This document shows positions 1 through 64,000 of a stretch of DNA of 64,000 nucleotides, piece after piece. Numbering within the stretch: position 1 is the stretch's first letter; each line of letters starts with the position of its first letter. The stretch is taken from the NCBI RefSeq assembly GCF_005886805.2, contig NZ_CP045430.1, positions 992,001-1,056,000 of the forward strand, in the 5' to 3' direction. Origin of the DNA: Pseudoalteromonas rubra (lineage in GTDB: Bacteria; Pseudomonadota; Gammaproteobacteria; Enterobacterales; Alteromonadaceae). The notes below the pieces were generated by a model, which ran no database searches, was not told where the DNA came from, and saw only the letters and a program-made list of their open reading frames with translations. The position numbers and the translations under genes were made by a program.

Positions 1-605
1 ATAAAGCGCTCTCGTAATACCAGGTATTCACCGCTGATCTGGCCGTCGTCGAGCATCACTATTTTACCATCACAGGCAATCAGTTGGCGGCCCAAAGCAC
101 TGCTGGCAAGCTCGAGTGGCTGCTCTGGGCTGGGTATGCCAGTAAGCAACACGGTCTGGGCGGGCTGATTGGCCATAACGACCCGCGCTTGCTCATCCAG
201 CACCAGTACCATGGCATCCATCTGATTAATGAACTTATTGAGCATCAGACGCGATTCCACCGCCTGGGTTTTATGATGGCTGAGGCTGTCTGCCAGCAGA
301 TTAACCTGACTGAGCAAATCAGACATGGCTTTATCGCCGCTCACCCGTCCTCGCATCGAATAATCCCCCATTGTCATGGCTTCAATCAGATTCGTTAAGG
401 TATGCAGCTGATGCGCCACCATGGCCTTGCTCGCCACCACCAGACAGATCAGCAATAAAGCAAACACAGTCGCAATAAATACCACCAAATAGCCATTCCA
501 GTTGGCCATATACAAGCCTGTCACCATCAACAGATAACAAGGCAGACAAATCGCGATAATCAAGCACTGCAAGTGCGTCAGGGCAAAACCAGAGACCTTG
601 CGCAT
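1..605 (-). CDS. Sensor histidine kinase, N-terminal part (cut by window edge)
   Basis: Translating the minus strand from an ATG at 605 gives an uninterrupted frame running off the window. The visible ~200 residues hold two hydrophobic segments (about 8-30 and 35-58), a HAMP-like linker (near 'TLTNLIEAMTMGDYSMRGRVSG') and the start of a PAS-like fold ('MDAMVLVLDEQARVVMAN'). The start lies 2 bases after the stop of the NtrC-type regulator, so the two are one operon and almost certainly a two-component pair. The kinase core (H, N and G boxes) is outside the window, so the kinase assignment is an inference from context and N-terminal architecture. Confidence 0.8.
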   Translation of the reverse strand, partial: MRKVSGFALTHLQCLIIAICLPCYLLMVTGLYMANWNGYLVVFIATVFALLLICLVVASKAMVAHQLHTLTNLIEAMTMGDYSMRGRVSGDKAMSDLLSQVNLLADSLSHHKTQAVESRLMLNKFINQMDAMVLVLDEQARVVMANQPAQTVLLTGIPSPEQPLELASSALGRQLIACDGKIVMLDDGQISGEYLVLRERF

Positions 606-607
606 TG

Positions 608-1990
608 CTATTCGGCCATACCAAACTTGGCCAACCTACGATAATAGCCGCTGCGGCTGAGCCCCAAAGAGCGAGCTGTTTCACTGGCATTACCCTGGTG
701 ATGACGTAGCCTCTGGCGCAGTACTGCTTGCTCGATTTCATCCAGCGTCAGGCTTGGATCGTCCACATTAGCCTCCGCAGGCTCCCCGGTTGTGATAGCC
801 AGATCGTCCGGGGTGATCTCGGCCGTACGACACACAAACAGCGCCCGCTCCAGGATATGGCGCAACTCGCGAATATTGCCAGGCCAGTCGTACTGACAAA
901 GCGCAGTGAGGGCTTGCTCACTCAGCTGCGGCACAGGTTTGTTGTACTTTGCTGCAAACTGGGTCAAAAAGCGTTCGCTCAGCGGACCAATGTCGGCCAC
1001 TCTTTCTCTGAGCGAAGGTACTCTGAGTTCCACCGTATTCAACCGATAGTAAAGATCCTGACGAAAACCACCCGATTGGATCTGCGCTGGCAAATCACCA
1101 TTGGTGGCCGAGATAACCCGGACATCAGCAACCTGTGACTGACTACTACCAACAGCCTCAAACCTGCGCTCTTCCAGCACGCTGAGTAACTTGGCCTGCT
1201 GAGACAGCGGAATATTGGCAATCTCATCCAGAAACAAGGTGCCATGGCGCGCCATTTCAAAACGGCCTGCTCTGGTGGCTTTGGCATCGGTAAAGGCCCC
1301 TTTGACATGGCCGAACATCTCACTCTCGAATAGGCTTTCTACTATCGCCCCCATGTTGGCCGTGACAAACGCCTGTTCAGCGCGCGCCGAACATCGGTGC
1401 ACATAAGCCGCCAGCATGCTTTTACCGGTACCGTTGTCGCCAGTCAGTAAGATGCTCATATCACTTTGAGCCAGTTGTTCAAGCTGAGTCAGCAACTGTT
1501 GCATCGGCCGTGAACAGGCCACAATCTCGCTGCGCTCCTGAGGATACGCGGCTTGCTGTAGCAACTGGTTTTGCTGTTTCAGCCGCTCATTTAACCCCTG
1601 TGACTGTGCAAGTGTGATATGGGTTTGCAAGGTGTGCAGCAAACGCTCGTTGTCCCAGGGTTTTTGCACAAAATCCTGAGCACCACTGCGCATCGCATCT
1701 ACCGCCAGTTCAATGGTCGCCCAGCCGGTCATCATCACTATCGGCAGGCGACTGTCTAGCTGTCTGAGTTCAGCTATCAGGGCAAGCCCTTCTTGTCCTG
1801 AGGTGGTGTCTTTGCCAAAGTTCATGTCCAGCAAAGCGCAGTCAAACGACCGCACTTTGACTTTTTCCAGCGCGGCCTGAGCCGTGGTAACACAACTCAC
1901 CTCATAGCCTTCGTCCTGCAACAAAAAAGACAAACCGGCAATGACGTTCATATCATCATCGGCGACCAGAATATGTTGTTTTGTGCTCAT
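608..1990 (-). CDS. NtrC-family sigma-54-dependent response regulator
   Basis: 460 residues in the classic three-part order. Receiver 5-120 has the acidic pocket DDD at 11-13, phospho-acceptor D55 and K110. The AAA+ domain (about 155-385) has Walker A GDNGTGKS (184-191) and GAFTDA (231-236), a one-residue variant of the sigma-54-contacting GAFTGA loop. A Fis-type helix-turn-helix lies at the C-terminus ('GNASETARSLGLSRSGYYRR'). It should activate sigma-54 promoters after phosphorylation by the kinase encoded just downstream. The efflux genes lie directly upstream on the same strand, and a sigma-54-like promoter sits before the first of them, so the probable target is its own operon. Confidence 0.95.
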   Translation of the reverse strand: MSTKQHILVADDDMNVIAGLSFLLQDEGYEVSCVTTAQAALEKVKVRSFDCALLDMNFGKDTTSGQEGLALIAELRQLDSRLPIVMMTGWATIELAVDAMRSGAQDFVQKPWDNERLLHTLQTHITLAQSQGLNERLKQQNQLLQQAAYPQERSEIVACSRPMQQLLTQLEQLAQSDMSILLTGDNGTGKSMLAAYVHRCSARAEQAFVTANMGAIVESLFESEMFGHVKGAFTDAKATRAGRFEMARHGTLFLDEIANIPLSQQAKLLSVLEERRFEAVGSSQSQVADVRVISATNGDLPAQIQSGGFRQDLYYRLNTVELRVPSLRERVADIGPLSERFLTQFAAKYNKPVPQLSEQALTALCQYDWPGNIRELRHILERALFVCRTAEITPDDLAITTGEPAEANVDDPSLTLDEIEQAVLRQRLRHHQGNASETARSLGLSRSGYYRRLAKFGMAE

Positions 1991-2023
1991 GCCAGTTCTT
2001 ATACTTCCTTCACTTTTATGGGA

Positions 2024-4450
2024 TTATTCATAACGCAGCGCTGCGCTCGGTTCAAGCTTAATCGCCCGTTTGATAGGCATATACACCGCCAGCAACACCA
2101 CAGCGCTTAGCGCAGCACTTACCGCCACAGCCAAAGCATAATAGGCACCAACGGGGAATAAACCCTCAGTAAACTTCTGAAAACCCATCGCTAACAAAGC
2201 AAACAGCAGCAATGCCAGCCCAAGGCCAATCACCAGCTGAACCGCCCCCTGACGCATAAACAACCCCACAATAATACTGTCACGTGCGCCCACGGCACGA
2301 CGAATGCCAATTTCATGCGTGCGTTGTGCCACGGCATTGGCTGTCAGGCCATAAATACCAATCACCGCGAGCACCAATGCAAAGCCGCCGGTTGCAAAGG
2401 TTAATTGAGAAATAAACTTCATCGACTCGCGCATTTTATCGCGATTTTTAATGGCCGGCATTACCGTCTGCGTAACCTCCAGATTAGGCGCAATTTTGTA
2501 CATCGCCTGATAGAAGATTTCGTCAGCATTGCGGGTGCCGGGCAAAATGCGATACGACAGCTTTTGCAGAGTTTGCACGAACTGACTACCACTGATGTAA
2601 ATTTCATCGGCTGAGTCCAGCTTGCCAAACAAAGATTTCGGGTTCATTAGGTTCGAGACCACACCCACCACAAACACTTGCTGATTTTTGCCCTCCAGTT
2701 CCATGGTAAAGTGCTGCTCCAGTGCGGATTGTCCCGGCCAGTAACGCTGTGCCATAGAGTCACTGATGATCACCACCTTGCGCTTATCCATGGTATCGCC
2801 GAGGTTAAATAAACGCCCTTCGAGTAGCTTAACCCCGGTGGCCTGGAAATCCCCCAACATCGAAATCGTGTCAATTTCAGTGCCCGTTTGCCCATCCCCA
2901 TAGGCATTGTCGGCAAAAAAGACGTTGCTTGGGCCTAACCATTGGGCCACCGATACGTGCGTGACTGCGTTGTGATTTTGCACCTCATTCATCAGTACAT
3001 AGGTCAGGTTAAGACGCTGTTGTGGGCTGGGATACTCGTGTTCTGGGGTATTGTAACGCGTGCTCATCACATTCTGATAATCATCGCCCAGGTCAAGATT
3101 AACAAATTTATTGGCGATCAGTGCTGATATCGAGCCTATCAACATTAACAAAGCCACTAAAAAGACCTGAGTGGTTACCAGAACACGAGACAAGCGACCA
3201 GCTTTGCGACTTTGCGCTCCTCGGGTGCCATCTCTGAGCGTGGCATTGATATCCTGACGCGTACTGCGCCAGGCAGGCAAAAAGACCGCCAGCATTACGG
3301 TACTCAGCATATAGGCCAGCGCCATCAATAAGGTTGCCCCATCAAGCCCATATTGCCACCAAAACAGACCAGCCCCAGGTAACCAGGAACGCAGCGCCAC
3401 ATTAACATAATCCAGAAGTGCACCAACCAGGCAAACACTCAAAAATGTCCCCAACAGAGTGATTAACACGCCTTCCCACATTAACTGGCTGATCAGGCGC
3501 CCGGAGCTTGCCCCCAGCGCGTTACGAATAGCGGTCTCTTTTTGCTTTTCGAGAATTCTGGCCAGCAACAGGTTGCCCACATTGATACAGGCCAGCAGTA
3601 GCACTACCCAGGAAACCGCACTCAGAAAGAAAAACACCGTGGCGCCCTCTCCGCCAGTTTGCGCCATCTGAAAGGTGAGGATGCGCGCCTGTTTTTGTAC
3701 CGGCTCCATGCCATAACTCTGCTGATTTTGCAGTTGCAGGGTACGCAGTATTTGCGTCATTTCGCGCTCAGCCGTGGCTATTTCAACACCTTCTTTGAGG
3801 CGAATATACGCATTAAACTGCTCGCTCATCGGGGCTTGCGCATCAAGTACCTTGTCGGGCAGGGGTAACCAGATACGTGCAATATGTGGAAAACGATACC
3901 CCTTGGGCATGATCCCCACCACTTCGGTCTGTACACCATTAAGCTCTATGGCCTGACCCAACATTTGCGGATCCCGGTTAAACTCATCCTCCCAGACCTC
4001 TTCACTGATCACCGCCACAGCAGGGGCGCCTGGCAGGCTGTCCTGAGCATTAAGCGTGCGCCCTGTCAGGGGTTTTATACGGCTGAATTCAAAAAAGCCT
4101 CCCTGAACCGCAGCACCAAAAAAGTTACGGCCTGCTTCGCCTTTACTCATCCGCACGTCCTGATCGCGAAAGATCCCCAATTCAGAGAAGGCCTGTGCAC
4201 CTTGTCTCAGGGCCTGAAACTCGTTGGCAGTGGGCATATCGAATTCGCCATCGTTATAAACTACCAGGCGTTTTGCTGACTCGCCCTCTGGCAAAGGCAG
4301 CGCTTTGTAGATAGTGGTATACAAAAATGAAAACGTGAACAGGGCTATCGACAGGCCACCAAGCAGCACCCCCAGTGTCATCACGGTAAACTTGGGCGAC
4401 TTATAAAGCTGACGCAGTGCGTATTTTAGGTCCAGCAACATGGCCATCAT
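2024..4450 (-). CDS. MacB/FtsX-type ABC transporter permease, duplicated
   Basis: 808 residues with one N-terminal membrane segment (about 20-45), a periplasmic MacB-like domain, three membrane helices (about 275-410), a second periplasmic domain and three more C-terminal helices. The two FtsX halves each carry the typical '(R)NALGAS' / 'RRAVGARDS' loop, so this is the double-length permease form rather than the ~400-residue LolC/MacB length. It overlaps the ATPase gene by 4 bases (translational coupling). Together with the ATPase and membrane-fusion protein it would form a MacAB-like tripartite exporter; the substrate cannot be read from sequence. Confidence 0.9.
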   Translation of the reverse strand: MMAMLLDLKYALRQLYKSPKFTVMTLGVLLGGLSIALFTFSFLYTTIYKALPLPEGESAKRLVVYNDGEFDMPTANEFQALRQGAQAFSELGIFRDQDVRMSKGEAGRNFFGAAVQGGFFEFSRIKPLTGRTLNAQDSLPGAPAVAVISEEVWEDEFNRDPQMLGQAIELNGVQTEVVGIMPKGYRFPHIARIWLPLPDKVLDAQAPMSEQFNAYIRLKEGVEIATAEREMTQILRTLQLQNQQSYGMEPVQKQARILTFQMAQTGGEGATVFFFLSAVSWVVLLLACINVGNLLLARILEKQKETAIRNALGASSGRLISQLMWEGVLITLLGTFLSVCLVGALLDYVNVALRSWLPGAGLFWWQYGLDGATLLMALAYMLSTVMLAVFLPAWRSTRQDINATLRDGTRGAQSRKAGRLSRVLVTTQVFLVALLMLIGSISALIANKFVNLDLGDDYQNVMSTRYNTPEHEYPSPQQRLNLTYVLMNEVQNHNAVTHVSVAQWLGPSNVFFADNAYGDGQTGTEIDTISMLGDFQATGVKLLEGRLFNLGDTMDKRKVVIISDSMAQRYWPGQSALEQHFTMELEGKNQQVFVVGVVSNLMNPKSLFGKLDSADEIYISGSQFVQTLQKLSYRILPGTRNADEIFYQAMYKIAPNLEVTQTVMPAIKNRDKMRESMKFISQLTFATGGFALVLAVIGIYGLTANAVAQRTHEIGIRRAVGARDSIIVGLFMRQGAVQLVIGLGLALLLFALLAMGFQKFTEGLFPVGAYYALAVAVSAALSAVVLLAVYMPIKRAIKLEPSAALRYE

Positions 4451-5184
4451 AACGCCTCCAGATCCAACGCGTTGTGTGCCACTGGCTGCGAAGTCTGTGT
4501 ATTACGGGTGTCTCCTACCAGGCGGCCATCAAACATTTCCAGGCTGCGCTGCGCACGCAATGCCGACGCAGGGTCATGGGTTACCATGCAAATGGTTGCG
4601 CCTTCGCTATGCAACTTGTCGAACAACGTCAGCACCGCCATGGCGTTTTTAGAATCCAGGTTACCTGTGGGCTCATCGGCCAGAATAATGGCAGGGTCAT
4701 TCACTAATGCCCTGGCAACGGCAACGCGTTGCTGCTGACCACCGGATAGCTGGGATGGGAAATGCGCAGTACGATGACTCATTTCGACTTTCTCAAGCAC
4801 TTCCTGCGCCTTGGCCTGCATTTCCTTGCGGCGGATCCCGGACTGATAGCTCAAAGGCAACATGACGTTTTCTGCTACCGTGAGGTCAGAAATGAGATTG
4901 AACGACTGAAATACAAAGCCAATTTGCTTACTGCGGATGGATGCCCGCTGATCGCGCGACAACCGGGATACATCCTGATTGCTCAGTATATAGTGCCCCT
5001 GTGTGGGTGCATCCAGCAATCCCAGCAAGGACAACAGGGTTGACTTACCGCACCCGGATTGCCCGGTCAGGGCCACATACTCACCCTCTGTGATGCTCAG
5101 GTTAATGCCGTGCAATGCCTGAGTTTCTATTTCATCGGTATAAAAACTTTTACTGATATTTTCTAATCTTATGAGTGCGCTCAT
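4447..5184 (-). CDS. ABC transporter ATP-binding protein (MacB/LolD type)
   Basis: The chosen start is the internal ATG at 5184 (MSALIRLENISKSF), because GGAG lies 6 bases upstream of it; a longer frame to 5220 exists but has no such site. About 245 residues with Walker A GQSGCGKST, Q-loop 'FVFQSFNLISDLTVAEN', signature LSGGQQQRVAVARAL, Walker B ILADEPTG and the H-loop 'VTHDP'. This is the LolD/MacB-like ATPase class that works with FtsX permeases. It sits between the membrane-fusion gene and the permease, overlapping the latter by 4 bases. Confidence 0.93.
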   Translation of the reverse strand: MSALIRLENISKSFYTDEIETQALHGINLSITEGEYVALTGQSGCGKSTLLSLLGLLDAPTQGHYILSNQDVSRLSRDQRASIRSKQIGFVFQSFNLISDLTVAENVMLPLSYQSGIRRKEMQAKAQEVLEKVEMSHRTAHFPSQLSGGQQQRVAVARALVNDPAIILADEPTGNLDSKNAMAVLTLFDKLHSEGATICMVTHDPASALRAQRSLEMFDGRLVGDTRNTQTSQPVAHNALDLEAL

Positions 5185-5281
5185 GAATGACTCCATTTCA
5201 GAGCCAACAGGGTGCAGCAAACAGCCACTGTTGGCAAGGTTAAGGCGTAACGGCCTGCTTGTTTCTTCTAGTAGAAACGCA

Positions 5282-6538
5282 TTAATTCAGCTTGATTTCG
5301 GCATGATCCTGCCAGTCACTGCTGTCGGATATAATCACTTCGTCCCCGGCGCTTAGCCCAGACACGATCTGCACCCGATTGACAGACACCTGACCCAGGG
5401 CCACCGCCGTTTTGTGAGCAAAACGTCCAGCCTGATCGAGTTTATAGAGCTGGATCCGGCTGGATTTGGGTGCATAAGTTGGACGGCGGACATACAATGT
5501 ATTGCTCAGATGGCTGACCTGAACCTGTGCGTCTACCGTCAGCTCAGGACGGGCATCCGCAGGCAGACTGTCGGGTAACGCAACATCCACCAATACCATG
5601 CCATTTTCCACTGCGGGGTCTATGCGTGTGACCATGCCGGTTATTTCATTATTTCGGGTATCCAGCGTCACGCTTTGGCCAATCTGAATATCCTGAACCC
5701 TGACTTCCGGTACTTGCAACTCGGCGTATAAATTCTGTTGCGATGCCAGCAATGCGATGCTGCCGCCCAGGCTCACCTGCTCACCCAGCTCCAGCGAAAT
5801 TTGCTGTACGACACCGCTTTTATCTGCACGTACCTGCAAAGCATCAACCTGTTCCTGCATGCGCCTGAGATTATTCTCCAGCAGGCCAAAACGGGCAGTT
5901 TGTGCGGCTTTGGTAGCTTCAATTTCAGCGCGCATTTTGAGCGCCTTTTGCTTAGCGGCCTGCCACTTTTGTTGCTCACGCTTTACTGCCAGCTGACTTT
6001 TTTGATAATCCAGTTGAGACACAGTGGCATTGCCTTGCTCAATCAACAGGGTTTCGGCGTCGAGTTTTAGCTTTTCTGCCTGATAACCCAGATCTGCCGA
6101 AACCACCTGATTGTCGAGTTCGACCAGTTGAGATTCCAGCGCCACAATGGTGGCGTTATTTTCAGCTTTAGCGGCTTCTTGCTCCCAACGCGCCTGCTCA
6201 AGTTCTCGTTGCAACTGCGGATTAGATAACTTGAGTAGCAATTGCCCGACTTCGACCTCAGCACCCGCTTTAACTAGCACCTGCTCTACCCGACCGGATA
6301 CCTGCGCTGCCACCCAACGGATCTCTGCGGGCTTTAGCACACCGGTAGCCCGAACATTGATTTGAAAGTCGCCCTGCTCCACCTTCGCCGTGACCACAGT
6401 TTCCCGATCCACGAAATAAGATGCATCACCGGTGAACTCCTGCATTGCCAAGTAACCCAAAGCCAGCGCGACAACCGGCAGCAAATAACCCAGTTTTTTC
6501 CAGCGCACTGGCTGTGTAAGATTTCTTTGTATGTCCAT
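5282..6538 (-). CDS. Efflux membrane-fusion protein (HlyD/MacA family)
   Basis: 418 residues: N-terminal membrane anchor (about 15-32), biotinyl-lipoyl-like half ('VSGRVEQVLVKAGAEVEVGQLLLKL'), a long Ala/Glu/Gln-rich coiled-coil hairpin (about 105-235), the second lipoyl half ('ADKSGVVQQISLELGEQVSLGGS') and beta-barrel/membrane-proximal domains. It links the inner-membrane ABC permease to an outer-membrane channel. It is the first gene of the minus-strand operon, 31 bases behind the predicted sigma-54 promoter region. No TolC-type gene is in view. Confidence 0.92.
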   Translation of the reverse strand: MDIQRNLTQPVRWKKLGYLLPVVALALGYLAMQEFTGDASYFVDRETVVTAKVEQGDFQINVRATGVLKPAEIRWVAAQVSGRVEQVLVKAGAEVEVGQLLLKLSNPQLQRELEQARWEQEAAKAENNATIVALESQLVELDNQVVSADLGYQAEKLKLDAETLLIEQGNATVSQLDYQKSQLAVKREQQKWQAAKQKALKMRAEIEATKAAQTARFGLLENNLRRMQEQVDALQVRADKSGVVQQISLELGEQVSLGGSIALLASQQNLYAELQVPEVRVQDIQIGQSVTLDTRNNEITGMVTRIDPAVENGMVLVDVALPDSLPADARPELTVDAQVQVSHLSNTLYVRRPTYAPKSSRIQLYKLDQAGRFAHKTAVALGQVSVNRVQIVSGLSAGDEVIISDSSDWQDHAEIKLN

Positions 6539-6581
6539 CTGCTTTTCCCTTCTGTTATTGGGTCTGGTTTGCAGAGGGTGT

Positions 6582-6598
6582 TACAAGGGATGTGCCAG
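6582..6598 (-). promoter_or_regulatory. Sigma-54 (-24/-12) promoter of the efflux operon
   Basis: On the minus strand the sequence reads TGGCAC, five bases, TTGTA, one mismatch from the consensus TGGCAC-N5-TTGCA. It lies about 45-60 bases before the membrane-fusion start, which fits a short leader. An NtrC-type activator encoded in the same operon supports the call. Confidence 0.7.
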
Positions 6599-6703
6599 AT
6601 TTAAAACTAATTTATATCATTGTTTTTCCTGTTGTTTATTTTTTGTGTTGTGAGATAGATTTAAGAGGTGTGCCAGTTGTGACACAGGTGAAACAGACAG
6701 ATG

Positions 6704-6719
6704 TGTCGAAATTGAGACA
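6704..6719. promoter_or_regulatory. Candidate activator binding site (TGTC-N8-GACA)
   Basis: A perfect inverted repeat TGTC-gaaattga-GACA lies about 105 bases upstream of the -24/-12 element. A further TGTGACACA palindrome-like stretch lies at about 6678-6686. Their position suits an upstream activating sequence for the NtrC-type regulator; assignment is by position and symmetry only. Confidence 0.4.
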
Positions 6720-6792
6720 GGGTTTTTAAGCGCTCAGTGAAGGAAGCTCAGCAACGGTAAAGCCTCCCTCTCCCTAAGCCAGGTAAGTATCA

Positions 6793-7065
6793 TTAAACGC
6801 TCAACAGGCGAGTGATATCCGAGAGAAAACTGCTCAATGCCTTAGGCGAGATATTATGGATATCAAACGTATCTTGAGCCAGTAAGACTTTAAAGCTGCC
6901 TTGCTCAGGCAGAGCTGCCTGGTTAACTGTACCCGGCTTTTTTACCGCTAACGCTTGGCCGTTTGCGTACTCGCCCGCATTGTTCTGCCAACAGCTTTGC
7001 ACTGTTTTTTGCTCTTTATTTTGCAAGTGGACGGGAGGCTGTCCTGAGCCGTTTTCCAGTTTCAT
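6793..7065 (-). CDS. Small hypothetical protein, 90 aa
   Basis: The frame opens with ATG behind a good ribosome site (AAGGAA, 6 bases). The product is soluble, Gln/Asn-rich in its first half and ends 'SFLSDITRLLSV'. It has no signal peptide, membrane segment or family I recognise. It is divergent from the secreted-protein gene at 7183. Kept mainly because of the ribosome site. Confidence 0.45.
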   Translation of the reverse strand: MKLENGSGQPPVHLQNKEQKTVQSCWQNNAGEYANGQALAVKKPGTVNQAALPEQGSFKVLLAQDTFDIHNISPKALSSFLSDITRLLSV

Positions 7066-7182
7066 CTATATTCCTTATAAATCTGTCAAGATTCCCCTCA
7101 TGTCGGCGCCAAACAGGTTTGTTTTTCACTGTATTTTGACATATGGTTATAATTGGTGTGAAGACCTTCATTGGGATAAAAA

Positions 7183-7524
7183 ATGATAGCAAGAATAGCT
7201 TTACCTTTATTTTTTTTATCATCAAGCGCGTTTGCAGGAAGCTCCACGTTTAAAGGAACAATCGACTCTATCGTATGTCATGCGGATAATATATCGCCAA
7301 TCTGCCATGTTAAAGTCAATGGTACTCCGGCAAATTTAGGTTGTGGAACTTCAAGTTGGCACTACACATTTGACGCCACCACTACAGAGGGACAAAACTT
7401 CCTGTCTATTCTTCTAGCTGCTCAATTATCAGGTAAAACCATTAGTCTTGCTGGGCAAGGTACGTGTAACTTAACTGGAGGTAGTGCTGATTTAAGGCAT
7501 GTGATTATTACCACTGCAAATTGA
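7183..7524 (+). CDS. Small secreted protein of the 'AA..SGK' family, copy 1
   Basis: 113 residues: Sec signal peptide (1-18, cleavage after AFA), then a compact domain with three or four Cys and the pattern 'FLSILLAAQLSGKTISLAGQGTC'. The same layout (signal peptide, mid-chain Cys, an 'AA..xGK' helix end followed by a short beta strand and a late Cys) recurs at 10325, 16262, 38242, 47164 and 50348. Likely a periplasmic or secreted small beta protein. An OB-fold or toxin-B-subunit resemblance is possible but not shown here; function unknown. Confidence 0.75.
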   Translation: MIARIALPLFFLSSSAFAGSSTFKGTIDSIVCHADNISPICHVKVNGTPANLGCGTSSWHYTFDATTTEGQNFLSILLAAQLSGKTISLAGQGTCNLTGGSADLRHVIITTAN

Positions 7525-7827
7525 CACTGACATGGCGTCAAAGAATTTCAAAAACCTAGAGGGACATAATCGCAGACACCCACCATATCATTATTACCGC
7601 GGACACGGCAGGTTCAACTTGGAAGTGCACAAGCTACAAGTGGCTGTGCTTTCAAAACATACCAAGGGTGAGTGTCCTCCAAAAATCAATCGTATCCGGG
7701 TGAAAAATCACAGGCATTGGCTTTGCCGTTGATATAGCACAAATGTGATTCGCGTAGCTTGCCTCTGAATGTGCTAGAACAATACCGCGATTCTGTAACC
7801 TGGCACCTGATCCGAGCAACTTAGATT
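7525..7827. other. Gene-poor gap with possible coding remnant
   Basis: No convincing gene. One plus-strand frame (about 7567-7695) reads 'DIIADTHHIIITADTAGSTW', which echoes the 3' end of the preceding gene (ADLRHVIITTAN) and may be a decayed second copy; it has no start or ribosome site. Confidence 0.25.
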
Positions 7828-8205
7828 TTATTCAAGCTTGTCACATGATGTACTGAGATTATGATTTATCTGTTTTATAAATCGTAGAAAGCCAGTGTCT
7901 GTTTTATAACTTACCGACACACAACCAGGAAATACAGTAACTGAAAAAGCAGAGCTATGATAAGTTGCACCTGCAATTTGCGTATTCCAGTCTCTCATCC
8001 AACCTCTGGTATTTGAATGGAGCCAGTCAACTATTTCACTGTACTCAGGGTCTGCGCCCGTTATGACTTTTCCGCAGTATTGAAACGCGTTAGGAATAAA
8101 ACCAACTTCAACCTGTTGACCTCGAAAATAAAGTAGATATCCTGTCGTTGCTGCTATCAGCACCAGTACGAACAATCCGGTTACTATTTTCACCAAAATA
8201 TTCAT
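7828..8205 (-). CDS. Hypothetical membrane-anchored protein, 125 aa
   Basis: A single N-terminal hydrophobic segment (about 5-27, uncleaved anchor or signal) is followed by a ~95-residue periplasmic domain containing three Cys (Y-C-G, P-G-C-V, T-S-C-D) and aromatic motifs such as 'RGWMRDWNTQ'. I recognise no family. It lies 28 bases after the TonB-like gene on the same strand and may be co-transcribed. Confidence 0.6.
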   Translation of the reverse strand: MNILVKIVTGLFVLVLIAATTGYLLYFRGQQVEVGFIPNAFQYCGKVITGADPEYSEIVDWLHSNTRGWMRDWNTQIAGATYHSSAFSVTVFPGCVSVSYKTDTGFLRFIKQINHNLSTSCDKLE

Positions 8206-8233
8206 AGCACAGCTGTGAGCTTATTTTTCATTG

Positions 8234-8602
8234 CTACAGCTCAAAGCTTACTTTTTGAGGCAACATAAATTCCATTGTTAATGCGTAACCTTTTAAACCA
8301 CACTTAGAAAAGCCATCTCTGGGTAATAGAGGTGTGAATTTTGAGCGTGCGATCATATCCAAAACAACCGATTTTGGTACTTCCATTGGTTGAATGTCCG
8401 TAATGACGATCTTCTCAATTTTTCCCCTGTAGTCTACGTCCAGCTCAAATGAGACTTCACCCATCATGAGCCTGCTCGAGAATTCTTTTTGGAATTTGGG
8501 AATTGCCTGATGGGAAACCTTCAGTGCTAAATCTTTATCGCATGGAATACATGCTAATGTGGATAAACTCACGAATGACATCAAAAATAAAATGAACCTC
8601 AT
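8234..8602 (-). CDS. Secreted TonB C-terminal-like domain protein
   Basis: 122 residues with a Sec signal peptide (1-17, ending TLA-C, so lipidation at C18 is possible). The body resembles the TonB C-terminal fold: 'GEVSFELDVDYRGKIEKIVITDIQP' followed by 'LDMIARSKFTP', the usual strand-strand-helix order. It lacks the cytoplasmic/membrane anchor and Pro-rich linker of true TonB, so it is a stand-alone periplasmic TonB-like module, not the energy transducer itself. Confidence 0.65.
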   Translation of the reverse strand: MRFILFLMSFVSLSTLACIPCDKDLALKVSHQAIPKFQKEFSSRLMMGEVSFELDVDYRGKIEKIVITDIQPMEVPKSVVLDMIARSKFTPLLPRDGFSKCGLKGYALTMEFMLPQKVSFEL

Positions 8603-8738
8603 AAATGACCTCTTGGCATAACCATGTTGTCACTGGCAAAATGTGGCTTTCTGACAACCTGCAGTTTGACCACAACAACCTCAATTCCTATGTGAATTTA
8701 CTTACTTCACCCAAAAAACCTTTGTATTTACTGAACCA

Positions 8739-9158
8739 TTAAAACTCTACACCAACGATCAGCTCGATAGGAAACTCTCTGTCTTCCTGGCATACAGCTA
8801 AAAAGAGGATGTACTCTTCTTTCTCCCAAATTACAGAATAAAAAGAGCAGGGGACATAAAAGCCCTCGTCGTCTTCCTCAGCGAGATAACCTCCCTCTTC
8901 TTCGTTTTCTTCTGCATCATCAAAAACAGCCAAATCATCGACTATTTTAGGCGTGCCAAATTCAACTTTTAACTCGTTTTCAAACTGACCTAGTAAAACT
9001 GAATATTCTCTCATGATCGAAGCTATCAGCTGGTCATCATGTTGCTCATCTTCTTCCTTTAAATACCGTGACTTGACAATTTCATAGTCAGCCGTATTGG
9101 CTTTTATTAGACCATTAACCAAGTTAGTTATGTCTTCTGGGATATTACACTCTTCCAT
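8739..9158 (-). CDS. Acidic hypothetical protein, 139 aa
   Basis: A very acidic soluble protein; residues about 70-100 are almost all Asp/Glu ('FDDAEENEEEGGYLAEEDDEG'-like). No signal peptide. A TTTAAAGGAA-type ribosome site precedes the ATG. Small acidic cytosolic proteins beside other orphan genes are often immunity proteins, but nothing here names a partner toxin. Confidence 0.55.
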   Translation of the reverse strand: MEECNIPEDITNLVNGLIKANTADYEIVKSRYLKEEDEQHDDQLIASIMREYSVLLGQFENELKVEFGTPKIVDDLAVFDDAEENEEEGGYLAEEDDEGFYVPCSFYSVIWEKEEYILFLAVCQEDREFPIELIVGVEF

Positions 9159-9294
9159 AAACTATTCCTTTAACCTTCAAGCACAACGCCCACATTAAGT
9201 ATCCACCATAGGTATCAAAAAACTGGGCACTTACTGACAACACCATTCTAAAAATCAACGGTTATTAAGAATTATGACATTGATATCAATTCCA

Positions 9295-9669
9295 TTATTT
9301 TGACTCTCGCCAGGCTTCAATGGCAGTAGCCAAGTCAAACTCATTTCTGAAATTGGATTTTCTGCGAGAATAAGCTCCGGGATTGAAAGCGACACTTTCA
9401 GCCAACTCTACGATAAACCCACGACCAAAACTCTTGTAAGAAGCGATTTCTGTTTGAGTGAGCTGAATATCAACGTTAAACATCGCGACACCACCGCAAA
9501 GAACAGTTAAATACATGTCATTTTGATTCTGGAATAATAACCACGACCAGTTTTCTTCATCTACAACAAACATATCACCTCTGATGTTCATCACACTTTC
9601 ACAAGCTAACCATATCAACCAGATGTTGCGCATGAGCCAAATGAAAATACCAAGCGGCGAATTGTCCAC
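9295..9669 (-). CDS. Hypothetical protein, 124 aa (start uncertain)
   Basis: The longest frame uses a GTG at 9669 without a ribosome site; an ATG at 9591 (MNIRGDMFVVDEENWSW) gives a 98-residue protein and may be the real start. The core ('LTVLCGGVAMFNVDIQLTQTEIASYKSFGRGF' region) looks like a soluble alpha/beta domain. No known family recognised. Confidence 0.5.
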   Translation of the reverse strand: MDNSPLGIFIWLMRNIWLIWLACESVMNIRGDMFVVDEENWSWLLFQNQNDMYLTVLCGGVAMFNVDIQLTQTEIASYKSFGRGFIVELAESVAFNPGAYSRRKSNFRNEFDLATAIEAWRESK

Positions 9670-9695
9670 CGATTTTAATGCACATTAACTCATGT

Positions 9696-10013
9696 CTAGT
9701 CCGATATGCCATGCAACATTTCACCTTTATCCAGGGCATAACCTATTGCAGCTAAAAGCTTGTGCAATAGGTGTCTTTCCCCATCAGACAAGTCACTAAT
9801 AAGCAGTACACCTAATTCAGTTCTGGCCTGACGCAGCTCAACAATAGAAAACTAGCTATCGCTAAACTGATCACACATCCTTCTCAGAAAGAAGTTATCT
9901 GACTTCTTAAGCAAAGCATATATTAACGGATACTCACTGAAACAAATCGAGGCCACAATGACAGGAGCGTCCTTAACATATTTACTTTTTCCAACAGCCA
10001 GATCGTACGCCAT
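9696..10013 (-). pseudogene. Hypothetical gene with in-frame amber codon
   Basis: From an ATG at 10013 the minus strand encodes 53 residues (starting MAYDLAVGKSKYVKDAP), then TAG at 9852-9854, then 51 more residues in the same frame (FSIVELRQARTELG...) to a TAG at 9696. Both halves have protein-like composition, so this is best read as a 105-residue gene broken by one nonsense codon. Family unknown. Confidence 0.55.
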
Positions 10014-10324
10014 GACTTAGTTTTCCTGTCTTACTGATGAATGAGAAAAAAGGACAGCCACCTGAAATCAATACAGCCACTTTAATGTACTTTTTTGGCC
10101 CAGTTTTCATCAAAACTTGAAAGTAACATCAATAAACGCGTTTTTATGTGCATCAGTGCCAGAAGAATGCAACTTCTTACCGAGCTTTTCGGTCATTTTT
10201 GCGAGGCCAAAACCAGGAGCTCTGAATTAGCAGGCGCGCAACAGCAACATATCGTTTAAACTGAGTCATTCATATGCTCAACTGCCGCGAACGCCAACCC
10301 TGATAAGTCGTAATCTACAATTTA
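10014..10324. other. Gene-poor gap with short coding debris
   Basis: No intact gene. One minus-strand frame (about 10120-10225) reads 'APGFGLAKMTEKLGKKLHSS' with no start codon and a stop just upstream; it may be the tail of a lost gene. Confidence 0.3.
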
Positions 10325-10648
10325 CTAGTTTGTGAAAATACCAATAAAGTTTGCTCCGCCACACTCATTGTTTGAATAATTGTGTATTCTGATCTTCTTC
10401 CCACTCATTGCCGCTGCGAGGGCAATTGAAAAAGCTTGGTTGTAAGACTGCTCGGATTGTGACTGATTGGCAGGAAACTCAACAGATCCGTTTGCACATG
10501 GACCTGTTCCTCCACTTAACTTAACGTAAAACACATCTTTATTACCACTGGAGCTAGCGACTTCAGTAATTACCGCATTCCTTACCAACTCCCCTGCTCC
10601 ACTAAAAAAAGGAGCCAAAAACAAAGCCGCACAGATTAAATGTCTCAT
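10325..10648 (-). CDS. Small secreted protein of the 'AA..SGK' family, copy 2
   Basis: The start is taken at the ATG at 10648 (MRHLICAALFL), because AAAGGAAAA lies just upstream and a signal peptide begins there; the frame itself opens at 10717. The mature domain has 'FSIALAAAMSGKKIRIHNYS' and two Cys (one mid-chain, one late), matching the family described at 7183. Exported, function unknown. Confidence 0.7.
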   Translation of the reverse strand: MRHLICAALFLAPFFSGAGELVRNAVITEVASSSGNKDVFYVKLSGGTGPCANGSVEFPANQSQSEQSYNQAFSIALAAAMSGKKIRIHNYSNNECGGANFIGIFTN

Positions 10649-10847
10649 ATATTTTCCTTTAAAACTAACGTATTCATCAACGACGAATGCCTGAATGACT
10701 TCTTTACCGCGAAGCAACTAGCGAAAAATAAGCCAGAGAGTAGGACATCGTTTTGACGACACTTGTTATCTGCTATTAACTTCCGCATTATTAATCGCGA
10801 ACACACCAGATATGTCACATAGTTAAGCGCTGCTTAACCTCTATTTT

Positions 10848-11162
10848 TTAACTAGAGTAGATTAACTTAAATTCAATCCGCTTATTATCAAACTCATTTA
10901 ATATCCTGATTTTCAATTTCTCAACATCCTTTTCTTGCCATGAGTTAGCAGAAATAACTACCATTACTTTACTACTCGTTATTTTCTCTCGTATTTTACC
11001 AATATACGCTTCAATGGAAGGTTGAGGTGTTCGTGCTCTCATGAGCCCTTTTTCTGCGAGCCTTATATGCACTTCAGATACAGGAAGCGTTTCTGGTTTA
11101 ACAAACAGTGAAAATAAAAACAAACACAATACCAATGTAGAAAAATAGAGTACTGGTTTCAT
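10848..11162 (-). CDS. Hypothetical membrane-anchored protein, 104 aa
   Basis: The start is placed at the ATG at 11162 behind GGGGAAA. One N-terminal hydrophobic stretch (about 3-20) is followed by a charged ~80-residue domain ('SIEAYIGKIREKITSSKVMVVISANSW') with helix-strand alternation. No family recognised. Confidence 0.55.
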   Translation of the reverse strand: MKPVLYFSTLVLCLFLFSLFVKPETLPVSEVHIRLAEKGLMRARTPQPSIEAYIGKIREKITSSKVMVVISANSWQEKDVEKLKIRILNEFDNKRIEFKLIYSS

Positions 11163-11431
11163 AAAATTTCCCCTGACAAAAGACAGCAAACCGCCAATTT
11201 CCTAATTTGCTTTGCCGCTCCATCACGACTCTCTGTCTGAACAGCACTTTTGTACCCATTAAACTTGTTTTCTGCCTGTTTTACAAGGGACCGAAGCACT
11301 ATAGCTGATCAACTATCTCTGCAATTTGAAGGTTACACATCACCACGAACATTCAGTGTAAATCTTTAGCTGCAACTCCCTGCACATGCTTTTGATGCCG
11401 CTTTTTAATGTGGCCACATGGCGCAGATAAA

Positions 11432-11454
11432 AGCCAGCCTATCGCAGGCTGGCT
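11432..11454 (-). terminator. Rho-independent terminator of the lyase gene
   Basis: A 9-bp perfect stem (AGCCAGCCT / AGGCTGGCT) with a 5-base loop is followed on the minus strand by TTTTATC, starting 10 bases beyond the lyase stop. Confidence 0.8.
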
Positions 11455-11463
11455 CTGGTTGGG

Positions 11464-14394
11464 CTACTGAACCTTGCTCAGACTGACTGCCATCGGTTGA
11501 CCAAAAAAGCTGGTTGCATGAATTATAGTGTCACCTTTGTGATGGGTATAATGCGTATCTTCAGTGGTCCAGGTGCCTTTCACAACCACTTCAATAGGTA
11601 CACTCTGAGTCGGACCATTTTTGTCCAGCTTAAGCTCAGGTGATGCTACGCTCAGCGATGCTGAATCTCCATTAAGCTGGAGTAAAAGCTGCGCTGTGGT
11701 GCTGACAGTTCGTACCGGCCCATACTTAAAGTGGGTCACGCCAGTGCTGCTGTAGCCATACAGGTTGTTGACCCGATTGCGAATATACATGCCATTTTGA
11801 TCCGTTTTACGGGTATTGAAATACGGATACCGGGCCATTTTTTTCGCCAACACTTGCATTTGCTCAGGCGTGGTGTCCATCACCATCACATATTCGTAGT
11901 GTGCATCCAGTGGCGCAACGCCATGATCTATCCAGGCAGTTGTGAACAACCCTTGTGTTGCGGCTTTGGTTTTATTGTGACGCGAGCTTTGCATTGTACG
12001 AGACACATGTACTGACTCTGCCTGCTGTAAAAAATAACCCACGCCGTTTTCATCAATTAACCAGTCACCACTGCTTAATGTTACAGAAAACGCTTCTCCC
12101 ACGTAACGCTTCCCATTGATCCACACGGGGCGGTTTATGTCCTTGACCGCCAACTGAAACAAAGTGGTTTCGGTGCGGTTTTGGCCATCTTTATTCGAGA
12201 TGCCATTGCCAGCCAGAAACAGCATGTCATCAGCGGCCATCACGTGTTTTTCAGCTACAAAGCTGGCATCAAACTTAGCTAAGTTTTCAGGTGCCTGATG
12301 TTTGAAGGTAAACAAGCTGAATTTATCATGCAGCGAAGTTGCACCACTGATCCCTTGCTCTGAGCGCAAAGTTAAACTGTGCTTATTCGGGCTTTCCAGC
12401 GCATCATAATCAAGATGGATTGTGGTCGTACCCGGATTACGACTCCAATCCCAACCGGCTTGCTGGTAGCCAAAAGCTTCTGGGTCACCATAGGGCATAA
12501 CATGCACGCTGCCATGGCTTTGATAACGGCCATAGCGGTTGTCTTTATAGTAAATTTCCGATGACCAGACATCTTTGTTGTACCCTTTGATCATCGCCAT
12601 CCGCTCGCCATGACGATGCACCACAAACGCGCCGCCATTAAAACTCCAGCTGCCTTCTGGTAATTTTGCGGGTGTGATGGTCTGGCCAAATACAGATTGG
12701 CTCTGTGCCTCAGGCGTTTGACTCACTTGCAAGTAGATGGCCGCCAGCTCTTCATCGAGCGTAGGATATGCCATGGCCAGGTCACGTAATCCGCCCTGGT
12801 AATGCATGATCCCCAATTTGCTAAACGGATGTCGCCCACTCAACGCCATCGGCACAAAGGGGTTTGTATAACGCCAGCCAGCCACCATGACGGCTTTAAG
12901 GCTGTCTAATGCCTCTATGTTCAGAGAGAATGGGGTGTCTTTTAGCACTTTAGCCACCTGAGCGGCACGTTTGAAGGCATGAAACGCATAGCCCGGATAG
13001 TGACCGCGATGGCGCCAGGCCGTGCCATCCGGCCTGAAACCGTCATGGTAGCCGGAAGGTGTCTGACTCAGCGCTGCTGAAAAAAAAGCAGTAAACTTTT
13101 TGAGCAAGGCAATACGTTCTTTCACGTCCGGGTTTAACAATATCAGTGCCAGGTGCTGATTTGACAGCGTATTAAAGTAATCCAGATCGGAGCTTTCATC
13201 ATTAAGCTCCATGTCAAAGCTTGACTTAAACTCTCTGGAGAACCACAACAAAGCACGATAAGTAGGCTTCAACAAAGCGTCTGATTGTAACGTATCAGCC
13301 ATCATCAACGCCGAAATATACCACCAACGCGCACCATAGCCCCAGTGATGGGTGGTCACCAGACTACTGCCATCAGCATAGCCTTGGTCAATTAAATGCG
13401 CCGTCATCAAACGGTACATATTTGCAAGTTCCGTTTTATGTGCATCATAAATAGGGTGGTGATAAGCCTTAGCCAAATCCCACATCAGTTTTGTGTAATC
13501 AGCCAGTTGACGATACTCATCGAATGCAGCTCTGTCTTGCACCAAGAGATGTTTAGGTTGATAAATGGTTTTCTGGTATCCGGTAACAATATGCCGACCC
13601 GTGATCACATTATCCTGACTTTTCTCGATTTGATAGGCGTTAAACCGCTGTTGTAAAGACGCAAAACTACCCGGGCGACCCATAAACTGCGCGGTGAGGT
13701 TTTGTCTCAGCTGAGCAGCACCTTTCACTTCAACATCACTTGGCATCTCCAGGTGAACAGGTAAATCAAAGTCTATTTCCGGCAGGACATAGCGGGTTGT
13801 CACCTGGTCGTCTGACCATTGATAACGTTTGTCATCGACCGACACCATAATACGGTCGATATATATCGGCGCAGCATCATGGTTGACAGAAGCAGGCGCT
13901 GTAAATACCAACTTTTCAAATGAGGACGTGACCACTTCAGAAAAGTCCTTATTAAGTGAAACACCAATTGTGCGCCAGCCAGTAAAATTCATATTGACGT
14001 TAAGCTCACTGATCTCCTGGCCATCTTTATCCGACAAGGTCAGTGCCATACTATCTTCAACGGCTTGGGGGTTATAAATCCAGAATGACAGCACTTGGGT
14101 TGCACCCCGACCATAGGCCCGACTGGCTTCTTTATCCGTCATCCGCTTAAAAGTGTGGTTGACCGACAATGTGGGCGACGCCCCCCAGTGCCACAATAAG
14201 GACTGCTCACCATGGATAGACCGTGTTTGTGAGAGTTCAGCGGCACTTGCCTGTACATATTCCGGGATTCCTTTTCCTTCAAAACTCAGTATCTGTGACT
14301 GTAAATCGTGCGCAACCGTGTTCGCTGATACGCCTAGAGCAGTAATAGGCAAAAGAAAGCGAGTTAGATGAGCAACATAAGTGTTCTGAAGCAT
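11464..14394 (-). CDS. Chondroitin sulfate ABC-type lyase (polysaccharide lyase family 8)
   Basis: A secreted eliminase for chondroitin/dermatan-type glycosaminoglycans. The start is chosen at ATG 14394, which begins a signal-peptide-like stretch (MLQNTYVAHLTRFLLPITALG); the frame extends to a GTG at 14448. Numbering from that GTG, the four residues corresponding to the Proteus vulgaris ABC lyase I catalytic set are present: H480 and Y487 (WRHRGHYPGY), R539 (SGRHPF) and E631 (WSSEIYYKDNRYGRY). The N-terminal jelly-roll, the alpha-toroid with 'VTTHHWGYGARWWYIS' and the C-terminal beta-sandwich domains are all present at full length. No sulfatase, transporter or other polysaccharide-use gene adjoins it. 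Confidence 0.93.
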   Translation of the reverse strand: MLQNTYVAHLTRFLLPITALGVSANTVAHDLQSQILSFEGKGIPEYVQASAAELSQTRSIHGEQSLLWHWGASPTLSVNHTFKRMTDKEASRAYGRGATQVLSFWIYNPQAVEDSMALTLSDKDGQEISELNVNMNFTGWRTIGVSLNKDFSEVVTSSFEKLVFTAPASVNHDAAPIYIDRIMVSVDDKRYQWSDDQVTTRYVLPEIDFDLPVHLEMPSDVEVKGAAQLRQNLTAQFMGRPGSFASLQQRFNAYQIEKSQDNVITGRHIVTGYQKTIYQPKHLLVQDRAAFDEYRQLADYTKLMWDLAKAYHHPIYDAHKTELANMYRLMTAHLIDQGYADGSSLVTTHHWGYGARWWYISALMMADTLQSDALLKPTYRALLWFSREFKSSFDMELNDESSDLDYFNTLSNQHLALILLNPDVKERIALLKKFTAFFSAALSQTPSGYHDGFRPDGTAWRHRGHYPGYAFHAFKRAAQVAKVLKDTPFSLNIEALDSLKAVMVAGWRYTNPFVPMALSGRHPFSKLGIMHYQGGLRDLAMAYPTLDEELAAIYLQVSQTPEAQSQSVFGQTITPAKLPEGSWSFNGGAFVVHRHGERMAMIKGYNKDVWSSEIYYKDNRYGRYQSHGSVHVMPYGDPEAFGYQQAGWDWSRNPGTTTIHLDYDALESPNKHSLTLRSEQGISGATSLHDKFSLFTFKHQAPENLAKFDASFVAEKHVMAADDMLFLAGNGISNKDGQNRTETTLFQLAVKDINRPVWINGKRYVGEAFSVTLSSGDWLIDENGVGYFLQQAESVHVSRTMQSSRHNKTKAATQGLFTTAWIDHGVAPLDAHYEYVMVMDTTPEQMQVLAKKMARYPYFNTRKTDQNGMYIRNRVNNLYGYSSTGVTHFKYGPVRTVSTTAQLLLQLNGDSASLSVASPELKLDKNGPTQSVPIEVVVKGTWTTEDTHYTHHKGDTIIHATSFFGQPMAVSLSKVQ

Positions 14395-14448
14395 AATATT
14401 TATTAACCTGACATAAAAAATAACGAGTAGAACAAAAAAAGAAAACAC

Positions 14449-14739
14449 CTTTGTACTACCGAAAAGCGCGCATAGTGCTACTAAGGTACCAACTTGTCAA
14501 TACCAGTCATACTACTATCATAAAACTTTAATGGAACGGTCCAAGCCGGATATTGTTAGAGAATGTGATTGCTTACGCTGCAAAGATTAAATAACCTTTG
14601 AGATTTCAAGGTTTAAGTCGTAAAGATTGGGGCGCATAATTCACTCTGTGAGCGACATAGCTAAGAAATGGTTAATTTAAAACGCTAAAAACAACATTAA
14701 AAAGCAAAATATACAACCCCAAGTTAAAGCTCAATCATA
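14449..14739. other. Intergenic, no gene seen
   Basis: AT-rich spacer between the lyase promoter side and the broken gene at 14740; no clear promoter, hairpin or coding frame. Confidence 0.4.
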
Positions 14740-15414
14740 CTACTCTGCAGTCACGTACTTTACGTAGGCATTGGCCTGACAGTAGTAAAATCCATACACA
14801 ACCGTTTCCCAATATGGTTGACATTGAACCCGGTTATTGTGTGATCCTTTATTCCACCAATCGAAATCACCAAACTTGGCTTTAGCCTTTTTATTCCACT
14901 CATTTATCGCGCTGCCGCGGAGTTGAGATATCGCAGTATCAAGTTGGTTTTTCCAGATAATGCGAGAAGCAGTTCCTGTGAAATACTCTCTGTTTTCAGA
15001 AGAATAAATATCAGCACCAAAACGATAAGCTTCATTTTCTTCACCTGAAACCAGGCCAATTGATGTAGCTTTATTCTGTATTTTCAGGACATTATTAGTT
15101 ACGTCAGACTGAAGGCCATAACCACTCATGTTCCCACTCATAGACTCGATAACCACAGCTGACCAAGGTCCTTATATCTCTGACTTTAGCGAACACTGAT
15201 TATGCTCAGCCGTGCTACATGACAGTATTTCAGAATGAACAATATCGCCGTTCTTGTTGTGGAAACTCACATCAAAATCACCGTATTCCGTACCTTCTGA
15301 ATGAGCAGCAACATGCAACTCAAGACCACTAACCTGTGATACTTCCGTTGCCATAACACTCCATGCACTTGAAACGGTGAGCAAAGCAGATAGCAATATC
15401 GATTTTTTATACAT
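14740..15414 (-). pseudogene. Secreted hypothetical gene interrupted by an in-frame TAA
   Basis: Residues 1-80 (signal peptide MYKKSILLSALLTVSSAWSV, then a beta-rich domain ending CSLKSEI) stop at TAA 15172-15174. Translation continues in the same frame with GPWSAVVIESMSGN and runs 143 further residues to 14740, ending with Cys/aromatic-rich sequence ('CQPYWETVVYGFYYCQA'). There is no shift of frame, only one nonsense codon, so a single ~223-residue exported protein was probably encoded. If the stop is real, the upper part makes an 80-residue fragment and the lower part lacks a good start. Family unknown. Confidence 0.55.
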
Positions 15415-15806
15415 TTTAAAACCTCAATTATTTGGTAGTTAAACAATATCGTATGGCAAAGCCACTTAGTTAAGCTTATGGTCGTCCGTGTCACCTTTCG
15501 CCTCCCCATCTGGTGATAATTAAGCAATGACAACAAATAAATTAAACGCAAAACTGGTTTTTATAGGTAGGCGTGACTAATCAGAACGAAAAACAATACA
15601 AAGTGATATGTATCAAATTAAAGGGCCACTCACAAAGCGAGATGATCCACCGGAACAGTCTTAAAAAAATTGAAGACACACGCTATTTTCTCGACAATTC
15701 AACCTCTGTAAAAGATGCAGAGATCCTGATAAAAAGTCATAAAAATCTAGCGCTAAGAAGGGGGTAGGCTATCCTGAATAATGTTTAAAGGATGAAAAGG
15801 TGACCT
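15415..15806. other. Intergenic with a doubtful short frame
   Basis: A GTG-started 64-codon plus-strand frame (15573-15767, Lys/Ser-rich) has only a weak ribosome site (TAGGTAGGC). I do not call it a gene. Otherwise nothing seen. Confidence 0.3.
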
Positions 15807-16166
15807 ATGCAACAAATACTTAAGCTCTTACTGTCTATTGTAATCGTGGTCATTACCTTTATCGCTTCAGCGACCCTTGCTGGCATGCTGGCCGAATACG
15901 CAGGTTGGTGGAAAAAGCCTGTCATAGGTGGCGTTGCCGCGGCTTGTGTGGTGCTTTCTGGTTATATGAGTGCGCCCGGGCATAAACTGTATTATGCTGC
16001 AGCCTGGTTAGTGATTGGTGCGGTGGTGGCCGCAGTGATGTCTAACATATTTATGTATGACGAAGATGCCAATACGTCGGCACCTTTGTATATCACCTAT
16101 GCCAGCGGGGCTTTAGCCTTACTGCTTTGCTGGGCCAGAGAGCGCAATCGGCATGTATTTCGCTAA
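15807..16166 (+). CDS. Four-helix inner-membrane protein, hypothetical
   Basis: 119 residues with four hydrophobic segments (about 5-27, 36-54, 60-80, 95-110) and a positively charged C-terminus (RERNRHVFR). A purine-rich ribosome site (AAAAGGTG) precedes the ATG. No family recognised; likely a small integral membrane protein transcribed alone. Confidence 0.65.
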   Translation: MQQILKLLLSIVIVVITFIASATLAGMLAEYAGWWKKPVIGGVAAACVVLSGYMSAPGHKLYYAAAWLVIGAVVAAVMSNIFMYDEDANTSAPLYITYASGALALLLCWARERNRHVFR

Positions 16167-16261
16167 AAGGAGCAAATGACAAGCGAGCTTCAAAGCTGCC
16201 CTGAGCATACAATGGCTCACAGGTGAGAACACTCTACGCTTAGCGCCCGCTACTAAGTACT

Positions 16262-16582
16262 TTACTGTGCAATCACTTCTTTAATGAGCGGGTACTCATG
16301 TGTTGCCTGACACCCGTCAACATATATTTTTATTGGTTTACCCGTAACATAAGCAGACAACAACAGTGTATATGTTTCTTTAAATAATTTTTCATCTGCA
16401 CTTAAAAATAAGTTTGTTCCTCTCGTACAGCCACCAGAAACCATGTTTTCATGAGTAAAATAAATGCCATTTCTAGTTGGCTTTGGGTACACTTTCGTGA
16501 TTTTTCCTGCCTGATTCCATTCTCCAGCCACCGAGCCAAAAGACGAAAAAGCCATTAACACTACTGCTATTATTTTTTTCAT
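16262..16582 (-). CDS. Small secreted protein of the 'AA..SGK' family, copy 3
   Basis: 106 residues: signal peptide (1-19, cleavage after VAG/A), then 'GKITKVYPKPTRNGIYF', a mid-chain Cys (SGGCTRG), 'TLLLSAYVTGKPIKIYVDGCQ' and a C-terminal strand. It matches the shared layout closely, with 'SAYVTGK' in place of 'AA..SGK'. Role unknown. Confidence 0.75.
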   Translation of the reverse strand: MKKIIAVVLMAFSSFGSVAGEWNQAGKITKVYPKPTRNGIYFTHENMVSGGCTRGTNLFLSADEKLFKETYTLLLSAYVTGKPIKIYVDGCQATHEYPLIKEVIAQ

Positions 16583-16866
16583 TTTCTCTATTTCCTTTCA
16601 CATTTTATTTTTATATATAAATTAAGCTGGGCGCAAAAAAACCGTTCCGAATAACAATTATTCAAAAAAACACACTTTTACAACACCAAAGCCAATACTA
16701 AAGTTAATGAATTTTCTGGTAAGTTTTATTTTAAACAACCCCCTAGTTTTTAAAGTGATTAATATATCAATAAATAGACCATCCAAATTAGCGTTTATTG
16801 AGTTGCTGGCCAGGGAACACAAACAGCACCACAGTTAACCTAGTCAGTAACGGTGATAGCGTACTA

Positions 16867-17649
16867 TTAAACAGGCGTCCGACTTTTACTGGCCTTAATT
16901 GAGTACAACATCGGTACTTGCTGACCTTGATGCAGCTTTTGATACCCCAACTCAGGCACGAACTCCAGCCCCTCAAAGCAATCATACGGGCTATATGGGT
17001 GCTCAACAAAAGACTCAATATTCAGACCCGCACCAATCAGCGCGTTGACCACATCACTGACCGAGTGGGTCCAGGTCACGGTAGTGGCTTTAGTGCCATC
17101 ACAGTTTTCTGTGTAGGTACCCTCTTCTTCAATATCAGGCGCACCATGAGGAAAATATGCATAGCCTGCCAGCAGGTCATTAATGGGATGAAACTCAACC
17201 AGGTGAAACACTCCACCCACTTTTAGTGCGCCGGCCACTGTCTTTGCCCATGCAGTTAAATCGGGCAACCAACACAAAACACCGTATGAAGTGAACACGA
17301 TATCAAACTGACGCATATTGCTTTGGCCAAAGTGGATCACATCACTTTCGATAAACTCCGCTTTTAAACCAAGCGCATCTTTAAGGGTGTTAGCTTGCGC
17401 AATGGCACTTGCTGATAGGTCTACCCCGGTTACATCGGCACCCAAACGTGCCCAGGATAGTGTATCCTGGCCAAAGTGACATTGCAGATGCAATAAAGAC
17501 TTGCTCTTCACAGGTCCCACTTGCGCCAGTTCAACCGGGTTCAGTGAACATTGCCCGGCCTTGAATCCGTCCACATCATAAAATTCTGATGCTACGTGTA
17601 CCTGGGTTCTTTTATCCCAGGCTGACTTATTAATACTCAAATAATCCAT
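16867..17649 (-). CDS. Class I SAM-dependent methyltransferase
   Basis: 260 residues with Rossmann motif I 'LLHLQCHFGQDTLSWARLGADV', the acidic residue after strand 2 ('GVDLS'), and the motif IV region 'FDIVFTSYGVLCWLPDL'. The C-terminal part ('EEGTYTENCDGTKATTVTWTHSV') is typical of the small-molecule methyltransferases related to UbiE/MenG-type folds. The substrate is not evident from the sequence or neighbours. Confidence 0.85.
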   Translation of the reverse strand: MDYLSINKSAWDKRTQVHVASEFYDVDGFKAGQCSLNPVELAQVGPVKSKSLLHLQCHFGQDTLSWARLGADVTGVDLSASAIAQANTLKDALGLKAEFIESDVIHFGQSNMRQFDIVFTSYGVLCWLPDLTAWAKTVAGALKVGGVFHLVEFHPINDLLAGYAYFPHGAPDIEEEGTYTENCDGTKATTVTWTHSVSDVVNALIGAGLNIESFVEHPYSPYDCFEGLEFVPELGYQKLHQGQQVPMLYSIKASKSRTPV

Positions 17650-17782
17650 CGTCTTTCCATGCGTTATGTATCTATTCAGAGGGGGTTAACTTTATCTAAA
17701 TACCCTGACTCTGACCAGTTTAGTGAGTGACAACTCAGCTGTTCTTACAATCACTTTTTGCAGCGACAATTACCCAAACCCC

Positions 17783-18211
17783 CTAATCTTCCCAATGGCA
17801 GTCTTGGTAGTAAGATTTAATTGAATCTGGCGATATGTCTGCTAGTGGCTCACCGGCATCATACCCGGCAGCGAAGAACAAGAAGGTACGAAAAGGCGAT
17901 TCAAACTGAAGAAGTGCACACCCCAGATCAGTGAAGTAAAGCGATCCGCCCTGCGATTGCCCGTAGCAATTGCTTTGGCCCGCAAAAAAAAGCGCTGCCT
18001 CTAACTTATCCAGCTTAAGGACATCATTGCCAGCAAAAACCAGGCTCTGTTCAACAGAAGAAGGGTCGATTGAAAACGCGACCAGTTTTCCGCCTTGATA
18101 CTGCAGGTCACTAATACCTGACACCCCTGCACACAATGCGTTTACTTCAGACTTGGACATCCCGAATTTCAGCGCGCCAAGTCCAACAAGGGGTTCAAAA
18201 ATAAATTCCAC
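17783..18211 (-). CDS. Hypothetical cytosolic protein, 142 aa
   Basis: A soluble protein beginning 'EPLVGLGALKFGMSKSEVNAL', a pattern found in small proteins where a 'G.g.i.lGms..ev' turn repeats; two such half-similar stretches can be seen. No signal peptide. It sits upstream of the methyltransferase on the same strand, about 130 bases apart. Function unknown. Confidence 0.6.
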   Translation of the reverse strand: MEFIFEPLVGLGALKFGMSKSEVNALCAGVSGISDLQYQGGKLVAFSIDPSSVEQSLVFAGNDVLKLDKLEAALFFAGQSNCYGQSQGGSLYFTDLGCALLQFESPFRTFLFFAAGYDAGEPLADISPDSIKSYYQDCHWED

Positions 18212-18281
18212 AATGGTATTCCTTTTAAATCTCTGATCTCATCAACCAGAATGATATTTGGGTACTCAAAACAAGTAATTA

Positions 18282-18929
18282 CTACAGGTCTAATCCCAGT
18301 TTTTTGTGCAGAGACTCATCCGCAGGTATATACACCGACTCTTTCGGCGTACACAGCAAGTCCAGTCTGCCATTTTTTATATTTTCTCTTTGCTCATTAA
18401 CAAATTCCGAAATATCGGATATATCCAATATCCAGTCACGGGCATAACTCTGAACCGTTTCGCCTTTGATACCCAACTGGATCGCCCTGCGTGCTTGCTT
18501 GTCACCATATGGTCCATGATCAGGGTCCCATTGCAGGCGCACATCTGATCCTGTCATCGCCGACTTCCACTCATCCCGGGTTTGGTATTGACTCTGTTCA
18601 AAGGAAGAGGGTACGGAGTGCGCAAGTATGCTGTCGAATGCCGCGCGACGAATTTTAACGGCCAGTGTGAGCTCTTGATTTACTTTAGTTCCCCAGCCCG
18701 AACGGTACATCATCCATAGAAAGTTGGGCTTTATCCACGTCATCCTGGTGAAACTAAAGTCACCACCAAATGTTTGATGTTTAGCAGCATACTGACCAAT
18801 CGATTGATTGTATGCCTGATATACAGTGACAGATTCTTCATCGTGTTGTGCCAGTATCACTTTTCCTTCTTTTGGCCACCGGGCCAGCTGCGCCTGATAA
18901 CTGTCACAGCGTATATTATTTTTAACCAC
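18282..18929 (-). CDS. DUF4291 family protein
   Basis: 215 residues matching the DUF4291 pattern: 'YQAYNQSIGQYAAKHQTFGGDFSFTRMTWIKPNFLWMMYRSGW' near the N-terminus and 'VRLQWDPDHGPYG' plus 'RRAIQLGIKG' later. This widespread family has no established function. The first codon is followed directly by the conserved N-terminal region, so the start is plausible. It is about 70 bases upstream of the gene at 17783. Confidence 0.85.
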   Translation of the reverse strand: MVKNNIRCDSYQAQLARWPKEGKVILAQHDEESVTVYQAYNQSIGQYAAKHQTFGGDFSFTRMTWIKPNFLWMMYRSGWGTKVNQELTLAVKIRRAAFDSILAHSVPSSFEQSQYQTRDEWKSAMTGSDVRLQWDPDHGPYGDKQARRAIQLGIKGETVQSYARDWILDISDISEFVNEQRENIKNGRLDLLCTPKESVYIPADESLHKKLGLDL

Positions 18930-19291
18930 TTACTTTTAACCTACTCCTGTAAAGGGACTTTCTATAATTGATGACCTGTAACTGAGCACCCAAACTATCA
19001 TGCGGCAGTAATACTGCCTCACCTGTGATGCCAGGCACAGCGGCCACTAAAATCATCCATTATGCAAAAGAAGGGTTATTTTACACTAATCAGTTACTTG
19101 ATGTCAGGAATAGTGATAAATATCATGGAGATAGAAAGAAGAAACGTGGTTTTCAGGGCGATTTTCACACAAGCACCTGCATGAAGCTTTTGTAAGCACT
19201 CAGGCTCTGCATTTTTGATACGACCAATTTAAATGCGTGCTTGTTTTAAACAGGGCTTTTATATCAGGCCTTATAATATGTTCGCAGGTGC
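18930..19291. other. Intergenic, no gene seen
   Basis: About 360 bases between convergent-free minus-strand genes; no coding frame, repeat or clear promoter identified. Confidence 0.4.
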
Positions 19292-19331
19292 AGGGCAAAC
19301 TCCGATATCTTCAATACTCTAAGTTTGCCCT
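19292..19331 (+). terminator. Hairpin with T-run at the 3' end of the large helicase gene
   Basis: A 10-bp stem (AGGGCAAACT / AGTTTGCCCT, 20-base loop) ends with TTTTTT on the plus strand and lies 11 bases past the helicase stop. It may act on both strands or protect the 3' end. Confidence 0.45.
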
Positions 19332-19342
19332 TTTTTGTGCAC

Positions 19343-22300
19343 TCAGTTCCTCACCGCGATTTTTAATCTGTCGTTTTCACTGGTCAGTATTCCTTTTCTG
19401 CACTGCTCGGCTGCCAATCGGTTCACTCTCTCTACGGCTTGAGCGGTGGCACGCTGAAATCCAAGTAACCCAAGCGCAGCAGATGCTGAGTCTGTCATAT
19501 TGATAGCGTGAGCATCTCGTACCGTCAATAAAAGTGCATTGGTCAGCTCAGCATCACAGACGTTTTCCAGTTTTTTCATAGAGGCGTCTGTAGCATCCCA
19601 ATTCCTTAACTTTACTGTGGACACCCCCTTGGGCCATAGTACCGTGTTATCATCTTTTTGAATCGCTCCCTTGCCTGCTAAACCATCAATGGCCTGATCC
19701 ACTATCCGTTTTATTTTACTTCCCACACGAGACAAACCAGCAGCATTAGCCAAACGACTTGCAACGATAGAAGCAAAGATTGGATATTCACTTGCTACAA
19801 CTCGCTCAATCGCATGCTCTATTGCACTTAATGGAATAGCACTAAAATCATCAACCTTGGGCATGTTGAGTTCAGAAACATCCACTTTTTTATAAGGGGT
19901 TTTGCACGCATCGAATGTCGCCTCTTCTGCTACTTCACTTCTTTGTATTACCGGGGCTGTATCTTGAGGCTCGGTTTCTGTAGTCATAGATAAAGTATCA
20001 GCCAATACCGCTGCCTGTTCAGTGCCATCTTCCAGTGCAGCAATGTGTGCATCGTGACTCAATATGGCTTCTTCAATCACCTCTTTCAGTCTGTGCAGCT
20101 CCGATTTTGGATCTCTGTACCAGTCGGTTGACCAGATACGCGCAAATTTCCATCCTAACCCTTCTAATACGCTTTGTCTCAACCGCTCCCGGTCCCTGGC
20201 AGAAACCGCTTCATAGTAACCCGCGCCATCATACTCAAATGCCAAAACATATTGCTCAGGATAACTTGGGTGGCGTATTGCCAAGTCAATAAAATACCCC
20301 TGATTTCCCACTTGTGCCGCAACGTCAAAACCCAAGCTTTGAATGGCATCTTGCAGTACACGACCAAAAGCAAAATTTGCTTCCTGCTCGCCGTCAACAG
20401 CCGTTTCTGATTTGTTGAATTCAGCAAACTCTAAAAACGCCTGCAATGCACGCAGCCCGAATGGGCTACCACTATCCACTCTGAGCTCTTGCCCATGGAA
20501 GTTCGCAAAGACCTCCATAGACAACCTAGCCCTGGATATTAATACATTGAGTCTACGCTCTCCCCCTGGCTTGTTTAACAAACCAAAGTTCTGGCTTATC
20601 TGGCCCGACTTCGTTTTTCCATAACAAATACTAATAAAGATGACGTCTCGTTCATCACCCTGAACGTTCTCAAGGTTCTTTACAAAAAACTCATCACCAC
20701 CAGCATGGCGTTCAAAGAACCCATCAGTTTCTGGATGTAAACGACGCACTTTCTCAAGCTCCAGAATGATTGCATCGCGCTGAGACAAACTAAAAGCAAC
20801 AATACCAAGCGATAAATGGGGTTTGGTCAGAGCGTGCTTAAGCACAGCCGCTACCACCGCTTTTACTTCTCCGGGGTTAGTTCTTGACCCCCCTTTTTCG
20901 TACCAGCTCTCTGGCAAATAGTGGAACTTCAGCCCGGTTGCATCACGATGAAACCCGGGGCTCGGAAATGCGATCAACTCATTTTTGTAAAACTGATCAT
21001 TTGAAACGGCTATTAACGAATCGTGGCGTGAACGATAATGCCACTTCAACATATGGCTTGGCGCACCTTTAGATTCCATGAGTGCCAGTATGCTCTCAAT
21101 GTCAGCGGTATCACTCTTTTCAAGCTCTTCGTCTTCCAACTCCACCGACTTCGCAAATAAGCTATTGGGTGGCATCTGCTTACTATCGCCAACTACAATC
21201 ACCTGACTCCCCCGCATCATCGCCCCCAATGCATCTGGAGCAGGGATCTGGCTGGCTTCATCAAAAACAATCAAATCAAATTCCAGCGCACCTTGCTTAA
21301 GGTAAGTTGCGATAGACATAGGGCTCATCATAAAGATAGGTTTAATCTGTTGAATAACATGGCCCGCTTCACTTAATAATTTTCGCAAAGGAATATGGCG
21401 CGTCTTCTTACTGAGCTCCCGCAGTACCAGTTCCATTTCTCCTTTTGCATTTTTATTCGGTAACTGTTCAAACAACTGACCGACAAGCTTTTCCTGAGCG
21501 AAAAACAGACTTTCTTCGTCCACTTTTTTGAAATCTTTGATGGTCTTTTCGTGCTTTGTCCGGTCAAATTGTCGGATAGAGGCGGAGTTAGCATACGCAT
21601 AATCAACCAAGCCCTGGTAATAGCTTTTCTCAAACACGTGCAACAAGGCTTCCGGGGGCTCTTTCCAGTTGAAGGCCAGTTTTACGAAAGGCTGGACCTG
21701 ATATTGCTCAAGCGCAGTAACTATCTGGTTATATCGTGCAAACTCATACAGCTGCTCTGGCTTATTCCAACTCGCTATAAGATCAGACAAAGAACCAAAT
21801 TTCATTGTCGCAAGTTCATACTCTGACCTTTGCGGGTCTATCGCAACGATTTCTGTTAATCGATTACACAGGTGTAACGACTCATTATGCAATCGTTTCA
21901 GCCCTTCTGACTCATTCAGTAGCAGTTGTTTATCTACACCTGCATCAATTACTTTCGCCAGCTTCAATTGCAGCTGACCACTGTTCACTTTTTGATAGTA
22001 GCCGCAGATCCATTCAAAAACCCGTTTGAGCTCTGCCAAGTCAGAGTGCTCTCCCTGCCATAGCGTGCCAAAAGCACTCGATAGAAACGTATAGTAGGTA
22101 TCAAACTCGCGTTTCGCACTTTTATACTCCAACACCGTATCTAATAACTCTAACCACTTTGCTGGGTTGCTCGGCAAAGTACCTTTGTACAGGCCAGAGA
22201 GCTTAGTTTTCGCTTTTCTGAAACCAGGCGACAAAAAGCGCCACCATTTATCCGTTTTTCCAACTAACCCTTCACGGATACTCAGTAAATCGGCCTCAAA

Positions 22301-24115
22301 CACAAGTGCAATAAACTCTGCTTGAACTGCCTTTTTAAGCAACATGGCGCGCTCAAGACTCTCCAGGCCACGTACTACCTGTTGCTCGTCCGAAACCCAC
22401 ACAGCGTTATCTACTTGTACGCCATGAAGCTCAGGCACCTCAGACAACCAATGAGCGGTGGAAATCAATTGAGATACTGCCTGCAAGCTGTCGGGGCTTT
22501 CAAGCTGTATGTGGTCTGCAACCGTTTGACTATGAGCAACCACTGCTGTTATTTCATCGCTCAATGCGAGCATCTCAGCGGATAACGACTGATGCATCGC
22601 GGGAGAAAAGTCCTGTCTGGTAGACATAGCAAACGGGTGTGCGGCTGGCTCCCCCATTTGCTGTATCTGCTGGACCAGTTCGTCAACAATTTTTATTACT
22701 TGATGGTATGTTTCGTCTGTCCATTGTGAAAACAAGCTAAATGGCAACAGTGGTATTGGTTTGCCTGTTGACGCTTGCTCAAGCTGCATCAGCTTACCCA
22801 ATGCACTGATATAATTGATTTTGCTATTGAGAATGGGCACTCGCACTTCTTTCGCATAAGAATCCAGTAGTGATTTGGCGGCTGTAAGCTCAGCAAACTC
22901 TTGCCCTCTGTCTACTATCTGGGGCTTGCCTTGTGCCAGTGACTCTGAGATAGAAGCCAGTACCACTTTCTTGGTACTTTTGTGGCTGTGCAGCTCGAGT
23001 ACGGCAAGCCCGAGGTGAGTTTCATCAAGCCGCTTCTTCACCACCTCCAGTGCCGCCATTTTCTGTGCCACAAACAGCACTTTTTTACCCAAAGCAACTG
23101 CCTCAGCAATGATGTTGGTAATGGTTTGAGACTTGCCAGTACCAGGTGGACCCTGAATGATAAAATCAGCACCCGACTTCATTGCCAAAATCGCCGCTAT
23201 CTGACTGGAGTCTGCATCTATTACCAAATGAAGCTTTTCTGGGTGCGCCAATTCACTGGTGTTGTAATCGGTTGCTGAGCTAAACCCCTCACTCAGAAGG
23301 CGTGTCATGAGCGGCAGCTGTCCAGGTTTTTTTCCTTCTGGCCAGCCACTTGGATCTAAATCCATATACATTTGAAACTTGCCGAACGAGAAGAGCCCCA
23401 GACCGATTTTATCCGGGTGGACTGTCCAGCTTGATTGCTTCCCGACAGCATTCGCAACTGCTTGATAATAGTCTGCTAAAGTAGTTTCAACCGTGTAAGT
23501 AGGTAATTGTAGTTTGATTTCGGTTCTCAATTTTGCGGCCAGCGTCAGGTTAGAGCCCAGCTCCTCACCCGTATATTTCAGCTTAAAGCTATCCCTCGCG
23601 GACGACCTTGTAAGCTTTACGGGGACCAGGATCAAAGGTGCGTATCGCGACACACGCGTATTGGACGGTTCATGCCATTGCAAAAACCCAAGCCCCAGGT
23701 ACATTACTTCTATACCCTGCTCTTGCAGCATTGTATGTGCATCCGCCTCTAATTTTAAAAGTGCCTTATCAAGCTTTGCAGGCATAAGCCCGGTTTGAAG
23801 ATACTTATCGCTAAATCGTGCCTCCCCCTTTTGCTGCTCCAAATACAAATCCAGCGGAGGTAACTCAGTGTCTTCATCAGACTGAAAAAAAGTGCTTTGA
23901 TCATCGTCGCTGATGTTGTTTTGATAAGCCTTTGGTAATGGCAAAAAGCTCATTGTTTTCTCTTTTTCGACAAGCAACTCAAAAACTTGCTCAGACTTTT
24001 CGTCTATTATATCTATCGCTTTTCCACTGCTACGATAGTTTAGCTGTGGGTTTGCCCGCAGCCCCATATCAAGCAACTCCAGTCGTGCACTTTCCAATTT
24101 CTGCTCAATCATCAT
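19343..24115 (-). CDS. DUF4011-helicase-Vsr-like-DUF3320 protein (candidate defence protein)
   Basis: About 1590 residues from the ATG at 24115, chosen because AAGGG precedes it; the frame extends to 24196. The N-terminal DUF4011-like part ('LLDMGLRANPQLNYR') is followed by a superfamily 1 helicase split by a long coiled insertion: Walker A GPPGTGKSQT (about residue 320), Walker B 'VFDEASQIPAPDALG' with 'VVGDSKQMPP' (about 950), and C-terminal motifs 'VQGDERDVIFIS' and 'RRLNVLISRARL'. Then comes a Vsr/REase-like segment ('FEYDGAGYYEAVSARDRERLRQSVLEGLGW', about 1300) and a DUF3320-like C-terminus (from about 1430). Nuclease-helicase proteins of this layout occur in bacterial defence loci. It stands alone here. 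Confidence 0.88.
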   Translation of the reverse strand: MMIEQKLESARLELLDMGLRANPQLNYRSSGKAIDIIDEKSEQVFELLVEKEKTMSFLPLPKAYQNNISDDDQSTFFQSDEDTELPPLDLYLEQQKGEARFSDKYLQTGLMPAKLDKALLKLEADAHTMLQEQGIEVMYLGLGFLQWHEPSNTRVSRYAPLILVPVKLTRSSARDSFKLKYTGEELGSNLTLAAKLRTEIKLQLPTYTVETTLADYYQAVANAVGKQSSWTVHPDKIGLGLFSFGKFQMYMDLDPSGWPEGKKPGQLPLMTRLLSEGFSSATDYNTSELAHPEKLHLVIDADSSQIAAILAMKSGADFIIQGPPGTGKSQTITNIIAEAVALGKKVLFVAQKMAALEVVKKRLDETHLGLAVLELHSHKSTKKVVLASISESLAQGKPQIVDRGQEFAELTAAKSLLDSYAKEVRVPILNSKINYISALGKLMQLEQASTGKPIPLLPFSLFSQWTDETYHQVIKIVDELVQQIQQMGEPAAHPFAMSTRQDFSPAMHQSLSAEMLALSDEITAVVAHSQTVADHIQLESPDSLQAVSQLISTAHWLSEVPELHGVQVDNAVWVSDEQQVVRGLESLERAMLLKKAVQAEFIALVFEADLLSIREGLVGKTDKWWRFLSPGFRKAKTKLSGLYKGTLPSNPAKWLELLDTVLEYKSAKREFDTYYTFLSSAFGTLWQGEHSDLAELKRVFEWICGYYQKVNSGQLQLKLAKVIDAGVDKQLLLNESEGLKRLHNESLHLCNRLTEIVAIDPQRSEYELATMKFGSLSDLIASWNKPEQLYEFARYNQIVTALEQYQVQPFVKLAFNWKEPPEALLHVFEKSYYQGLVDYAYANSASIRQFDRTKHEKTIKDFKKVDEESLFFAQEKLVGQLFEQLPNKNAKGEMELVLRELSKKTRHIPLRKLLSEAGHVIQQIKPIFMMSPMSIATYLKQGALEFDLIVFDEASQIPAPDALGAMMRGSQVIVVGDSKQMPPNSLFAKSVELEDEELEKSDTADIESILALMESKGAPSHMLKWHYRSRHDSLIAVSNDQFYKNELIAFPSPGFHRDATGLKFHYLPESWYEKGGSRTNPGEVKAVVAAVLKHALTKPHLSLGIVAFSLSQRDAIILELEKVRRLHPETDGFFERHAGGDEFFVKNLENVQGDERDVIFISICYGKTKSGQISQNFGLLNKPGGERRLNVLISRARLSMEVFANFHGQELRVDSGSPFGLRALQAFLEFAEFNKSETAVDGEQEANFAFGRVLQDAIQSLGFDVAAQVGNQGYFIDLAIRHPSYPEQYVLAFEYDGAGYYEAVSARDRERLRQSVLEGLGWKFARIWSTDWYRDPKSELHRLKEVIEEAILSHDAHIAALEDGTEQAAVLADTLSMTTETEPQDTAPVIQRSEVAEEATFDACKTPYKKVDVSELNMPKVDDFSAIPLSAIEHAIERVVASEYPIFASIVASRLANAAGLSRVGSKIKRIVDQAIDGLAGKGAIQKDDNTVLWPKGVSTVKLRNWDATDASMKKLENVCDAELTNALLLTVRDAHAINMTDSASAALGLLGFQRATAQAVERVNRLAAEQCRKGILTSENDRLKIAVRN

Positions 24116-24196
24116 AAACAACCCTTGTAATAACTTACCCAGCCAACCTTGAATAAATAGAATAAAAATAGAGCTAACAATAAAGCGTAGAGCCAC

Positions 24197-24546
24197 AAGA
24201 GTGGTTTTGCCACTTCATAAGCAAGTCAGATAGTTGTTTTGAGAGAAGTTTAATAGAGCCAAATTAGTTAAAGTATGGAATAAACGAATAGATAGCAGTT
24301 ACATATATGCTGCTTCCTAAGCGGAGCCTGGATAGTAGGTAAATGACAAAGTGCATAAATAACCGACGATTTGTGGTTCAAGTTTTACCCTAGCCGGTAA
24401 GACCTGCTCAAAGTCTGTTTGAAGGTATTAGTTTAAATACTTCTGATTCCCTCGGATAAGTTTAGCAGCGAATGAATACTGATGATTGACAGAGCTACAA
24501 ATTATGATAACTCTACACTACGAATCTCTTTTAAGCAGTAATTGCC
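24197..24546. other. Divergent intergenic region
   Basis: Space between the helicase gene and the plus-strand gene at 24547, so promoters for both should lie here. I see no distinctive operator or hairpin. Confidence 0.4.
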
Positions 24547-25458
24547 ATGAAATACAGATTGTTATATGCCATTTTTCTGGTGTGCTGTATGTCAGCAACC
24601 TATGCGAGTGAGACACAGAAACCTGTTAACCTAAAACAACTGCACCAGATCATTGAGCAGGCAGAAAGGTTAGTAGTAAAAGATCCAATAAACGCACTGG
24701 TGCAATTTGAATCCGAAAAAAGAGAAGACTTATCAGCTTTGAAAAACAGCCTGGTAATTGAACGCCCCGAAACAGAGCGACTCTGTTTATGCGTGGGTAA
24801 TCCCGTAATTTATTTGTACAAAGGTGATAAAGAGCTAGGAGCTTTATCATATATTAGTGGTAACTATATACGCTTCTCACACTGGAACAGTGATGCGTCT
24901 GTAGTCGATACAGATAAATTGCTGACCTGGTTTGATGATCGCGGCGTGCCGTGGCCACGACAGATGTTTGATACGCAAAGGAAAGAGCAAGTACAAAACC
25001 AGAAAAATGAGCAGCGCTGGCTTGGTGCAATGCCCTCATCAATCAGTGCAGTCTGGACAAAGATCCTAACCCCTTATGGCACAAGAGATGCGCAGCGATT
25101 GATGGCTCCATTCACAGCTGCAATACCAGATAAACGCCTACAGGTCCTGGCTTTACTCGAATGGTATGGCTCCGGCGCTGGACCTTGGTCAGGTTATCCA
25201 TCCTATGAGGATGTTGCAAGGAAAATGCTGTTTAACTACACAACGGCTAACATCATCTCAATCATTAACTCAACCCAGCTAAGTACAGCACAGACAGAAG
25301 GAGCAGCTAGGTTTTTTGGAGGTTGGGACTTTTCGCAAAAACGACCCGATAACCTGGAAAAGGTGCCTGATACACTCAAGGAACAATTATGGGAGCACGT
25401 ATCATCAACAATGGATAAAGATAAACTTGCCAGGGCAAGGCGCGCATTTAAAAAATAA
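24547..25458 (+). CDS. Secreted hypothetical protein, 303 aa
   Basis: Signal peptide 1-20 (cleavage after TYA-S). The mature protein has a helical N-terminal third, a C-L-C-V motif (about 80-83), and a helical C-terminal half with 'LLEWYGSGAGPWSGYPSYEDVARKML'. It looks like a periplasmic helical-repeat protein. No recognised family; isolated transcription unit. Confidence 0.7.
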   Translation: MKYRLLYAIFLVCCMSATYASETQKPVNLKQLHQIIEQAERLVVKDPINALVQFESEKREDLSALKNSLVIERPETERLCLCVGNPVIYLYKGDKELGALSYISGNYIRFSHWNSDASVVDTDKLLTWFDDRGVPWPRQMFDTQRKEQVQNQKNEQRWLGAMPSSISAVWTKILTPYGTRDAQRLMAPFTAAIPDKRLQVLALLEWYGSGAGPWSGYPSYEDVARKMLFNYTTANIISIINSTQLSTAQTEGAARFFGGWDFSQKRPDNLEKVPDTLKEQLWEHVSSTMDKDKLARARRAFKK

Positions 25459-25564
25459 CACTAACTCCAGCACATTCCTTGCACAGATACTCGTAGTAGC
25501 GCCAAAACCAGCTGAAAAATCTTTGCACTGGTGTCTGTTATTTACATTCTGATGCTGATTTAAC

Positions 25565-25984
25565 CTACAACCTTAACCTACTACAGCGAGCCGATGTGAC
25601 ATGGAAGTTGACTATTATATCGGCGAGGTTTTTACCAACCGTCAGGTCAACAATAATTTTTGCCCCGGAGTCTAAGTATTTCTTTAGTACATCGTGCGTA
25701 CAGACAAAGTTCAGCGTCTTTGCTTTGTATTGGCTTTTCTTTTTTTCAAATAATGCGTCGCTTCGGCTAAAGCCTTCAATACCGATATTTAGTGAGCCCA
25801 CATCTGTTGAGTCATAAAAAGAGAGTAGCTTAGCTTTATCTCCATCTCTAAGGAGCAACTGAGAAACATCCCCTTCAAGCCTGACATGTTCATTCTCACT
25901 ATTAGTCGCTTTGTATATTATTAAAAGAATCAGCCCCAATGCCACGACAAACACATGTAACAACTGTCTGCTTTTTTGATTCAA
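25565..25984 (-). CDS. Hypothetical membrane-anchored protein, 139 aa
   Basis: One hydrophobic N-terminal segment (about 7-26) then a soluble domain with beta pattern ('VRLEGDVSQLLLRDGDKAKLLSF', 'GAKIIVDLTVGKNLADIIVNFHV'). No family recognised. Confidence 0.55.
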   Translation of the reverse strand: MNQKSRQLLHVFVVALGLILLIIYKATNSENEHVRLEGDVSQLLLRDGDKAKLLSFYDSTDVGSLNIGIEGFSRSDALFEKKKSQYKAKTLNFVCTHDVLKKYLDSGAKIIVDLTVGKNLADIIVNFHVTSARCSRLRL

Positions 25985-26446
25985 AACATATCTCCGGAAA
26001 ACCTATTAATCATCATCACAAGCGCCCTCAATGAGAAAGCGTATTTATCAGTGACTGAGCTCCACCTTACGCACAGCTTCGCCACATATCACCTGAGTAA
26101 TTAGGCAAAACTAACCCCCCTACGCCTCGCGAAGCGTCCCCAATAAAGGCATCATACCAGAATCATCCCTTAGATCTTTAGAAAGGATGTCCATCAATCA
26201 CAAACAGAAAATATACCATAATCAAATCAAATTTAGGGCCCCCCGCTATCTCCTTGCACAATTTAGCCACATTGTGCACATTTCAAAAATTGAGCATAAA
26301 GCATTAAATTTTAAGGACTTCATAATGAGTGAGAACAAAATTCAAACAGCCTTTTGGCCTTAATTCAGGTGAAATGTGCAAATAATGTGAAAGTTGCAGT
26401 GTGGGCTTTGTGATTATTGCAATTTTGGGCTACCTTCCTCAGACAG
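25985..26446. other. Long intergenic region upstream of the riboswitch
   Basis: No long gene. A 12-codon frame (26325-26363, MSENKIQTAFWP) has an AAGGAC site 8 bases ahead; it could be chance. The promoter of the operon controlled by the riboswitch should lie in the last ~100 bases. Confidence 0.35.
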
Positions 26447-26526
26447 GCTTAAAATAGCAAACCTTTCGAAAGGAAGGGACGCAAAGCTTCCGGTCTAAGG
26501 TGCGTACTAAGATAGCGGGGTTGCTG
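26447..26526 (+). promoter_or_regulatory. c-di-GMP-I (GEMM-I) riboswitch
   Basis: The sequence carries the full conserved core: GCAAACC, a GAAA tetraloop helix (TTTCGAAAGG), GGGACGCAAAGC, CCGG-CTAA, and the closing GATAGCGGGGTTGC. These match the Vibrio cholerae Vc2 type feature by feature. It points to the three-gene secreted operon starting 396 bases downstream, making these genes cyclic-di-GMP responsive. On/off sense is not evident; no clear terminator was found in the 5' leader after it. Confidence 0.95.
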
Positions 26527-26921
26527 AATGCCAATGAGTATAAATGAAGCGTAAACCAATTTGCTTAATTAAGTGGGCAACTTTGAAGCGAGAAAATATT
26601 GCCGATAACAAGGCGAGAATTTTGATGTTTAGCTGGGCTAATTGAAAAATTTTTAACACAGTTAGCGTCAGATTTGCTCCTTTAAATTGAACACGTATTA
26701 AGTGAAGTTGGTGTTATGTGCATACTGTTGTTTTGTATGCGCATTGCGTAGCATATTGGTATTCACGCCAATGGCATGAGCTGTCATACCTCCCTCTTTT
26801 GGTCTCTCCTCATACCTGAACTTGCTCTTGCTATTGCAGCCTGTTAGCTCTGGTCAACGCTTAACCCGCGAAGAGCAGCAGGGAATTAACATGTCAAATG
26901 GCAATGTTTCGGGGAACTTTC
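26527..26921 (+). other. Long 5' leader between riboswitch and first gene
   Basis: About 395 bases without a convincing gene. Such length leaves room for an expression platform or extra structured RNA; I could not define a specific hairpin. Confidence 0.4.
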
Positions 26922-28724
26922 ATGAGACAACGTAAATACAACACCAGGCAGCACCGGTTTTTAAAAACCAGTTTCTGCTTACTGGCTTTGGGGCACTCCA
27001 TACACGGCTTGGCTGCGCAGTGCGAGTTCAAAGTGAAGAACGAATGGCAAAGCGGTTATACCGCAGAAGTCACCGTGTATAACAACACCGATGTTGCTAT
27101 TGATGGCTGGTCAGTCGGATTAGAGTTTAATCAGGGTGAGTCCATCAATAACGCCTGGAGCGCTCAACTGGGCGGTAGCAACCCCTACCAATTTGAGAAC
27201 CTCAGCTGGAATCGCAAGATTAATCCAAATTCATCCAAGACTTTTGGCTTCAACGTGCAAAAAAGTGCCGGGCAAGCCGCAGTTACACCGAGCTTATCCG
27301 GCATTTGTGAGAGCGGCGGGCAGGATGACGATAACGAAGTCAGTGTTGCCATTACCGCGTCAGACACTCAGGCCACGGCACCTGCCACTATCCAGTTCAG
27401 CAGCGAAATTGCTAACTCAGCATCGGACAACGTGAGCTACCTGTGGGATTTTGGTAACGGCCAAAACTCAGATGAAATGAGCCCACAACATACTTTTGAG
27501 CAGCCGGGTAATTACCAGGTGTCATTAACCATCAACGACGGCACCAATGACTACCAGGCGGCACCGATTGCGCTCTCGATTGAAGAAGCTCAGCCAGAAT
27601 CAGCACTCTGTCTGTTTGAAGTGGAACAAGAGTGGATCTCGGGCTTTCGCGGCAAGGTCACAATCACCAATACAGAGAGCGTGGCCATTTCAGGCTGGAA
27701 AGTACTGATGGAGTTTGCCGACAACACTAAACTGACTGGCGTCTGGCATGGCAATCACAGTGGCAATAATCCGTATGAGATTGTGAACGAGAACTACAAC
27801 GGCACCATCAACCCGGGTCAAAGTTTAAATTTTGGTTTCAATGCCCAAAAGGCACAAGAAAATGACTCACCAACAACGCCTTCACTGGGCGGGTTATGTT
27901 CGGTAGACGGCAATATAAATCGCGCCCCCTCGGCCATTGCATCAGCTTCTGTGACAAGCGGCCAGCGTCCTTTAACGGTGAACTTTGATGGCAGTGACTC
28001 TTCCGATCCAGACGGGGATGCCCTGACGTACAACTGGGATTTTGGTAACGGTAATACATCAAACGAGCAAAACCCTGCTTATGTTTTCGATCAAACAGGT
28101 ACATTTACGATCAAACTATCGGTCAACGACGGGGTCAATACCACAGTCAGCCAGCCCATTAGCATTCAGGTCGAAGAGCCGGATGTGGCACCCATCACCG
28201 GACCATTTGAGTTAAACCCACAAAGCTCCAGCCTTTACTTTGTCTCCACCAAAAAACAGCATGTAGTTGAAGCACACACCTTTGAAAACCTCAGCGGCAG
28301 TATTTCTACGCAAGGGGCAGCAAGGCTCACTTTGGATCTGACCAGCGTCAATACGGGTAACGAAACCCGGGATGGCAGAATGAAGGAGCACCTATTCGAT
28401 ACCAGCTTGTTCCCTGAAGCCGAAGTGTTGCTTGCGGTTGATTATGCAGCCCTGGCCGCCATGCCTATCGGTGGCACCGAAAAACAGACCGTCACCGCCA
28501 CAGTGAACCTTACAGGCGTGATAGCCGAAGTGACTACAGACGTGGCAGTTCGCCGACTTACGCACACTAAAGTCATGGTGCAAAGCCTTAAGCCGGTTGT
28601 GCTGGATGCAACAGATTTTGGCCTGGAGCCAGGTATAGAAACACTGAGAACACTGGCGAATTTATCTGTGATCAGTTACGCGGTTCCCGTGAGCTTTAAC
28701 TTAGTGTTTGAAGCGCAGGAATAG
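26922..28724 (+). CDS. Secreted CBM2-PKD-CBM2-PKD-YceI protein
   Basis: The start is taken at ATG 26922 behind GGGGAAC; the frame opens at 26898. In numbering from the longer frame: signal peptide to about 40, CBM2-like cellulose/chitin-binding module 42-137, PKD 147-228 ('YLWDFGNG'), second CBM2 238-334, second PKD 343-426 ('YNWDFGNG'), and a YceI-like lipocalin barrel 436-608. The two CBM2 and two PKD modules are internal duplications. First gene behind the c-di-GMP riboswitch, 12 bases before the next gene. It is a non-enzymatic binding protein, perhaps carrying a quinone or isoprenoid in the YceI barrel. Confidence 0.88.
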   Translation: MRQRKYNTRQHRFLKTSFCLLALGHSIHGLAAQCEFKVKNEWQSGYTAEVTVYNNTDVAIDGWSVGLEFNQGESINNAWSAQLGGSNPYQFENLSWNRKINPNSSKTFGFNVQKSAGQAAVTPSLSGICESGGQDDDNEVSVAITASDTQATAPATIQFSSEIANSASDNVSYLWDFGNGQNSDEMSPQHTFEQPGNYQVSLTINDGTNDYQAAPIALSIEEAQPESALCLFEVEQEWISGFRGKVTITNTESVAISGWKVLMEFADNTKLTGVWHGNHSGNNPYEIVNENYNGTINPGQSLNFGFNAQKAQENDSPTTPSLGGLCSVDGNINRAPSAIASASVTSGQRPLTVNFDGSDSSDPDGDALTYNWDFGNGNTSNEQNPAYVFDQTGTFTIKLSVNDGVNTTVSQPISIQVEEPDVAPITGPFELNPQSSSLYFVSTKKQHVVEAHTFENLSGSISTQGAARLTLDLTSVNTGNETRDGRMKEHLFDTSLFPEAEVLLAVDYAALAAMPIGGTEKQTVTATVNLTGVIAEVTTDVAVRRLTHTKVMVQSLKPVVLDATDFGLEPGIETLRTLANLSVISYAVPVSFNLVFEAQE

Positions 28725-28736
28725 GAGGGAAAGAAG

Positions 28737-31700
28737 ATGATATTTAATAACTTAACACGATTCTCTACCTTTACTCGTGCCAGCTCAACGGCGCCAGCTA
28801 TCGCCAAATTTGCCGTTTGCATGAGTTTAATTGCGAGTGCGCAGTTTGCTCAGGCGGCACAGTGTTCATTTACCATTCCAGATAACTGGAACAACGGCTT
28901 TAAAACCGAAATAGTCATTGAGAATGATTCAGATCAGAGCTTTAACATCTGGTCCCTCGAACTCACCTGGAACCCGGGCATCTCCCTACAAAATGGCTGG
29001 AACGGCAATTTCGACTGTAACGACACTGGGTGTACCATCACCTCGCAGGGCCATACGGTCCATGCAAATCAGTCATTTGGGCTGGGTTTTGTTGCCAGTA
29101 AAAATGGCCTAAGTGAAGACGTTGCCATCACTCTCAATGGCGATGTGTGCAGCAATTCAGGTCCGACTACGCCCCCGGATGCAGTCACAGAAACGGGGTT
29201 ATGGGCACTGGACAGCACTGAGTCATCTCTGAGTTATGTGTCGGTCAAAAAAGACCATGTGGCAGAGCTGAACCAGTTTGTGTCGCAAGATAATGCAGCC
29301 CCTGCGTTATCGGGCAGTATTGATGCCGACGGGCGCGTCACGCTGGCGGTTGATTTGAATAGTGTGTCTACCGGTGTAGATATCAGAAACAGCCGGGTTA
29401 TGGACTTACTGTTTGAAACCGAATTACTGCCAACGGCGTACTTCAATACTCAGATTGACCCTGCGCTATTGAGCACGCTGGAAGTGGGCAATCCGACAGT
29501 TCAAACCGTTACCGGTGAGATGAGCCTGCATGGCGTAAACCAAGAGATGAGCCTGGATGTGTTAGTCGTGAAGCTGGCAACTGGCCATGTTAACGTCAGC
29601 ACGCTTACGCCGATGATCATCGACAGTAAAACCTTTGATATGGACTACGGTATTGAGGCACTGCGAGTGGTTGCTAATCTGAGTGGCATTGGTGAGACCG
29701 TACCGGTTTACTTTAACCTGACCTTTTTATCAGCCGAGCAAGACAGTTTTGAGCCTGTTGATATGGCGGCTAAACCGGCCGCACCTTCGGAGCTGAGCGC
29801 CAGTGTCCTATCGGCCGAAGCTCAGGCGCAATTAAGCTGGTACGACAACAGCAATAACGAAACCAATTATCTGGTGCGATTAAAATCGCTTGATGGCCGC
29901 TGGCACACCACCGCAACGCTTGCCTCTAACGCCAGTTATTACGAGTCGGGTTTACCGGAGTCCGGCGAGTTTGATTACAAGGTGATTGCGCTGAGCAACT
30001 CAGTGCCCTCCCAGCCGAGTAATATTGCCCGAGTCACAGTCACTGAAACCGACCCCATTGCCCGTGGCATGGAACTGTACAAAACCAACTGTGCCGGGTG
30101 TCATGGTTCTGAAGGCGGCGGTCTGGGTTCCTTCCCTGCGCTTAATACCGAACGTGATGTACAGGCAATGATTGATGTGATCACCGCGACTATGCCTTAT
30201 GGCGCGCCAGGTGCCTGTGATGAGCAATGTGCCACGGATATCGCGGCATATCTGCAAACCCTGTGGCCTGCCCCCTTAACCTGTGATGTGGGTGTCGCGC
30301 CTGTGGCATACGGTGCAAGACAGTTAAAAATCCTGACCCAAACCGAGTATCAAAACACAGTGGAAGACTTACTGGGAGTTGATTTCGCAGTATCAGACGG
30401 CTTATCGCCGGATTCTCAGGTCGGCTTTTTCATCAATAATACCCATGCCGCTGTGCAGCCTTCTAACTACAGCAACTACCTGCTGGTTGCCGAAGAAATC
30501 GCACAATGGGTGGCTGATAATGGCTATTCGCCTGCTTTAAATTGTGCAGCCATTAATGAAGACTGTGCCAACCGTTTGATTGATGAGTTAGCGCCGCAGA
30601 TATTCCGTCGACCGCTGACCCAGGATGAAGCGGACAGTTATCGACTGATCGCAACGGGCTTTTTCAACAATAACGACGTTGCAGCGGGCATGCAGTTAGC
30701 GCTGGAAGGCTTGCTGTCTTCGCCACAGTTTATCTATCGTCATGAATTGGGTGAAGCGAACCCGGATAACTCAGAGTTGGATTACGACGCCTTCGAACTG
30801 ACGTCATGGGAAATGGCTACCTTCCTGTCTTATACCTTTACCGGATCAACACCTGATCAGCTTCTGTGGCAGGCCGCTGAACGTGACGAGCTGCGTGATG
30901 AAGCCCATATCATTGCCCATGCAAACCGCCTTGCTGAGCAAGCCAAGCCTGTGTTGGGTGACTTTGTAGGCAGCTGGTTAGGTACAGGCAGTTTAGAGGT
31001 CGCCAGTAAAGATCAGGACCACTACCCGGGCTTTGCCAATCTGGTACCTGCCATGAAAGCGGAGATCAACGAAACCTTCTCCTACATCATGACTCAGCCG
31101 GACGAAAAATTTGGCTCGCTATATACAGCCAACTTCACGTTCGTCAACCAGTTACTGGCCAGCCACTACAACATTCCTGGCGTATCGGGTGATGACCTAC
31201 AAAAAGTAGAGACCACACAGCGCGGTGGCATCTTAGCCAATGGTGCGTTTATGTCGCGCTGGGCTGAAGTAGACGAGTCGCACCCTATCTTACGCTCGGT
31301 CAGAGTGCGCCGTCGTATGTTGTGTCAGGAGCAGCCCGATCCGCCTGCCGGTACCTTTGAAGCCAGAGAGCAAAGGCTCGCCGAGCTGTCTGACTTGTTA
31401 CAAGACCCGACGACCACCAACCGACTCAAGTACCACAGCTTAACGGAAGGTCAGCCTTGTTCAAGTTGCCACGAAAAGTACATCAACCCGATGGGCTTTG
31501 GCATGGAAGACTTTGATGCCGTGGGCAACATCCGCAATCAAGACAATAACGGTAATGTGATCGACGCATCGGGCACCCTCTATGCTCCAGAGAAGTACGC
31601 ACAAGTCAGTGACTTTGTGCCATTCAACGGCACTAAACAATTAGGTGCTGTGATAGCCGACCTTTCTTCTGCTCAAAGCTGCTTACCACAGCAGATGTTC

Positions 31701-31907
31701 CGCTACGTAATGGGTGTGGGTCATGACTCAATCGACCCGACGAGTGAAGAAGACAAGCGTCTGTCTCAGACAGAGCAGGTCGGTTATATGTGTGAAATCG
31801 ACACACTGACCAACACCATGATGCAGGAAAGCCCGAGAGCCATGCTGGAGAAATTTGGTTCACTCAAGTCGGTGCGTTATCGCAAAGCCTGGTCCAGAAG
31901 CGAGTAA
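28737..31907 (+). CDS. Secreted CBM2-YceI-Fn3-cytochrome c-DUF1592 protein
   Basis: 1056 residues. Signal peptide (to about 40), CBM2-like 43-141, YceI-like 154-333, fibronectin III-like about 350-437, cytochrome c domain with CAGCH near 452-456, then the PSD-type series DUF1587/DUF1595/DUF1592/DUF1588/DUF1585 to the end, including a second heme-type CSSCH (near 908) in 'CHEKYINPMGFGMEDFD'. Proteins with the DUF1592 set are usually encoded with DUF1552 proteins, as here. The combination suggests an extracellular or periplasmic electron-transfer enzyme anchored to polysaccharide; the reaction is unknown. Confidence 0.88.
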   Translation: MIFNNLTRFSTFTRASSTAPAIAKFAVCMSLIASAQFAQAAQCSFTIPDNWNNGFKTEIVIENDSDQSFNIWSLELTWNPGISLQNGWNGNFDCNDTGCTITSQGHTVHANQSFGLGFVASKNGLSEDVAITLNGDVCSNSGPTTPPDAVTETGLWALDSTESSLSYVSVKKDHVAELNQFVSQDNAAPALSGSIDADGRVTLAVDLNSVSTGVDIRNSRVMDLLFETELLPTAYFNTQIDPALLSTLEVGNPTVQTVTGEMSLHGVNQEMSLDVLVVKLATGHVNVSTLTPMIIDSKTFDMDYGIEALRVVANLSGIGETVPVYFNLTFLSAEQDSFEPVDMAAKPAAPSELSASVLSAEAQAQLSWYDNSNNETNYLVRLKSLDGRWHTTATLASNASYYESGLPESGEFDYKVIALSNSVPSQPSNIARVTVTETDPIARGMELYKTNCAGCHGSEGGGLGSFPALNTERDVQAMIDVITATMPYGAPGACDEQCATDIAAYLQTLWPAPLTCDVGVAPVAYGARQLKILTQTEYQNTVEDLLGVDFAVSDGLSPDSQVGFFINNTHAAVQPSNYSNYLLVAEEIAQWVADNGYSPALNCAAINEDCANRLIDELAPQIFRRPLTQDEADSYRLIATGFFNNNDVAAGMQLALEGLLSSPQFIYRHELGEANPDNSELDYDAFELTSWEMATFLSYTFTGSTPDQLLWQAAERDELRDEAHIIAHANRLAEQAKPVLGDFVGSWLGTGSLEVASKDQDHYPGFANLVPAMKAEINETFSYIMTQPDEKFGSLYTANFTFVNQLLASHYNIPGVSGDDLQKVETTQRGGILANGAFMSRWAEVDESHPILRSVRVRRRMLCQEQPDPPAGTFEAREQRLAELSDLLQDPTTTNRLKYHSLTEGQPCSSCHEKYINPMGFGMEDFDAVGNIRNQDNNGNVIDASGTLYAPEKYAQVSDFVPFNGTKQLGAVIADLSSAQSCLPQQMFRYVMGVGHDSIDPTSEEDKRLSQTEQVGYMCEIDTLTNTMMQESPRAMLEKFGSLKSVRYRKAWSRSE

Positions 31908-31937
31908 TGCGGGTCACAACATTAAGAGGTTAGTAAC

Positions 31938-33164
31938 ATGAAAAAAGAGCATTTAAATAACATGGCGATATCGCGCCGCAGCTTATTAAAAATGTTTATG
32001 GCGTCGGGTATTTCGACCGCCCTGATCCGCACATCACCGCTGGTATCAGGACTACTTTTCGCACGACATGCCGATGCGATGGACGCCGGGCTGCCCAATA
32101 AAACCGTGTCTATTTATATTCCGGGCGGGTCTATCTCCTCGCTTTGGAACCCCACGGGCAGTGGTGAAAGCATGCAATTGGGCGTGATGTCGGCAGGCTA
32201 TGAGCCGGTCAAAACCGAATGTAACTTTATGGTCAACATGGCCCACTCCAATGCAGGCCATGGCCGAATGCCAGTACTGCTCGCCCAGAACTGGGGCGGT
32301 GACAGTTACGACGTCACTATGGGTAATGCACTGGGCCCGAACCTGCCATTTCGCTATCTGAACTTAGGCGTTCACAGTAATGGTCAGGGCCATTTAACCA
32401 AAGACAACCGTAACCATTTGCCGTTCCAGGAAAACCCCTTCACCGTGTATAAAATGGTGTTTGGCGGCGCCCAGGGCAGCAACAGTAAAACGCCTATCAT
32501 GAATGCGCATATGTCGGCAGCCAACGCGATTAAAAACAGGCTTGCAGGCTACGAAATACAGCGCATGAACGATCATCTTGATGCCATTGCAGACACCCAA
32601 CGACGTTTGGATGAGCTCTCTGGCGGCACCTCCTGTGGCATTGCCCCCGATGACACAGAGTTCCCATTGACCTTTGATACCTTCAGCCAGCAGGCCAGGC
32701 TACAAGCAGACATTGCCGTGGCAGCTTTGCAATGTAACCTGACCAGCTCGGTGTCACTGGCCTTTGGTAACCACCAGTCAGAGTTCCGTATTCCTGAGCT
32801 GAACTTCCAGGGACATTATCACAACGCTATCCACGGTGGCAGTAACGGCCAGCCAAACTACCCGTACTACACCGAAATGCGCAGCCACCTGGGCAGCCTG
32901 AGCGCCTATTTGATCCAAAAGCTCAAAGCAGCCGGCATCTTAGACAGCACAGTGGTATTAGAAACCACCGACATGGGCCATGCAGACAAACACTCTGCCA
33001 ACCCCTGCGCCTATCTAATCGCCGGCGGCGGCGCCCGCATCAACCGAGGCGTAGTCAGCGACATCGGCTCAGGCTACAACCAGCACGATGTGCTGCACAC
33101 CGCAGCTAAGGCTTGTGGCGTAGATCTTGGGTTTGGTAAGGAAATTCCGGGGGTGATTGTTTAG
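31938..33164 (+). CDS. DUF1552 protein with twin-arginine signal
   Basis: 408 residues. The N-terminus has SRRSLLKMFMASG, a Tat-like signal. The body matches DUF1552 ('VYIPGGSISSLWNPTG'-like opening, 'HSNAGHGRMP', 'GHYHNAIHGG', 'ETTDMGHADKHSANP', 'LIAGGGARINRG'), a family related to the sulfatase/DUF1501 alpha/beta hydrolase-like fold. It follows the DUF1592 gene by 30 bases and ends the operon. Tat export suggests it folds or binds metal in the cytoplasm before export. Confidence 0.88.
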   Translation: MKKEHLNNMAISRRSLLKMFMASGISTALIRTSPLVSGLLFARHADAMDAGLPNKTVSIYIPGGSISSLWNPTGSGESMQLGVMSAGYEPVKTECNFMVNMAHSNAGHGRMPVLLAQNWGGDSYDVTMGNALGPNLPFRYLNLGVHSNGQGHLTKDNRNHLPFQENPFTVYKMVFGGAQGSNSKTPIMNAHMSAANAIKNRLAGYEIQRMNDHLDAIADTQRRLDELSGGTSCGIAPDDTEFPLTFDTFSQQARLQADIAVAALQCNLTSSVSLAFGNHQSEFRIPELNFQGHYHNAIHGGSNGQPNYPYYTEMRSHLGSLSAYLIQKLKAAGILDSTVVLETTDMGHADKHSANPCAYLIAGGGARINRGVVSDIGSGYNQHDVLHTAAKACGVDLGFGKEIPGVIV

Positions 33165-33225
33165 GTGATTGTTTTAATAACGGTTATTTATTGAGTCGTA
33201 TGGGTTTGTAGATAACCTGGACAGC

Positions 33226-33247
33226 AAAGCCCCTTTTTAGGGGCTTT
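33226..33247. terminator. Bidirectional terminator
   Basis: An 8-bp stem (AAAGCCCC / GGGGCTTT, 5-6 base loop) followed by TTTTTTT on the plus strand and preceded by As. It ends the CBM2/DUF1552 operon and overlaps the 3' end of the convergent antitoxin gene. Confidence 0.85.
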
Positions 33248-33521
33248 TTTTGTGGCGTAGCACTTGAGTAAGCGCATCCTCATTTGAAACGCCCAGACCT
33301 GAAGCTAACTGGGCCTCCGCTGTAAGCATTTCTTCGAGCAATTCAATTTTCTCTTGCATCGCTTCGTATTCAGCCACATCAAGTACAACGGCAACACCTT
33401 TACCGCGCTGTGTGATTACCAATGGACGACGCGTCTCATTGATTTGCTTAATGTAGGATGCGACACCAGCTCGAAACTCAGAAAGCGGCTGAATATCTTT
33501 GTCCAGATGAATACGACTCAT
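33237..33521 (-). CDS. Phd/YefM-type antitoxin without adjacent toxin
   Basis: About 94 residues from the ATG at 33521 (MSRIHLDKDIQPLSEF), the usual antitoxin start. The N-terminal Phd/YefM DNA-binding fold ('IQPLSEFRAGVASYIKQINETRRPLVITQRGKGVAVVLDVAEYE') and a C-terminal toxin-binding helix are intact. The expected ParE/RelE-type toxin should follow downstream, but a terminator and the DUF1552 gene occupy that space. Two TTTTGTAC-type repeats in the promoter (about 33534-33555) look like its autoregulatory operator. Confidence 0.85.
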   Translation of the reverse strand: MSRIHLDKDIQPLSEFRAGVASYIKQINETRRPLVITQRGKGVAVVLDVAEYEAMQEKIELLEEMLTAEAQLASGLGVSNEDALTQVLRHKKSP

Positions 33522-33554
33522 AACGAACCCTAAAAAGTACAAAATAACGTACAA

Positions 33555-33875
33555 AAAATAGTTTAACTAATGATGATGAGCAAGAAGTTGGGTGTGTCAC
33601 AACTTTTGGGGGGATGTCCACATAACTTAGTTTGATTACTCGAGCGATTATCCAGCATTAAGAAAACCATTCAATTCTGGCTAACCCACGCCAATCAGCG
33701 TAGGTATTACCATAATACAATTGATATCTGATACTAGGCACAGACTGGCTAGGCTATTCAAATAGCCAATATTATTCATGGCATTAGGTTGCAGCAAGGT
33801 ATAGGGGAGCCAAATTGACCTCTGATAAAAAGGGACGTAAATTATGCGACCAACATCACCAAGGACCGACACACT
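33555..33875. other. Intergenic, no gene seen
   Basis: About 320 bases. It holds the antitoxin promoter side and the promoter for the pentapeptide-like gene. No coding frame was found. Confidence 0.4.
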
Positions 33876-35564
33876 ATGGCACGCGATGACAGCAAGACCG
33901 TATTAGAAGGCCAGGCCGCAATTGACCTTTGGCTTCAGGGTAAAGAGATCTGGAATAAATGGGTAGAAGAGAACCCTATTGCAGATGTGGATTTTGCAAA
34001 GGCAGACTTCGCAAAGTACGATACAGTGTCTTTTGAGGGTTACAAATTCCCTAAGGGTTACGTTAGCTTCATCCGTGCCAAATTTGGTGAGGGTCGCGTA
34101 AGCTTCAGTGGTGCACAATTTGGTAAGGGTGGCGTAAGCTTCTACAACACACAATTTGGTGAGGGTCGCGTAAGCTTCATGAGAGCCAAATTTGGTGAGG
34201 GTAACGTTTACTTCAGTGGTGCCAAATTTGATAAGGGTGACGTAAGCTTCTTCAACACGCAATTTGGTGAGGGTAAGGTTGACTTCAGTGGTGCACAATT
34301 TGGTGAGGGTCGCGTTGACTTCAGTGGTGCCAAATTTGGTGAGGGTCGCGTTGACTTCAGTTTTGCCAAATTTGATAAGGGTGACGTAAGCTTTGTAGAA
34401 GCCAAATTTGATAAGGGTGACGTAAGCTTCATGAGAGCCAGATTTGGTGAGGGTAGCGTAAACTTCTACAACACACAATTTGGTGAGGGTCGCGTAAGCT
34501 TCATTGGAACCAAATTTGGTGAGAGTAACGTTAGCTTCATCCGTACCAAATTTGGTGAGGGTGATATTAGCTTCAGAGGTGCACAATTTGGTGAGGGTCG
34601 CGTAAGCTTCATGAGAGCCAAATTTGGTGAGGGTAACGTTTACTTCTCGAATACCAAATTTGGTGAGGGTGACGTTAGCTTCACCCTTGCCAAATTTGGT
34701 GAGGGTGACGTTAGCTTCAACGGCTTGAAATTAGAAGGTCAATTCAATTTTTCAGATGTCGAAGGAACGGAACAGATTAAATCCCTTTCTTTCAAGTTTG
34801 CCACTTTTGACGGTCCCGTAAGTCTAGATGGAAATAGCTTCAATTGCATACCTGACTTCACCAACACCAAACTTACACATCAACTTAGTTTGAGCCATTT
34901 TACTACTAGAGCAAAGAAAACCAGCAAAGGGAAAGCTATACCTATATTTTTTGCTCTAATCCAAACAATTTGGTCAGGCTCCCCAATCCAATACTCTAAA
35001 GCCAAGAGTGCCTTAAAACTTTCCAGGAAACTCTCCAGAAAGCTACCCTGGCTAAGCAAAACAGCAGCCGCCGACAAGCAGGACATAGACCGTATTCGAC
35101 GTTTGAAAGAACTGGCGGAGACCAATAAGCATCATAAACTCGCTTTAGATCTGCATGTCGAAGAAATGAAATGTAGTAGATGGATTGAAACCCCATGGCA
35201 CCAATTACTCACTGAGTTTCTATTTCAAAAACTTGGCGATTACGGGCGGAGTATATTCAGGCCTACACTATCACTTGTCTTACTTTGGCTGACATGTGCA
35301 CCAATATATGCCTATTCATCTGACAAGAAAGATATTACATACGATGCGCTGTTATTTTCTTTCTCACAGATGTTCTCCATAATACCGAGTTCAAAAGATG
35401 CGCGCTCAGAATCATCAGCTGCACTGTATGGGACTTTGGTTAATGACAAGCTGGTTGTCGACATACCTCATGCAGTGTTTGCTGTAGCCGGGTTCCAATC
35501 ACTCGCATCAATAGCACTGGTCTTTCTGATTGGCCTGGCATTACGCAATAGATTTAGAATATAG
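33876..35564 (+). CDS. Pentapeptide-like repeat membrane protein
   Basis: 562 residues. Residues 58-285 are 19 consecutive 12-residue units, consensus FGEGrVSFxxAk, with Phe every 5 and 7 positions as in the 'Pentapeptide_3' style of right-handed beta-helix. After a linker rich in basic helix, two hydrophobic segments near the C-terminus (about 468-490 and 532-555) flank 'ALLFSFSQMFSIIPSS', resembling the pore region seen in many pentapeptide-repeat membrane proteins. Probably an inner-membrane protein with a cytoplasmic beta-helix; role unknown. Confidence 0.85.
   Translation: MARDDSKTVLEGQAAIDLWLQGKEIWNKWVEENPIADVDFAKADFAKYDTVSFEGYKFPKGYVSFIRAKFGEGRVSFSGAQFGKGGVSFYNTQFGEGRVSFMRAKFGEGNVYFSGAKFDKGDVSFFNTQFGEGKVDFSGAQFGEGRVDFSGAKFGEGRVDFSFAKFDKGDVSFVEAKFDKGDVSFMRARFGEGSVNFYNTQFGEGRVSFIGTKFGESNVSFIRTKFGEGDISFRGAQFGEGRVSFMRAKFGEGNVYFSNTKFGEGDVSFTLAKFGEGDVSFNGLKLEGQFNFSDVEGTEQIKSLSFKFATFDGPVSLDGNSFNCIPDFTNTKLTHQLSLSHFTTRAKKTSKGKAIPIFFALIQTIWSGSPIQYSKAKSALKLSRKLSRKLPWLSKTAAADKQDIDRIRRLKELAETNKHHKLALDLHVEEMKCSRWIETPWHQLLTEFLFQKLGDYGRSIFRPTLSLVLLWLTCAPIYAYSSDKKDITYDALLFSFSQMFSIIPSSKDARSESSAALYGTLVNDKLVVDIPHAVFAVAGFQSLASIALVFLIGLALRNRFRI
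34047..34730 (+). repeat. 19 tandem 36-bp coding repeats
   Basis: The DNA units behind the 12-residue repeats are near-identical (recurring AAATTTGGTGAGGGT). Such identity suggests recent expansion and likely copy-number variation. Confidence 0.9.
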
Positions 35565-35594
35565 AGAGCGTGCTGTTGACTTGGCTTGTTAGAT
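35565..35594 (-). repeat. Truncated integron attC remnant
   Basis: The 140-residue cassette gene ends in ATCTAAC (an RYYYAAC core), as in a cassette attC, but only about 24 bases remain before the pentapeptide gene, so the site is cut short. This marks the edge of the cassette array. Confidence 0.5.
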
Positions 35595-36011
35595 CACCTT
35601 GCCCACATTTTTAATGTGTAAAACAACATGAAAAATGCCAATTAATAAAGGGCATATAAAAATATAAAAAAACAAATAAGCCGTTGCATTATCGTGAGGG
35701 TTAAGCTGATTGTAGCGGCCATTAAATAACCACAAAGAAACAACTAATAAAGAAGCGACGCCACACAAAAGAAACCAAAACCTTTTACTATATGATATTT
35801 TCAAACCCCAACATACTGAAGTAGAGCCAACAAAGCCTAATATGCCCATAACGCCAAGCGTCACAAAAGCAATTGCCATAGGGAATGCTTTATCGAATAA
35901 ACTGAGTGCGCCAGAAAAAACACCTAAACACGCTAACGCAACCAATATCAACGATGGTACCCAGCCAATTATGATTGAAATACCAATTATGAGTTGATTG
36001 CGGAATTCCAT
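35589..36011 (-). CDS. Integron cassette gene: four-helix membrane protein
   Basis: 140 residues with four hydrophobic segments (about 8-35, 40-68, 78-96, 112-132). The start is six bases after the preceding attC core, and the stop lies in the attC remnant, the normal cassette layout. Lower GC than the flanking core genes. No family recognised. Confidence 0.7.
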   Translation of the reverse strand: MEFRNQLIIGISIIIGWVPSLILVALACLGVFSGALSLFDKAFPMAIAFVTLGVMGILGFVGSTSVCWGLKISYSKRFWFLLCGVASLLVVSLWLFNGRYNQLNPHDNATAYLFFYIFICPLLIGIFHVVLHIKNVGKVI

Positions 36012-36016
36012 TGATT

Positions 36017-36119
36017 ACCTAACGCTTGCCGTAAACGGCACAAAATCACAGGCTAAAATTAGCAACGAAGGAGCACAAGCCTGCTGTTTTGCGCCCCTTG
36101 ATTAAAGCGTTTGTTAACT
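36017..36119 (-). repeat. Integron attC site (VCR-like)
   Basis: 103 bases bounded by GTTAAC (inside the upstream gene's stop region) and GTTAGGT (GTTRRRY core). Inside is an imperfect palindrome with CAGCAGGCTTGTG. It aligns along its length with the site at 36861, which identifies both as cassette recombination sites. Confidence 0.8.
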
Positions 36120-36822
36120 ACAAAAAGATTCCCATTACTTTTTTGTTTTCTGGGTTCACTAATATTCTTATTTCTTTTGCTTCATAACCTTGACTATGCA
36201 CTTGGTAGACGAGTTCAAAGTGATAGGGAAGATTATCTACTTCATAATATGCTAGTTTTAAAACTGGTTTAACAACAAACTCTCCAGAAACACTTTTGGT
36301 AAGCTCAGATAAAAGCTCCTCGAAGTTATCTCTAGTAATCAACGACTTCAATCTGGCATCAGTGTGGTCATATAACTCTAAGCTATTGCCAGAAAAAATC
36401 TCTTTTACAAACTTTGCTTTACTTTTTGATTCGGATTCTAAAATATCAACATGCTCAATTTGAAATTGACTTATATAGTTGTAAATTTGAGATATTTTAC
36501 CTTTTAACACTTCCATTTCTGAAACATCAAAAGTAGCTTTATCAAATTTTAAAATATATGTAATCGCTCCATTTGAAAAAGATGCAGGATAAAAATCTAT
36601 AGCACCTAACCTTGCAACGTCCGTGATATCCAATGACTTTAAAATATAACGATTATCGAACGAAGATAACAGATTAAAATGCTCTTTGTTACGAGTCTCA
36701 TCAAAGCCAGTGTTAACAACTACTTTGTGAGCTTCCTTTACTTTTGCAGAACAACCAAAATCCAGTTGTGTTAAAACGAATACAACAAAAAGTACGATTA
36801 AAATTTTAATCAATTTATTCAT
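36118..36822 (-). CDS. Integron cassette gene: exported hypothetical protein
   Basis: 234 residues. Hydrophobic N-terminus 5-20 followed by 'LDFGC', which could be a lipobox (Cys24) or a plain signal anchor. The rest is soluble alpha/beta with 'FDNRYILKSLDITDVARLGAIDFYPASF'. AT-rich compared with neighbours, consistent with a cassette. No family recognised. Confidence 0.7.
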   Translation of the reverse strand: MNKLIKILIVLFVVFVLTQLDFGCSAKVKEAHKVVVNTGFDETRNKEHFNLLSSFDNRYILKSLDITDVARLGAIDFYPASFSNGAITYILKFDKATFDVSEMEVLKGKISQIYNYISQFQIEHVDILESESKSKAKFVKEIFSGNSLELYDHTDARLKSLITRDNFEELLSELTKSVSGEFVVKPVLKLAYYEVDNLPYHFELVYQVHSQGYEAKEIRILVNPENKKVMGIFL

Positions 36823-36860
36823 TAATTTTCACTCATTGACCTAGGTAGGCCACAATTTGT

Positions 36861-36962
36861 AGCTAACGCCTGTTAACAGGCAATAAAATAGTTGGTTAAA
36901 ATAAGCGAAAAAGGAACACAAGCCAACTGTTTTGTTGTCCTTTTTTTAACGGCCTTGTTAGC
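36861..36962 (-). repeat. Integron attC site (VCR-like)
   Basis: 102 bases from GCTAAC (overlapping the stop of the Imm26-like gene) to GTTAGCT, with an internal palindrome (CAGTTGG ... CCAACTA) and inner CCTGTTAACAGG. Closely similar to the site at 36017. Confidence 0.8.
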
Positions 36963-37401
36963 CCTGCCAACCACTACCAATGCGCTCAATTAACAGGGTA
37001 TCATTTCTGACACCTCGAATAGGATACTCCATCTGTTTAGCTGATAACTCTCCAACTCGAACTTCCTTTTCGCCATCCCATAGCCACCAGACCTCAACAA
37101 TACCCGACTTGTTTGCGAAACCTGCTCGAAAAGTAGGAAAGTCTTGATATTCATCTTTAATTGCTAAATTACCAATGACTCTAACAATTCCACGAGCTAA
37201 GGCTGCAGACAATGGGAAGAAAGTTGTGAATTGATGTTTTGTAGACAACAGTTCAGCGATATCTCCCACTTTTTGACTAATCTGGAAAACACGTAGCAAG
37301 GAACCATACTGTTTATTCTTATGGGTATATTGAGCATAACCTGTTCCATTATTTGGTAATGAAATCTCAATAATGTCGCCTAATTTTGGACGTTTACTCA
37401 T
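36958..37401 (-). CDS. Integron cassette gene: Imm26-like immunity protein
   Basis: 147 residues opening 'KLGDIIEISLPNNGTGYAQYTHKNKQYGSLLRVF', the characteristic start of the Imm26 family of polymorphic-toxin immunity proteins, and ending with a short Gly/Trp tail. Its stop is inside the attC. No cognate toxin is nearby; unpaired immunity genes are common in cassette arrays. Confidence 0.75.
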   Translation of the reverse strand: MSKRPKLGDIIEISLPNNGTGYAQYTHKNKQYGSLLRVFQISQKVGDIAELLSTKHQFTTFFPLSAALARGIVRVIGNLAIKDEYQDFPTFRAGFANKSGIVEVWWLWDGEKEVRVGELSAKQMEYPIRGVRNDTLLIERIGSGWQG

Positions 37402-37682
37402 AATTTCCTAGGAAGGGCTAACAATTTATTCTACCCCATTATGTCGGAACATAAACTGACATAACGGGTTGTATTACATAACCTAATGGTCCAACGGAAT
37501 AAACTCGATGTAAACAACATGTTGCGACTATAAAAGTCGCAGCCATGTGAAATTTGGACACATTGGGGCGTAATAATATTATTGAATAATAGCCCAAGAA
37601 CTGTCTATACATCCAGTGTATTTTGCTTGGACACCCGCCCTCAATTAGTGTGCCTCAGGAAACTGCTGTGTTGTATGTCAAT
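37402..37682. other. Possible cassette-array start or leader
   Basis: GGCTAAC (37416-37422) precedes an inverted repeat CCCATTATGTC ... GACATAACGGG (about 37436-37472), perhaps a further, divergent attC. No gene and no integrase. Confidence 0.35.
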
Positions 37683-37995
37683 AGATTCAGGCTTGCAGGC
37701 GTCCAGGATGACGGTAGGGTTTGTGAGTTCGACAGCAAAGAATCACCTCTGTGCCGCACATTAGTAGCTCCCGACTTGCAGACGTTCGGGATTACGGTGT
37801 GGTTTGTAAGTTCGGCCGTAACGGAGTACCTCTGTGCCGCACGTTAGTAGATCCCGGCTCACAAGCGTCTGGGATGACGGAGGGGTTTGTGAGTTCGACT
37901 GCAAAGGGAAACCGCTGTGCCGCACATTAGTAGCTCCCGGCTCGCAGACGTCCAGGATGACGGTAGGGTTTGTCAATTCGACAACCACTTTGCCC
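37683..37995. repeat. 83-bp REP-like tandem repeat (about 3.7 units)
   Basis: Units begin at 37683, 37766, 37849 and 37932, exactly 83 bases apart. Each has a dyad of the form ATCCCGGCTCGCAAGCGTCCGGGAT, then GACGG..GGGTTTGTGAGTTCGAC and CTGTGCCGCACRTTAGT. Related copies occur at 38556-38672, 40918-41020 and 47783-47820. Confidence 0.85.
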
Positions 37996-38241
37996 GGAAA
38001 CCACTTTGCCCGGACACCCACCCCACCTTTTAGTAGATCCCCTACAGTTGAAACCAACCCGGTACTCGCCTGTAATCACAAACTAACAAAAATTGTCCAT
38101 AATAAATAAGAAGTTTGTTAGATTGCTCTAAGGCATGCAGTTAAAGGCTGACATAAAGGCACATCCAGTGCCCGCTCGTCGCAATGCTAAACAAAGCACT
38201 TTGTTTCGTTAGCGAAAATATTAAACACTAAAGGAAGCTCT

Positions 38242-38553
38242 ATGAAAGCGTTATTACCAGTTCTACTTGTTTTGTTCCCTATATTGGCAAATGCGGCGGA
38301 TATCAACTGTAAAGGCAAAGTCACCTGGGTAATGGATTATCCTCATCAATGTAGTGGCAACACTGCATTCAGGACAAGCGCCTCTAATGGCAAGTGGATT
38401 TGTCCGCCGTCGGACAAAGGTAACGCCATTGTTTTGGCAGCACTCGCGGCAGGTAAAAGCGTAGAAGTTTACATTGATGATAAAAATGGCTCCATTAGCT
38501 GCTCGTCACTTCCTGATTATGTGAGCGCCAGATACATAATCATTAACCCCTAA
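38242..38553 (+). CDS. Small secreted protein of the 'AA..SGK' family, copy 4
   Basis: 103 residues behind AAGGAAGC. Signal peptide 1-18 (cleavage NAA). 'NCKGKVTWVMDYP', a Cys near the middle (KWICPPSDKG), then 'VLAALAAGKSVEVYIDDKNG' and a late Cys before a C-terminal strand. Fits the shared family layout; it stands between two 83-bp repeat blocks. Confidence 0.75.
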   Translation: MKALLPVLLVLFPILANAADINCKGKVTWVMDYPHQCSGNTAFRTSASNGKWICPPSDKGNAIVLAALAAGKSVEVYIDDKNGSISCSSLPDYVSARYIIINP

Positions 38554-38555
38554 AT

Positions 38556-38672
38556 TCTGAGTCATTACGCAGTGTCTGGGGTGACGCTGGGGCTTGTGAG
38601 TTCGGTTGCAACGGGGTGTTACTGCATCGCACGTTGGTAGATCCCGGCTCGCAAGCGTCCGGGATGACCGAG
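38556..38672. repeat. 83-bp REP-like repeat, dispersed copy
   Basis: One and a half units, with the palindromic core at 38640-38666. It lies downstream of the small secreted gene. Confidence 0.75.
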
Positions 38673-38820
38673 GTGGATGCCGTTTTGAGAAAAAGTTCTA
38701 GTTTTGAAGTAGAAGTTCGGCCATGTCAGGTTTGACTGCCAGGTCGGTACTCATTCAGACACTGTGTCGCATTGAATTTGGTGCTATCTGATAAAAATGC
38801 GCCAATTCTTTAATCCGCCG

Positions 38821-40764
38821 TTACACCCCAAAACCTAATTGTTTTACTTTACTCAAAACCTGCTGGTAGCGAATGTCTGCGCAGCTGCCAAACCCGGCAC
38901 GTTGTCTGAATTTGGAAGAGGTTGCCAAAGGCGAGGTCATGCCGGTTAGGAATCGAGTCAGTATTGCGAGGCTTGGTGTAACACCAATTTGCACCAGGTG
39001 CTGTTTTAGCGCACTTAGGTCGCTTCGTAATGTGTCGTCCGACGGAAATTCTGTCTGTTTAGACAGGGCTAATTGTGCAATTTGGCCTCGGCACGCTGAG
39101 CAGTGCCCGCATTGCTCAGGGGCATTTTCATCGTCAAAATAGCGCGCCAAGTTGTAACTTAAACATGTGGTTAACTCAAAAAAGCGCAGCATGGCAGCGA
39201 TGCGTTTAACCTCGGCTTGCTCCTTATCTAAAAAGTAGTCGGCAAGTTCTTTGGCCAGATTTGGCTCTGCCAGCTTAGTATCAATAACCTGATAAACCTG
39301 CATCATGCGTTTTGACTCAAGCTCAATGTGCCCTTGCTCATACAGGTAGTCCAGTGCCGCTACAATTCGATTTCTGTCGTGCCCTAGTTGCACTAAGGCC
39401 TGAATATCAACGGTGCCCCACACTTTCTTAAATTGCGTATTGGCAATTATCTGCTGAATAAATTGCTGACGGTTCGCATCAAACATACTGATAACTTCTT
39501 GCTCTGTGCGTAACCACTTAAACCTAAAGTCGGCGTAAAAGGCGTATTTGGCCTCAATGACGCCTTTAAGTTCGAGCTGCACCAACAAGGTTTTTAATGC
39601 CAGCAATCGGATATTGCTGACTTTAGAGGCGCTGAGCTCCTGCATTTCCCACAACCCCTGCTGTTGCTGCGACTGAATTTCGTCAATCAATGCCTGAATA
39701 CTGGCTTGCTCTGGGGTGTCGGCGTAAACAAAGTTCTCAAGCGTCGCAACGCCATCTAAGTTAGCAAGGGTAATGCATTCAGAAAATTGCCCGTCGCGCC
39801 CTGCACGGCCTATCTCCTGACTGTAATTCTCTATCGATTTTGGCAGGTCGTAGTGCACCACAAACCGAATATCGGATTTGTCTATGCCCATACCAAAGGC
39901 AATCGTGGCAACAATCACTTGTTTGTGATTGTTCATGAAATCGTTTTGGATACTCTGACGAAGGCTGTCATCCAGCCCGGCATGATAGGCAGCGGCATTT
40001 ACGCCCGCCGCCTGCAACTGCTTAGCCACTTGCTCAGCCTGTTGTTGCAGCGTGACATACACAATGCCTGCGCCAGCTTGCTGCTTTAAATAGCCAATCA
40101 GTGCCTGCACTTTTTGCTCTTCCGGGTAGGCATACACGCTTAGATCCAGATTGGCGCGATAAAAGCCCGTTTGCACGATATGCTCGGGTTTTATATCAAA
40201 CCGGTTCGCCATGTCGCGCTTTACTTTTTTGGTCGCCGTGGCGGTGAGCAGCAGCACCAGTGGAATGTTTAACTCATTACGATAGTCGGGTAATTTGAGA
40301 TAATCAGGCCTGAAATTGTGACCCCATTCAGAGATACAGTGCGCTTCATCAACTACCAGCATAGAAACAGGCACTTGCTTGATGAATTCTCTGAAACGTT
40401 CGTTCTTAAATCGCTCAACCGAGATCATCAGCACTTTAATGCTGCCATTTCTGACATTTTGCATCACAGACTGACTTTGCTCTCGAGTTAATGTTGAATC
40501 TAAACTGGCCGCATTGATGTTTTTGCTGTGTAAAAACTCCAGCTGATCTTTCATGAGCGCCAGCAAAGGCGAAATAACTAAGGTTAAATTGGGGAGCTGT
40601 AAGGCCGTCAGCTGATAACACAAGGATTTACCTGAACCGGTAGGGAAAATTGCAAGGCTAGAGTGACCGTTAACCAGCTGGGTGATAGTTTGTTCCTGGC
40701 CAGGTCTGAATGCTGAAAAGCCAAAGCGCTGCGATAAGGTCTGGTGGATCACCGATTCGTTCAT
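38821..40764 (-). CDS. RecQ-family ATP-dependent DNA helicase
   Basis: About 647 residues from the ATG at 40764 (MNESVIHQTLSQRFGFSAFRPGQEQ). Motifs: Q motif/'FRPGQEQTI', Walker A PTGSGKS, DEAH box 'VVDEAHCISEWGHNFRPDYL', motif III 'LLLTATAT', motif VI 'YSQEIGRAGRDG', and the zinc-binding RQC cysteines ('CGHCSACRGQIA'). 3'-5' helicase for recombination and repair. Some RecQ proteins end in an HRDC domain; the C-terminus here looks short of that. Monocistronic. Confidence 0.93.
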   Translation of the reverse strand: MNESVIHQTLSQRFGFSAFRPGQEQTITQLVNGHSSLAIFPTGSGKSLCYQLTALQLPNLTLVISPLLALMKDQLEFLHSKNINAASLDSTLTREQSQSVMQNVRNGSIKVLMISVERFKNERFREFIKQVPVSMLVVDEAHCISEWGHNFRPDYLKLPDYRNELNIPLVLLLTATATKKVKRDMANRFDIKPEHIVQTGFYRANLDLSVYAYPEEQKVQALIGYLKQQAGAGIVYVTLQQQAEQVAKQLQAAGVNAAAYHAGLDDSLRQSIQNDFMNNHKQVIVATIAFGMGIDKSDIRFVVHYDLPKSIENYSQEIGRAGRDGQFSECITLANLDGVATLENFVYADTPEQASIQALIDEIQSQQQQGLWEMQELSASKVSNIRLLALKTLLVQLELKGVIEAKYAFYADFRFKWLRTEQEVISMFDANRQQFIQQIIANTQFKKVWGTVDIQALVQLGHDRNRIVAALDYLYEQGHIELESKRMMQVYQVIDTKLAEPNLAKELADYFLDKEQAEVKRIAAMLRFFELTTCLSYNLARYFDDENAPEQCGHCSACRGQIAQLALSKQTEFPSDDTLRSDLSALKQHLVQIGVTPSLAILTRFLTGMTSPLATSSKFRQRAGFGSCADIRYQQVLSKVKQLGFGV

Positions 40765-40917
40765 GATGCAAAATTCCGTGTTAACAACTGTCGTGTAAGA
40801 TAACACAATACTGATCTCCAGTAATACCTAACCAGTTTGACGGGTTGGATAACAGCTGAGTTACGGCTGGGTTGGTAGGGTTCGCGACTAAAAGGAACCA
40901 CAGTATTGCTGGTCAGT

Positions 40918-41020
40918 AGATCCCGGCTCGCAAGCGTCCGGGATGACAGTGGGGTGTGTATGTTCGGATGCAACGGAGCACCACTGTGCCACACGTTGGT
41001 AAATCCCAGTTCACAAACAA
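40918..41020. repeat. 83-bp REP-like repeat, dispersed copy
   Basis: Palindromic core at 40918-40946, next unit start at 41001, again exactly 83 bases later. It flanks the upstream side of the Cys-repeat/YcaO cluster. Confidence 0.8.
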
Positions 41021-41177
41021 CACCTCATGTAATCTGAGCAACACAGATCATGCATACCTGCCGAACGTTATTTTTGTGTAATAGGATGTAATAAAATTTG
41101 GGAAACCTTGCTGATACACTCAAAGACTGTTGAAAAATTAATCTACCGATAATTTTACACAGCAAGGAAAGTAAACC
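41021..41177. other. Promoter region of the YcaO cluster
   Basis: Between the last REP-like unit and the first cluster gene; ends with AAGGAAAG ahead of the ATG. No distinctive operator seen. Confidence 0.35.
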
Positions 41178-42296
41178 ATGAGTAAGCAAGACCCCATTGC
41201 GCAATTACAAATTGAAATCGCGCAACTTCAATCAGCATTTGAAGATCTGAACAAACACTGTTCTGAAACCAATACCCACGGCGCCATATTACGCTGCGCC
41301 TCATGCATCCCTCAGCAGCTTAACTGCACAGACAAGCCCACTAACCCGCAACAGCCTAATTTTGTGCCAGATTTTAATGTGCCGCTCATTGCAGCCGGTG
41401 GTGGCGATCAAAACTGTGAGATCCTTGAAAAGCTCGGGCCATTGGCCGGGTTAATTGGGACCTGGGTTAGCACACGATACGGGGGATTTAATGTTATGCC
41501 GATCCCGCAAGATAATGCCCCGAATGGCTTCATCTTAAAAAATATCCCCTACTACGAGGTCATGACCTTTAGCGCGATTCAGGGCAAAGTGGCTAACCGG
41601 GCGGGTAATTACGAGCAAGATGCCTACACCATTTTTTATTCGCAACGGGTATTTTTTGCCGATGGCCCGCAAAAAGATGAGCTCGTCCATGCTGAAAATG
41701 GCAGCTGGTTACATCAGGTGATTGCACCTCAGGGGCAAGGTACCCTGAACAAGAAACCCTGGGTGCCGGATACCCCCGATCCGCTCCCGGTGCAAGCACC
41801 GGACCTGACTATTGTAAAACAAGTGTCTGTACCGCATGGAAATTCAATTCTGGCTATTGGAGGGCACGATTGTTTCAGAGGTGCGCCCAACATTCCTGTT
41901 GCCAATGCCCTGCCCACGGCTGGCGGTGCGAGCTTTAAAGTCCCTTATGGTCCTGATATTCCTGAAAACCCCAATGTGAACCCCAACATTGTGCTGCAAG
42001 TTGCTTTAGACAGTCTTTACCAGCAAGGCATAGGCGTGATCGACACCACAGTGCTGGATGTCGATACGCAAGCCGACGGCAATATCGCCAACACGCCCTT
42101 TATGCAAACGCACTCCAATGTGCCTCGTTTTAAAACCACTATGTGGTTAGAGCGACTATCCAATGGCCAGAATATGCTGCAGTACAGTCAGGATATTACG
42201 TTGGACTTTAGTTTAATAAACGGCAAAGACCCCAGCAAACGAAGCCGTTACATGTTTCCACACATAACGGCCAACACCCTGTTTAAAGTGCAATAA
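41178..42296 (+). CDS. Heme-binding/nitrobindin-like beta-barrel protein with leader-like N-terminus
   Basis: 372 residues. From about 80 on, the sequence ('KLGPLAGLIGTWVSTRYGGFN', later 'VSVPHGNSILAIGG' and 'MWLERLSNGQNMLQYSQDITLDF') resembles nitrobindin/FABP-like heme-binding barrels. The first ~43 residues are different: a helical stretch and clustered Cys (C28, C40, C43, C50) that align with the start of the Cys-repeat protein encoded next (MS-K/E-Q, ..I..LQ.., L.S, C, CA-x-C). It could be a partner enzyme bearing a leader tag, or itself a substrate of the cyclodehydratase. First gene of the cluster, ribosome site AAGGAAAG. Confidence 0.7.
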   Translation: MSKQDPIAQLQIEIAQLQSAFEDLNKHCSETNTHGAILRCASCIPQQLNCTDKPTNPQQPNFVPDFNVPLIAAGGGDQNCEILEKLGPLAGLIGTWVSTRYGGFNVMPIPQDNAPNGFILKNIPYYEVMTFSAIQGKVANRAGNYEQDAYTIFYSQRVFFADGPQKDELVHAENGSWLHQVIAPQGQGTLNKKPWVPDTPDPLPVQAPDLTIVKQVSVPHGNSILAIGGHDCFRGAPNIPVANALPTAGGASFKVPYGPDIPENPNVNPNIVLQVALDSLYQQGIGVIDTTVLDVDTQADGNIANTPFMQTHSNVPRFKTTMWLERLSNGQNMLQYSQDITLDFSLINGKDPSKRSRYMFPHITANTLFKVQ

Positions 42297-42436
42297 GTTC
42301 CCTATTGCAATGTGATGAATGTGTCTTTTAAAGACATGCTGTTTGCCACTTATGACATGTGCGGCAAGCAACAAACCTAGGTTGTTTTTGGTACTCGATA
42401 CCAATAACACAATAAACTTAACTTAAGGAAAGTATG

Positions 42437-43501
42437 ATGAGCGAACAAGCTATCAAAGAACTTCAGTTACAGGTAACTGAGCTCACCTCAAAAGTCAAAG
42501 CACTAGAAGCACGCTGTAACCCGTCTGGCATTGCCGACTGTGCTGTATGTTACTACTGCACACCTTGTGCTCCATGTGCCGCACCAACAATCCTGTGTGT
42601 CCCGTGCACTACCACACTATGTGCAACCTGTGCACCTGTTGGTACTAGCTATCAGCCGCTGGGCCCACCTACCCCCTGTGTAGCCTGCATACAATGTGAG
42701 ACGACCCATAAGTGTGTAACCTGTGAGCCAGTTACTAACTGTGTCACTTGCTATCCCTGCATTGTTAATTTCTGTGCACTATATCAACCGGGCCAGACTC
42801 TGCAATGTCAGCAATGTGCACCTGTCACTCAATGTGATACTTGCTACCCTTGTATTGTTAACTTCTGTCAGCAATGCGCTCCAATCACGCAATGCGTCTA
42901 CTGCTATCCATGTACCGTTACCCTCTGTCAACAATGTGAGTCTGTCACTAAGTGTGATACTTGTTATCCATGTATTGTGACTTTCTGTGTTATGTGCCAG
43001 CCAGGTCAAAACGGGCAATGCCAGCTATGTGCCACCAGAAAGTGCGAAACCTGTTATCCGTGCATCGTTAACTTCTGCCAGCAGTGCCAGCCGGTTACCA
43101 AGTGTGACACCTGTTACCCATGCACTGTGAATTTCTGCGCTTTGTGTCAAACGGAACAAAAGGCACATTGCCAGCAGTGTGCACACATCACCAAATGTGA
43201 TACCTGCTACCCCTGTGTGGTGAACTTCTGTGCGCAGTGTTATCAGTGTGCGTCTCAATGTGTGCAATGCGCTCAGCAGTGTCTTCAGTGCACTTATCAT
43301 TGTGCTCAGTGCACCCAACAATGTGTGCAGTGTGCTCATCAATGTCTTCAATGCACCCACCAGTGTTTGCAGTGTACCCATCAATGCGTTCAGTGTACCC
43401 AGCAGTGTTTGCAGTGTACTCATCAATGCGTTCAGTGCACCCATCAGTGTGTGCAGGGTTACCAATGCGTAACATGCACACCATGCAGCACCGGCGGCTA
43501 G
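42437..43501 (+). CDS. Giant Cys-repeat protein, candidate azoline RiPP precursor
   Basis: Start at ATG 42437 (AAGGAA 6 bases ahead); an ATG sits 3 bases earlier. Numbered from the earlier ATG, residues 1-27 are a charged helix (leader-like). Then come about 77 Cys (hand count) in 355 residues. Residues about 103-268 hold seven units of C-x-x-CYPC-x-V-x-(F/L)-C with interposed CxxC. Residues about 272-341 hold about nine 7-residue units C-x-Q-C-(T/A)-(H/Q)-Q. It ends CSTGG. No signal peptide. Its position before a YcaO cyclodehydratase makes it the probable substrate, with many Cys to cyclise. Alternatives: a metal-binding Cys protein; this explains the leader and context less well. Confidence 0.75.
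   Translation: MSEQAIKELQLQVTELTSKVKALEARCNPSGIADCAVCYYCTPCAPCAAPTILCVPCTTTLCATCAPVGTSYQPLGPPTPCVACIQCETTHKCVTCEPVTNCVTCYPCIVNFCALYQPGQTLQCQQCAPVTQCDTCYPCIVNFCQQCAPITQCVYCYPCTVTLCQQCESVTKCDTCYPCIVTFCVMCQPGQNGQCQLCATRKCETCYPCIVNFCQQCQPVTKCDTCYPCTVNFCALCQTEQKAHCQQCAHITKCDTCYPCVVNFCAQCYQCASQCVQCAQQCLQCTYHCAQCTQQCVQCAHQCLQCTHQCLQCTHQCVQCTQQCLQCTHQCVQCTHQCVQGYQCVTCTPCSTGG
42740..43240 (+). repeat. Coding repeat array 1 (CYPC units)
   Basis: Seven approximate repeats of the motif ACYPC-x-V; spacing alternates about 24-51 bases. The array encodes residues about 103-268 of the Cys-repeat protein. Confidence 0.75.
43247..43456 (+). repeat. Coding repeat array 2 (21-bp units)
   Basis: About nine to ten 21-base units of the type CAGTGTxTxCAGTGYACYCAT (18-21 bases), encoding C-x-Q-C-T-H-Q. 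High DNA similarity suggests recent expansion. Confidence 0.8.
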
Positions 43502-43513
43502 CACGCAGTTATT

Positions 43514-43542
43514 GACACTCCCCGCTTTGTGCGAGGAGTGTC
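43514..43542 (+). terminator. Hairpin between precursor and cyclodehydratase (possible attenuator)
   Basis: Stem GACACTCC / GGAGTGTC with inner CGC/GCG pairs and a small loop, 12 bases after the precursor stop. It is not followed by a T-run, so it may only partly stop transcription or mark an mRNA processing site, giving more precursor than enzyme. Confidence 0.5.
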
Positions 43543-43565
43543 TTAAGAAATTGGATGTTTAATTT

Positions 43566-45998
43566 ATGAAAAAGCTAAGATTGACCCCGGCTGCGAGCAT
43601 TAATCCCAACAGCAATGGTGTGTTATTAAGTTCAGATTTGGGAGACTTCCAGATTCACGGTCGCGATACCTCCGACTTTGTTGAAAAAATCCTGCCATTG
43701 CTTAAGGGAGAGCTGACACAGGCTGAAATTTGCACCCGTTTACCTGAATATGGGGATGCAAGTATTGAGGCCGTGCTGCAACTGCTCAGCCAGTATGGTT
43801 TGTTGGAAGAAGTCTCTGAACAACTTGAATTTCAACCGCCCGGTTTAGTACAAACCCGCTTTTTACGCCCCTGGCAGCAAGCAAGCCAACAACCACACAG
43901 CCAGGACCAGGTATACTCTCTTGATCCCTGCCGGGTACTCGTTATCGGCCTTGAACCCTGGGCTGTCACGCTACTGGAAGAGCTGGGTACTGCGGGTGTC
44001 GGCCATGTTCATTTATTAGATAAAGAAAATATCACCAACGACGATTTAACATGCCACCGCTTTCTCACGCCACAAGACATTGGTAAACCCAGAGCACAGG
44101 TCTTTACAGCGGCACTGCAACAGCGCAACCCCTGGATGCAGATCAGCCACTCTGAGCTCACCTGCGATAACCCCCAGTTAGGCAGCCCATCAAATGACTG
44201 GGATTTAGCCATTGTCACGTTAAGTAAAGATGCCCACTTTTGGTCGCATAAAGTCTCTGAATATGTGCATCAGCACACGATTAAAACACTTTATGGCCAC
44301 CTCGACGGCCTGGAGAGCTGGATAGGTCCGGTGGTCAATTTAGATGACACCACCTCAGGCTCATGCTGGAACTGCTTAAGACTCAGAAAGCTGGGCACAG
44401 AACAACACGGTGAGCTTGCACATGAATTAGAAAAAAGCCTTAAAAAGAATCGTGACGGCCGTGCCCGCAGTATGCTTACACCTATGTCTGCCATCACAGG
44501 CCAACAGCTTGCCATGGAGGCATTAAAAATCCTCTGGGGCTATAGCGAAAGCGAACTGGTATCGCGTGTCATGGTACAAAACCTGGTTACGCACCAGGCA
44601 GAAAAACATGCCATTATCCCTATTCCCTGGTGTGATGTTTGTGGTTTTGATCATAGCAATATGAATACCCACGCGTTATCCATGCACCGAGATACCCATT
44701 CTGCCACTAACCCGCTAAATCAACTCCAGGATGTTGAGCAATTTAAATCGCTATTTGAAGGCTGGGTCGATCCCCTCACAGGGATCGTCCGCCAGCTCAC
44801 GGGACATGCGCCACATTTACCTGACTTCCCGATCACAGCATCTGCCGGGGTATCCTCGTTTACGGAGGGCGAATTTGACCCAAGAGCCTCAGGTCAGGTT
44901 GGCTCAGGTAAAGGATTGGATACTATTTCAGCGCATATTAGTGCCGTCGGTGAGGCTCTGGAGCGCTACTCGGCGGCCAGATACAAATTGAGTGATTGCA
45001 AATATGCCTCAATTAGCCAGTTAAACGGTGACTATGTCGATCCGGATACCTTAGTGTTGTATTCCAATAAACAATACAGCACGCCTAATTTCCCGTTTCA
45101 CAAATGGCACAGAAAACAAAAAATACACTGGTGCCGCGGCAACTGGCTGGCAACCAAAGAGCCTGTCTGGGTACCGGCATTGGTTAGCTATTTTAACTTT
45201 GCCTGCCCTTATAAAGAGCAGTTTAGTCAGGTGTCATCAAATGGGCTCGCGGCTGGCCAAAACAACGATGATGCTGCACTCAGAGCCTGTTATGAACTCA
45301 TAGAACGCGACGCTATGATGCTCACCTGGTATGCACAGCTGCCCTGCGAACGTCTCAGTTACGAGGCACTAAACCAGGGAAAAATGCGCGTTATGATTGA
45401 AGAACTAACTGAGCTGGGCATTGAGCTCGAATGCTACTTACTGGATGTGGGATTACACGTACCAACGGTCGTGTGTTTAGCGCTGGGAGATGGCTATCGC
45501 ACCCCTGCAGTCTCAGTGGCCCTGGCCACGCATGGAGATATCAAAGTAGCCATGCGCAAAGCATTGCTAGAACAAGGCCATGTAATGCCTTATCTGTGCC
45601 AGTTAATGCGCTCTGGACAGGCAATTCCTCAGCAAGTCAGTGACGTAACAAGCCTGGAAGATCACGCGGCCTATTATTTTAGTAAAAGCAAACTCGCGGC
45701 CTTTGACTTTATGCGCCGACCCATCAGCGAGGCGAAAACGCTGGAAGACTGGCCGTATGAGGTGATCACACACGTCGGCCAGCTTAAGCAACGCCTGGAT
45801 ACAGCTGGGGTCGAAGTCGCCATTGTGGATGTTACCTCACCAGATATGGCACTCAGCCCGTTCAGGGTTGCGCGTGCTATTGGTGTCAACATGCAACCCA
45901 TTCACTTTGGTGAGCAATTTAAACGGGTAGACAACCCAAGGCTGCGCAAATTGTTGCAAGGGCGGCCGGTTAACCAAGAGCCACATCCAATTGCTTAG
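43566..45998 (+). CDS. Fused E1-like/YcaO azoline cyclodehydratase
   Basis: 810 residues, the length class of PatD/TruD/LynD enzymes. Residues 1-90: winged-helix-like leader-binding (RRE-like) region. 120-360: ThiF/E1-like domain ('VLVIGLEPWAVTLLEELGTAG', 124-144) with a zinc tetrathiolate C267/C270 and C356/C359. About 400-810: YcaO domain with the ATP-site motif S459-x-x-x-E463-x-x-E466-R ('ISAVGEALERYSA') and 'AGQNNDDAALRACYELIERDAMM'. The C-terminus ends PHPIA, near the PxPxP seen in azoline enzymes. It should turn Cys (or Ser/Thr) of a leader-bearing peptide into azolines using ATP. It begins 65 bases after the Cys-repeat gene. Confidence 0.92.
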   Translation: MKKLRLTPAASINPNSNGVLLSSDLGDFQIHGRDTSDFVEKILPLLKGELTQAEICTRLPEYGDASIEAVLQLLSQYGLLEEVSEQLEFQPPGLVQTRFLRPWQQASQQPHSQDQVYSLDPCRVLVIGLEPWAVTLLEELGTAGVGHVHLLDKENITNDDLTCHRFLTPQDIGKPRAQVFTAALQQRNPWMQISHSELTCDNPQLGSPSNDWDLAIVTLSKDAHFWSHKVSEYVHQHTIKTLYGHLDGLESWIGPVVNLDDTTSGSCWNCLRLRKLGTEQHGELAHELEKSLKKNRDGRARSMLTPMSAITGQQLAMEALKILWGYSESELVSRVMVQNLVTHQAEKHAIIPIPWCDVCGFDHSNMNTHALSMHRDTHSATNPLNQLQDVEQFKSLFEGWVDPLTGIVRQLTGHAPHLPDFPITASAGVSSFTEGEFDPRASGQVGSGKGLDTISAHISAVGEALERYSAARYKLSDCKYASISQLNGDYVDPDTLVLYSNKQYSTPNFPFHKWHRKQKIHWCRGNWLATKEPVWVPALVSYFNFACPYKEQFSQVSSNGLAAGQNNDDAALRACYELIERDAMMLTWYAQLPCERLSYEALNQGKMRVMIEELTELGIELECYLLDVGLHVPTVVCLALGDGYRTPAVSVALATHGDIKVAMRKALLEQGHVMPYLCQLMRSGQAIPQQVSDVTSLEDHAAYYFSKSKLAAFDFMRRPISEAKTLEDWPYEVITHVGQLKQRLDTAGVEVAIVDVTSPDMALSPFRVARAIGVNMQPIHFGEQFKRVDNPRLRKLLQGRPVNQEPHPIA

Positions 45999-46013
45999 AA
46001 AAAGGATAATATT

Positions 46014-46985
46014 ATGAAAGTACTCCTTTGTGGTACCCACTATGGTTCCACGTATATTCGCGCTTTAACTCAGTTTCCACAAGACAGCTTCACCTGTGTG
46101 GGTGTCCTGTCAAAAGGCAGTGAACATTCTCAACAGATCGCACACCAACTGGGTGTGCCTTATTACACTGATGTCAGTGCAGTTCCGGCTGACTCTATTG
46201 ATATCGCATGTGTCGCAGTATCGGGCGATGCGGGTCAAGCCATTGTCTTATCTTTGCTAAAGCAAGGCGTTTCTGTGTTGTGTGAGCACCCCGTTGACCA
46301 GGCGTTTGTACAAAAAGCACTGGCACTAGCCGAGCAGCACCAGGTGTATTTTCACGTCAACGGGCACTTTGCCGACCTCTACGCTCCTCAGGCATTTTTA
46401 CAATCCATCCTGAACGCGTATCAACAAGGGTTTGGTTGTATGCACTATGCCATGGGTGCCAATTTAAGAACGCTTTATTCAGCGCTGGATCTGTTAGGCC
46501 GTGCATTGGGTGGGTTTGAAGGACTCGAGGTCATCAAATACAACGGCAAGCCAATGGCGTTTCAGCCTGTCATGCTCAAAACCGACAGCCTTACTGTCTC
46601 TGTCTTATGCCAGAACTTTTCGTCTGCTGAAGATGACGGCAGCGCTACTTTTTTAAACCATCAGTGCTCTGCGCTATTTCCGCATGGTACTTTAACACTC
46701 AGCGAAACCACAGGCCCGTTAAGCTGGTTTCCTTCAAGCCAAAGCCTGCCGAGTGAAACATGGCGAACCTATATGCCTGTTGAGCTTGTCCCCATGGACA
46801 AACAGCAATTAATGACCCACAGAGATCAGTGTAACCTCAACGCCATTGCGGCATTGGCAGCCACAATACAAGGCGAAACACAGCCGCTATATCAGCAGCC
46901 AGATTATTTATCAGCATTAAGCGGGTTATGGCAGGCAGTATTAATGGAATTACAGCCCCAGGCCAAAGACGACTGCGCTGCATAA
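46014..46985 (+). CDS. Thiazolinyl imide reductase-like (Irp3/PchG) oxidoreductase
   Basis: 323 residues, Gfo/Idh/MocA-type Rossmann protein. The N-terminal NAD(P) fold ('VLLCGTHYGSTYIRAL', 'GVLSKGSEHSQQIAHQLGVPYYTD', 'VSVLCEHPVD') lines up with the yersiniabactin/pyochelin enzymes that reduce a thiazoline ring to thiazolidine. Of the two proposed acid residues of Yersinia Irp3 (H101, Y128), the first is kept as H92, but the second aligns to F119 (next to H118). Starts 15 bases after the YcaO gene, so it is co-transcribed. Here the substrate is more likely peptide-bound thiazoline than a siderophore intermediate. Confidence 0.85.
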   Translation: MKVLLCGTHYGSTYIRALTQFPQDSFTCVGVLSKGSEHSQQIAHQLGVPYYTDVSAVPADSIDIACVAVSGDAGQAIVLSLLKQGVSVLCEHPVDQAFVQKALALAEQHQVYFHVNGHFADLYAPQAFLQSILNAYQQGFGCMHYAMGANLRTLYSALDLLGRALGGFEGLEVIKYNGKPMAFQPVMLKTDSLTVSVLCQNFSSAEDDGSATFLNHQCSALFPHGTLTLSETTGPLSWFPSSQSLPSETWRTYMPVELVPMDKQQLMTHRDQCNLNAIAALAATIQGETQPLYQQPDYLSALSGLWQAVLMELQPQAKDDCAA

Positions 46986-46996
46986 CAGTCAATGTG

Positions 46997-47031
46997 CTTT
47001 CCACCGGGTATAGTTTGTACCCGCTGGAAAG
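46997..47031 (+). terminator. Strong hairpin ending the YcaO cluster
   Basis: CTTTCCAcCGGGTA pairs with TACCCGcTGGAAAG around a 7-base loop, 12 bases after the reductase stop. No clean T-run follows, but location and strength suggest a transcript end. Confidence 0.55.
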
Positions 47032-47163
47032 ACAAAAAGTGTTGTATTTTAACGTAGAACATACCCGAAAAGTATAGGTGGATATCCACACTGTATCTTC
47101 CTTGTAGTACCCTTTGTTATCAGTTTTGGGTGGGTCTCAACAAAATGGCATTCAATGTTGGCT

Positions 47164-47496
47164 TTACTTCGCCATTGTCAGCATTGATATGACACATCGT
47201 TTTTGTGAGGGAAAATAAAGGTCGTGCGCATTAAGGAACACTTTTACCGGCTTTCCCATTGCAAATGCGGCAAGCGCAGCAGAAACAAGGTGTGTATCAC
47301 TTTTCCTTATTGCAGCAACACCTGTATTGCAATCGGCCGACTCAAAGCCGCCTTCAATTTGTAATTGGACTACATCCGGATGGCTTGACATATTTGCACC
47401 AGCAAAGGCAATCGAAGTGATTTTGCCCTCATTAGCCGCAAAAACGCTGGATGAAAGGGCACTTAAAAATAAGCCTAACACTATTTTATTTTTCAT
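47164..47496 (-). CDS. Small secreted protein of the 'AA..SGK' family, copy 5
   Basis: Start at ATG 47496 (MKNKIVLGLFLSALSS) behind GAGGAAATT. Signal peptide to about 21 (VFA-A). 'NEGKITSIAFAGANMSSHPDVVQLQIEGG', Cys mid-chain, 'LVSAALAAFAMGKPVKVFLNAH', late Cys and C-terminal strand. Convergent with the YcaO cluster. Role unknown. Confidence 0.75.
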   Translation of the reverse strand: MKNKIVLGLFLSALSSSVFAANEGKITSIAFAGANMSSHPDVVQLQIEGGFESADCNTGVAAIRKSDTHLVSAALAAFAMGKPVKVFLNAHDLYFPSQKRCVISMLTMAK

Positions 47497-48108
47497 AATT
47501 TCCTCAGATATGGAGTGGTCGAACAGACTTGGCTTTGACATGTATGCAATGCGCGCTGTTCATTGTTTGATCAGGCCGCTGCCAGAATATCGTATTCTGT
47601 TAACATCCTGGTTGCTTTATTGGAGTAGCTTTTGATGAACAAGCTGTACGCGCTTTGATTCCTAACGCAACTTATTTCTGTCAGCGTTCTCATTTACCTT
47701 TATTAGAACCAATTTATTACTTTTATACAAGTACCTATGGCGCAATCAGACGATTCATAGCAAGAGTTTTTGGTGCTTTTGGTTAACAGTTCCCGGCTCG
47801 CACGCGTCCGCGATAATGGCGCTGCACGTGATAACAGCCCTGCTTTCAACCCTTTATTTTCAATCACAGTTTTGTGAAAAACTTCATGTAATTTGTCCAT
47901 GAAACGGTCCTGACGTCGAGGATCGGTCCTTTTCTCACCTCAGAACGAAGCCAGGTGTATTTCTACCTGACAACTTTAGAGTTTAAACTCTTTTCTTCAC
48001 ACTTCTTGCACTTTTCACGCCTATATTTGCCGCGGTTGCTCGTACAGGGTGCGTAAATAGCGCCCTGGTTAAGGACCAGCATCACACTAAAAGGAGAGGA
48101 TTTTTACT
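47497..48108. other. Intergenic with a REP-like fragment
   Basis: No gene. A partial copy of the 83-bp repeat core is at about 47783-47820 (TTCCCGGCTCGCACGCGTCCG). The promoter of the gene at 48109 should lie near 47990-48090; AAAGGAGAGG is its ribosome site. Confidence 0.45.
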
Positions 48109-50283
48109 ATGAAACCAAGCAATACACTGGCGCTGCTGTTGGCAGGTGCGGTAGCAACATCTTGCCTATCATTTGCAGTAAGCGCCGCAATAGAAACCGA
48201 TGATGAGAAAGTCACCCGACTGGATCTGCAAGGGCAGATAGACAACTTTGCGCCATTTTCTAAAACCTTGTGGGCCGGGGCGCACAATGCCTATGCCTCA
48301 CATGCCTGGAGCAAAGGTACCTATACCGACGTCAATCAATACTATTCACCCAAAAGTCTGCTTAAGCGCGGCATTCGGGTAATGGAGTTTGATATCTATC
48401 CGGAAGGCACCTTTGATTCAACCCCTATGCTGTGTCACAACTCACTGGAAAATAAAGCTATTTGCTCCAGCTTTCACGCTAAGTTGTCGGAAGGGTTAGA
48501 CGACATAAAAGACTTTCTGAAAGACAACCCGGACGAGGTTGTTTTACTGAAGATCGAATCATACAAGCATAACGACCATAAAAACTGGCACAACAAAATT
48601 GGCGAACGTCTGGAAAAAGACATCGGCGACTATCTGCTGATGCCGTCGGACTGGGGCTATGCCGATAAGAGCTGTGCATCCTTGCCAGTGTCGCACCTCA
48701 CCAAACGCGACATTCTGGCTGCGGGTAAGCAGCTGGTTGCCGTAGTGCAAACCCCCAGAGATCACAGCAATTTGTGCTCCTATCACAGCAGCGGTAGCTA
48801 CTCCAAGTTCTGGAACACCGTGTTTATCGGCGTAGATGCCTTTGATGCCAATGGTAACCTGCAAAGCAATCAGCCATTTTGTCAAAACGGCAGCAATGAG
48901 TGTGTAAATGGCGACCAAACCGCACATTACCTTGCCAACAATATGACAGTGATCATTGATGGCGCGACTCAGCTCAACCCGGATGGCCCGAGCTCAAGTA
49001 AAACCGGTAGCAATGTGATCAGCAAGTGGGCTAACAAAGGCGCGCAAATTCTCGAACTGGCGCTGGTCGAGGCCAATAACACCAGTGCTGCCAGCGGCTA
49101 TGGTGCCAATGAGGTCCAGATTGAGGACTTTATCTGGTCATGGAAATCAAACCGACCCAATGGCTTTGGTGACTGTGCGAGTCTCGAAAGCGACGCTGCA
49201 ATTGTCGACAAAGCCTGCTCCACTTATCAGTACCATGCTTGTGTGGATGACAACCGCAACTGGCAGCTGACCACCAGCAAAGGCAGCTGGGACATGGGCT
49301 TTGCGAACTGTCAGAGCCTGGGCGGCAGCTATCAGTTTGCGATGCCATTCAACGCCTATGAACATGTTCAGCTGCAAAACGCCATCGGCAACAGTTCAGA
49401 GCACCATTGGGTGAACTATTACAAGGCATTCAACTCTTTCTGGTTGTCTAACTCTGCTGAATATATCGACTGGCAGTACGTGAAAAACAACGCAATAGGC
49501 TCGACCAGTAAAGGCAACGCCTTCAACGATATTGCTTTATTAAAGCGTAAAGCTCTGGTGGGCGGCACCTTTAACCTCAGCTCAGTACGGGTTCGCTCAA
49601 ACAATCGGGTGGATGGGTTTCAGGCTTGTTACGAGACCAAACAAAGCCTGTCACATGCTAGTGTGGGCACATCCGAGTTGTGTGTTACTTACGGTGGCAG
49701 CGGCGGTAGCTGGGGCAATAAACTGACCTTTGATACCAGCAAAGGCGAGCATCTGAAGAGTCTGCAGATCTGTAAAGACGATGGCAAATATGGCTACGAT
49801 ACCGTGTACTACCTGAAGCTGACTTCCAGCAATGGCAATTCGGTCAAAGGGGGGACAGCCTCTGGCAGTTGTACAACCTACTCAGCCAGTGCCAGCCAAC
49901 AATTGTTTGCCTTTCATGGCACCGAGAATAAAGAACTGAATTCACTGGGTGTTTACCGTATCGCCAGTTCACAGGTCAACGGCGGCCTCTATGCAACAGG
50001 CTGGCTTGACCGCGATGACCCGGCCAGTGGTGATAACGAGCTGTTCAGCTCACACCAGTCTGCGGGCAACATTGCAGCCAGTTGCAGCACCAATGATGTT
50101 GCAGGCGTCGTTGCGCGAGTCAAAGGCAGCAAGCTGGACTCAAACCTGAGCGGGCAAAACCTGGTCAACAACAGCTCTGGCTTTGCCTGCTGGAACTCCA
50201 GCAATGGCGGGAACAGCAGTTACACCACCTGCGAAGACTATGAAGTGAGATACTTTTTTACCAAGTCGAGCTGTTTGCCGTAA
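48109..50283 (+). CDS. Secreted PI-PLC X-domain-like protein with lectin-like C-terminus
   Basis: 724 residues, signal peptide 1-26. Residues about 45-340 resemble the bacterial phosphatidylinositol phospholipase C barrel: H59 in GAHNAY, E93/D95 in MEFDIY, H110 in LCHNS (the His-His pair used in catalysis), then 'DEVVLLKIES'. Residues about 365-500 ('WDMGFANCQSLGGSYQFAMP') look like a C-type-lectin-style or similar disulfide domain. About 510-620 ('VTYGGSGGSWGNKLTFDTSKGEHLKSLQIC') resemble a jacalin-like beta-prism. Likely a secreted phospholipase binding surface sugars; the substrate is not proven. Confidence 0.8.
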   Translation: MKPSNTLALLLAGAVATSCLSFAVSAAIETDDEKVTRLDLQGQIDNFAPFSKTLWAGAHNAYASHAWSKGTYTDVNQYYSPKSLLKRGIRVMEFDIYPEGTFDSTPMLCHNSLENKAICSSFHAKLSEGLDDIKDFLKDNPDEVVLLKIESYKHNDHKNWHNKIGERLEKDIGDYLLMPSDWGYADKSCASLPVSHLTKRDILAAGKQLVAVVQTPRDHSNLCSYHSSGSYSKFWNTVFIGVDAFDANGNLQSNQPFCQNGSNECVNGDQTAHYLANNMTVIIDGATQLNPDGPSSSKTGSNVISKWANKGAQILELALVEANNTSAASGYGANEVQIEDFIWSWKSNRPNGFGDCASLESDAAIVDKACSTYQYHACVDDNRNWQLTTSKGSWDMGFANCQSLGGSYQFAMPFNAYEHVQLQNAIGNSSEHHWVNYYKAFNSFWLSNSAEYIDWQYVKNNAIGSTSKGNAFNDIALLKRKALVGGTFNLSSVRVRSNNRVDGFQACYETKQSLSHASVGTSELCVTYGGSGGSWGNKLTFDTSKGEHLKSLQICKDDGKYGYDTVYYLKLTSSNGNSVKGGTASGSCTTYSASASQQLFAFHGTENKELNSLGVYRIASSQVNGGLYATGWLDRDDPASGDNELFSSHQSAGNIAASCSTNDVAGVVARVKGSKLDSNLSGQNLVNNSSGFACWNSSNGGNSSYTTCEDYEVRYFFTKSSCLP

Positions 50284-50347
50284 GTAAGCGTATAAACCAC
50301 TGCACTCTATCTGCCATAGAGTGCAGTAACACAAAGCGCGATTACAG

Positions 50348-50665
50348 CTAATCTACCTCTACATGAGTTACTTTGCAGCTACCGCCAGGAGTATCCTGAG
50401 AGTAAGCAACCGTAGAAAGCTTTCGATTCGCCATCTTGGCCGCCATCACAAGCGAGTAGAAGTTTTCACATTCCTTTGAAGCGATTGGGCAATAGAGGTT
50501 ATTCCATGCACAATCTGTTGAAAACGGCTTATCAAAAGACATATAAAATACCTGGCCAGCATGGCTACCCAGACGCTTGATATTCACCTGATGTTGCGTA
50601 AAGTGCTTAGTACTTGCTTGTGTGCTTATACATACAAAAGACAGAACAATTAAAAAGTATTTCAT
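50348..50665 (-). CDS. Small secreted protein of the 'AA..SGK' family, copy 6
   Basis: 105 residues from an internal ATG (MKYFLIVLSFVCISTQAS), where the signal peptide begins; the frame opens much further upstream (50794). Three or four Cys, 'FYSLVMAAKMANRKLSTVAYS' and a late Cys ('GGSCKVTHVEV'). The GK of the family motif is replaced by NRK, so this is the most divergent copy. Confidence 0.65.
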   Translation of the reverse strand: MKYFLIVLSFVCISTQASTKHFTQHQVNIKRLGSHAGQVFYMSFDKPFSTDCAWNNLYCPIASKECENFYSLVMAAKMANRKLSTVAYSQDTPGGSCKVTHVEVD

Positions 50666-50827
50666 TAAAAATCCATTTGTTGGTGACTGAATTATGAGAC
50701 AGCCTGTTATTGTCCCTTTATTGTACACTAGCAAGTGGGGTGTATGAAATGTAAACAACCTTTTTTCTGATAAAATCCGTCTCTCGCACAACAACTCAGT
50801 GCTATCTAATTTGATATCGCTATTTCG

Positions 50828-51862
50828 TTATGGGTCCACATTCGGCGTCAACACTTGCGTCGACGACAAGGTTTCCTGCGGCCCCACTTTAGCCGCACCG
50901 CCGATAATATGGAGTTGCTCGTTTAACGAGACAGAGCCATGTCCGTGACGTGGCTGAGGCAAGTCCGGCAGCGCCTGCCACTGATTGGTCTGCGGATCGT
51001 AAGCCCAAACCTCATCGAAGGCTTTACCTGCCTGCCAGTTACCTTTCGGGCCAAACACCTCGCCGCCCGACACTATGATTTTGCCATCCAGTACACTGGC
51101 CGACAAACCGCCGGAAGCCACCGGCAGCGGCGCAATAGACGTCCAGGTTTCAGCTTTTGTATCATACACTTCCGCGTAACTCAGATTAGCACCATCCTGG
51201 CCTGATGTACGTCCACCAATAACATAGATCTTATGACCAATGACTGCACTGGCAGCAGAATTTCTGACCAGGCTCGCTGATTTCAGCTTTCGCCAGTAGG
51301 AGTTGTTAATAAGCACATAGTGGGCGTCGGTATCGACATTTTTACCAGTCTCTCTAGAAACCGTTTTACCGCCAATCACATGAATATTCTTACCGACATT
51401 GGCATACACAGATTCAGCCAATGGAATAGGCAGCGACGGGCCGGTGCGCCACACTTGTAAATTACCATCCAGGCGGAATACAGAGCTTTGAATTTCCCAG
51501 GCGCTGCCTTTAGCGCCCGTAAAGCCACCGATACCATAAATGAAGTGCCGATTACTAACCATACCAAGGTGGTGACGTGGCGCAGGTAAGGACGGTGCTT
51601 TTGTCCAGAATTCTTTTGCCGGGTTAAGTAGAAAGACGTCTGTGCTTGGACCTAGCCCCGAAAAGGACGGAGAGTCAGAGGGTGTGAATCCGCCCCCAAC
51701 AAAAATACGTTCATTAAATACAGCAGGATATACTTCTTGCAGTGCCATGGGTAAGTCTGGACCTGCTGTCCAGTTGTAGGCCTGGCTTGGTGTGTTGCTC
51801 TGGGTGGCCTGAAGTGAACCCGATAGCAGCAGACATAGGATACTTGCTGATAAATGTCGCAT
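50828..51862 (-). CDS. Secreted kelch-repeat beta-propeller protein
   Basis: 344 residues, signal peptide 1-19 (cleavage LQA-T). At least five kelch blades with double-Gly: 'IFVGGGFT', 'FIYGIGGFTG', 'IHVIGGKT', 'IYVIGGRTS', 'IIVSGGEVF', 'LHIIGGAA', each followed by an aromatic turn. Similar to periplasmic sialic acid mutarotase-type kelch proteins, but no sialic acid genes are nearby, so only a carbohydrate- or protein-binding propeller can be claimed. Confidence 0.88.
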   Translation of the reverse strand: MRHLSASILCLLLSGSLQATQSNTPSQAYNWTAGPDLPMALQEVYPAVFNERIFVGGGFTPSDSPSFSGLGPSTDVFLLNPAKEFWTKAPSLPAPRHHLGMVSNRHFIYGIGGFTGAKGSAWEIQSSVFRLDGNLQVWRTGPSLPIPLAESVYANVGKNIHVIGGKTVSRETGKNVDTDAHYVLINNSYWRKLKSASLVRNSAASAVIGHKIYVIGGRTSGQDGANLSYAEVYDTKAETWTSIAPLPVASGGLSASVLDGKIIVSGGEVFGPKGNWQAGKAFDEVWAYDPQTNQWQALPDLPQPRHGHGSVSLNEQLHIIGGAAKVGPQETLSSTQVLTPNVDP

Positions 51863-52074
51863 TCTTGCTCCTTAAAACTCTGTGATCTGGTTATACGTTG
51901 TTGTAATAGCACAAGATCAGATATTGTGCCCTCATCTGACGTACTGTTACCGCAAAATATAACCAACATCAACAAAAAGCCGTTGTATGCACTGCTCAGT
52001 GAGTCCTAATCCAGCTTTATGTCACAGAGATAAAAGAGCAAGCAGACACACTCATCAGCATGCCTTGCTTAGGC

Positions 52075-53103
52075 TTATTTAGCCAGCTCCTGACGCACAA
52101 TTTCAGCGCCGGCACTAAGTGCATTCAGTTTGCCCCGGGCAATGTCACGGGCAAGCGGTGCCATACCACAATTGGTGCAGGGATAAAGCTTATCGGCATC
52201 CACATATCTCAGTGCTTCTCTGAGTGTTGCTGCGACTTCCTCAGGCGTTTCTATGGTATCCGTTGCCACATCAATGGCTCCCACCATGACTTTTTTGCCT
52301 CGAACCAGGGATAATAACTCAACAGGCACCCGCGAGTTGTGGCACTCCAGCGAGATAATGTCTATGTTCGACTTTTGCAGCTTAGGAAATACTTCCTCGT
52401 ACTGACGCCACTCTGAACCCAGCGTTTTTTTCCAGTCAGTGTTGGCTTTAATACCGTAGCCATAGCAAATGTGTACCGCAGTTTCGCACTTAAGGCCTTC
52501 GATGGCCCGCTCCAGACAGGCAATGCCCCAGTCATTCACTTCATCAAAGAAGACATTAAAAGCCGGTTCATCAAACTGGATAATGTCGACACCGGCCGCT
52601 TCCAACTCTTTAGCTTCCTGATTCAATACCTTGGCGAACTCCCAGGCCAGCTTTTCGCGGCTCTTATAGTGAGCGTCGTATAAGGTATCCACCATGGTCA
52701 TCGGACCGGGCAGTGCCCATTTGATAGGTTGATTGGTCTGCTGGCGTAAAAACCGAGCATCCTCAACAAAGACCGGCTTTTGACGACTGATCGGTCCAAC
52801 CACAGTGGGTACACTGGCATCATAGCGGTCGCGAATTTTAACTGTTTTACGGTTTTCGAAATCCACACCGTCGAGGTGCTCAATAAAGGTGGTCACAAAG
52901 TGCTGACGGGTTTGCTCGCCATCGCTGACAATATCAATCCCTGCCAGTTGCTGCTCCAGCAACGACACTCGCAGTGCATCTTGTTTGCCGTCAACGAGCG
53001 CCTGATCTTCAAGTTTCCAGGGAGACCACAACACCTCAGGCTGTGCCAGCCATGAAGGTTTAGGTAAGCTACCAGCGGTGGACGTAGGTAAAAGTGTTTT
53101 CAT
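52075..53103 (-). CDS. mesD: Folate-independent methionine synthase (core-MetE type)
   Basis: 342 residues: only the C-terminal catalytic half of MetE, without the N-terminal folate-binding half. Zinc-ligand set visible: H211 and C213 (HICYG), E253 (SLEC) and C312 (CTNCGM); homocysteine-site patterns 'LPGPMTM' and 'DEPAF' are present. The upstream partner is a DUF1852 (MesX) gene, and this pairing is the published signature of MesD, which makes methionine from homocysteine without methyl-folate and needs MesX and oxygen. The gene name rests on this pairing. Confidence 0.9.
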   Translation of the reverse strand: MKTLLPTSTAGSLPKPSWLAQPEVLWSPWKLEDQALVDGKQDALRVSLLEQQLAGIDIVSDGEQTRQHFVTTFIEHLDGVDFENRKTVKIRDRYDASVPTVVGPISRQKPVFVEDARFLRQQTNQPIKWALPGPMTMVDTLYDAHYKSREKLAWEFAKVLNQEAKELEAAGVDIIQFDEPAFNVFFDEVNDWGIACLERAIEGLKCETAVHICYGYGIKANTDWKKTLGSEWRQYEEVFPKLQKSNIDIISLECHNSRVPVELLSLVRGKKVMVGAIDVATDTIETPEEVAATLREALRYVDADKLYPCTNCGMAPLARDIARGKLNALSAGAEIVRQELAK

Positions 53104-53131
53104 AATATTTGCCGTTTATTCTCGTTAACTA

Positions 53132-54106
53132 TCAGGCGTAGTTCGCCGACCACTGCTCAAGCACACTTTGGTAAGGTTTAATAAAGTGCTCATGGGCAAA
53201 TTTACCCTGCTCCACCGCCAGTCTGCTGCGCTCCTCACGGTCATAAACGATTTGCGTCAGAGAATGGTCCAGGTTTTTCAGATTTGGCTGATAGCGCTGA
53301 CCGGCAACCGCATTGGCGTTATAAATCTCAGGGCGATAGATCTTCTGGAACGTTTCCATGGTGCTGATAGTGCTGATCAATTCCAGGTTGGTGTAATCAT
53401 TCAGCAAATCACCAAAGAAGTAGAATGCCAGCGGGGCCACACTATTAGGTGGCATAAAGTAGCGTACTTGCAGGCCCATTTTTTTAAAATATTGCTCAGT
53501 CAGCGACGACTCATTAGGCTCATACTCATAGCCCAGCACCGGATGCTGATTTTCAGTTCTTTGGTAGATTTTGCTGTCTGACACGCTCAGGCAGATAACC
53601 GGCAGTTTTTTAAAGTTTTGTTTATAGGCGCTTGAATTCACGAAATGTTTGAACAGTTTGCCGTGCAACTCCCCAAAGCCTTCAGGAATGCTAAACTGCG
53701 ACTTACCTTTATTGTGGTCCAGCAATACCACACTGAAGTCATAGTCTCGTACATACGATGAGAAGTTATTACCGACTATGCCTTCGATGCGATCACCGGT
53801 TTTGTGATCGATGATGTTGGTTTTTAGCACTTCAATCGATGGGAAAGCCTCTTTGTTACCCGCCACGTCGATATCGACCGAGATGATTTCCAGCTCAATG
53901 GCATAGCGGTCACCGTTGGGGTTATCCCAGTTAGCCAGCGCATTGAAACGATTGTCTATCATCTTTAGTGCATTACGCAGGTTGGCCTGGCGGCTTTCCC
54001 CTCTGGCCAGGTTAGCAAAGTTAGTGGTGATCCGTGTGCTGTCTGACGGATGGTAGTTTTCATCAAAAATGATGCTTTTAACTGTAAAAGTAAACTCGTT
54101 ATTCAT
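53132..54106 (-). CDS. mesX: MesX (DUF1852) partner of methionine synthase MesD
   Basis: 324 residues matching DUF1852 from the first residues ('FTFTVKSIIFDENYHPSDSTRITTNFANLARGESRQANL'). It lies 28 bases upstream of mesD on the same strand and is evidently co-transcribed. Genetic work on the family shows MesX is required for MesD activity, proposed to help supply the methyl group; the chemistry is not settled. Confidence 0.9.
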   Translation of the reverse strand: MNNEFTFTVKSIIFDENYHPSDSTRITTNFANLARGESRQANLRNALKMIDNRFNALANWDNPNGDRYAIELEIISVDIDVAGNKEAFPSIEVLKTNIIDHKTGDRIEGIVGNNFSSYVRDYDFSVVLLDHNKGKSQFSIPEGFGELHGKLFKHFVNSSAYKQNFKKLPVICLSVSDSKIYQRTENQHPVLGYEYEPNESSLTEQYFKKMGLQVRYFMPPNSVAPLAFYFFGDLLNDYTNLELISTISTMETFQKIYRPEIYNANAVAGQRYQPNLKNLDHSLTQIVYDREERSRLAVEQGKFAHEHFIKPYQSVLEQWSANYA

Positions 54107-54550
54107 GGCGTTCTGGTATCCAATATTCTGTGATTAACCCAAATGTACAATGTGCTCTTCCCGGTGCAGCGCATGCACTTAGCCATCGTTAAGCTAGCCT
54201 GGCGTTTGGAGCAATTACATTGTTACCCGGACAAGCACTTGAAGAAAAACGGTTTAATTTCACCTAAAACTTGAGTTGTATTCATGGTTGTTGCGAGAAC
54301 CTGGCATTTTGCAGGGGGCTCATAGAAAAATGGCAACTAAAACACCCAGAAATAAAAACACCTAGCCATCCAGATGCTTAAATTGAATTTACTTCATGTA
54401 AAACGTGAGGAATATTCAAAGCTTATCTGAAAAGCCACAGACATTATCTTGATATACTCGCTCAGAACGTGGCGAACCGGTTACCAACAGACGAACCGTC
54501 GATATGCTCGCCACCCGTCTAACCCCATATAATATAATGAGAAAAACGGA
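54107..54550. other. Divergent intergenic region, mesX / TauE
   Basis: No gene. I looked for a cobalamin or SAM riboswitch or MetJ boxes upstream of mesX and saw none. Confidence 0.4.
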
Positions 54551-55360
54551 ATGAGTGACTTGTTGTTATTGATAGCATGCTGCGCCTTATTAGGCAGCGG
54601 TGTTGGTTTTCTGGCCGGGCTCCTTGGCATTGGTGGAGGGCTGGTTATTGTCCCGGTCCTGAGCAGTATTTTGCTGTATTTTGCGGTCCTGCCTGCGGAG
54701 CAGGTGATAGTTGCCGCCATCGCTACCTCTTTGGCCTCTATTCTGTTTACCTCAACTTCATCAGCCATCGCTCACCATAAAAATGGCAATGTGCCCTGGG
54801 AACTTGCCCCCTGGATTATGACCGGGGTTGCGCTGGGTGCGCTGATCAGTGGTTTTTTAGCCGCCATGTTGCCCGAGCAAATCGTGCGCTGGGTCTTCGC
54901 CGTCAGTGTGGTCTTGATCGCTCTCAAAATGTTTTTTGGCAGTAACAAATCCGCTTCAGACGAGCGTAGCATGCCAAATAAAGGACTGTTAACGGGGTTT
55001 ACAACCATCACAGGCGGGCTCTCAGCTATGATTGGTATCGGTGGCGGTGCACTGCTGGTGCCCCTGCTGACGTTTTTCTCTATTGATATGAAAAAAGCCA
55101 TTGGCTGTGCCTCAGCCTGCGGTATCGTGATTGCTCTATTTGGTTCTGTAGGTTACATCACATCGGGCAGTGCACAGTTTGCCTTATCAGATGGGTTTGC
55201 CGGGTTTGTGTATTTACCCGCCCTATTGGGCATCGTATGTACCTCGTGGTTTACCGCGCCGCTGGGGGCCAAGTCTGTGCAGCATTTGCCCGTTCCGACT
55301 ATCAAGAAGCTATTCGCGGGCTTGCTGGTCTTGGTGGCTGGGAACATGATTGCCTTTTAG
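54551..55360 (+). CDS. Sulfite exporter TauE/SafE family permease
   Basis: 269 residues, about eight hydrophobic helices. Two inverted halves each start with the conserved 'GxGGGxxxVP' turn: 'LLGIGGGLVIVPVL' (about 25-38) and 'MIGIGGGALLVPLL' (about 160-173). The family exports sulfur-containing organic anions. It is divergent from mesX/mesD, a loose sulfur-metabolism association. Confidence 0.9.
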   Translation: MSDLLLLIACCALLGSGVGFLAGLLGIGGGLVIVPVLSSILLYFAVLPAEQVIVAAIATSLASILFTSTSSAIAHHKNGNVPWELAPWIMTGVALGALISGFLAAMLPEQIVRWVFAVSVVLIALKMFFGSNKSASDERSMPNKGLLTGFTTITGGLSAMIGIGGGALLVPLLTFFSIDMKKAIGCASACGIVIALFGSVGYITSGSAQFALSDGFAGFVYLPALLGIVCTSWFTAPLGAKSVQHLPVPTIKKLFAGLLVLVAGNMIAF

Positions 55361-55413
55361 CCCAGGACAACAGGCAGCTGCTTGGCTGCCTGCAATTTTC
55401 TCACCTATTCAAA

Positions 55414-56361
55414 TCAGAAAGGATTGATAGAACAAGGCCTGTCAGAGTATATGTAGCAAGGATTTTCGATGGTTTTGCTCGACATAGTGATAGAGTAGTC
55501 ACCCGATAAATCAACATACAAAGATGCGCCTTCAATTTTTGTTGCTGATGAACTTAACCTGATGTATTGCCCAGCGGCTAAGCTCTTAAGTCTGTCCTTC
55601 ACCGATACGCCCAGTTGACCAAATCTGTCGTCAGGAATCGCTTTGTCGAGTGAGAACAAAGAAGCACTCCAGCCATCGGTTTTGGTATTAAGATAACCAT
55701 GGATTTTGCTGCTAATAATACCTTCAACTTTGTTATTAATGTAATTGCTGAGCAAAGGTACGCTAATACCAAAAATCCGGGAGTCGACATCAATGTTTAG
55801 ATTAATCGGATTCACGTTAAGACCATAAGCCTGGCCTGTGACAAAGTCATACTTTGCCGTGACGACAATATTTTGCGCCGAAACACGCGCATATGCTTTC
55901 GCAATGAAAGACGGCACATTCTTGATGGTGTATTTTGCTTTGGCGTTAAACCCAAAACCGTTAACGTTTGCCAGGATCTCTCCATTACCATTTGCCGAGA
56001 GTTTAGTAGAGAGGTTCCCAGTCAAGTCCGTATTGGTATATCTGTGCTCTACCAAACCGGTGGCGTTGTTTCGCAGCTCCTGATCCAGCTTAGTATGCAA
56101 CTCGCTCTTCAACTGGTTGCGCATCGCAACCTGTTTTGACAGAACACGGTAAACGGAATTATGTAAATCAGGCGACACCCGCACACATTTCGTTGAGTTA
56201 CCCGCTTTGATCCAGACCCTTTGAACGGTCTCATATTGTACATAGCGGTCCATGTTCAGACCAATCATTAAGTCATCACATTCACCAGGCATAGATGCCT
56301 GCGCATTTGCAGCAAACAAACCACTCAATACCAGAGGTAAAACGAACTTAGTAACTTTCAC
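55414..56361 (-). CDS. Secreted paralog A (tandem pair), unknown function
   Basis: 315 residues with a GTG start; AAGGAG lies 7 bases before it, as in the paralog at 56978. Signal peptide to about 22 (QAS), then a mostly beta protein with 'GEILANVNGFGFNAKAKYTIKNVP' and 'NLNIDVDSRIFGISVPLLSNYINNKVEG'. The alternating-hydrophobic strands suggest a lipid- or sterol-binding tube or a DUF1439-like fold, but no family could be assigned. Shares most of its length with its neighbour. Confidence 0.75.
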   Translation of the reverse strand: MKVTKFVLPLVLSGLFAANAQASMPGECDDLMIGLNMDRYVQYETVQRVWIKAGNSTKCVRVSPDLHNSVYRVLSKQVAMRNQLKSELHTKLDQELRNNATGLVEHRYTNTDLTGNLSTKLSANGNGEILANVNGFGFNAKAKYTIKNVPSFIAKAYARVSAQNIVVTAKYDFVTGQAYGLNVNPINLNIDVDSRIFGISVPLLSNYINNKVEGIISSKIHGYLNTKTDGWSASLFSLDKAIPDDRFGQLGVSVKDRLKSLAAGQYIRLSSSATKIEGASLYVDLSGDYSITMSSKTIENPCYIYSDRPCSINPF

Positions 56362-56927
56362 ACATTTCTCCTTAATTGTTTAATTGCAGTACAAGTTCAC
56401 ACAAACGGTACAATGTTAACGCGAAATTAACCAGTTAAATTGAGGTTACATTTAAATAATTTTTTTGTGACTGTAAAGCCAGCGGTACACTAATGGATTT
56501 TCTGCAACTTTGCCATTGTATTTCCTTACACATGATTCAAAGCCAAACATAGGAACTATTTCCATAACAATATCTTGCTCTTATTGAGGGATAAATAGAT
56601 TAGGCGATCACTGCCAACATCATCTAACTTGTTTCACTAAAAAGCACATTGCAATTATTCTCATACGCGACACAGAATGAAACAACACAGTAATCATTCA
56701 AAAAGACTGACTAAACATGATGATCAATATTGTGAATATCAGAGAGACAACTTGCACATGAGGTGACTTTGCCGGATGAGTAGCGTTTAAAGGGTAGCAA
56801 AGCAATACCTTAACGAGTGATTAAACGGACTATCAGACATGACTCACCGCATTAGCAGCTCCCTTAGCTGCCAACATGTACTTCTTTGGACATTGTTTTG
56901 GCATTTAGCCATCGGATTCATCAGGTG
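56362..56927. other. Intergenic, no gene seen
   Basis: About 565 AT-rich bases between the paralogs; no coding frame identified. Holds the promoter for paralog A. Confidence 0.4.
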
Positions 56928-56962
56928 ATATGGCAACTCAGGTATTTGTTGAGTTGCCATAT
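56928..56962 (-). terminator. Long perfect hairpin after paralog B
   Basis: Stem ATATGGCAACTCA / TGAGTTGCCATAT (13 bp, 9-base loop), 16 bases past the stop of the gene at 56978. It lacks a long T-run but probably ends or stabilises the message. Confidence 0.6.
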
Positions 56963-56977
56963 ATATTCGCCCGACTA

Positions 56978-57937
56978 TCAGAAATCGGGGAACAGGTTAC
57001 ACGCTGTATCGGCGTATATATAACAGGGGTTTTGGAATACCTTGTTACTCATACTGATGGAAAAGTCGCCGGACAGGTCAACATAGAACGACGCACCATC
57101 CATCTTTTGTACAGAAGAAGACATCTTGATGTACTTACCTGGCAGCAAGCTGGTCAGTCTGTTTTTCACAGACACGCCCAATGAACCAAATTTGTCATCC
57201 GGAATTGCCTTGTCCAGTGAGAACATAGCCTTACTCCAGCCGTTGGTCTTTGAATTCAGGTAGTCTTCAATCTTGTCGCGGATCACGCCTTCAACTCGGC
57301 TATTGATGAAATTACTCAGCACAGGGACACTGATACCAAAGATCCTGGAATCAACATCCACATCTAAATGGAGCGGATCAACTTTAAGGTCATAGGCCTC
57401 ACCTTTCACAAAGTCATATTTTGCGTTAACAGAAATACGCTCAACCTTAACCGTTGCGTAGGCGCTCGCAATCATTGAAGGGACATTTTTCAGGGTATAT
57501 TTTGCTTTGGCGTAAAACCCGAAGCCATTCACATTGGCGAGGATCTCACCATTGTGATTGGCCGTCAGGGTTGTAGACAGGCCACCTTTTAGTTCAAAGT
57601 TGGTGTATCTGTGTCTGAGTGAGCTGTTAATGCCATTTTTCAACTCCTCATCCAGCCTGGTTCTGAGTTCCGTCTCCAACTGGTTGCGCAGTGAGCGCTG
57701 TCGGGCAAGTACATCATAAACAGGATTGTGAAGATCTGGCGACATGCGTACGCACTTTGACTGACTACCAGCACTGATCCAGAGTCTTTGTACTTCTTCT
57801 GATTCATGATAGCGGTTCATTTGAGAAGTGATCATAAAATCATCACACTCTCCGGGCGCTGATGCCTTGGTATCAGTTACATAAGAGGCAGCAAGGCTAC
57901 TAACGAGTAGAGGTAAAACGAACTTAACGACTTTCAC
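56978..57937 (-). CDS. Secreted paralog B (tandem pair), unknown function
   Basis: The start is assigned to GTG 57937, matching the GTG and AAGGAG spacing of paralog A; the frame opens at 58033. About 319 residues with signal peptide and the same core ('GEILANVNGFGFYAKAKYTLKNVPSMIASAYATV', 'VDSRIFGISVPVLSNFINSRVEG'). Separate promoter and terminator from A, so the duplication is not an operon. Both end with a cysteine pair (C-Y-I-Y, C-x-x-x-P). Confidence 0.75.
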   Translation of the reverse strand: MKVVKFVLPLLVSSLAASYVTDTKASAPGECDDFMITSQMNRYHESEEVQRLWISAGSQSKCVRMSPDLHNPVYDVLARQRSLRNQLETELRTRLDEELKNGINSSLRHRYTNFELKGGLSTTLTANHNGEILANVNGFGFYAKAKYTLKNVPSMIASAYATVKVERISVNAKYDFVKGEAYDLKVDPLHLDVDVDSRIFGISVPVLSNFINSRVEGVIRDKIEDYLNSKTNGWSKAMFSLDKAIPDDKFGSLGVSVKNRLTSLLPGKYIKMSSSVQKMDGASFYVDLSGDFSISMSNKVFQNPCYIYADTACNLFPDF

Positions 57938-58211
57938 TGTCATTCTCCTTATATCATTTGTGATTTGAGTTCGAAGAAATGGTACACAGCGAAAAATCGC
58001 GCAACAATTGAAAACAGGGACAAAAAAGCTCAAGTTTCATCAAGAAACATAAAATTAGCCATATCTTGTAACAGATTTTGCTTTCTTGTCACCGCATTTA
58101 AGCTTAACCCTATGATTTATAAGAATAGAAAAAGAAAATGTGAGACACTGCTGCATAGCGAAATAAATGCAGCAGCCAACCCTCAATTGTAATCTATGCC
58201 CTTGAAATCCG

Positions 58212-58724
58212 TTAAAACACCGAAGCAGTAGGCTGCTTTGCTGTCAGGGTAAAGCGCTGCGTTAACCCTAGGCGCTTATATTTAGCACGCATGGCTAGCT
58301 GCTTTTCGTTGTTTTTGCCGTACAAGCCATTGTGAAATCGCAGCTCTTGCTTGTGATCAACGCCAACAAATTTACCCATCACCACGATTTGATCAATTTC
58401 GCCCTGGTCGCCATGGTGTGCGGTTTGAGGTGACAGCATCAAACCTTCGATGTGCTTTTGAGTCTCTCCCTGGGTCATAAAAACCTGCGCCTGAATAGCT
58501 TTAAAAAGCGTATTATGAGCCTGTTTAAACTCCTCGACGGACAAATGGCCATTCTTATCGGTATCCGCCTTTGGGAAACTCGACGGGTCGATGGCCACTA
58601 CCAGGTAGGCACCCGACTCGTCAAAGTTCAGTGTGCCCTGCTCGGCCACCATTAAATGTGCATGGGCTGCGCTGATTAATGAAAGGCCAACAGCCATCAG
58701 TAACCCTGTGATGAAATTGTGCAT
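58212..58724 (-). CDS. Exported EF-hand protein
   Basis: Start at ATG 58724 behind GGAGG. Signal peptide 1-20 (AHA-H), one canonical EF-hand loop DTDKNGHLSVEEF (Asp, Asp, Asn, Glu spacing fits Ca2+ binding) and a C-terminal domain with 'GKFVGVDHKQELRFHNGLYG'. It lies downstream of the YHYH lipoprotein gene on the same strand and is likely co-expressed. Confidence 0.82.
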   Translation of the reverse strand: MHNFITGLLMAVGLSLISAAHAHLMVAEQGTLNFDESGAYLVVAIDPSSFPKADTDKNGHLSVEEFKQAHNTLFKAIQAQVFMTQGETQKHIEGLMLSPQTAHHGDQGEIDQIVVMGKFVGVDHKQELRFHNGLYGKNNEKQLAMRAKYKRLGLTQRFTLTAKQPTASVF

Positions 58725-58741
58725 GCTTAAACCTCCGGTGA

Positions 58742-59836
58742 CTACAGCTGACCTTTGACACAACGCTGAAAATACGGGTAAGTATCGGTGGCATAGTAAT
58801 GATAGATCCCCTGAGGGAACTCAGGTGTTACGCCATAACGGCCATTACATTCATCCAGGTCACCACTGCCTGCAACGTATTCCCAATCCTGTGCAAACGT
58901 CCCTAAGGCGTAAACTGATGTGGCTGGCCGACTACTGCTGACGTTTTGTACCAGCTGATAGCTGCCCGTCATCACCTTTAACGCCGACCCAGCGTCCTGT
59001 GCATCGCTGTAACCGTAGCGGGCATAAATGGGAAAGCCGTCAGCCGCCCAGCCAATCAAGGTCATACTGGACTCTGAACCACCACGCATCGCAATAAACC
59101 CTTCCGGCATTCCGTGATAATGATATGAACCATTAGGCTGAACATGGGCATTGTTATCATCGGTGCCAAAGTCAAAGCTCGTCTGACCAAGCGCTTCTAT
59201 GTGCCAGTTGCCTGTGTTACCAACCAAGCTACAACTATTGCCCGAGTCGTCACAGGAACCCGCAGTATTCGCATCAATCTTAACGCCATTCAACACATAA
59301 CCCGTTGCCCCTCTCGGCCCTCCCAGTGTTGATACCGTGTCAGTCTGTTCAGGGGTAAGGGTATAACTGATGGACACCGCCGTTTCACTGATAGTATTGG
59401 GGTTCCCCGGGTTGGGAAAAGTGCCTGTCTGATGATCAGGAATGCCGTTCGCAGTGAGTTGCCGGGTGGTACCTGTGCAACTCCAGTCAGCATTACTGGT
59501 CATTTGCACCGACGCAGAGTCATTAAACTCATTATAAAAGTAATCACACAGTACCCCATCGGTCGACCCCGCCGTTAGCGCAATACCTGTATCTGTATTC
59601 AATTCGGGATCTTCTGACGCTGAATTATCAGAGCCGGTGTCATTGTCACTCGTATTATCTGTCGTACTATCGCTCACTGTTACTGAGCCAGAACTGCTGC
59701 CACTGACCTCACCGCTTGGTGAACTCGACTGCGCCTGAGTACTGTTATCATCCCCAGATCCTGAGCCACCGCATGCGGACAACACCAACACTGATACCCA
59801 CACTGCCAACAACGACCTTTTATGCACTGTATTCAT
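58742..59836 (-). CDS. YHYH-domain lipoprotein
   Basis: Start at ATG 59836. Lipobox LSAC-GGSGSG gives a lipidated Cys near residue 21, then a Ser/Thr/Asp-rich linker and a YHYH domain ('SYHYHGMPEGFI', 'MTLIGWAADGFPIYARYGY', 'DECNGRYGVTPEFPQGIYHYYATDTYPYFQRC'). YHYH proteins are secreted and of unknown activity; some are proposed metal- or peptide-related. Located before the EF-hand gene. Confidence 0.88.
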   Translation of the reverse strand: MNTVHKRSLLAVWVSVLVLSACGGSGSGDDNSTQAQSSSPSGEVSGSSSGSVTVSDSTTDNTSDNDTGSDNSASEDPELNTDTGIALTAGSTDGVLCDYFYNEFNDSASVQMTSNADWSCTGTTRQLTANGIPDHQTGTFPNPGNPNTISETAVSISYTLTPEQTDTVSTLGGPRGATGYVLNGVKIDANTAGSCDDSGNSCSLVGNTGNWHIEALGQTSFDFGTDDNNAHVQPNGSYHYHGMPEGFIAMRGGSESSMTLIGWAADGFPIYARYGYSDAQDAGSALKVMTGSYQLVQNVSSSRPATSVYALGTFAQDWEYVAGSGDLDECNGRYGVTPEFPQGIYHYYATDTYPYFQRCVKGQL

Positions 59837-60175
59837 ACTAATCACTCCCACAGAGCTGAACACCTGATAGCTTTGCTGCTATCTCTGATCTCACTATATG
59901 AGTGGATTGTGCAAACACCGCGCAAAGAAAGTGCAAATACTGTGCAAGGTAAAAATACTGCACTGCCAACCAGAAGCCGATTCACCAAAGCAACAACGAG
60001 AGCCCAGAAGATGAGAAGTTGTGCTTAACCCCTATATCTGAATGTTTCGCTCAGTGCCGCATATCGAGTAGTTGTTTCACCTGATATTTCCATCACTTCC
60101 TCTGAGCGTTGGCGCTACCACCTACTTAAACTCTCAATAAATGAAAAATGACTAATCAACTAAATAGGTACTATT
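59837..60175. other. Divergent intergenic region
   Basis: Promoters for the YHYH gene and the protease gene at 60176 should lie here; no gene or distinctive element was seen. Confidence 0.4.
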
Positions 60176-60739
60176 ATGCCAAACGAAAAAATCAGATCTA
60201 TCAAGCAAAATACCTGGTTACATGCCGGCGGAGGTCCCTCAGCAGGGGGCGTGTGTTATGGAATGTGCAACTACATTGAGTCCAAAGATGGCCCCTGGTT
60301 TCAGGCCAACAACTATGCAAACGCCGTAAAAAAAGCCAGAGATTTCACAGCCATCACAGCAATGATGAACTTCGCAAAAAGTCAGCAAGTGCGTAATTCT
60401 CCTTTTCACATCAGTGACGGCATTGAAAATGGCGAACTGGCGTTCAATCGGTTATATCGCATGACAATATGGGTTGGAAAGACGAGTGTACCCAAGCCAA
60501 AGCGAGCAAGAAACCATGAGTTAATCGTATGTACCGGGTCAAATCACGACGAGATAGTCTATTTCGACCCTAACTTTGGTTTCTTTCATCCGAGCGAAGC
60601 AGGGAAAAACAACAGAGAAGCATTAGAGTACTGTATTGCCCGCATGTATGCCGACAATAACAGCGACGTTGATCTGTTTGGATACACAAATATCAGGGCT
60701 CTGAACAAAAAATCTCCACAGGGGTACCCAGCAGGATAA
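60176..60739 (+). CDS. C58-like (YopT/AvrPphB-type) cysteine protease
   Basis: 187 residues with the three papain-type positions in order: C27 in GGVCYGMC, H114 in RARNHELIVCTG and D131 in YFDPNFGFF. This spacing and the FDPN motif are typical of the C58 family, best known as secreted effectors. No Sec signal peptide, so secretion by another route or cytosolic action. No effector neighbours (toxin complex, type III or VI genes) are in view. Confidence 0.75.
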   Translation: MPNEKIRSIKQNTWLHAGGGPSAGGVCYGMCNYIESKDGPWFQANNYANAVKKARDFTAITAMMNFAKSQQVRNSPFHISDGIENGELAFNRLYRMTIWVGKTSVPKPKRARNHELIVCTGSNHDEIVYFDPNFGFFHPSEAGKNNREALEYCIARMYADNNSDVDLFGYTNIRALNKKSPQGYPAG

Positions 60740-60814
60740 GCACCGATTCAATCAGAGCAGTTGATATTACTGTAGTACTTTAATAGCGTCATAACCAATC
60801 AGGTGGATGATAAA

Positions 60815-60840
60815 CGGGAGCCTCATTCATAAGGCTCCCG
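60815..60840. terminator. Terminator hairpin
   Basis: Stem CGGGAGCCT / AGGCTCCCG with an 8-base loop, between convergent genes; a short T-run (TTTATC) follows on the minus strand, so it may serve both genes. Confidence 0.65.
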
Positions 60841-60958
60841 CCTTGTACGCGATGAATGTAATATCGGGTTTGCAGAGCACCAGCCAGCACCGACCTTTGA
60901 GCTGATAAAATCACACTTATCACCCCCAATAGAGCAAAACATGCGGTAAGACAAAATG

Positions 60959-61396
60959 TTAGAGTAACTTCTCCATGAACAGTAACGACTGGCCATGATA
61001 TTCACCCCGATCAAACTGATTATATCCCTGCTTTTGATAAATATGGATCCCACGGGCATTTTCACTAAACACATCCAGCCAAATACGTTTACGTCCAAGC
61101 ACGTCGATGCAGTATTGTTCCATGCTGTTCATTGCGTGTTGACCAATCCCACGGCCTTTTTCACTAACCACAATTCTGCGAAACTCGACACTGGAAGTAC
61201 CATCCAGAGAAAGAATGATAAAGCCAACCAGAACTTGGCTATGGTAGATAGATAAATAAATTACCTGGGCTTGTGCCATCGCGACAAGGTGTTGCTCTGC
61301 GCTATAGGGAAGAATAAAACCTGCGGTATCACTCGCACTTTCCATCTCCACAAAACGCTCAACCTCTACAATTTTTGATTCTTTTAATTCGATCAC
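60959..61396 (-). CDS. GNAT-family N-acetyltransferase
   Basis: 145 residues. Acetyl-CoA motif A 'RIVVSEKGRGIGQHAMNSME' (R-x-x-G-x-G/A-like), beta-bulge region 'VGFIILSLDGTSSVEFRR' and C-terminal 'GIHIYQKQGYNQF'. Substrate unknown. A second minus-strand frame over the same bases is a shadow. Confidence 0.88.
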   Translation of the reverse strand: MIELKESKIVEVERFVEMESASDTAGFILPYSAEQHLVAMAQAQVIYLSIYHSQVLVGFIILSLDGTSSVEFRRIVVSEKGRGIGQHAMNSMEQYCIDVLGRKRIWLDVFSENARGIHIYQKQGYNQFDRGEYHGQSLLFMEKLL

Positions 61397-61512
61397 TAGA
61401 CTTGCCTTAAAATGACCCCATACCTGAGTCTCTATCTGTTTGTATATTCACGGGCAGCGGGTTTAACCACTGTCAGCTACTTTAACAGGATAAGACTCAA
61501 CTGTACCAGGCG

Positions 61513-62271
61513 TTATGCAGACGTTTCCTGGCTGTGTGGAGACCACGAAATGCACTGTATTTGCGGCACCCAGATATACCCTTGCTTGTCGCAGCCATAG
61601 GTCATCCCCTTGGCACTAATCTGGTACAGCCCGGCAATATACAAACAAAATATGGCATCCAGTGCGTCTTAATTACTTTTGAGCGCTTGCCCGCTCAACG
61701 AGTCAATATGGGCCTCAGTCAAAATATAGGAGAACCGCTCTGGTATCTGGAGTGCCAAAACCTTTGAGGAAGCGAGCTGTGCAATTAAACTGGCCAACGC
61801 AATCTGACCAGCTTTTCGCGTGGTCACATCCCCTTTTTTATAAAGCAGCCTTTCGGGCAACTCAAAACACTCAATCATCGCAGGGTGCGGATAACACTCA
61901 ATTTGCCATTGTGAGTCAGCCAAATGCCCAAACCCAAGTTCCTGCAATGCCATAGAGAGTACAACACTTGACGCAGCAGGGTATAAGGTGGTGTTTGATG
62001 TATGACAAGACGCTTTTCGCGAGCCATAGTCCCTGCTAAGTTGCTTTTCACACTCCCGCTGGCCAGTCTGATTTTCAATGATCAACGGCGCATCAATCGC
62101 TATGCCAGTAAGCGAAGGTTCGTTCGCGATGAACGCCATTACATCAGTGATCCCAAACAGTGTGGACTCCAAGGCTTCCAGAGACAATACACCTCGCTCC
62201 AATTGTCCGATTGCCGCCGCGGATGGATTCTTTTCACTATGCCAGGCCAGATCGAGTCCCATCAACTTCAT
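61513..62271 (-). pseudogene. DUF429 gene with an in-frame TAA near the C-terminus
   Basis: Residues 1-200 (start MKLMGLDLAWHSEKNPSAAAIG) read DUF429. They stop at TAA 61669-61671, yet the same frame continues with DALDAIFCLYIAGLYQISAK, ...YGCDKQGYIWVPQ to a TAA at 61513. This DALDA...C and YIWVP ending is the family's normal C-terminal motif. So a single nonsense codon truncates an otherwise complete gene. It could be a pseudogene, a readthrough case or a sequencing error. The DUF429 fold is RNase H-like; role unclear. Confidence 0.75.
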
Positions 62272-62321
62272 GATATTCTCCTTTGCACTTTGTTATTTTT
62301 ATTAGCCATGTTTTACCTGTT

Positions 62322-62828
62322 TCACCGTACCTCAGTGGCCAGTTTTAGTAAATGTGCACTGAAGTTCAGGCCACGCCGCTTTGCATCCGTCAGGTTAACG
62401 CGAAAACTGAGATTATTGGCATCGGCTATCAGACCTATCATGGCCCCCTGACGAAACCCTTCGCTGGTATCGGCCACCACTAACACCGGAGACTGTTCCA
62501 GATCTTCCAGCCAGTATTGGGTTTGTTGGCGGTTTTGCTGGCTTAAAAACAGAATATCGCATTGCGATACTTGCGCATTGTCGGGCAACTCAATGACTTC
62601 CGTGTCATCATCCACTTCCTGCTCGTGCAGCAAAGAATTAATGGCCTTAAAGAGATCGGGGTTTCCGACCACACAAAAGCTCAGTTTATCGGGCGGAGGC
62701 GGCGGCCATTTACTAAACTGACTAAAACGATATAAAAACGCCGCCTTAAGCTCGTTTTCACTCAGGTTCTGAGCCTTTCCCTCAGACCAGAACAATAAAA
62801 AAAATACCGCAACAAGCAGCTTAATCAT
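62322..62828 (-). CDS. YfiR/DUF4154-family periplasmic protein
   Basis: Start at ATG 62828 (MIKLLVAVFFLLFW), within the stop of the TonB receptor gene (ATGATTAA overlap). Signal peptide to about 19, then the YfiR pattern 'KAAFLYRFSQFSKWP', 'LSFCVVGNPDLFKAINSL', 'CDILFLSQQN', 'VLVVADTSEGFRQGAMIGLI' and 'FRVNLTDAKRRGLNFSAHLLKLA'. In other bacteria YfiR-like proteins regulate a membrane diguanylate cyclase or kinase; the partner would be further downstream, but here a DUF429 gene follows. Confidence 0.9.
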   Translation of the reverse strand: MIKLLVAVFFLLFWSEGKAQNLSENELKAAFLYRFSQFSKWPPPPPDKLSFCVVGNPDLFKAINSLLHEQEVDDDTEVIELPDNAQVSQCDILFLSQQNRQQTQYWLEDLEQSPVLVVADTSEGFRQGAMIGLIADANNLSFRVNLTDAKRRGLNFSAHLLKLATEVR

Positions 62829-64000
62829 TGTTCCAGCTCCAGTTAACCGACAAGTGCACCTGACGACGACGTTGCAGATAAGGCACAAACCCGTCGTCGG
62901 TAATATCGAGTATTTCTTTGTCGGTAATATTCCTGACGCCCAGAGCAACGAATAAGTCCTCCTCGTTTTGCCAGTTTACACTGACATCATGACTGGCAAA
63001 GCCCGGTAAATGACTGTCAAAGGTTCTTCTTTTACTGACGGCATAAGAATTCAAACTCAGCGTAAAGCCTGAACGACCAAGCGGTAAGCTAAAACGCACC
63101 TTACCGATAAACTCCGGCGAGTTGGCAATACCAAATCCACCTTTTAGTCGCGAGCGCTGAATAGCTGTGCTGGCGATCAGTGACATACCGTTGGCCCAGC
63201 GTTTGTCCGCGCCAAACTCAAAGCCATGACTACGAATAGGTGGCGGATTAAAGTAGATTGGCCGGAAGAAATCCTGATGGATGAGGTTGTCTATGTTGGC
63301 GTAGTACAGCGTACTAAACGACGACAGCGAATCACTCCATCGCTGTACCAGGCTGATTTCATTATAATCAATGGTTTCATTGTTTGGATTAGGCTCATTG
63401 AATACGTTGTTCGCATTTCGTTCGAGGAAGTTTGCAACTCTGAACGCCCGGCTATGGCGCAGTAACAAGTGGTGGCCTTCTGTGACACTGTATTTGGCAG
63501 TAAAACTGGGTGACCATCTGGCTGAACTAAAGTCAGAATTATCATACCTCAGCGCCCACTGAAATTTGAACTTAGGGGTAATACGCCACAAGTCCTGAAC
63601 ATACACACCATAGCGATTTTCATTGCTTTTTTGCTCAAAATTAAACTGCGTGGGTAGGCTGGAGCGGGAGCTAAACTCCTGCCGGTGGTCTTTTTGAAAG
63701 TCTATTCCCACCATAAATTCGTGATTTTCGACCCCCAAAAACACCAACTGACCATCTACATTGCTCCAGCGCCCCGAATTCATTGGGCGGACAAATTCAA
63801 GCCCGCCATCAGGCAAGATAAGCGGAAAGTTACGGATCAGATCATTACCATGGGTCGAGATATGAAAATACGCCTCTATGTCATCCGAGATGGTGTCATC
63901 AAAGGTCAGCGCCACAAAATAGGCTTCATTATCGAGCGTCTCAAGCTCCGGCGTCGTATTCACCGGCGCTCCCGAGCGCAGTACACTAAACCCATCAGGG
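62821..64000 (-). CDS. TonB-dependent receptor, C-terminal part (cut by window edge)
   Basis: The minus-strand frame is open to the window end (residues before 63963 continue PDGFSVLRSGAPV). The visible ~390 residues form alternating beta strands with receptor-typical motifs ('YGVYVQDLWRITPKFKFQWALRYDN', 'LLLRHSRAFRVANFLERN', 'RRQVHLSVNWSW'). It ends with an aromatic beta strand. Overlaps the YfiR gene by 8 bases. The plug, ligand and N-terminus are outside the window. Confidence 0.9.
   Translation of the reverse strand, partial: PDGFSVLRSGAPVNTTPELETLDNEAYFVALTFDDTISDDIEAYFHISTHGNDLIRNFPLILPDGGLEFVRPMNSGRWSNVDGQLVFLGVENHEFMVGIDFQKDHRQEFSSRSSLPTQFNFEQKSNENRYGVYVQDLWRITPKFKFQWALRYDNSDFSSARWSPSFTAKYSVTEGHHLLLRHSRAFRVANFLERNANNVFNEPNPNNETIDYNEISLVQRWSDSLSSFSTLYYANIDNLIHQDFFRPIYFNPPPIRSHGFEFGADKRWANGMSLIASTAIQRSRLKGGFGIANSPEFIGKVRFSLPLGRSGFTLSLNSYAVSKRRTFDSHLPGFASHDVSVNWQNEEDLFVALGVRNITDKEILDITDDGFVPYLQRRRQVHLSVNWSWNND

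What the first reader, a model, noticed from the sequence alone, without database searches (positions are those of the whole stretch)
41178..46985. Candidate RiPP pathway: giant Cys-repeat precursor, E1-YcaO cyclodehydratase and thiazoline reductase
The sequence shows a Cys-rich repeat protein, a PatD/TruD-like E1-YcaO fusion and an Irp3/PchG-like reductase in one tight plus-strand cluster behind a nitrobindin-like gene. From known chemistry, YcaO would make thiazolines from Cys and the reductase could make thiazolidines. Inference: a product with dozens of reduced S-heterocycles in tandem repeats. I cannot recall a characterised azoline RiPP pathway that uses a thiazolinyl reductase instead of an FMN oxidase.
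Basis: partly seen in the sequence, partly recalled or inferred. Interest (0 to 1): 0.95.

Follow-up and report, generated by a model that had tools for sequence, protein, structure and literature searches.

The report
Cysteine-repeat peptide pathway with thiazoline reductase
Bacteria of several lineages share a small gene cluster that encodes a giant cysteine-repeat protein, an enzyme predicted to close its cysteines into sulfur rings and a reductase that would then reduce those rings, which would be a kind of peptide chemistry not found in the open papers searched here.

The parts
41178..42296 (+). FMP-type, nitrobindin-like haem-protein homologue (372 aa); candidate haem ligand H362 near the C-terminus
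41190..41261 (+). leader-like N-terminal helix of the haem-protein homologue (residues 5-28)
   Evidence: window protein 11.0 bits with the leader profile; 9 homologues in other loci rank next after the precursors among 1019 ORFs; absent from 23 of 23 paralogues outside operons that were read
42388..42404 (+). imperfect palindrome TTGGTACTCGATACCAA in front of the Cys-repeat gene
   Evidence: conserved block in the alignment of 6 relatives; one match in the window at up to 3 mismatches, chance expectation 0.28; function unknown
42437..43501 (+). Cys-repeat protein, predicted precursor (354 aa, 78 Cys)
   Evidence: no Pfam or NCBIfam family matched at E 1
42437..42514 (+). conserved leader-like N-terminus (26 aa)
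43234..43456 (+). tandem repeat array inside the core, period 42 (CxxC-rich units)
   Evidence: Tandem Repeats Finder, 5.3 copies, 78% matches
43514..43542 (+). RNA hairpin between the precursor gene and the YcaO gene
   Evidence: z-score -4.56 for the 70-base stretch; z of -3 or lower in 8 of 10 other loci folded; 3 of 18 pairs with changes on both sides among 6 sequences, two of which look identical
43566..45998 (+). E1-YcaO fusion, predicted azoline-forming cyclodehydratase (810 aa)
44904..45869 (+). YcaO domain (residues 447-768)
   Evidence: PF02624, 212 bits; E463, E466, R467, N559, E577, E580, R581 invariant in 9 of 9
46014..46985 (+). Irp3-like reductase, predicted thiazoline reductase (323 aa)

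Best explanation
This is a conserved four-gene operon in which an E1-YcaO enzyme is predicted to turn cysteines of a leader-bearing Cys-repeat protein into thiazolines and an Irp3-like reductase would then likely reduce those rings to thiazolidines. Shown here: the four genes, their conservation as a unit in several proteobacterial lineages, a constant leader-like N-terminus with variable Cys repeats, conserved YcaO and leader-binding signatures, the thiazoline-reductase fold, and no free-standing SagB-type oxidase in the 12 operon genomes of the genus. Inferred: that the leader-like helix is what the E1 part binds, that Cys (rather than Ser/Thr) are the sites, that many rather than a few are changed, that the reduced ring is the end state, and that the product acts as an intracellular N,S-ligand polymer for metal or haem together with the nitrobindin-like protein. 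In 10 of the 16 loci that hold it (window included) that protein carries a similar leader-like helix followed by a few Cys, so it is possibly a second substrate or a docking partner.
Against: No chemical evidence of any kind. The reductase scores below the curated TIGR01761 cut-off (154.3 of 188.8); where Irp3 has Phe-Tyr (127-128) this family has His-Phe (118-119), so catalysis may differ. No protease, exporter or third maturase is part of the conserved unit, so how or whether a leader is removed is unclear. CxxC prevails and adjacent Cys are rare (21 of about 1,080), which would also suit plain metal binding. One locus (L045) has no haem-protein gene in the 6.6 kb upstream, and 6 of 16 haem-protein homologues lack the leader-like helix. 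The helix has a coiled-coil-like pattern, so part of the leader similarity may be convergent.
Confidence: 0.62

Rival explanations
1. The reductase homologue runs the other way: an NADP-dependent dehydrogenase that turns the YcaO-made thiazolines into thiazoles and so replaces the FMN-dependent SagB protein.
For: No free-standing SagB-type gene in the 12 genomes; the GFO/IDH/MocA superfamily holds many dehydrogenases (rows).
Against: The closest fold, by about 10 Z units, is a reductase that acts on a thiazoline C=N (activity from the PDB title and established knowledge); making a thiazole removes hydrogens from other ring positions (C4/C5; established chemistry).
Confidence: 0.12
2. The Cys-repeat protein is an unmodified, metallothionein-like metal binder, and YcaO plus reductase act on something else, for example on the short Cys stretch of the haem-protein homologue.
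For: CxxC prevails; the haem-protein homologue bears the leader-like helix and a CxxC in the window's group.
Against: All 17 Cys proteins read in full have the leader-like N-terminus, while 6 of the 16 haem-protein homologues in these loci lack it; the Cys gene is present where the haem gene was not found (L045).
Confidence: 0.12
3. The reductase serves a nonribosomal siderophore in trans (for example ulbactin, made by a P. flavipulchra strain) and only happens to lie in the YcaO operon.
For: Two novel thiazolinyl imine reductases are reported as essential for thiazolidine formation in ulbactins of P. flavipulchra S16 (Gu et al. 2025, known here only from passages of PMC12819058); in genome G034, which is P. 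flavipulchra NCIMB 2033 by its contig length, the operon reductase is the only TIGR01761-type match. Six of 12 operon genomes do hold heterocyclisation-type NRPS domains.
Against: The other 6 of 12, including the window's genome and G034, show only partial matches near 1e-11 to 1e-13 to the one domain used as query; exact co-occurrence and parallel divergence with YcaO; residues unlike reductases from NRPS-type loci.
Confidence: 0.05
4. Reduction is a cutting step: the thiazolidine opens in water to an aldehyde and an amino-thiol, so the pair cleaves the chain reductively before Cys and releases repeat units as peptide aldehydes.
For: Chemistry only (2-substituted thiazolidines equilibrate with aldehyde and aminothiol; established knowledge); no protease in the unit.
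Against: An NH-thiazolidine is stable in yersiniabactin (recalled); no direct support in the calls.
Confidence: 0.05

Closest known systems
Cyanobactin heterocyclases PatD/TruD/LynD
   Same: E1-like leader-binding part fused to YcaO; best solved relatives are TruD (E 6.6e-23) and LynD (E 7.7e-20); ATP-site and Cys-pair residues kept
   Different: precursor is a giant Cys-repeat protein; the conserved unit has four genes, none of them read as a cyanobactin protease (not profiled); a reductase takes the place of any oxidase
Heterocycloanthracin (Bacillus cereus group; repeated Cys-Xaa-Xaa precursor)
   Same: Cys-Xaa-Xaa repeats as presumed thiazoline sites (passages and reference title in PMC4603692)
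   Different: 6 precursors scanned match no NCBIfam model, so not the heterocycloanthracin model either; reductase and haem-protein homologue present; up to 131 Cys
Thiazolinyl imine reductases Irp3/YbtU, PchG (NRPS siderophores)
   Different: partner is YcaO, not an NRPS; NxHF instead of NxFY and five further positions; below the TIGR01761 cut-off
TOMM kinase/cyclase systems (TIGR03903)
   Same: two genomes of the genus carry such a cluster with a related reductase (24-27% identity, same NxHF signature) next to a YcaO gene
   Different: other YcaO type, kinase/cyclase partner, no Cys-repeat gene seen in the stretches read
Nitrobindin (Rv2717c, THAP4 C-terminal domain)
   Different: FMP-type family, its domain about 120 residues longer and, in 10 of 16 loci, with a leader-like N-terminus
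Bufferins (MNIO-modified, copper-chelating RiPPs)
   Same: RiPPs that chelate a metal (search listing of PMC12452194)
   Different: modified by a non-haem iron enzyme, not by YcaO

Membership tests
Thiazole/oxazole-modified (azol(in)e) RiPP pathway | YcaO (D) protein of SagD type | tested here: met
   TIGR03604 238.2 bits, cut-off 219.25
Thiazole/oxazole-modified (azol(in)e) RiPP pathway | C/E1-type leader-binding partner | tested here: met
   TIGR03882 59.4 bits, cut-off 36.9
Thiazole/oxazole-modified (azol(in)e) RiPP pathway | adjacent precursor with conserved leader and Cys/Ser/Thr-rich variable core | tested here: met
Thiazole/oxazole-modified (azol(in)e) RiPP pathway | FMN-dependent SagB-type oxidase (common, not universal) | tested here: not met
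   TIGR03605 at E 0.001: none in 9 of 12 operon genomes; in 3 only inside 1296-3652-aa frames away from the operon, one of these over the cut-off
Thiazole/oxazole-modified (azol(in)e) RiPP pathway | azoline shown in the product | not testable with these tools
   needs mass spectrometry
Heterocycloanthracin | match to the heterocycloanthracin precursor model | tested here: not met
   no NCBIfam model matched the window precursor at E 1 or five others at E 0.1; that this library holds the model is recalled
Cyanobactin | cyanobactin proteases and short cassette precursor | tested here: inconclusive
   neighbouring ORFs listed but not profiled for these proteases
Thiazolinyl imide reductase TIGR01761 | curated score cut-off 188.8 | tested here: not met
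   154.3 bits; 115.7-169 bits in 14 genomes, 0 of 14 over the cut-off
Irp3-like C-terminal domain PF21390 | curated score cut-off 27 | tested here: met
FMP-type haem-binding protein NF040572 | curated score cut-off 150 | tested here: met
   230.8 bits
FMP-type peroxidase NF040571 | curated score cut-off 300 | tested here: not met
   66.6 bits
THAP4-like haem-binding domain PF08768 | curated score cut-off 25 | tested here: not met
   17.6 bits

The most novel reading that the evidence does not exclude
A RiPP class that writes a poly-thiazolidine: at dozens of Cys (up to about 130 in P. aurantia) the preceding backbone amide is first cyclised and then reduced to a secondary amine, giving a gene-templated N,S-ligand polymer, made beside a nitrobindin-like haem protein that in some lineages carries the same leader and is itself modified.
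Probability: 0.35. Interest if true: 0.93.

Novelty: new variant of a known kind. Interest (0 to 1): 0.82.

Why it matters
As far as I know, azoline RiPP pathways stop at the thiazoline or oxidise it; a dedicated reductase would add a third fate and would turn backbone amides into amines in a ribosomal product, a change otherwise typical of nonribosomal siderophores. The precursors are far longer and richer in Cys than usual RiPP precursors (general knowledge), and the unit is compact and present in named strains (P. rubra, P. luteoviolacea, P. piscicida, Shewanella, Marinomonas, Undibacterium), so the chemistry can be tested directly.

Tried and rejected
A leader-only protein search (residues 1-45) gave 3 candidates and none at E 1, so the reach of the leader beyond the loci read is unknown. 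A viral-contig scan with the YcaO alignment found no relative. Order, class and phylum samples (394, 369 and 398 genomes, partly overlapping) gave no further member of the YcaO family besides the window's own. The one distant hit (L090, 27% identity) has neither a reductase nor a leader match among the ORFs of the 20 kb read, so the coupling is a trait of this subfamily, not of YcaO at large. In the order sample the reductase profile matched 5 of 394 genomes: the window and four others; these four lie beside ORFs of 1014-2440 aa that I read as NRPS from size and sequence, backed by heterocyclisation motifs in one and not by a profile scan; two of the four come from one genus and are near-copies. 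Plasmids: 213 records with matches, 0 with one place covering 80% of the reductase. Multihaem cytochrome reading rejected: among about 1,080 Cys in 17 precursors His follows Cys once. The reductase tree had weak deep forks and long branches, and the set I had marked as RiPP-type did not come out as one side of a branch (2 changes), so no single-origin claim is made. The heterocyclisation test rests on one domain as query, chosen by motif; diverged domains could be missed. Papers: PMC4603692, PMC12819058, PMC13083261, PMC12338566 and PMC8878463 were seen as passages, PMC12455567 as outline and abstract, all others as search listings. PMC8878463 states that aeruginosamides (cyanobactins) usually end in a thiazolidine-4-carboxylate group (passage); no reductase is named for it in the passages seen, and I recall the group as a thiazole. 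Two further searches, on nitrobindin with FMP and on ulbactin, added nothing.
Full report
What is there. The four genes lie at the stated coordinates on the plus strand. Gene 1 is an FMP-type haem-protein homologue; gene 2 a Cys-repeat protein of 354 residues with 78 Cys; gene 3 an E1-YcaO fusion; gene 4 an Irp3-like reductase. The genome held for the window has two contigs and 5.94 Mb.

Is it a unit? A search with the reductase found it in 14 of 108 genomes of the genus at E 1e-20. Two of these (G025, G104) hold a different system, a TOMM kinase/cyclase cluster (the profile was run on G025). A separate search with the YcaO alignment found this YcaO in 12 of 108 at E 1e-60, the same 12. The four genes are contiguous and in the same order in 11 of the 12 (the window and L018-L023, L025-L028). 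In the twelfth (G030) the contig ends 186 bases upstream of the YcaO gene (L024), and a haem-protein homologue of the operon type lies near the end of another contig (L080), as a break inside the repeats would give. In 8 of 8 the YcaO gene is directly upstream. The Methylococcaceae contig begins inside YcaO; in the Lysobacterales contig the frame upstream is Cys-rich (118 residues) and cut by the contig end; in the other 6 a full Cys-repeat gene is present. The haem-protein homologue is next to it in 5 of these 6 (in Hellea on the other strand) and was not found in the 6.6 kb upstream in L045. Flanking genes differ between lineages, which marks the edges. These 17 loci were found through the reductase; the YcaO-anchored test outside the genus rests on samples that held no further member, so it is weaker there. 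A protein search found 106 YcaO relatives at E 1e-60, some in other phyla by name, whose neighbours I could not see.

Divergence of the two enzymes runs in parallel over 14 loci (r 0.98, Mantel p 0.0001). The window's YcaO is closer to that of Undibacterium and Marinomonas (62%) than to that of the second type in its genus (55%), so the cluster has probably moved between lineages as a whole (inference).

The Cys-repeat protein. The 17 proteins read in full have 139-511 residues and 32-131 Cys. The first 26 or so residues are alike across genera (core (I)KELQLQVTELTSKVKELE), the repeats are not. Among six close relatives the first 142 residues show 20-60 synonymous against 6-24 nonsynonymous codon differences per pair (15 pairs), and dN/dS of about 0.04-0.06 in the five pairs computed; 24 of 25 Cys columns are invariant. 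Cys are mostly three apart (45-84% of steps per protein; shuffle means 13-15%), adjacent Cys are rare (21 of about 1,080) and Pro follows Cys 4 times only. In P. aurantia a 60-base unit is repeated 12.8 times. No Pfam or NCBIfam family matches the 6 precursors scanned.

Leader. A profile from the 11 distinct leaders was run on 1019 ORFs of 21 loci. The 16 Cys proteins there (which include most of those used to build it) rank first; next come the 9 haem-protein homologues with an N-terminal extension (E 8e-5 to 0.029); the next ORF scores 0.49. With the window that makes 10 of the 16 haem-protein homologues in these loci. The helices have a heptad-like pattern, so convergence of coiled coils cannot be excluded. 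As a second control, 30 of the 58 FMP-type matches of the genus were read: 3 of 7 from operons carry the element (the P. luteoviolacea type; the four of the P. piscicida type do not), and 0 of 23 outside operons do (best E 38). Marinomonas and Hellea also lack it. I read this as a leader shared between precursor and haem protein in part of the family; whether it makes that protein a substrate is open.

No oxidase, and no visible siderophore use in half of the genomes. SagB-type oxidase at E 0.001: no match in 9 of 12 operon genomes and matches only inside frames of 1296-3652 aa in 3, one over the cut-off. The operon reductase is the only TIGR01761-type match at E 1e-8 in each of the 12. The query was one domain, chosen by motif. 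A cited report (Gu et al. 2025, known only through passages of PMC12819058) assigns two thiazolinyl imine reductases to ulbactin in another P. flavipulchra strain; I could not read it and cannot exclude that one of them is the operon's.

Expression. A strong hairpin lies between the precursor and YcaO genes (z -4.56). Of 10 other loci folded, 8 have z of -3 or lower, L023 -1.8 and L025 -0.9; three of 18 pairs change on both sides among six relatives. It may hold enzyme expression below that of the precursor (inference).

Mechanism in order, with status: leader-like helix recruits the E1-YcaO protein (predicted); YcaO uses ATP to close Cys onto the preceding carbonyl (predicted from family); the reductase reduces the C=N with NADPH (predicted from fold and residues); no leader protease or exporter is in the unit, so the product may stay in the cell (inference); role in metal or haem handling or in NO/peroxide defence (inference, weak).

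Known or new. Searches for YcaO with thiazolidine, for thiazolinyl reductase with RiPP, and for thiazoline, azoline or thiazolinyl reductase by name gave no RiPP pathway with such a reductase in the library searched, as far as listings show; most subscription papers are not in it. The 2015 survey of azole RiPPs has no occurrence of reductase or Pseudoalteromonas in its main text. I file it as a new variant of YcaO RiPP pathways.

Noticed in passing
L031 (G000:C2:494000-513900), about 1360-12489: A second, unrelated YcaO cluster in the same genome: TOMM kinase/cyclase fusion (TIGR03903, 752 bits), two YcaO proteins (one profiled, both 31% matches) and a protein that by eye looks like asparagine synthase; the genome's only TIGR01761-type match lies elsewhere, in the window's operon.
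   Followed up: partly
L029 and L030 (G025, G104): TOMM kinase/cyclase-type clusters that do carry an Irp3-like reductase (24-27% identity to the window's) next to a YcaO gene: a second RiPP context for thiazoline reduction.
   Followed up: partly
window 37662-37980, 38578-38673, 40857-41035: Dispersed and tandem repeat units with 83-base spacing (6 copies of a 96-base match, 67-78% identity to the reference copy), one pair ending just upstream of the operon.
   Followed up: partly
window 48109-50283: Protein joining PI-PLC-X, jacalin-like and mucin WxxW domains, by eye with a signal peptide, downstream of the operon.
   Followed up: no
window 41077-41092 and 42388-42404: Conserved TGTAAT direct repeat upstream of the haem-protein gene and a conserved imperfect palindrome in front of the Cys-repeat gene: possible regulatory sites.
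   Followed up: partly
genus genomes: FMP-type haem-protein homologues are frequent in the genus (33 of 108 genomes, up to four matches per genome); 46 of the 58 matches lie outside these operons.
   Followed up: partly
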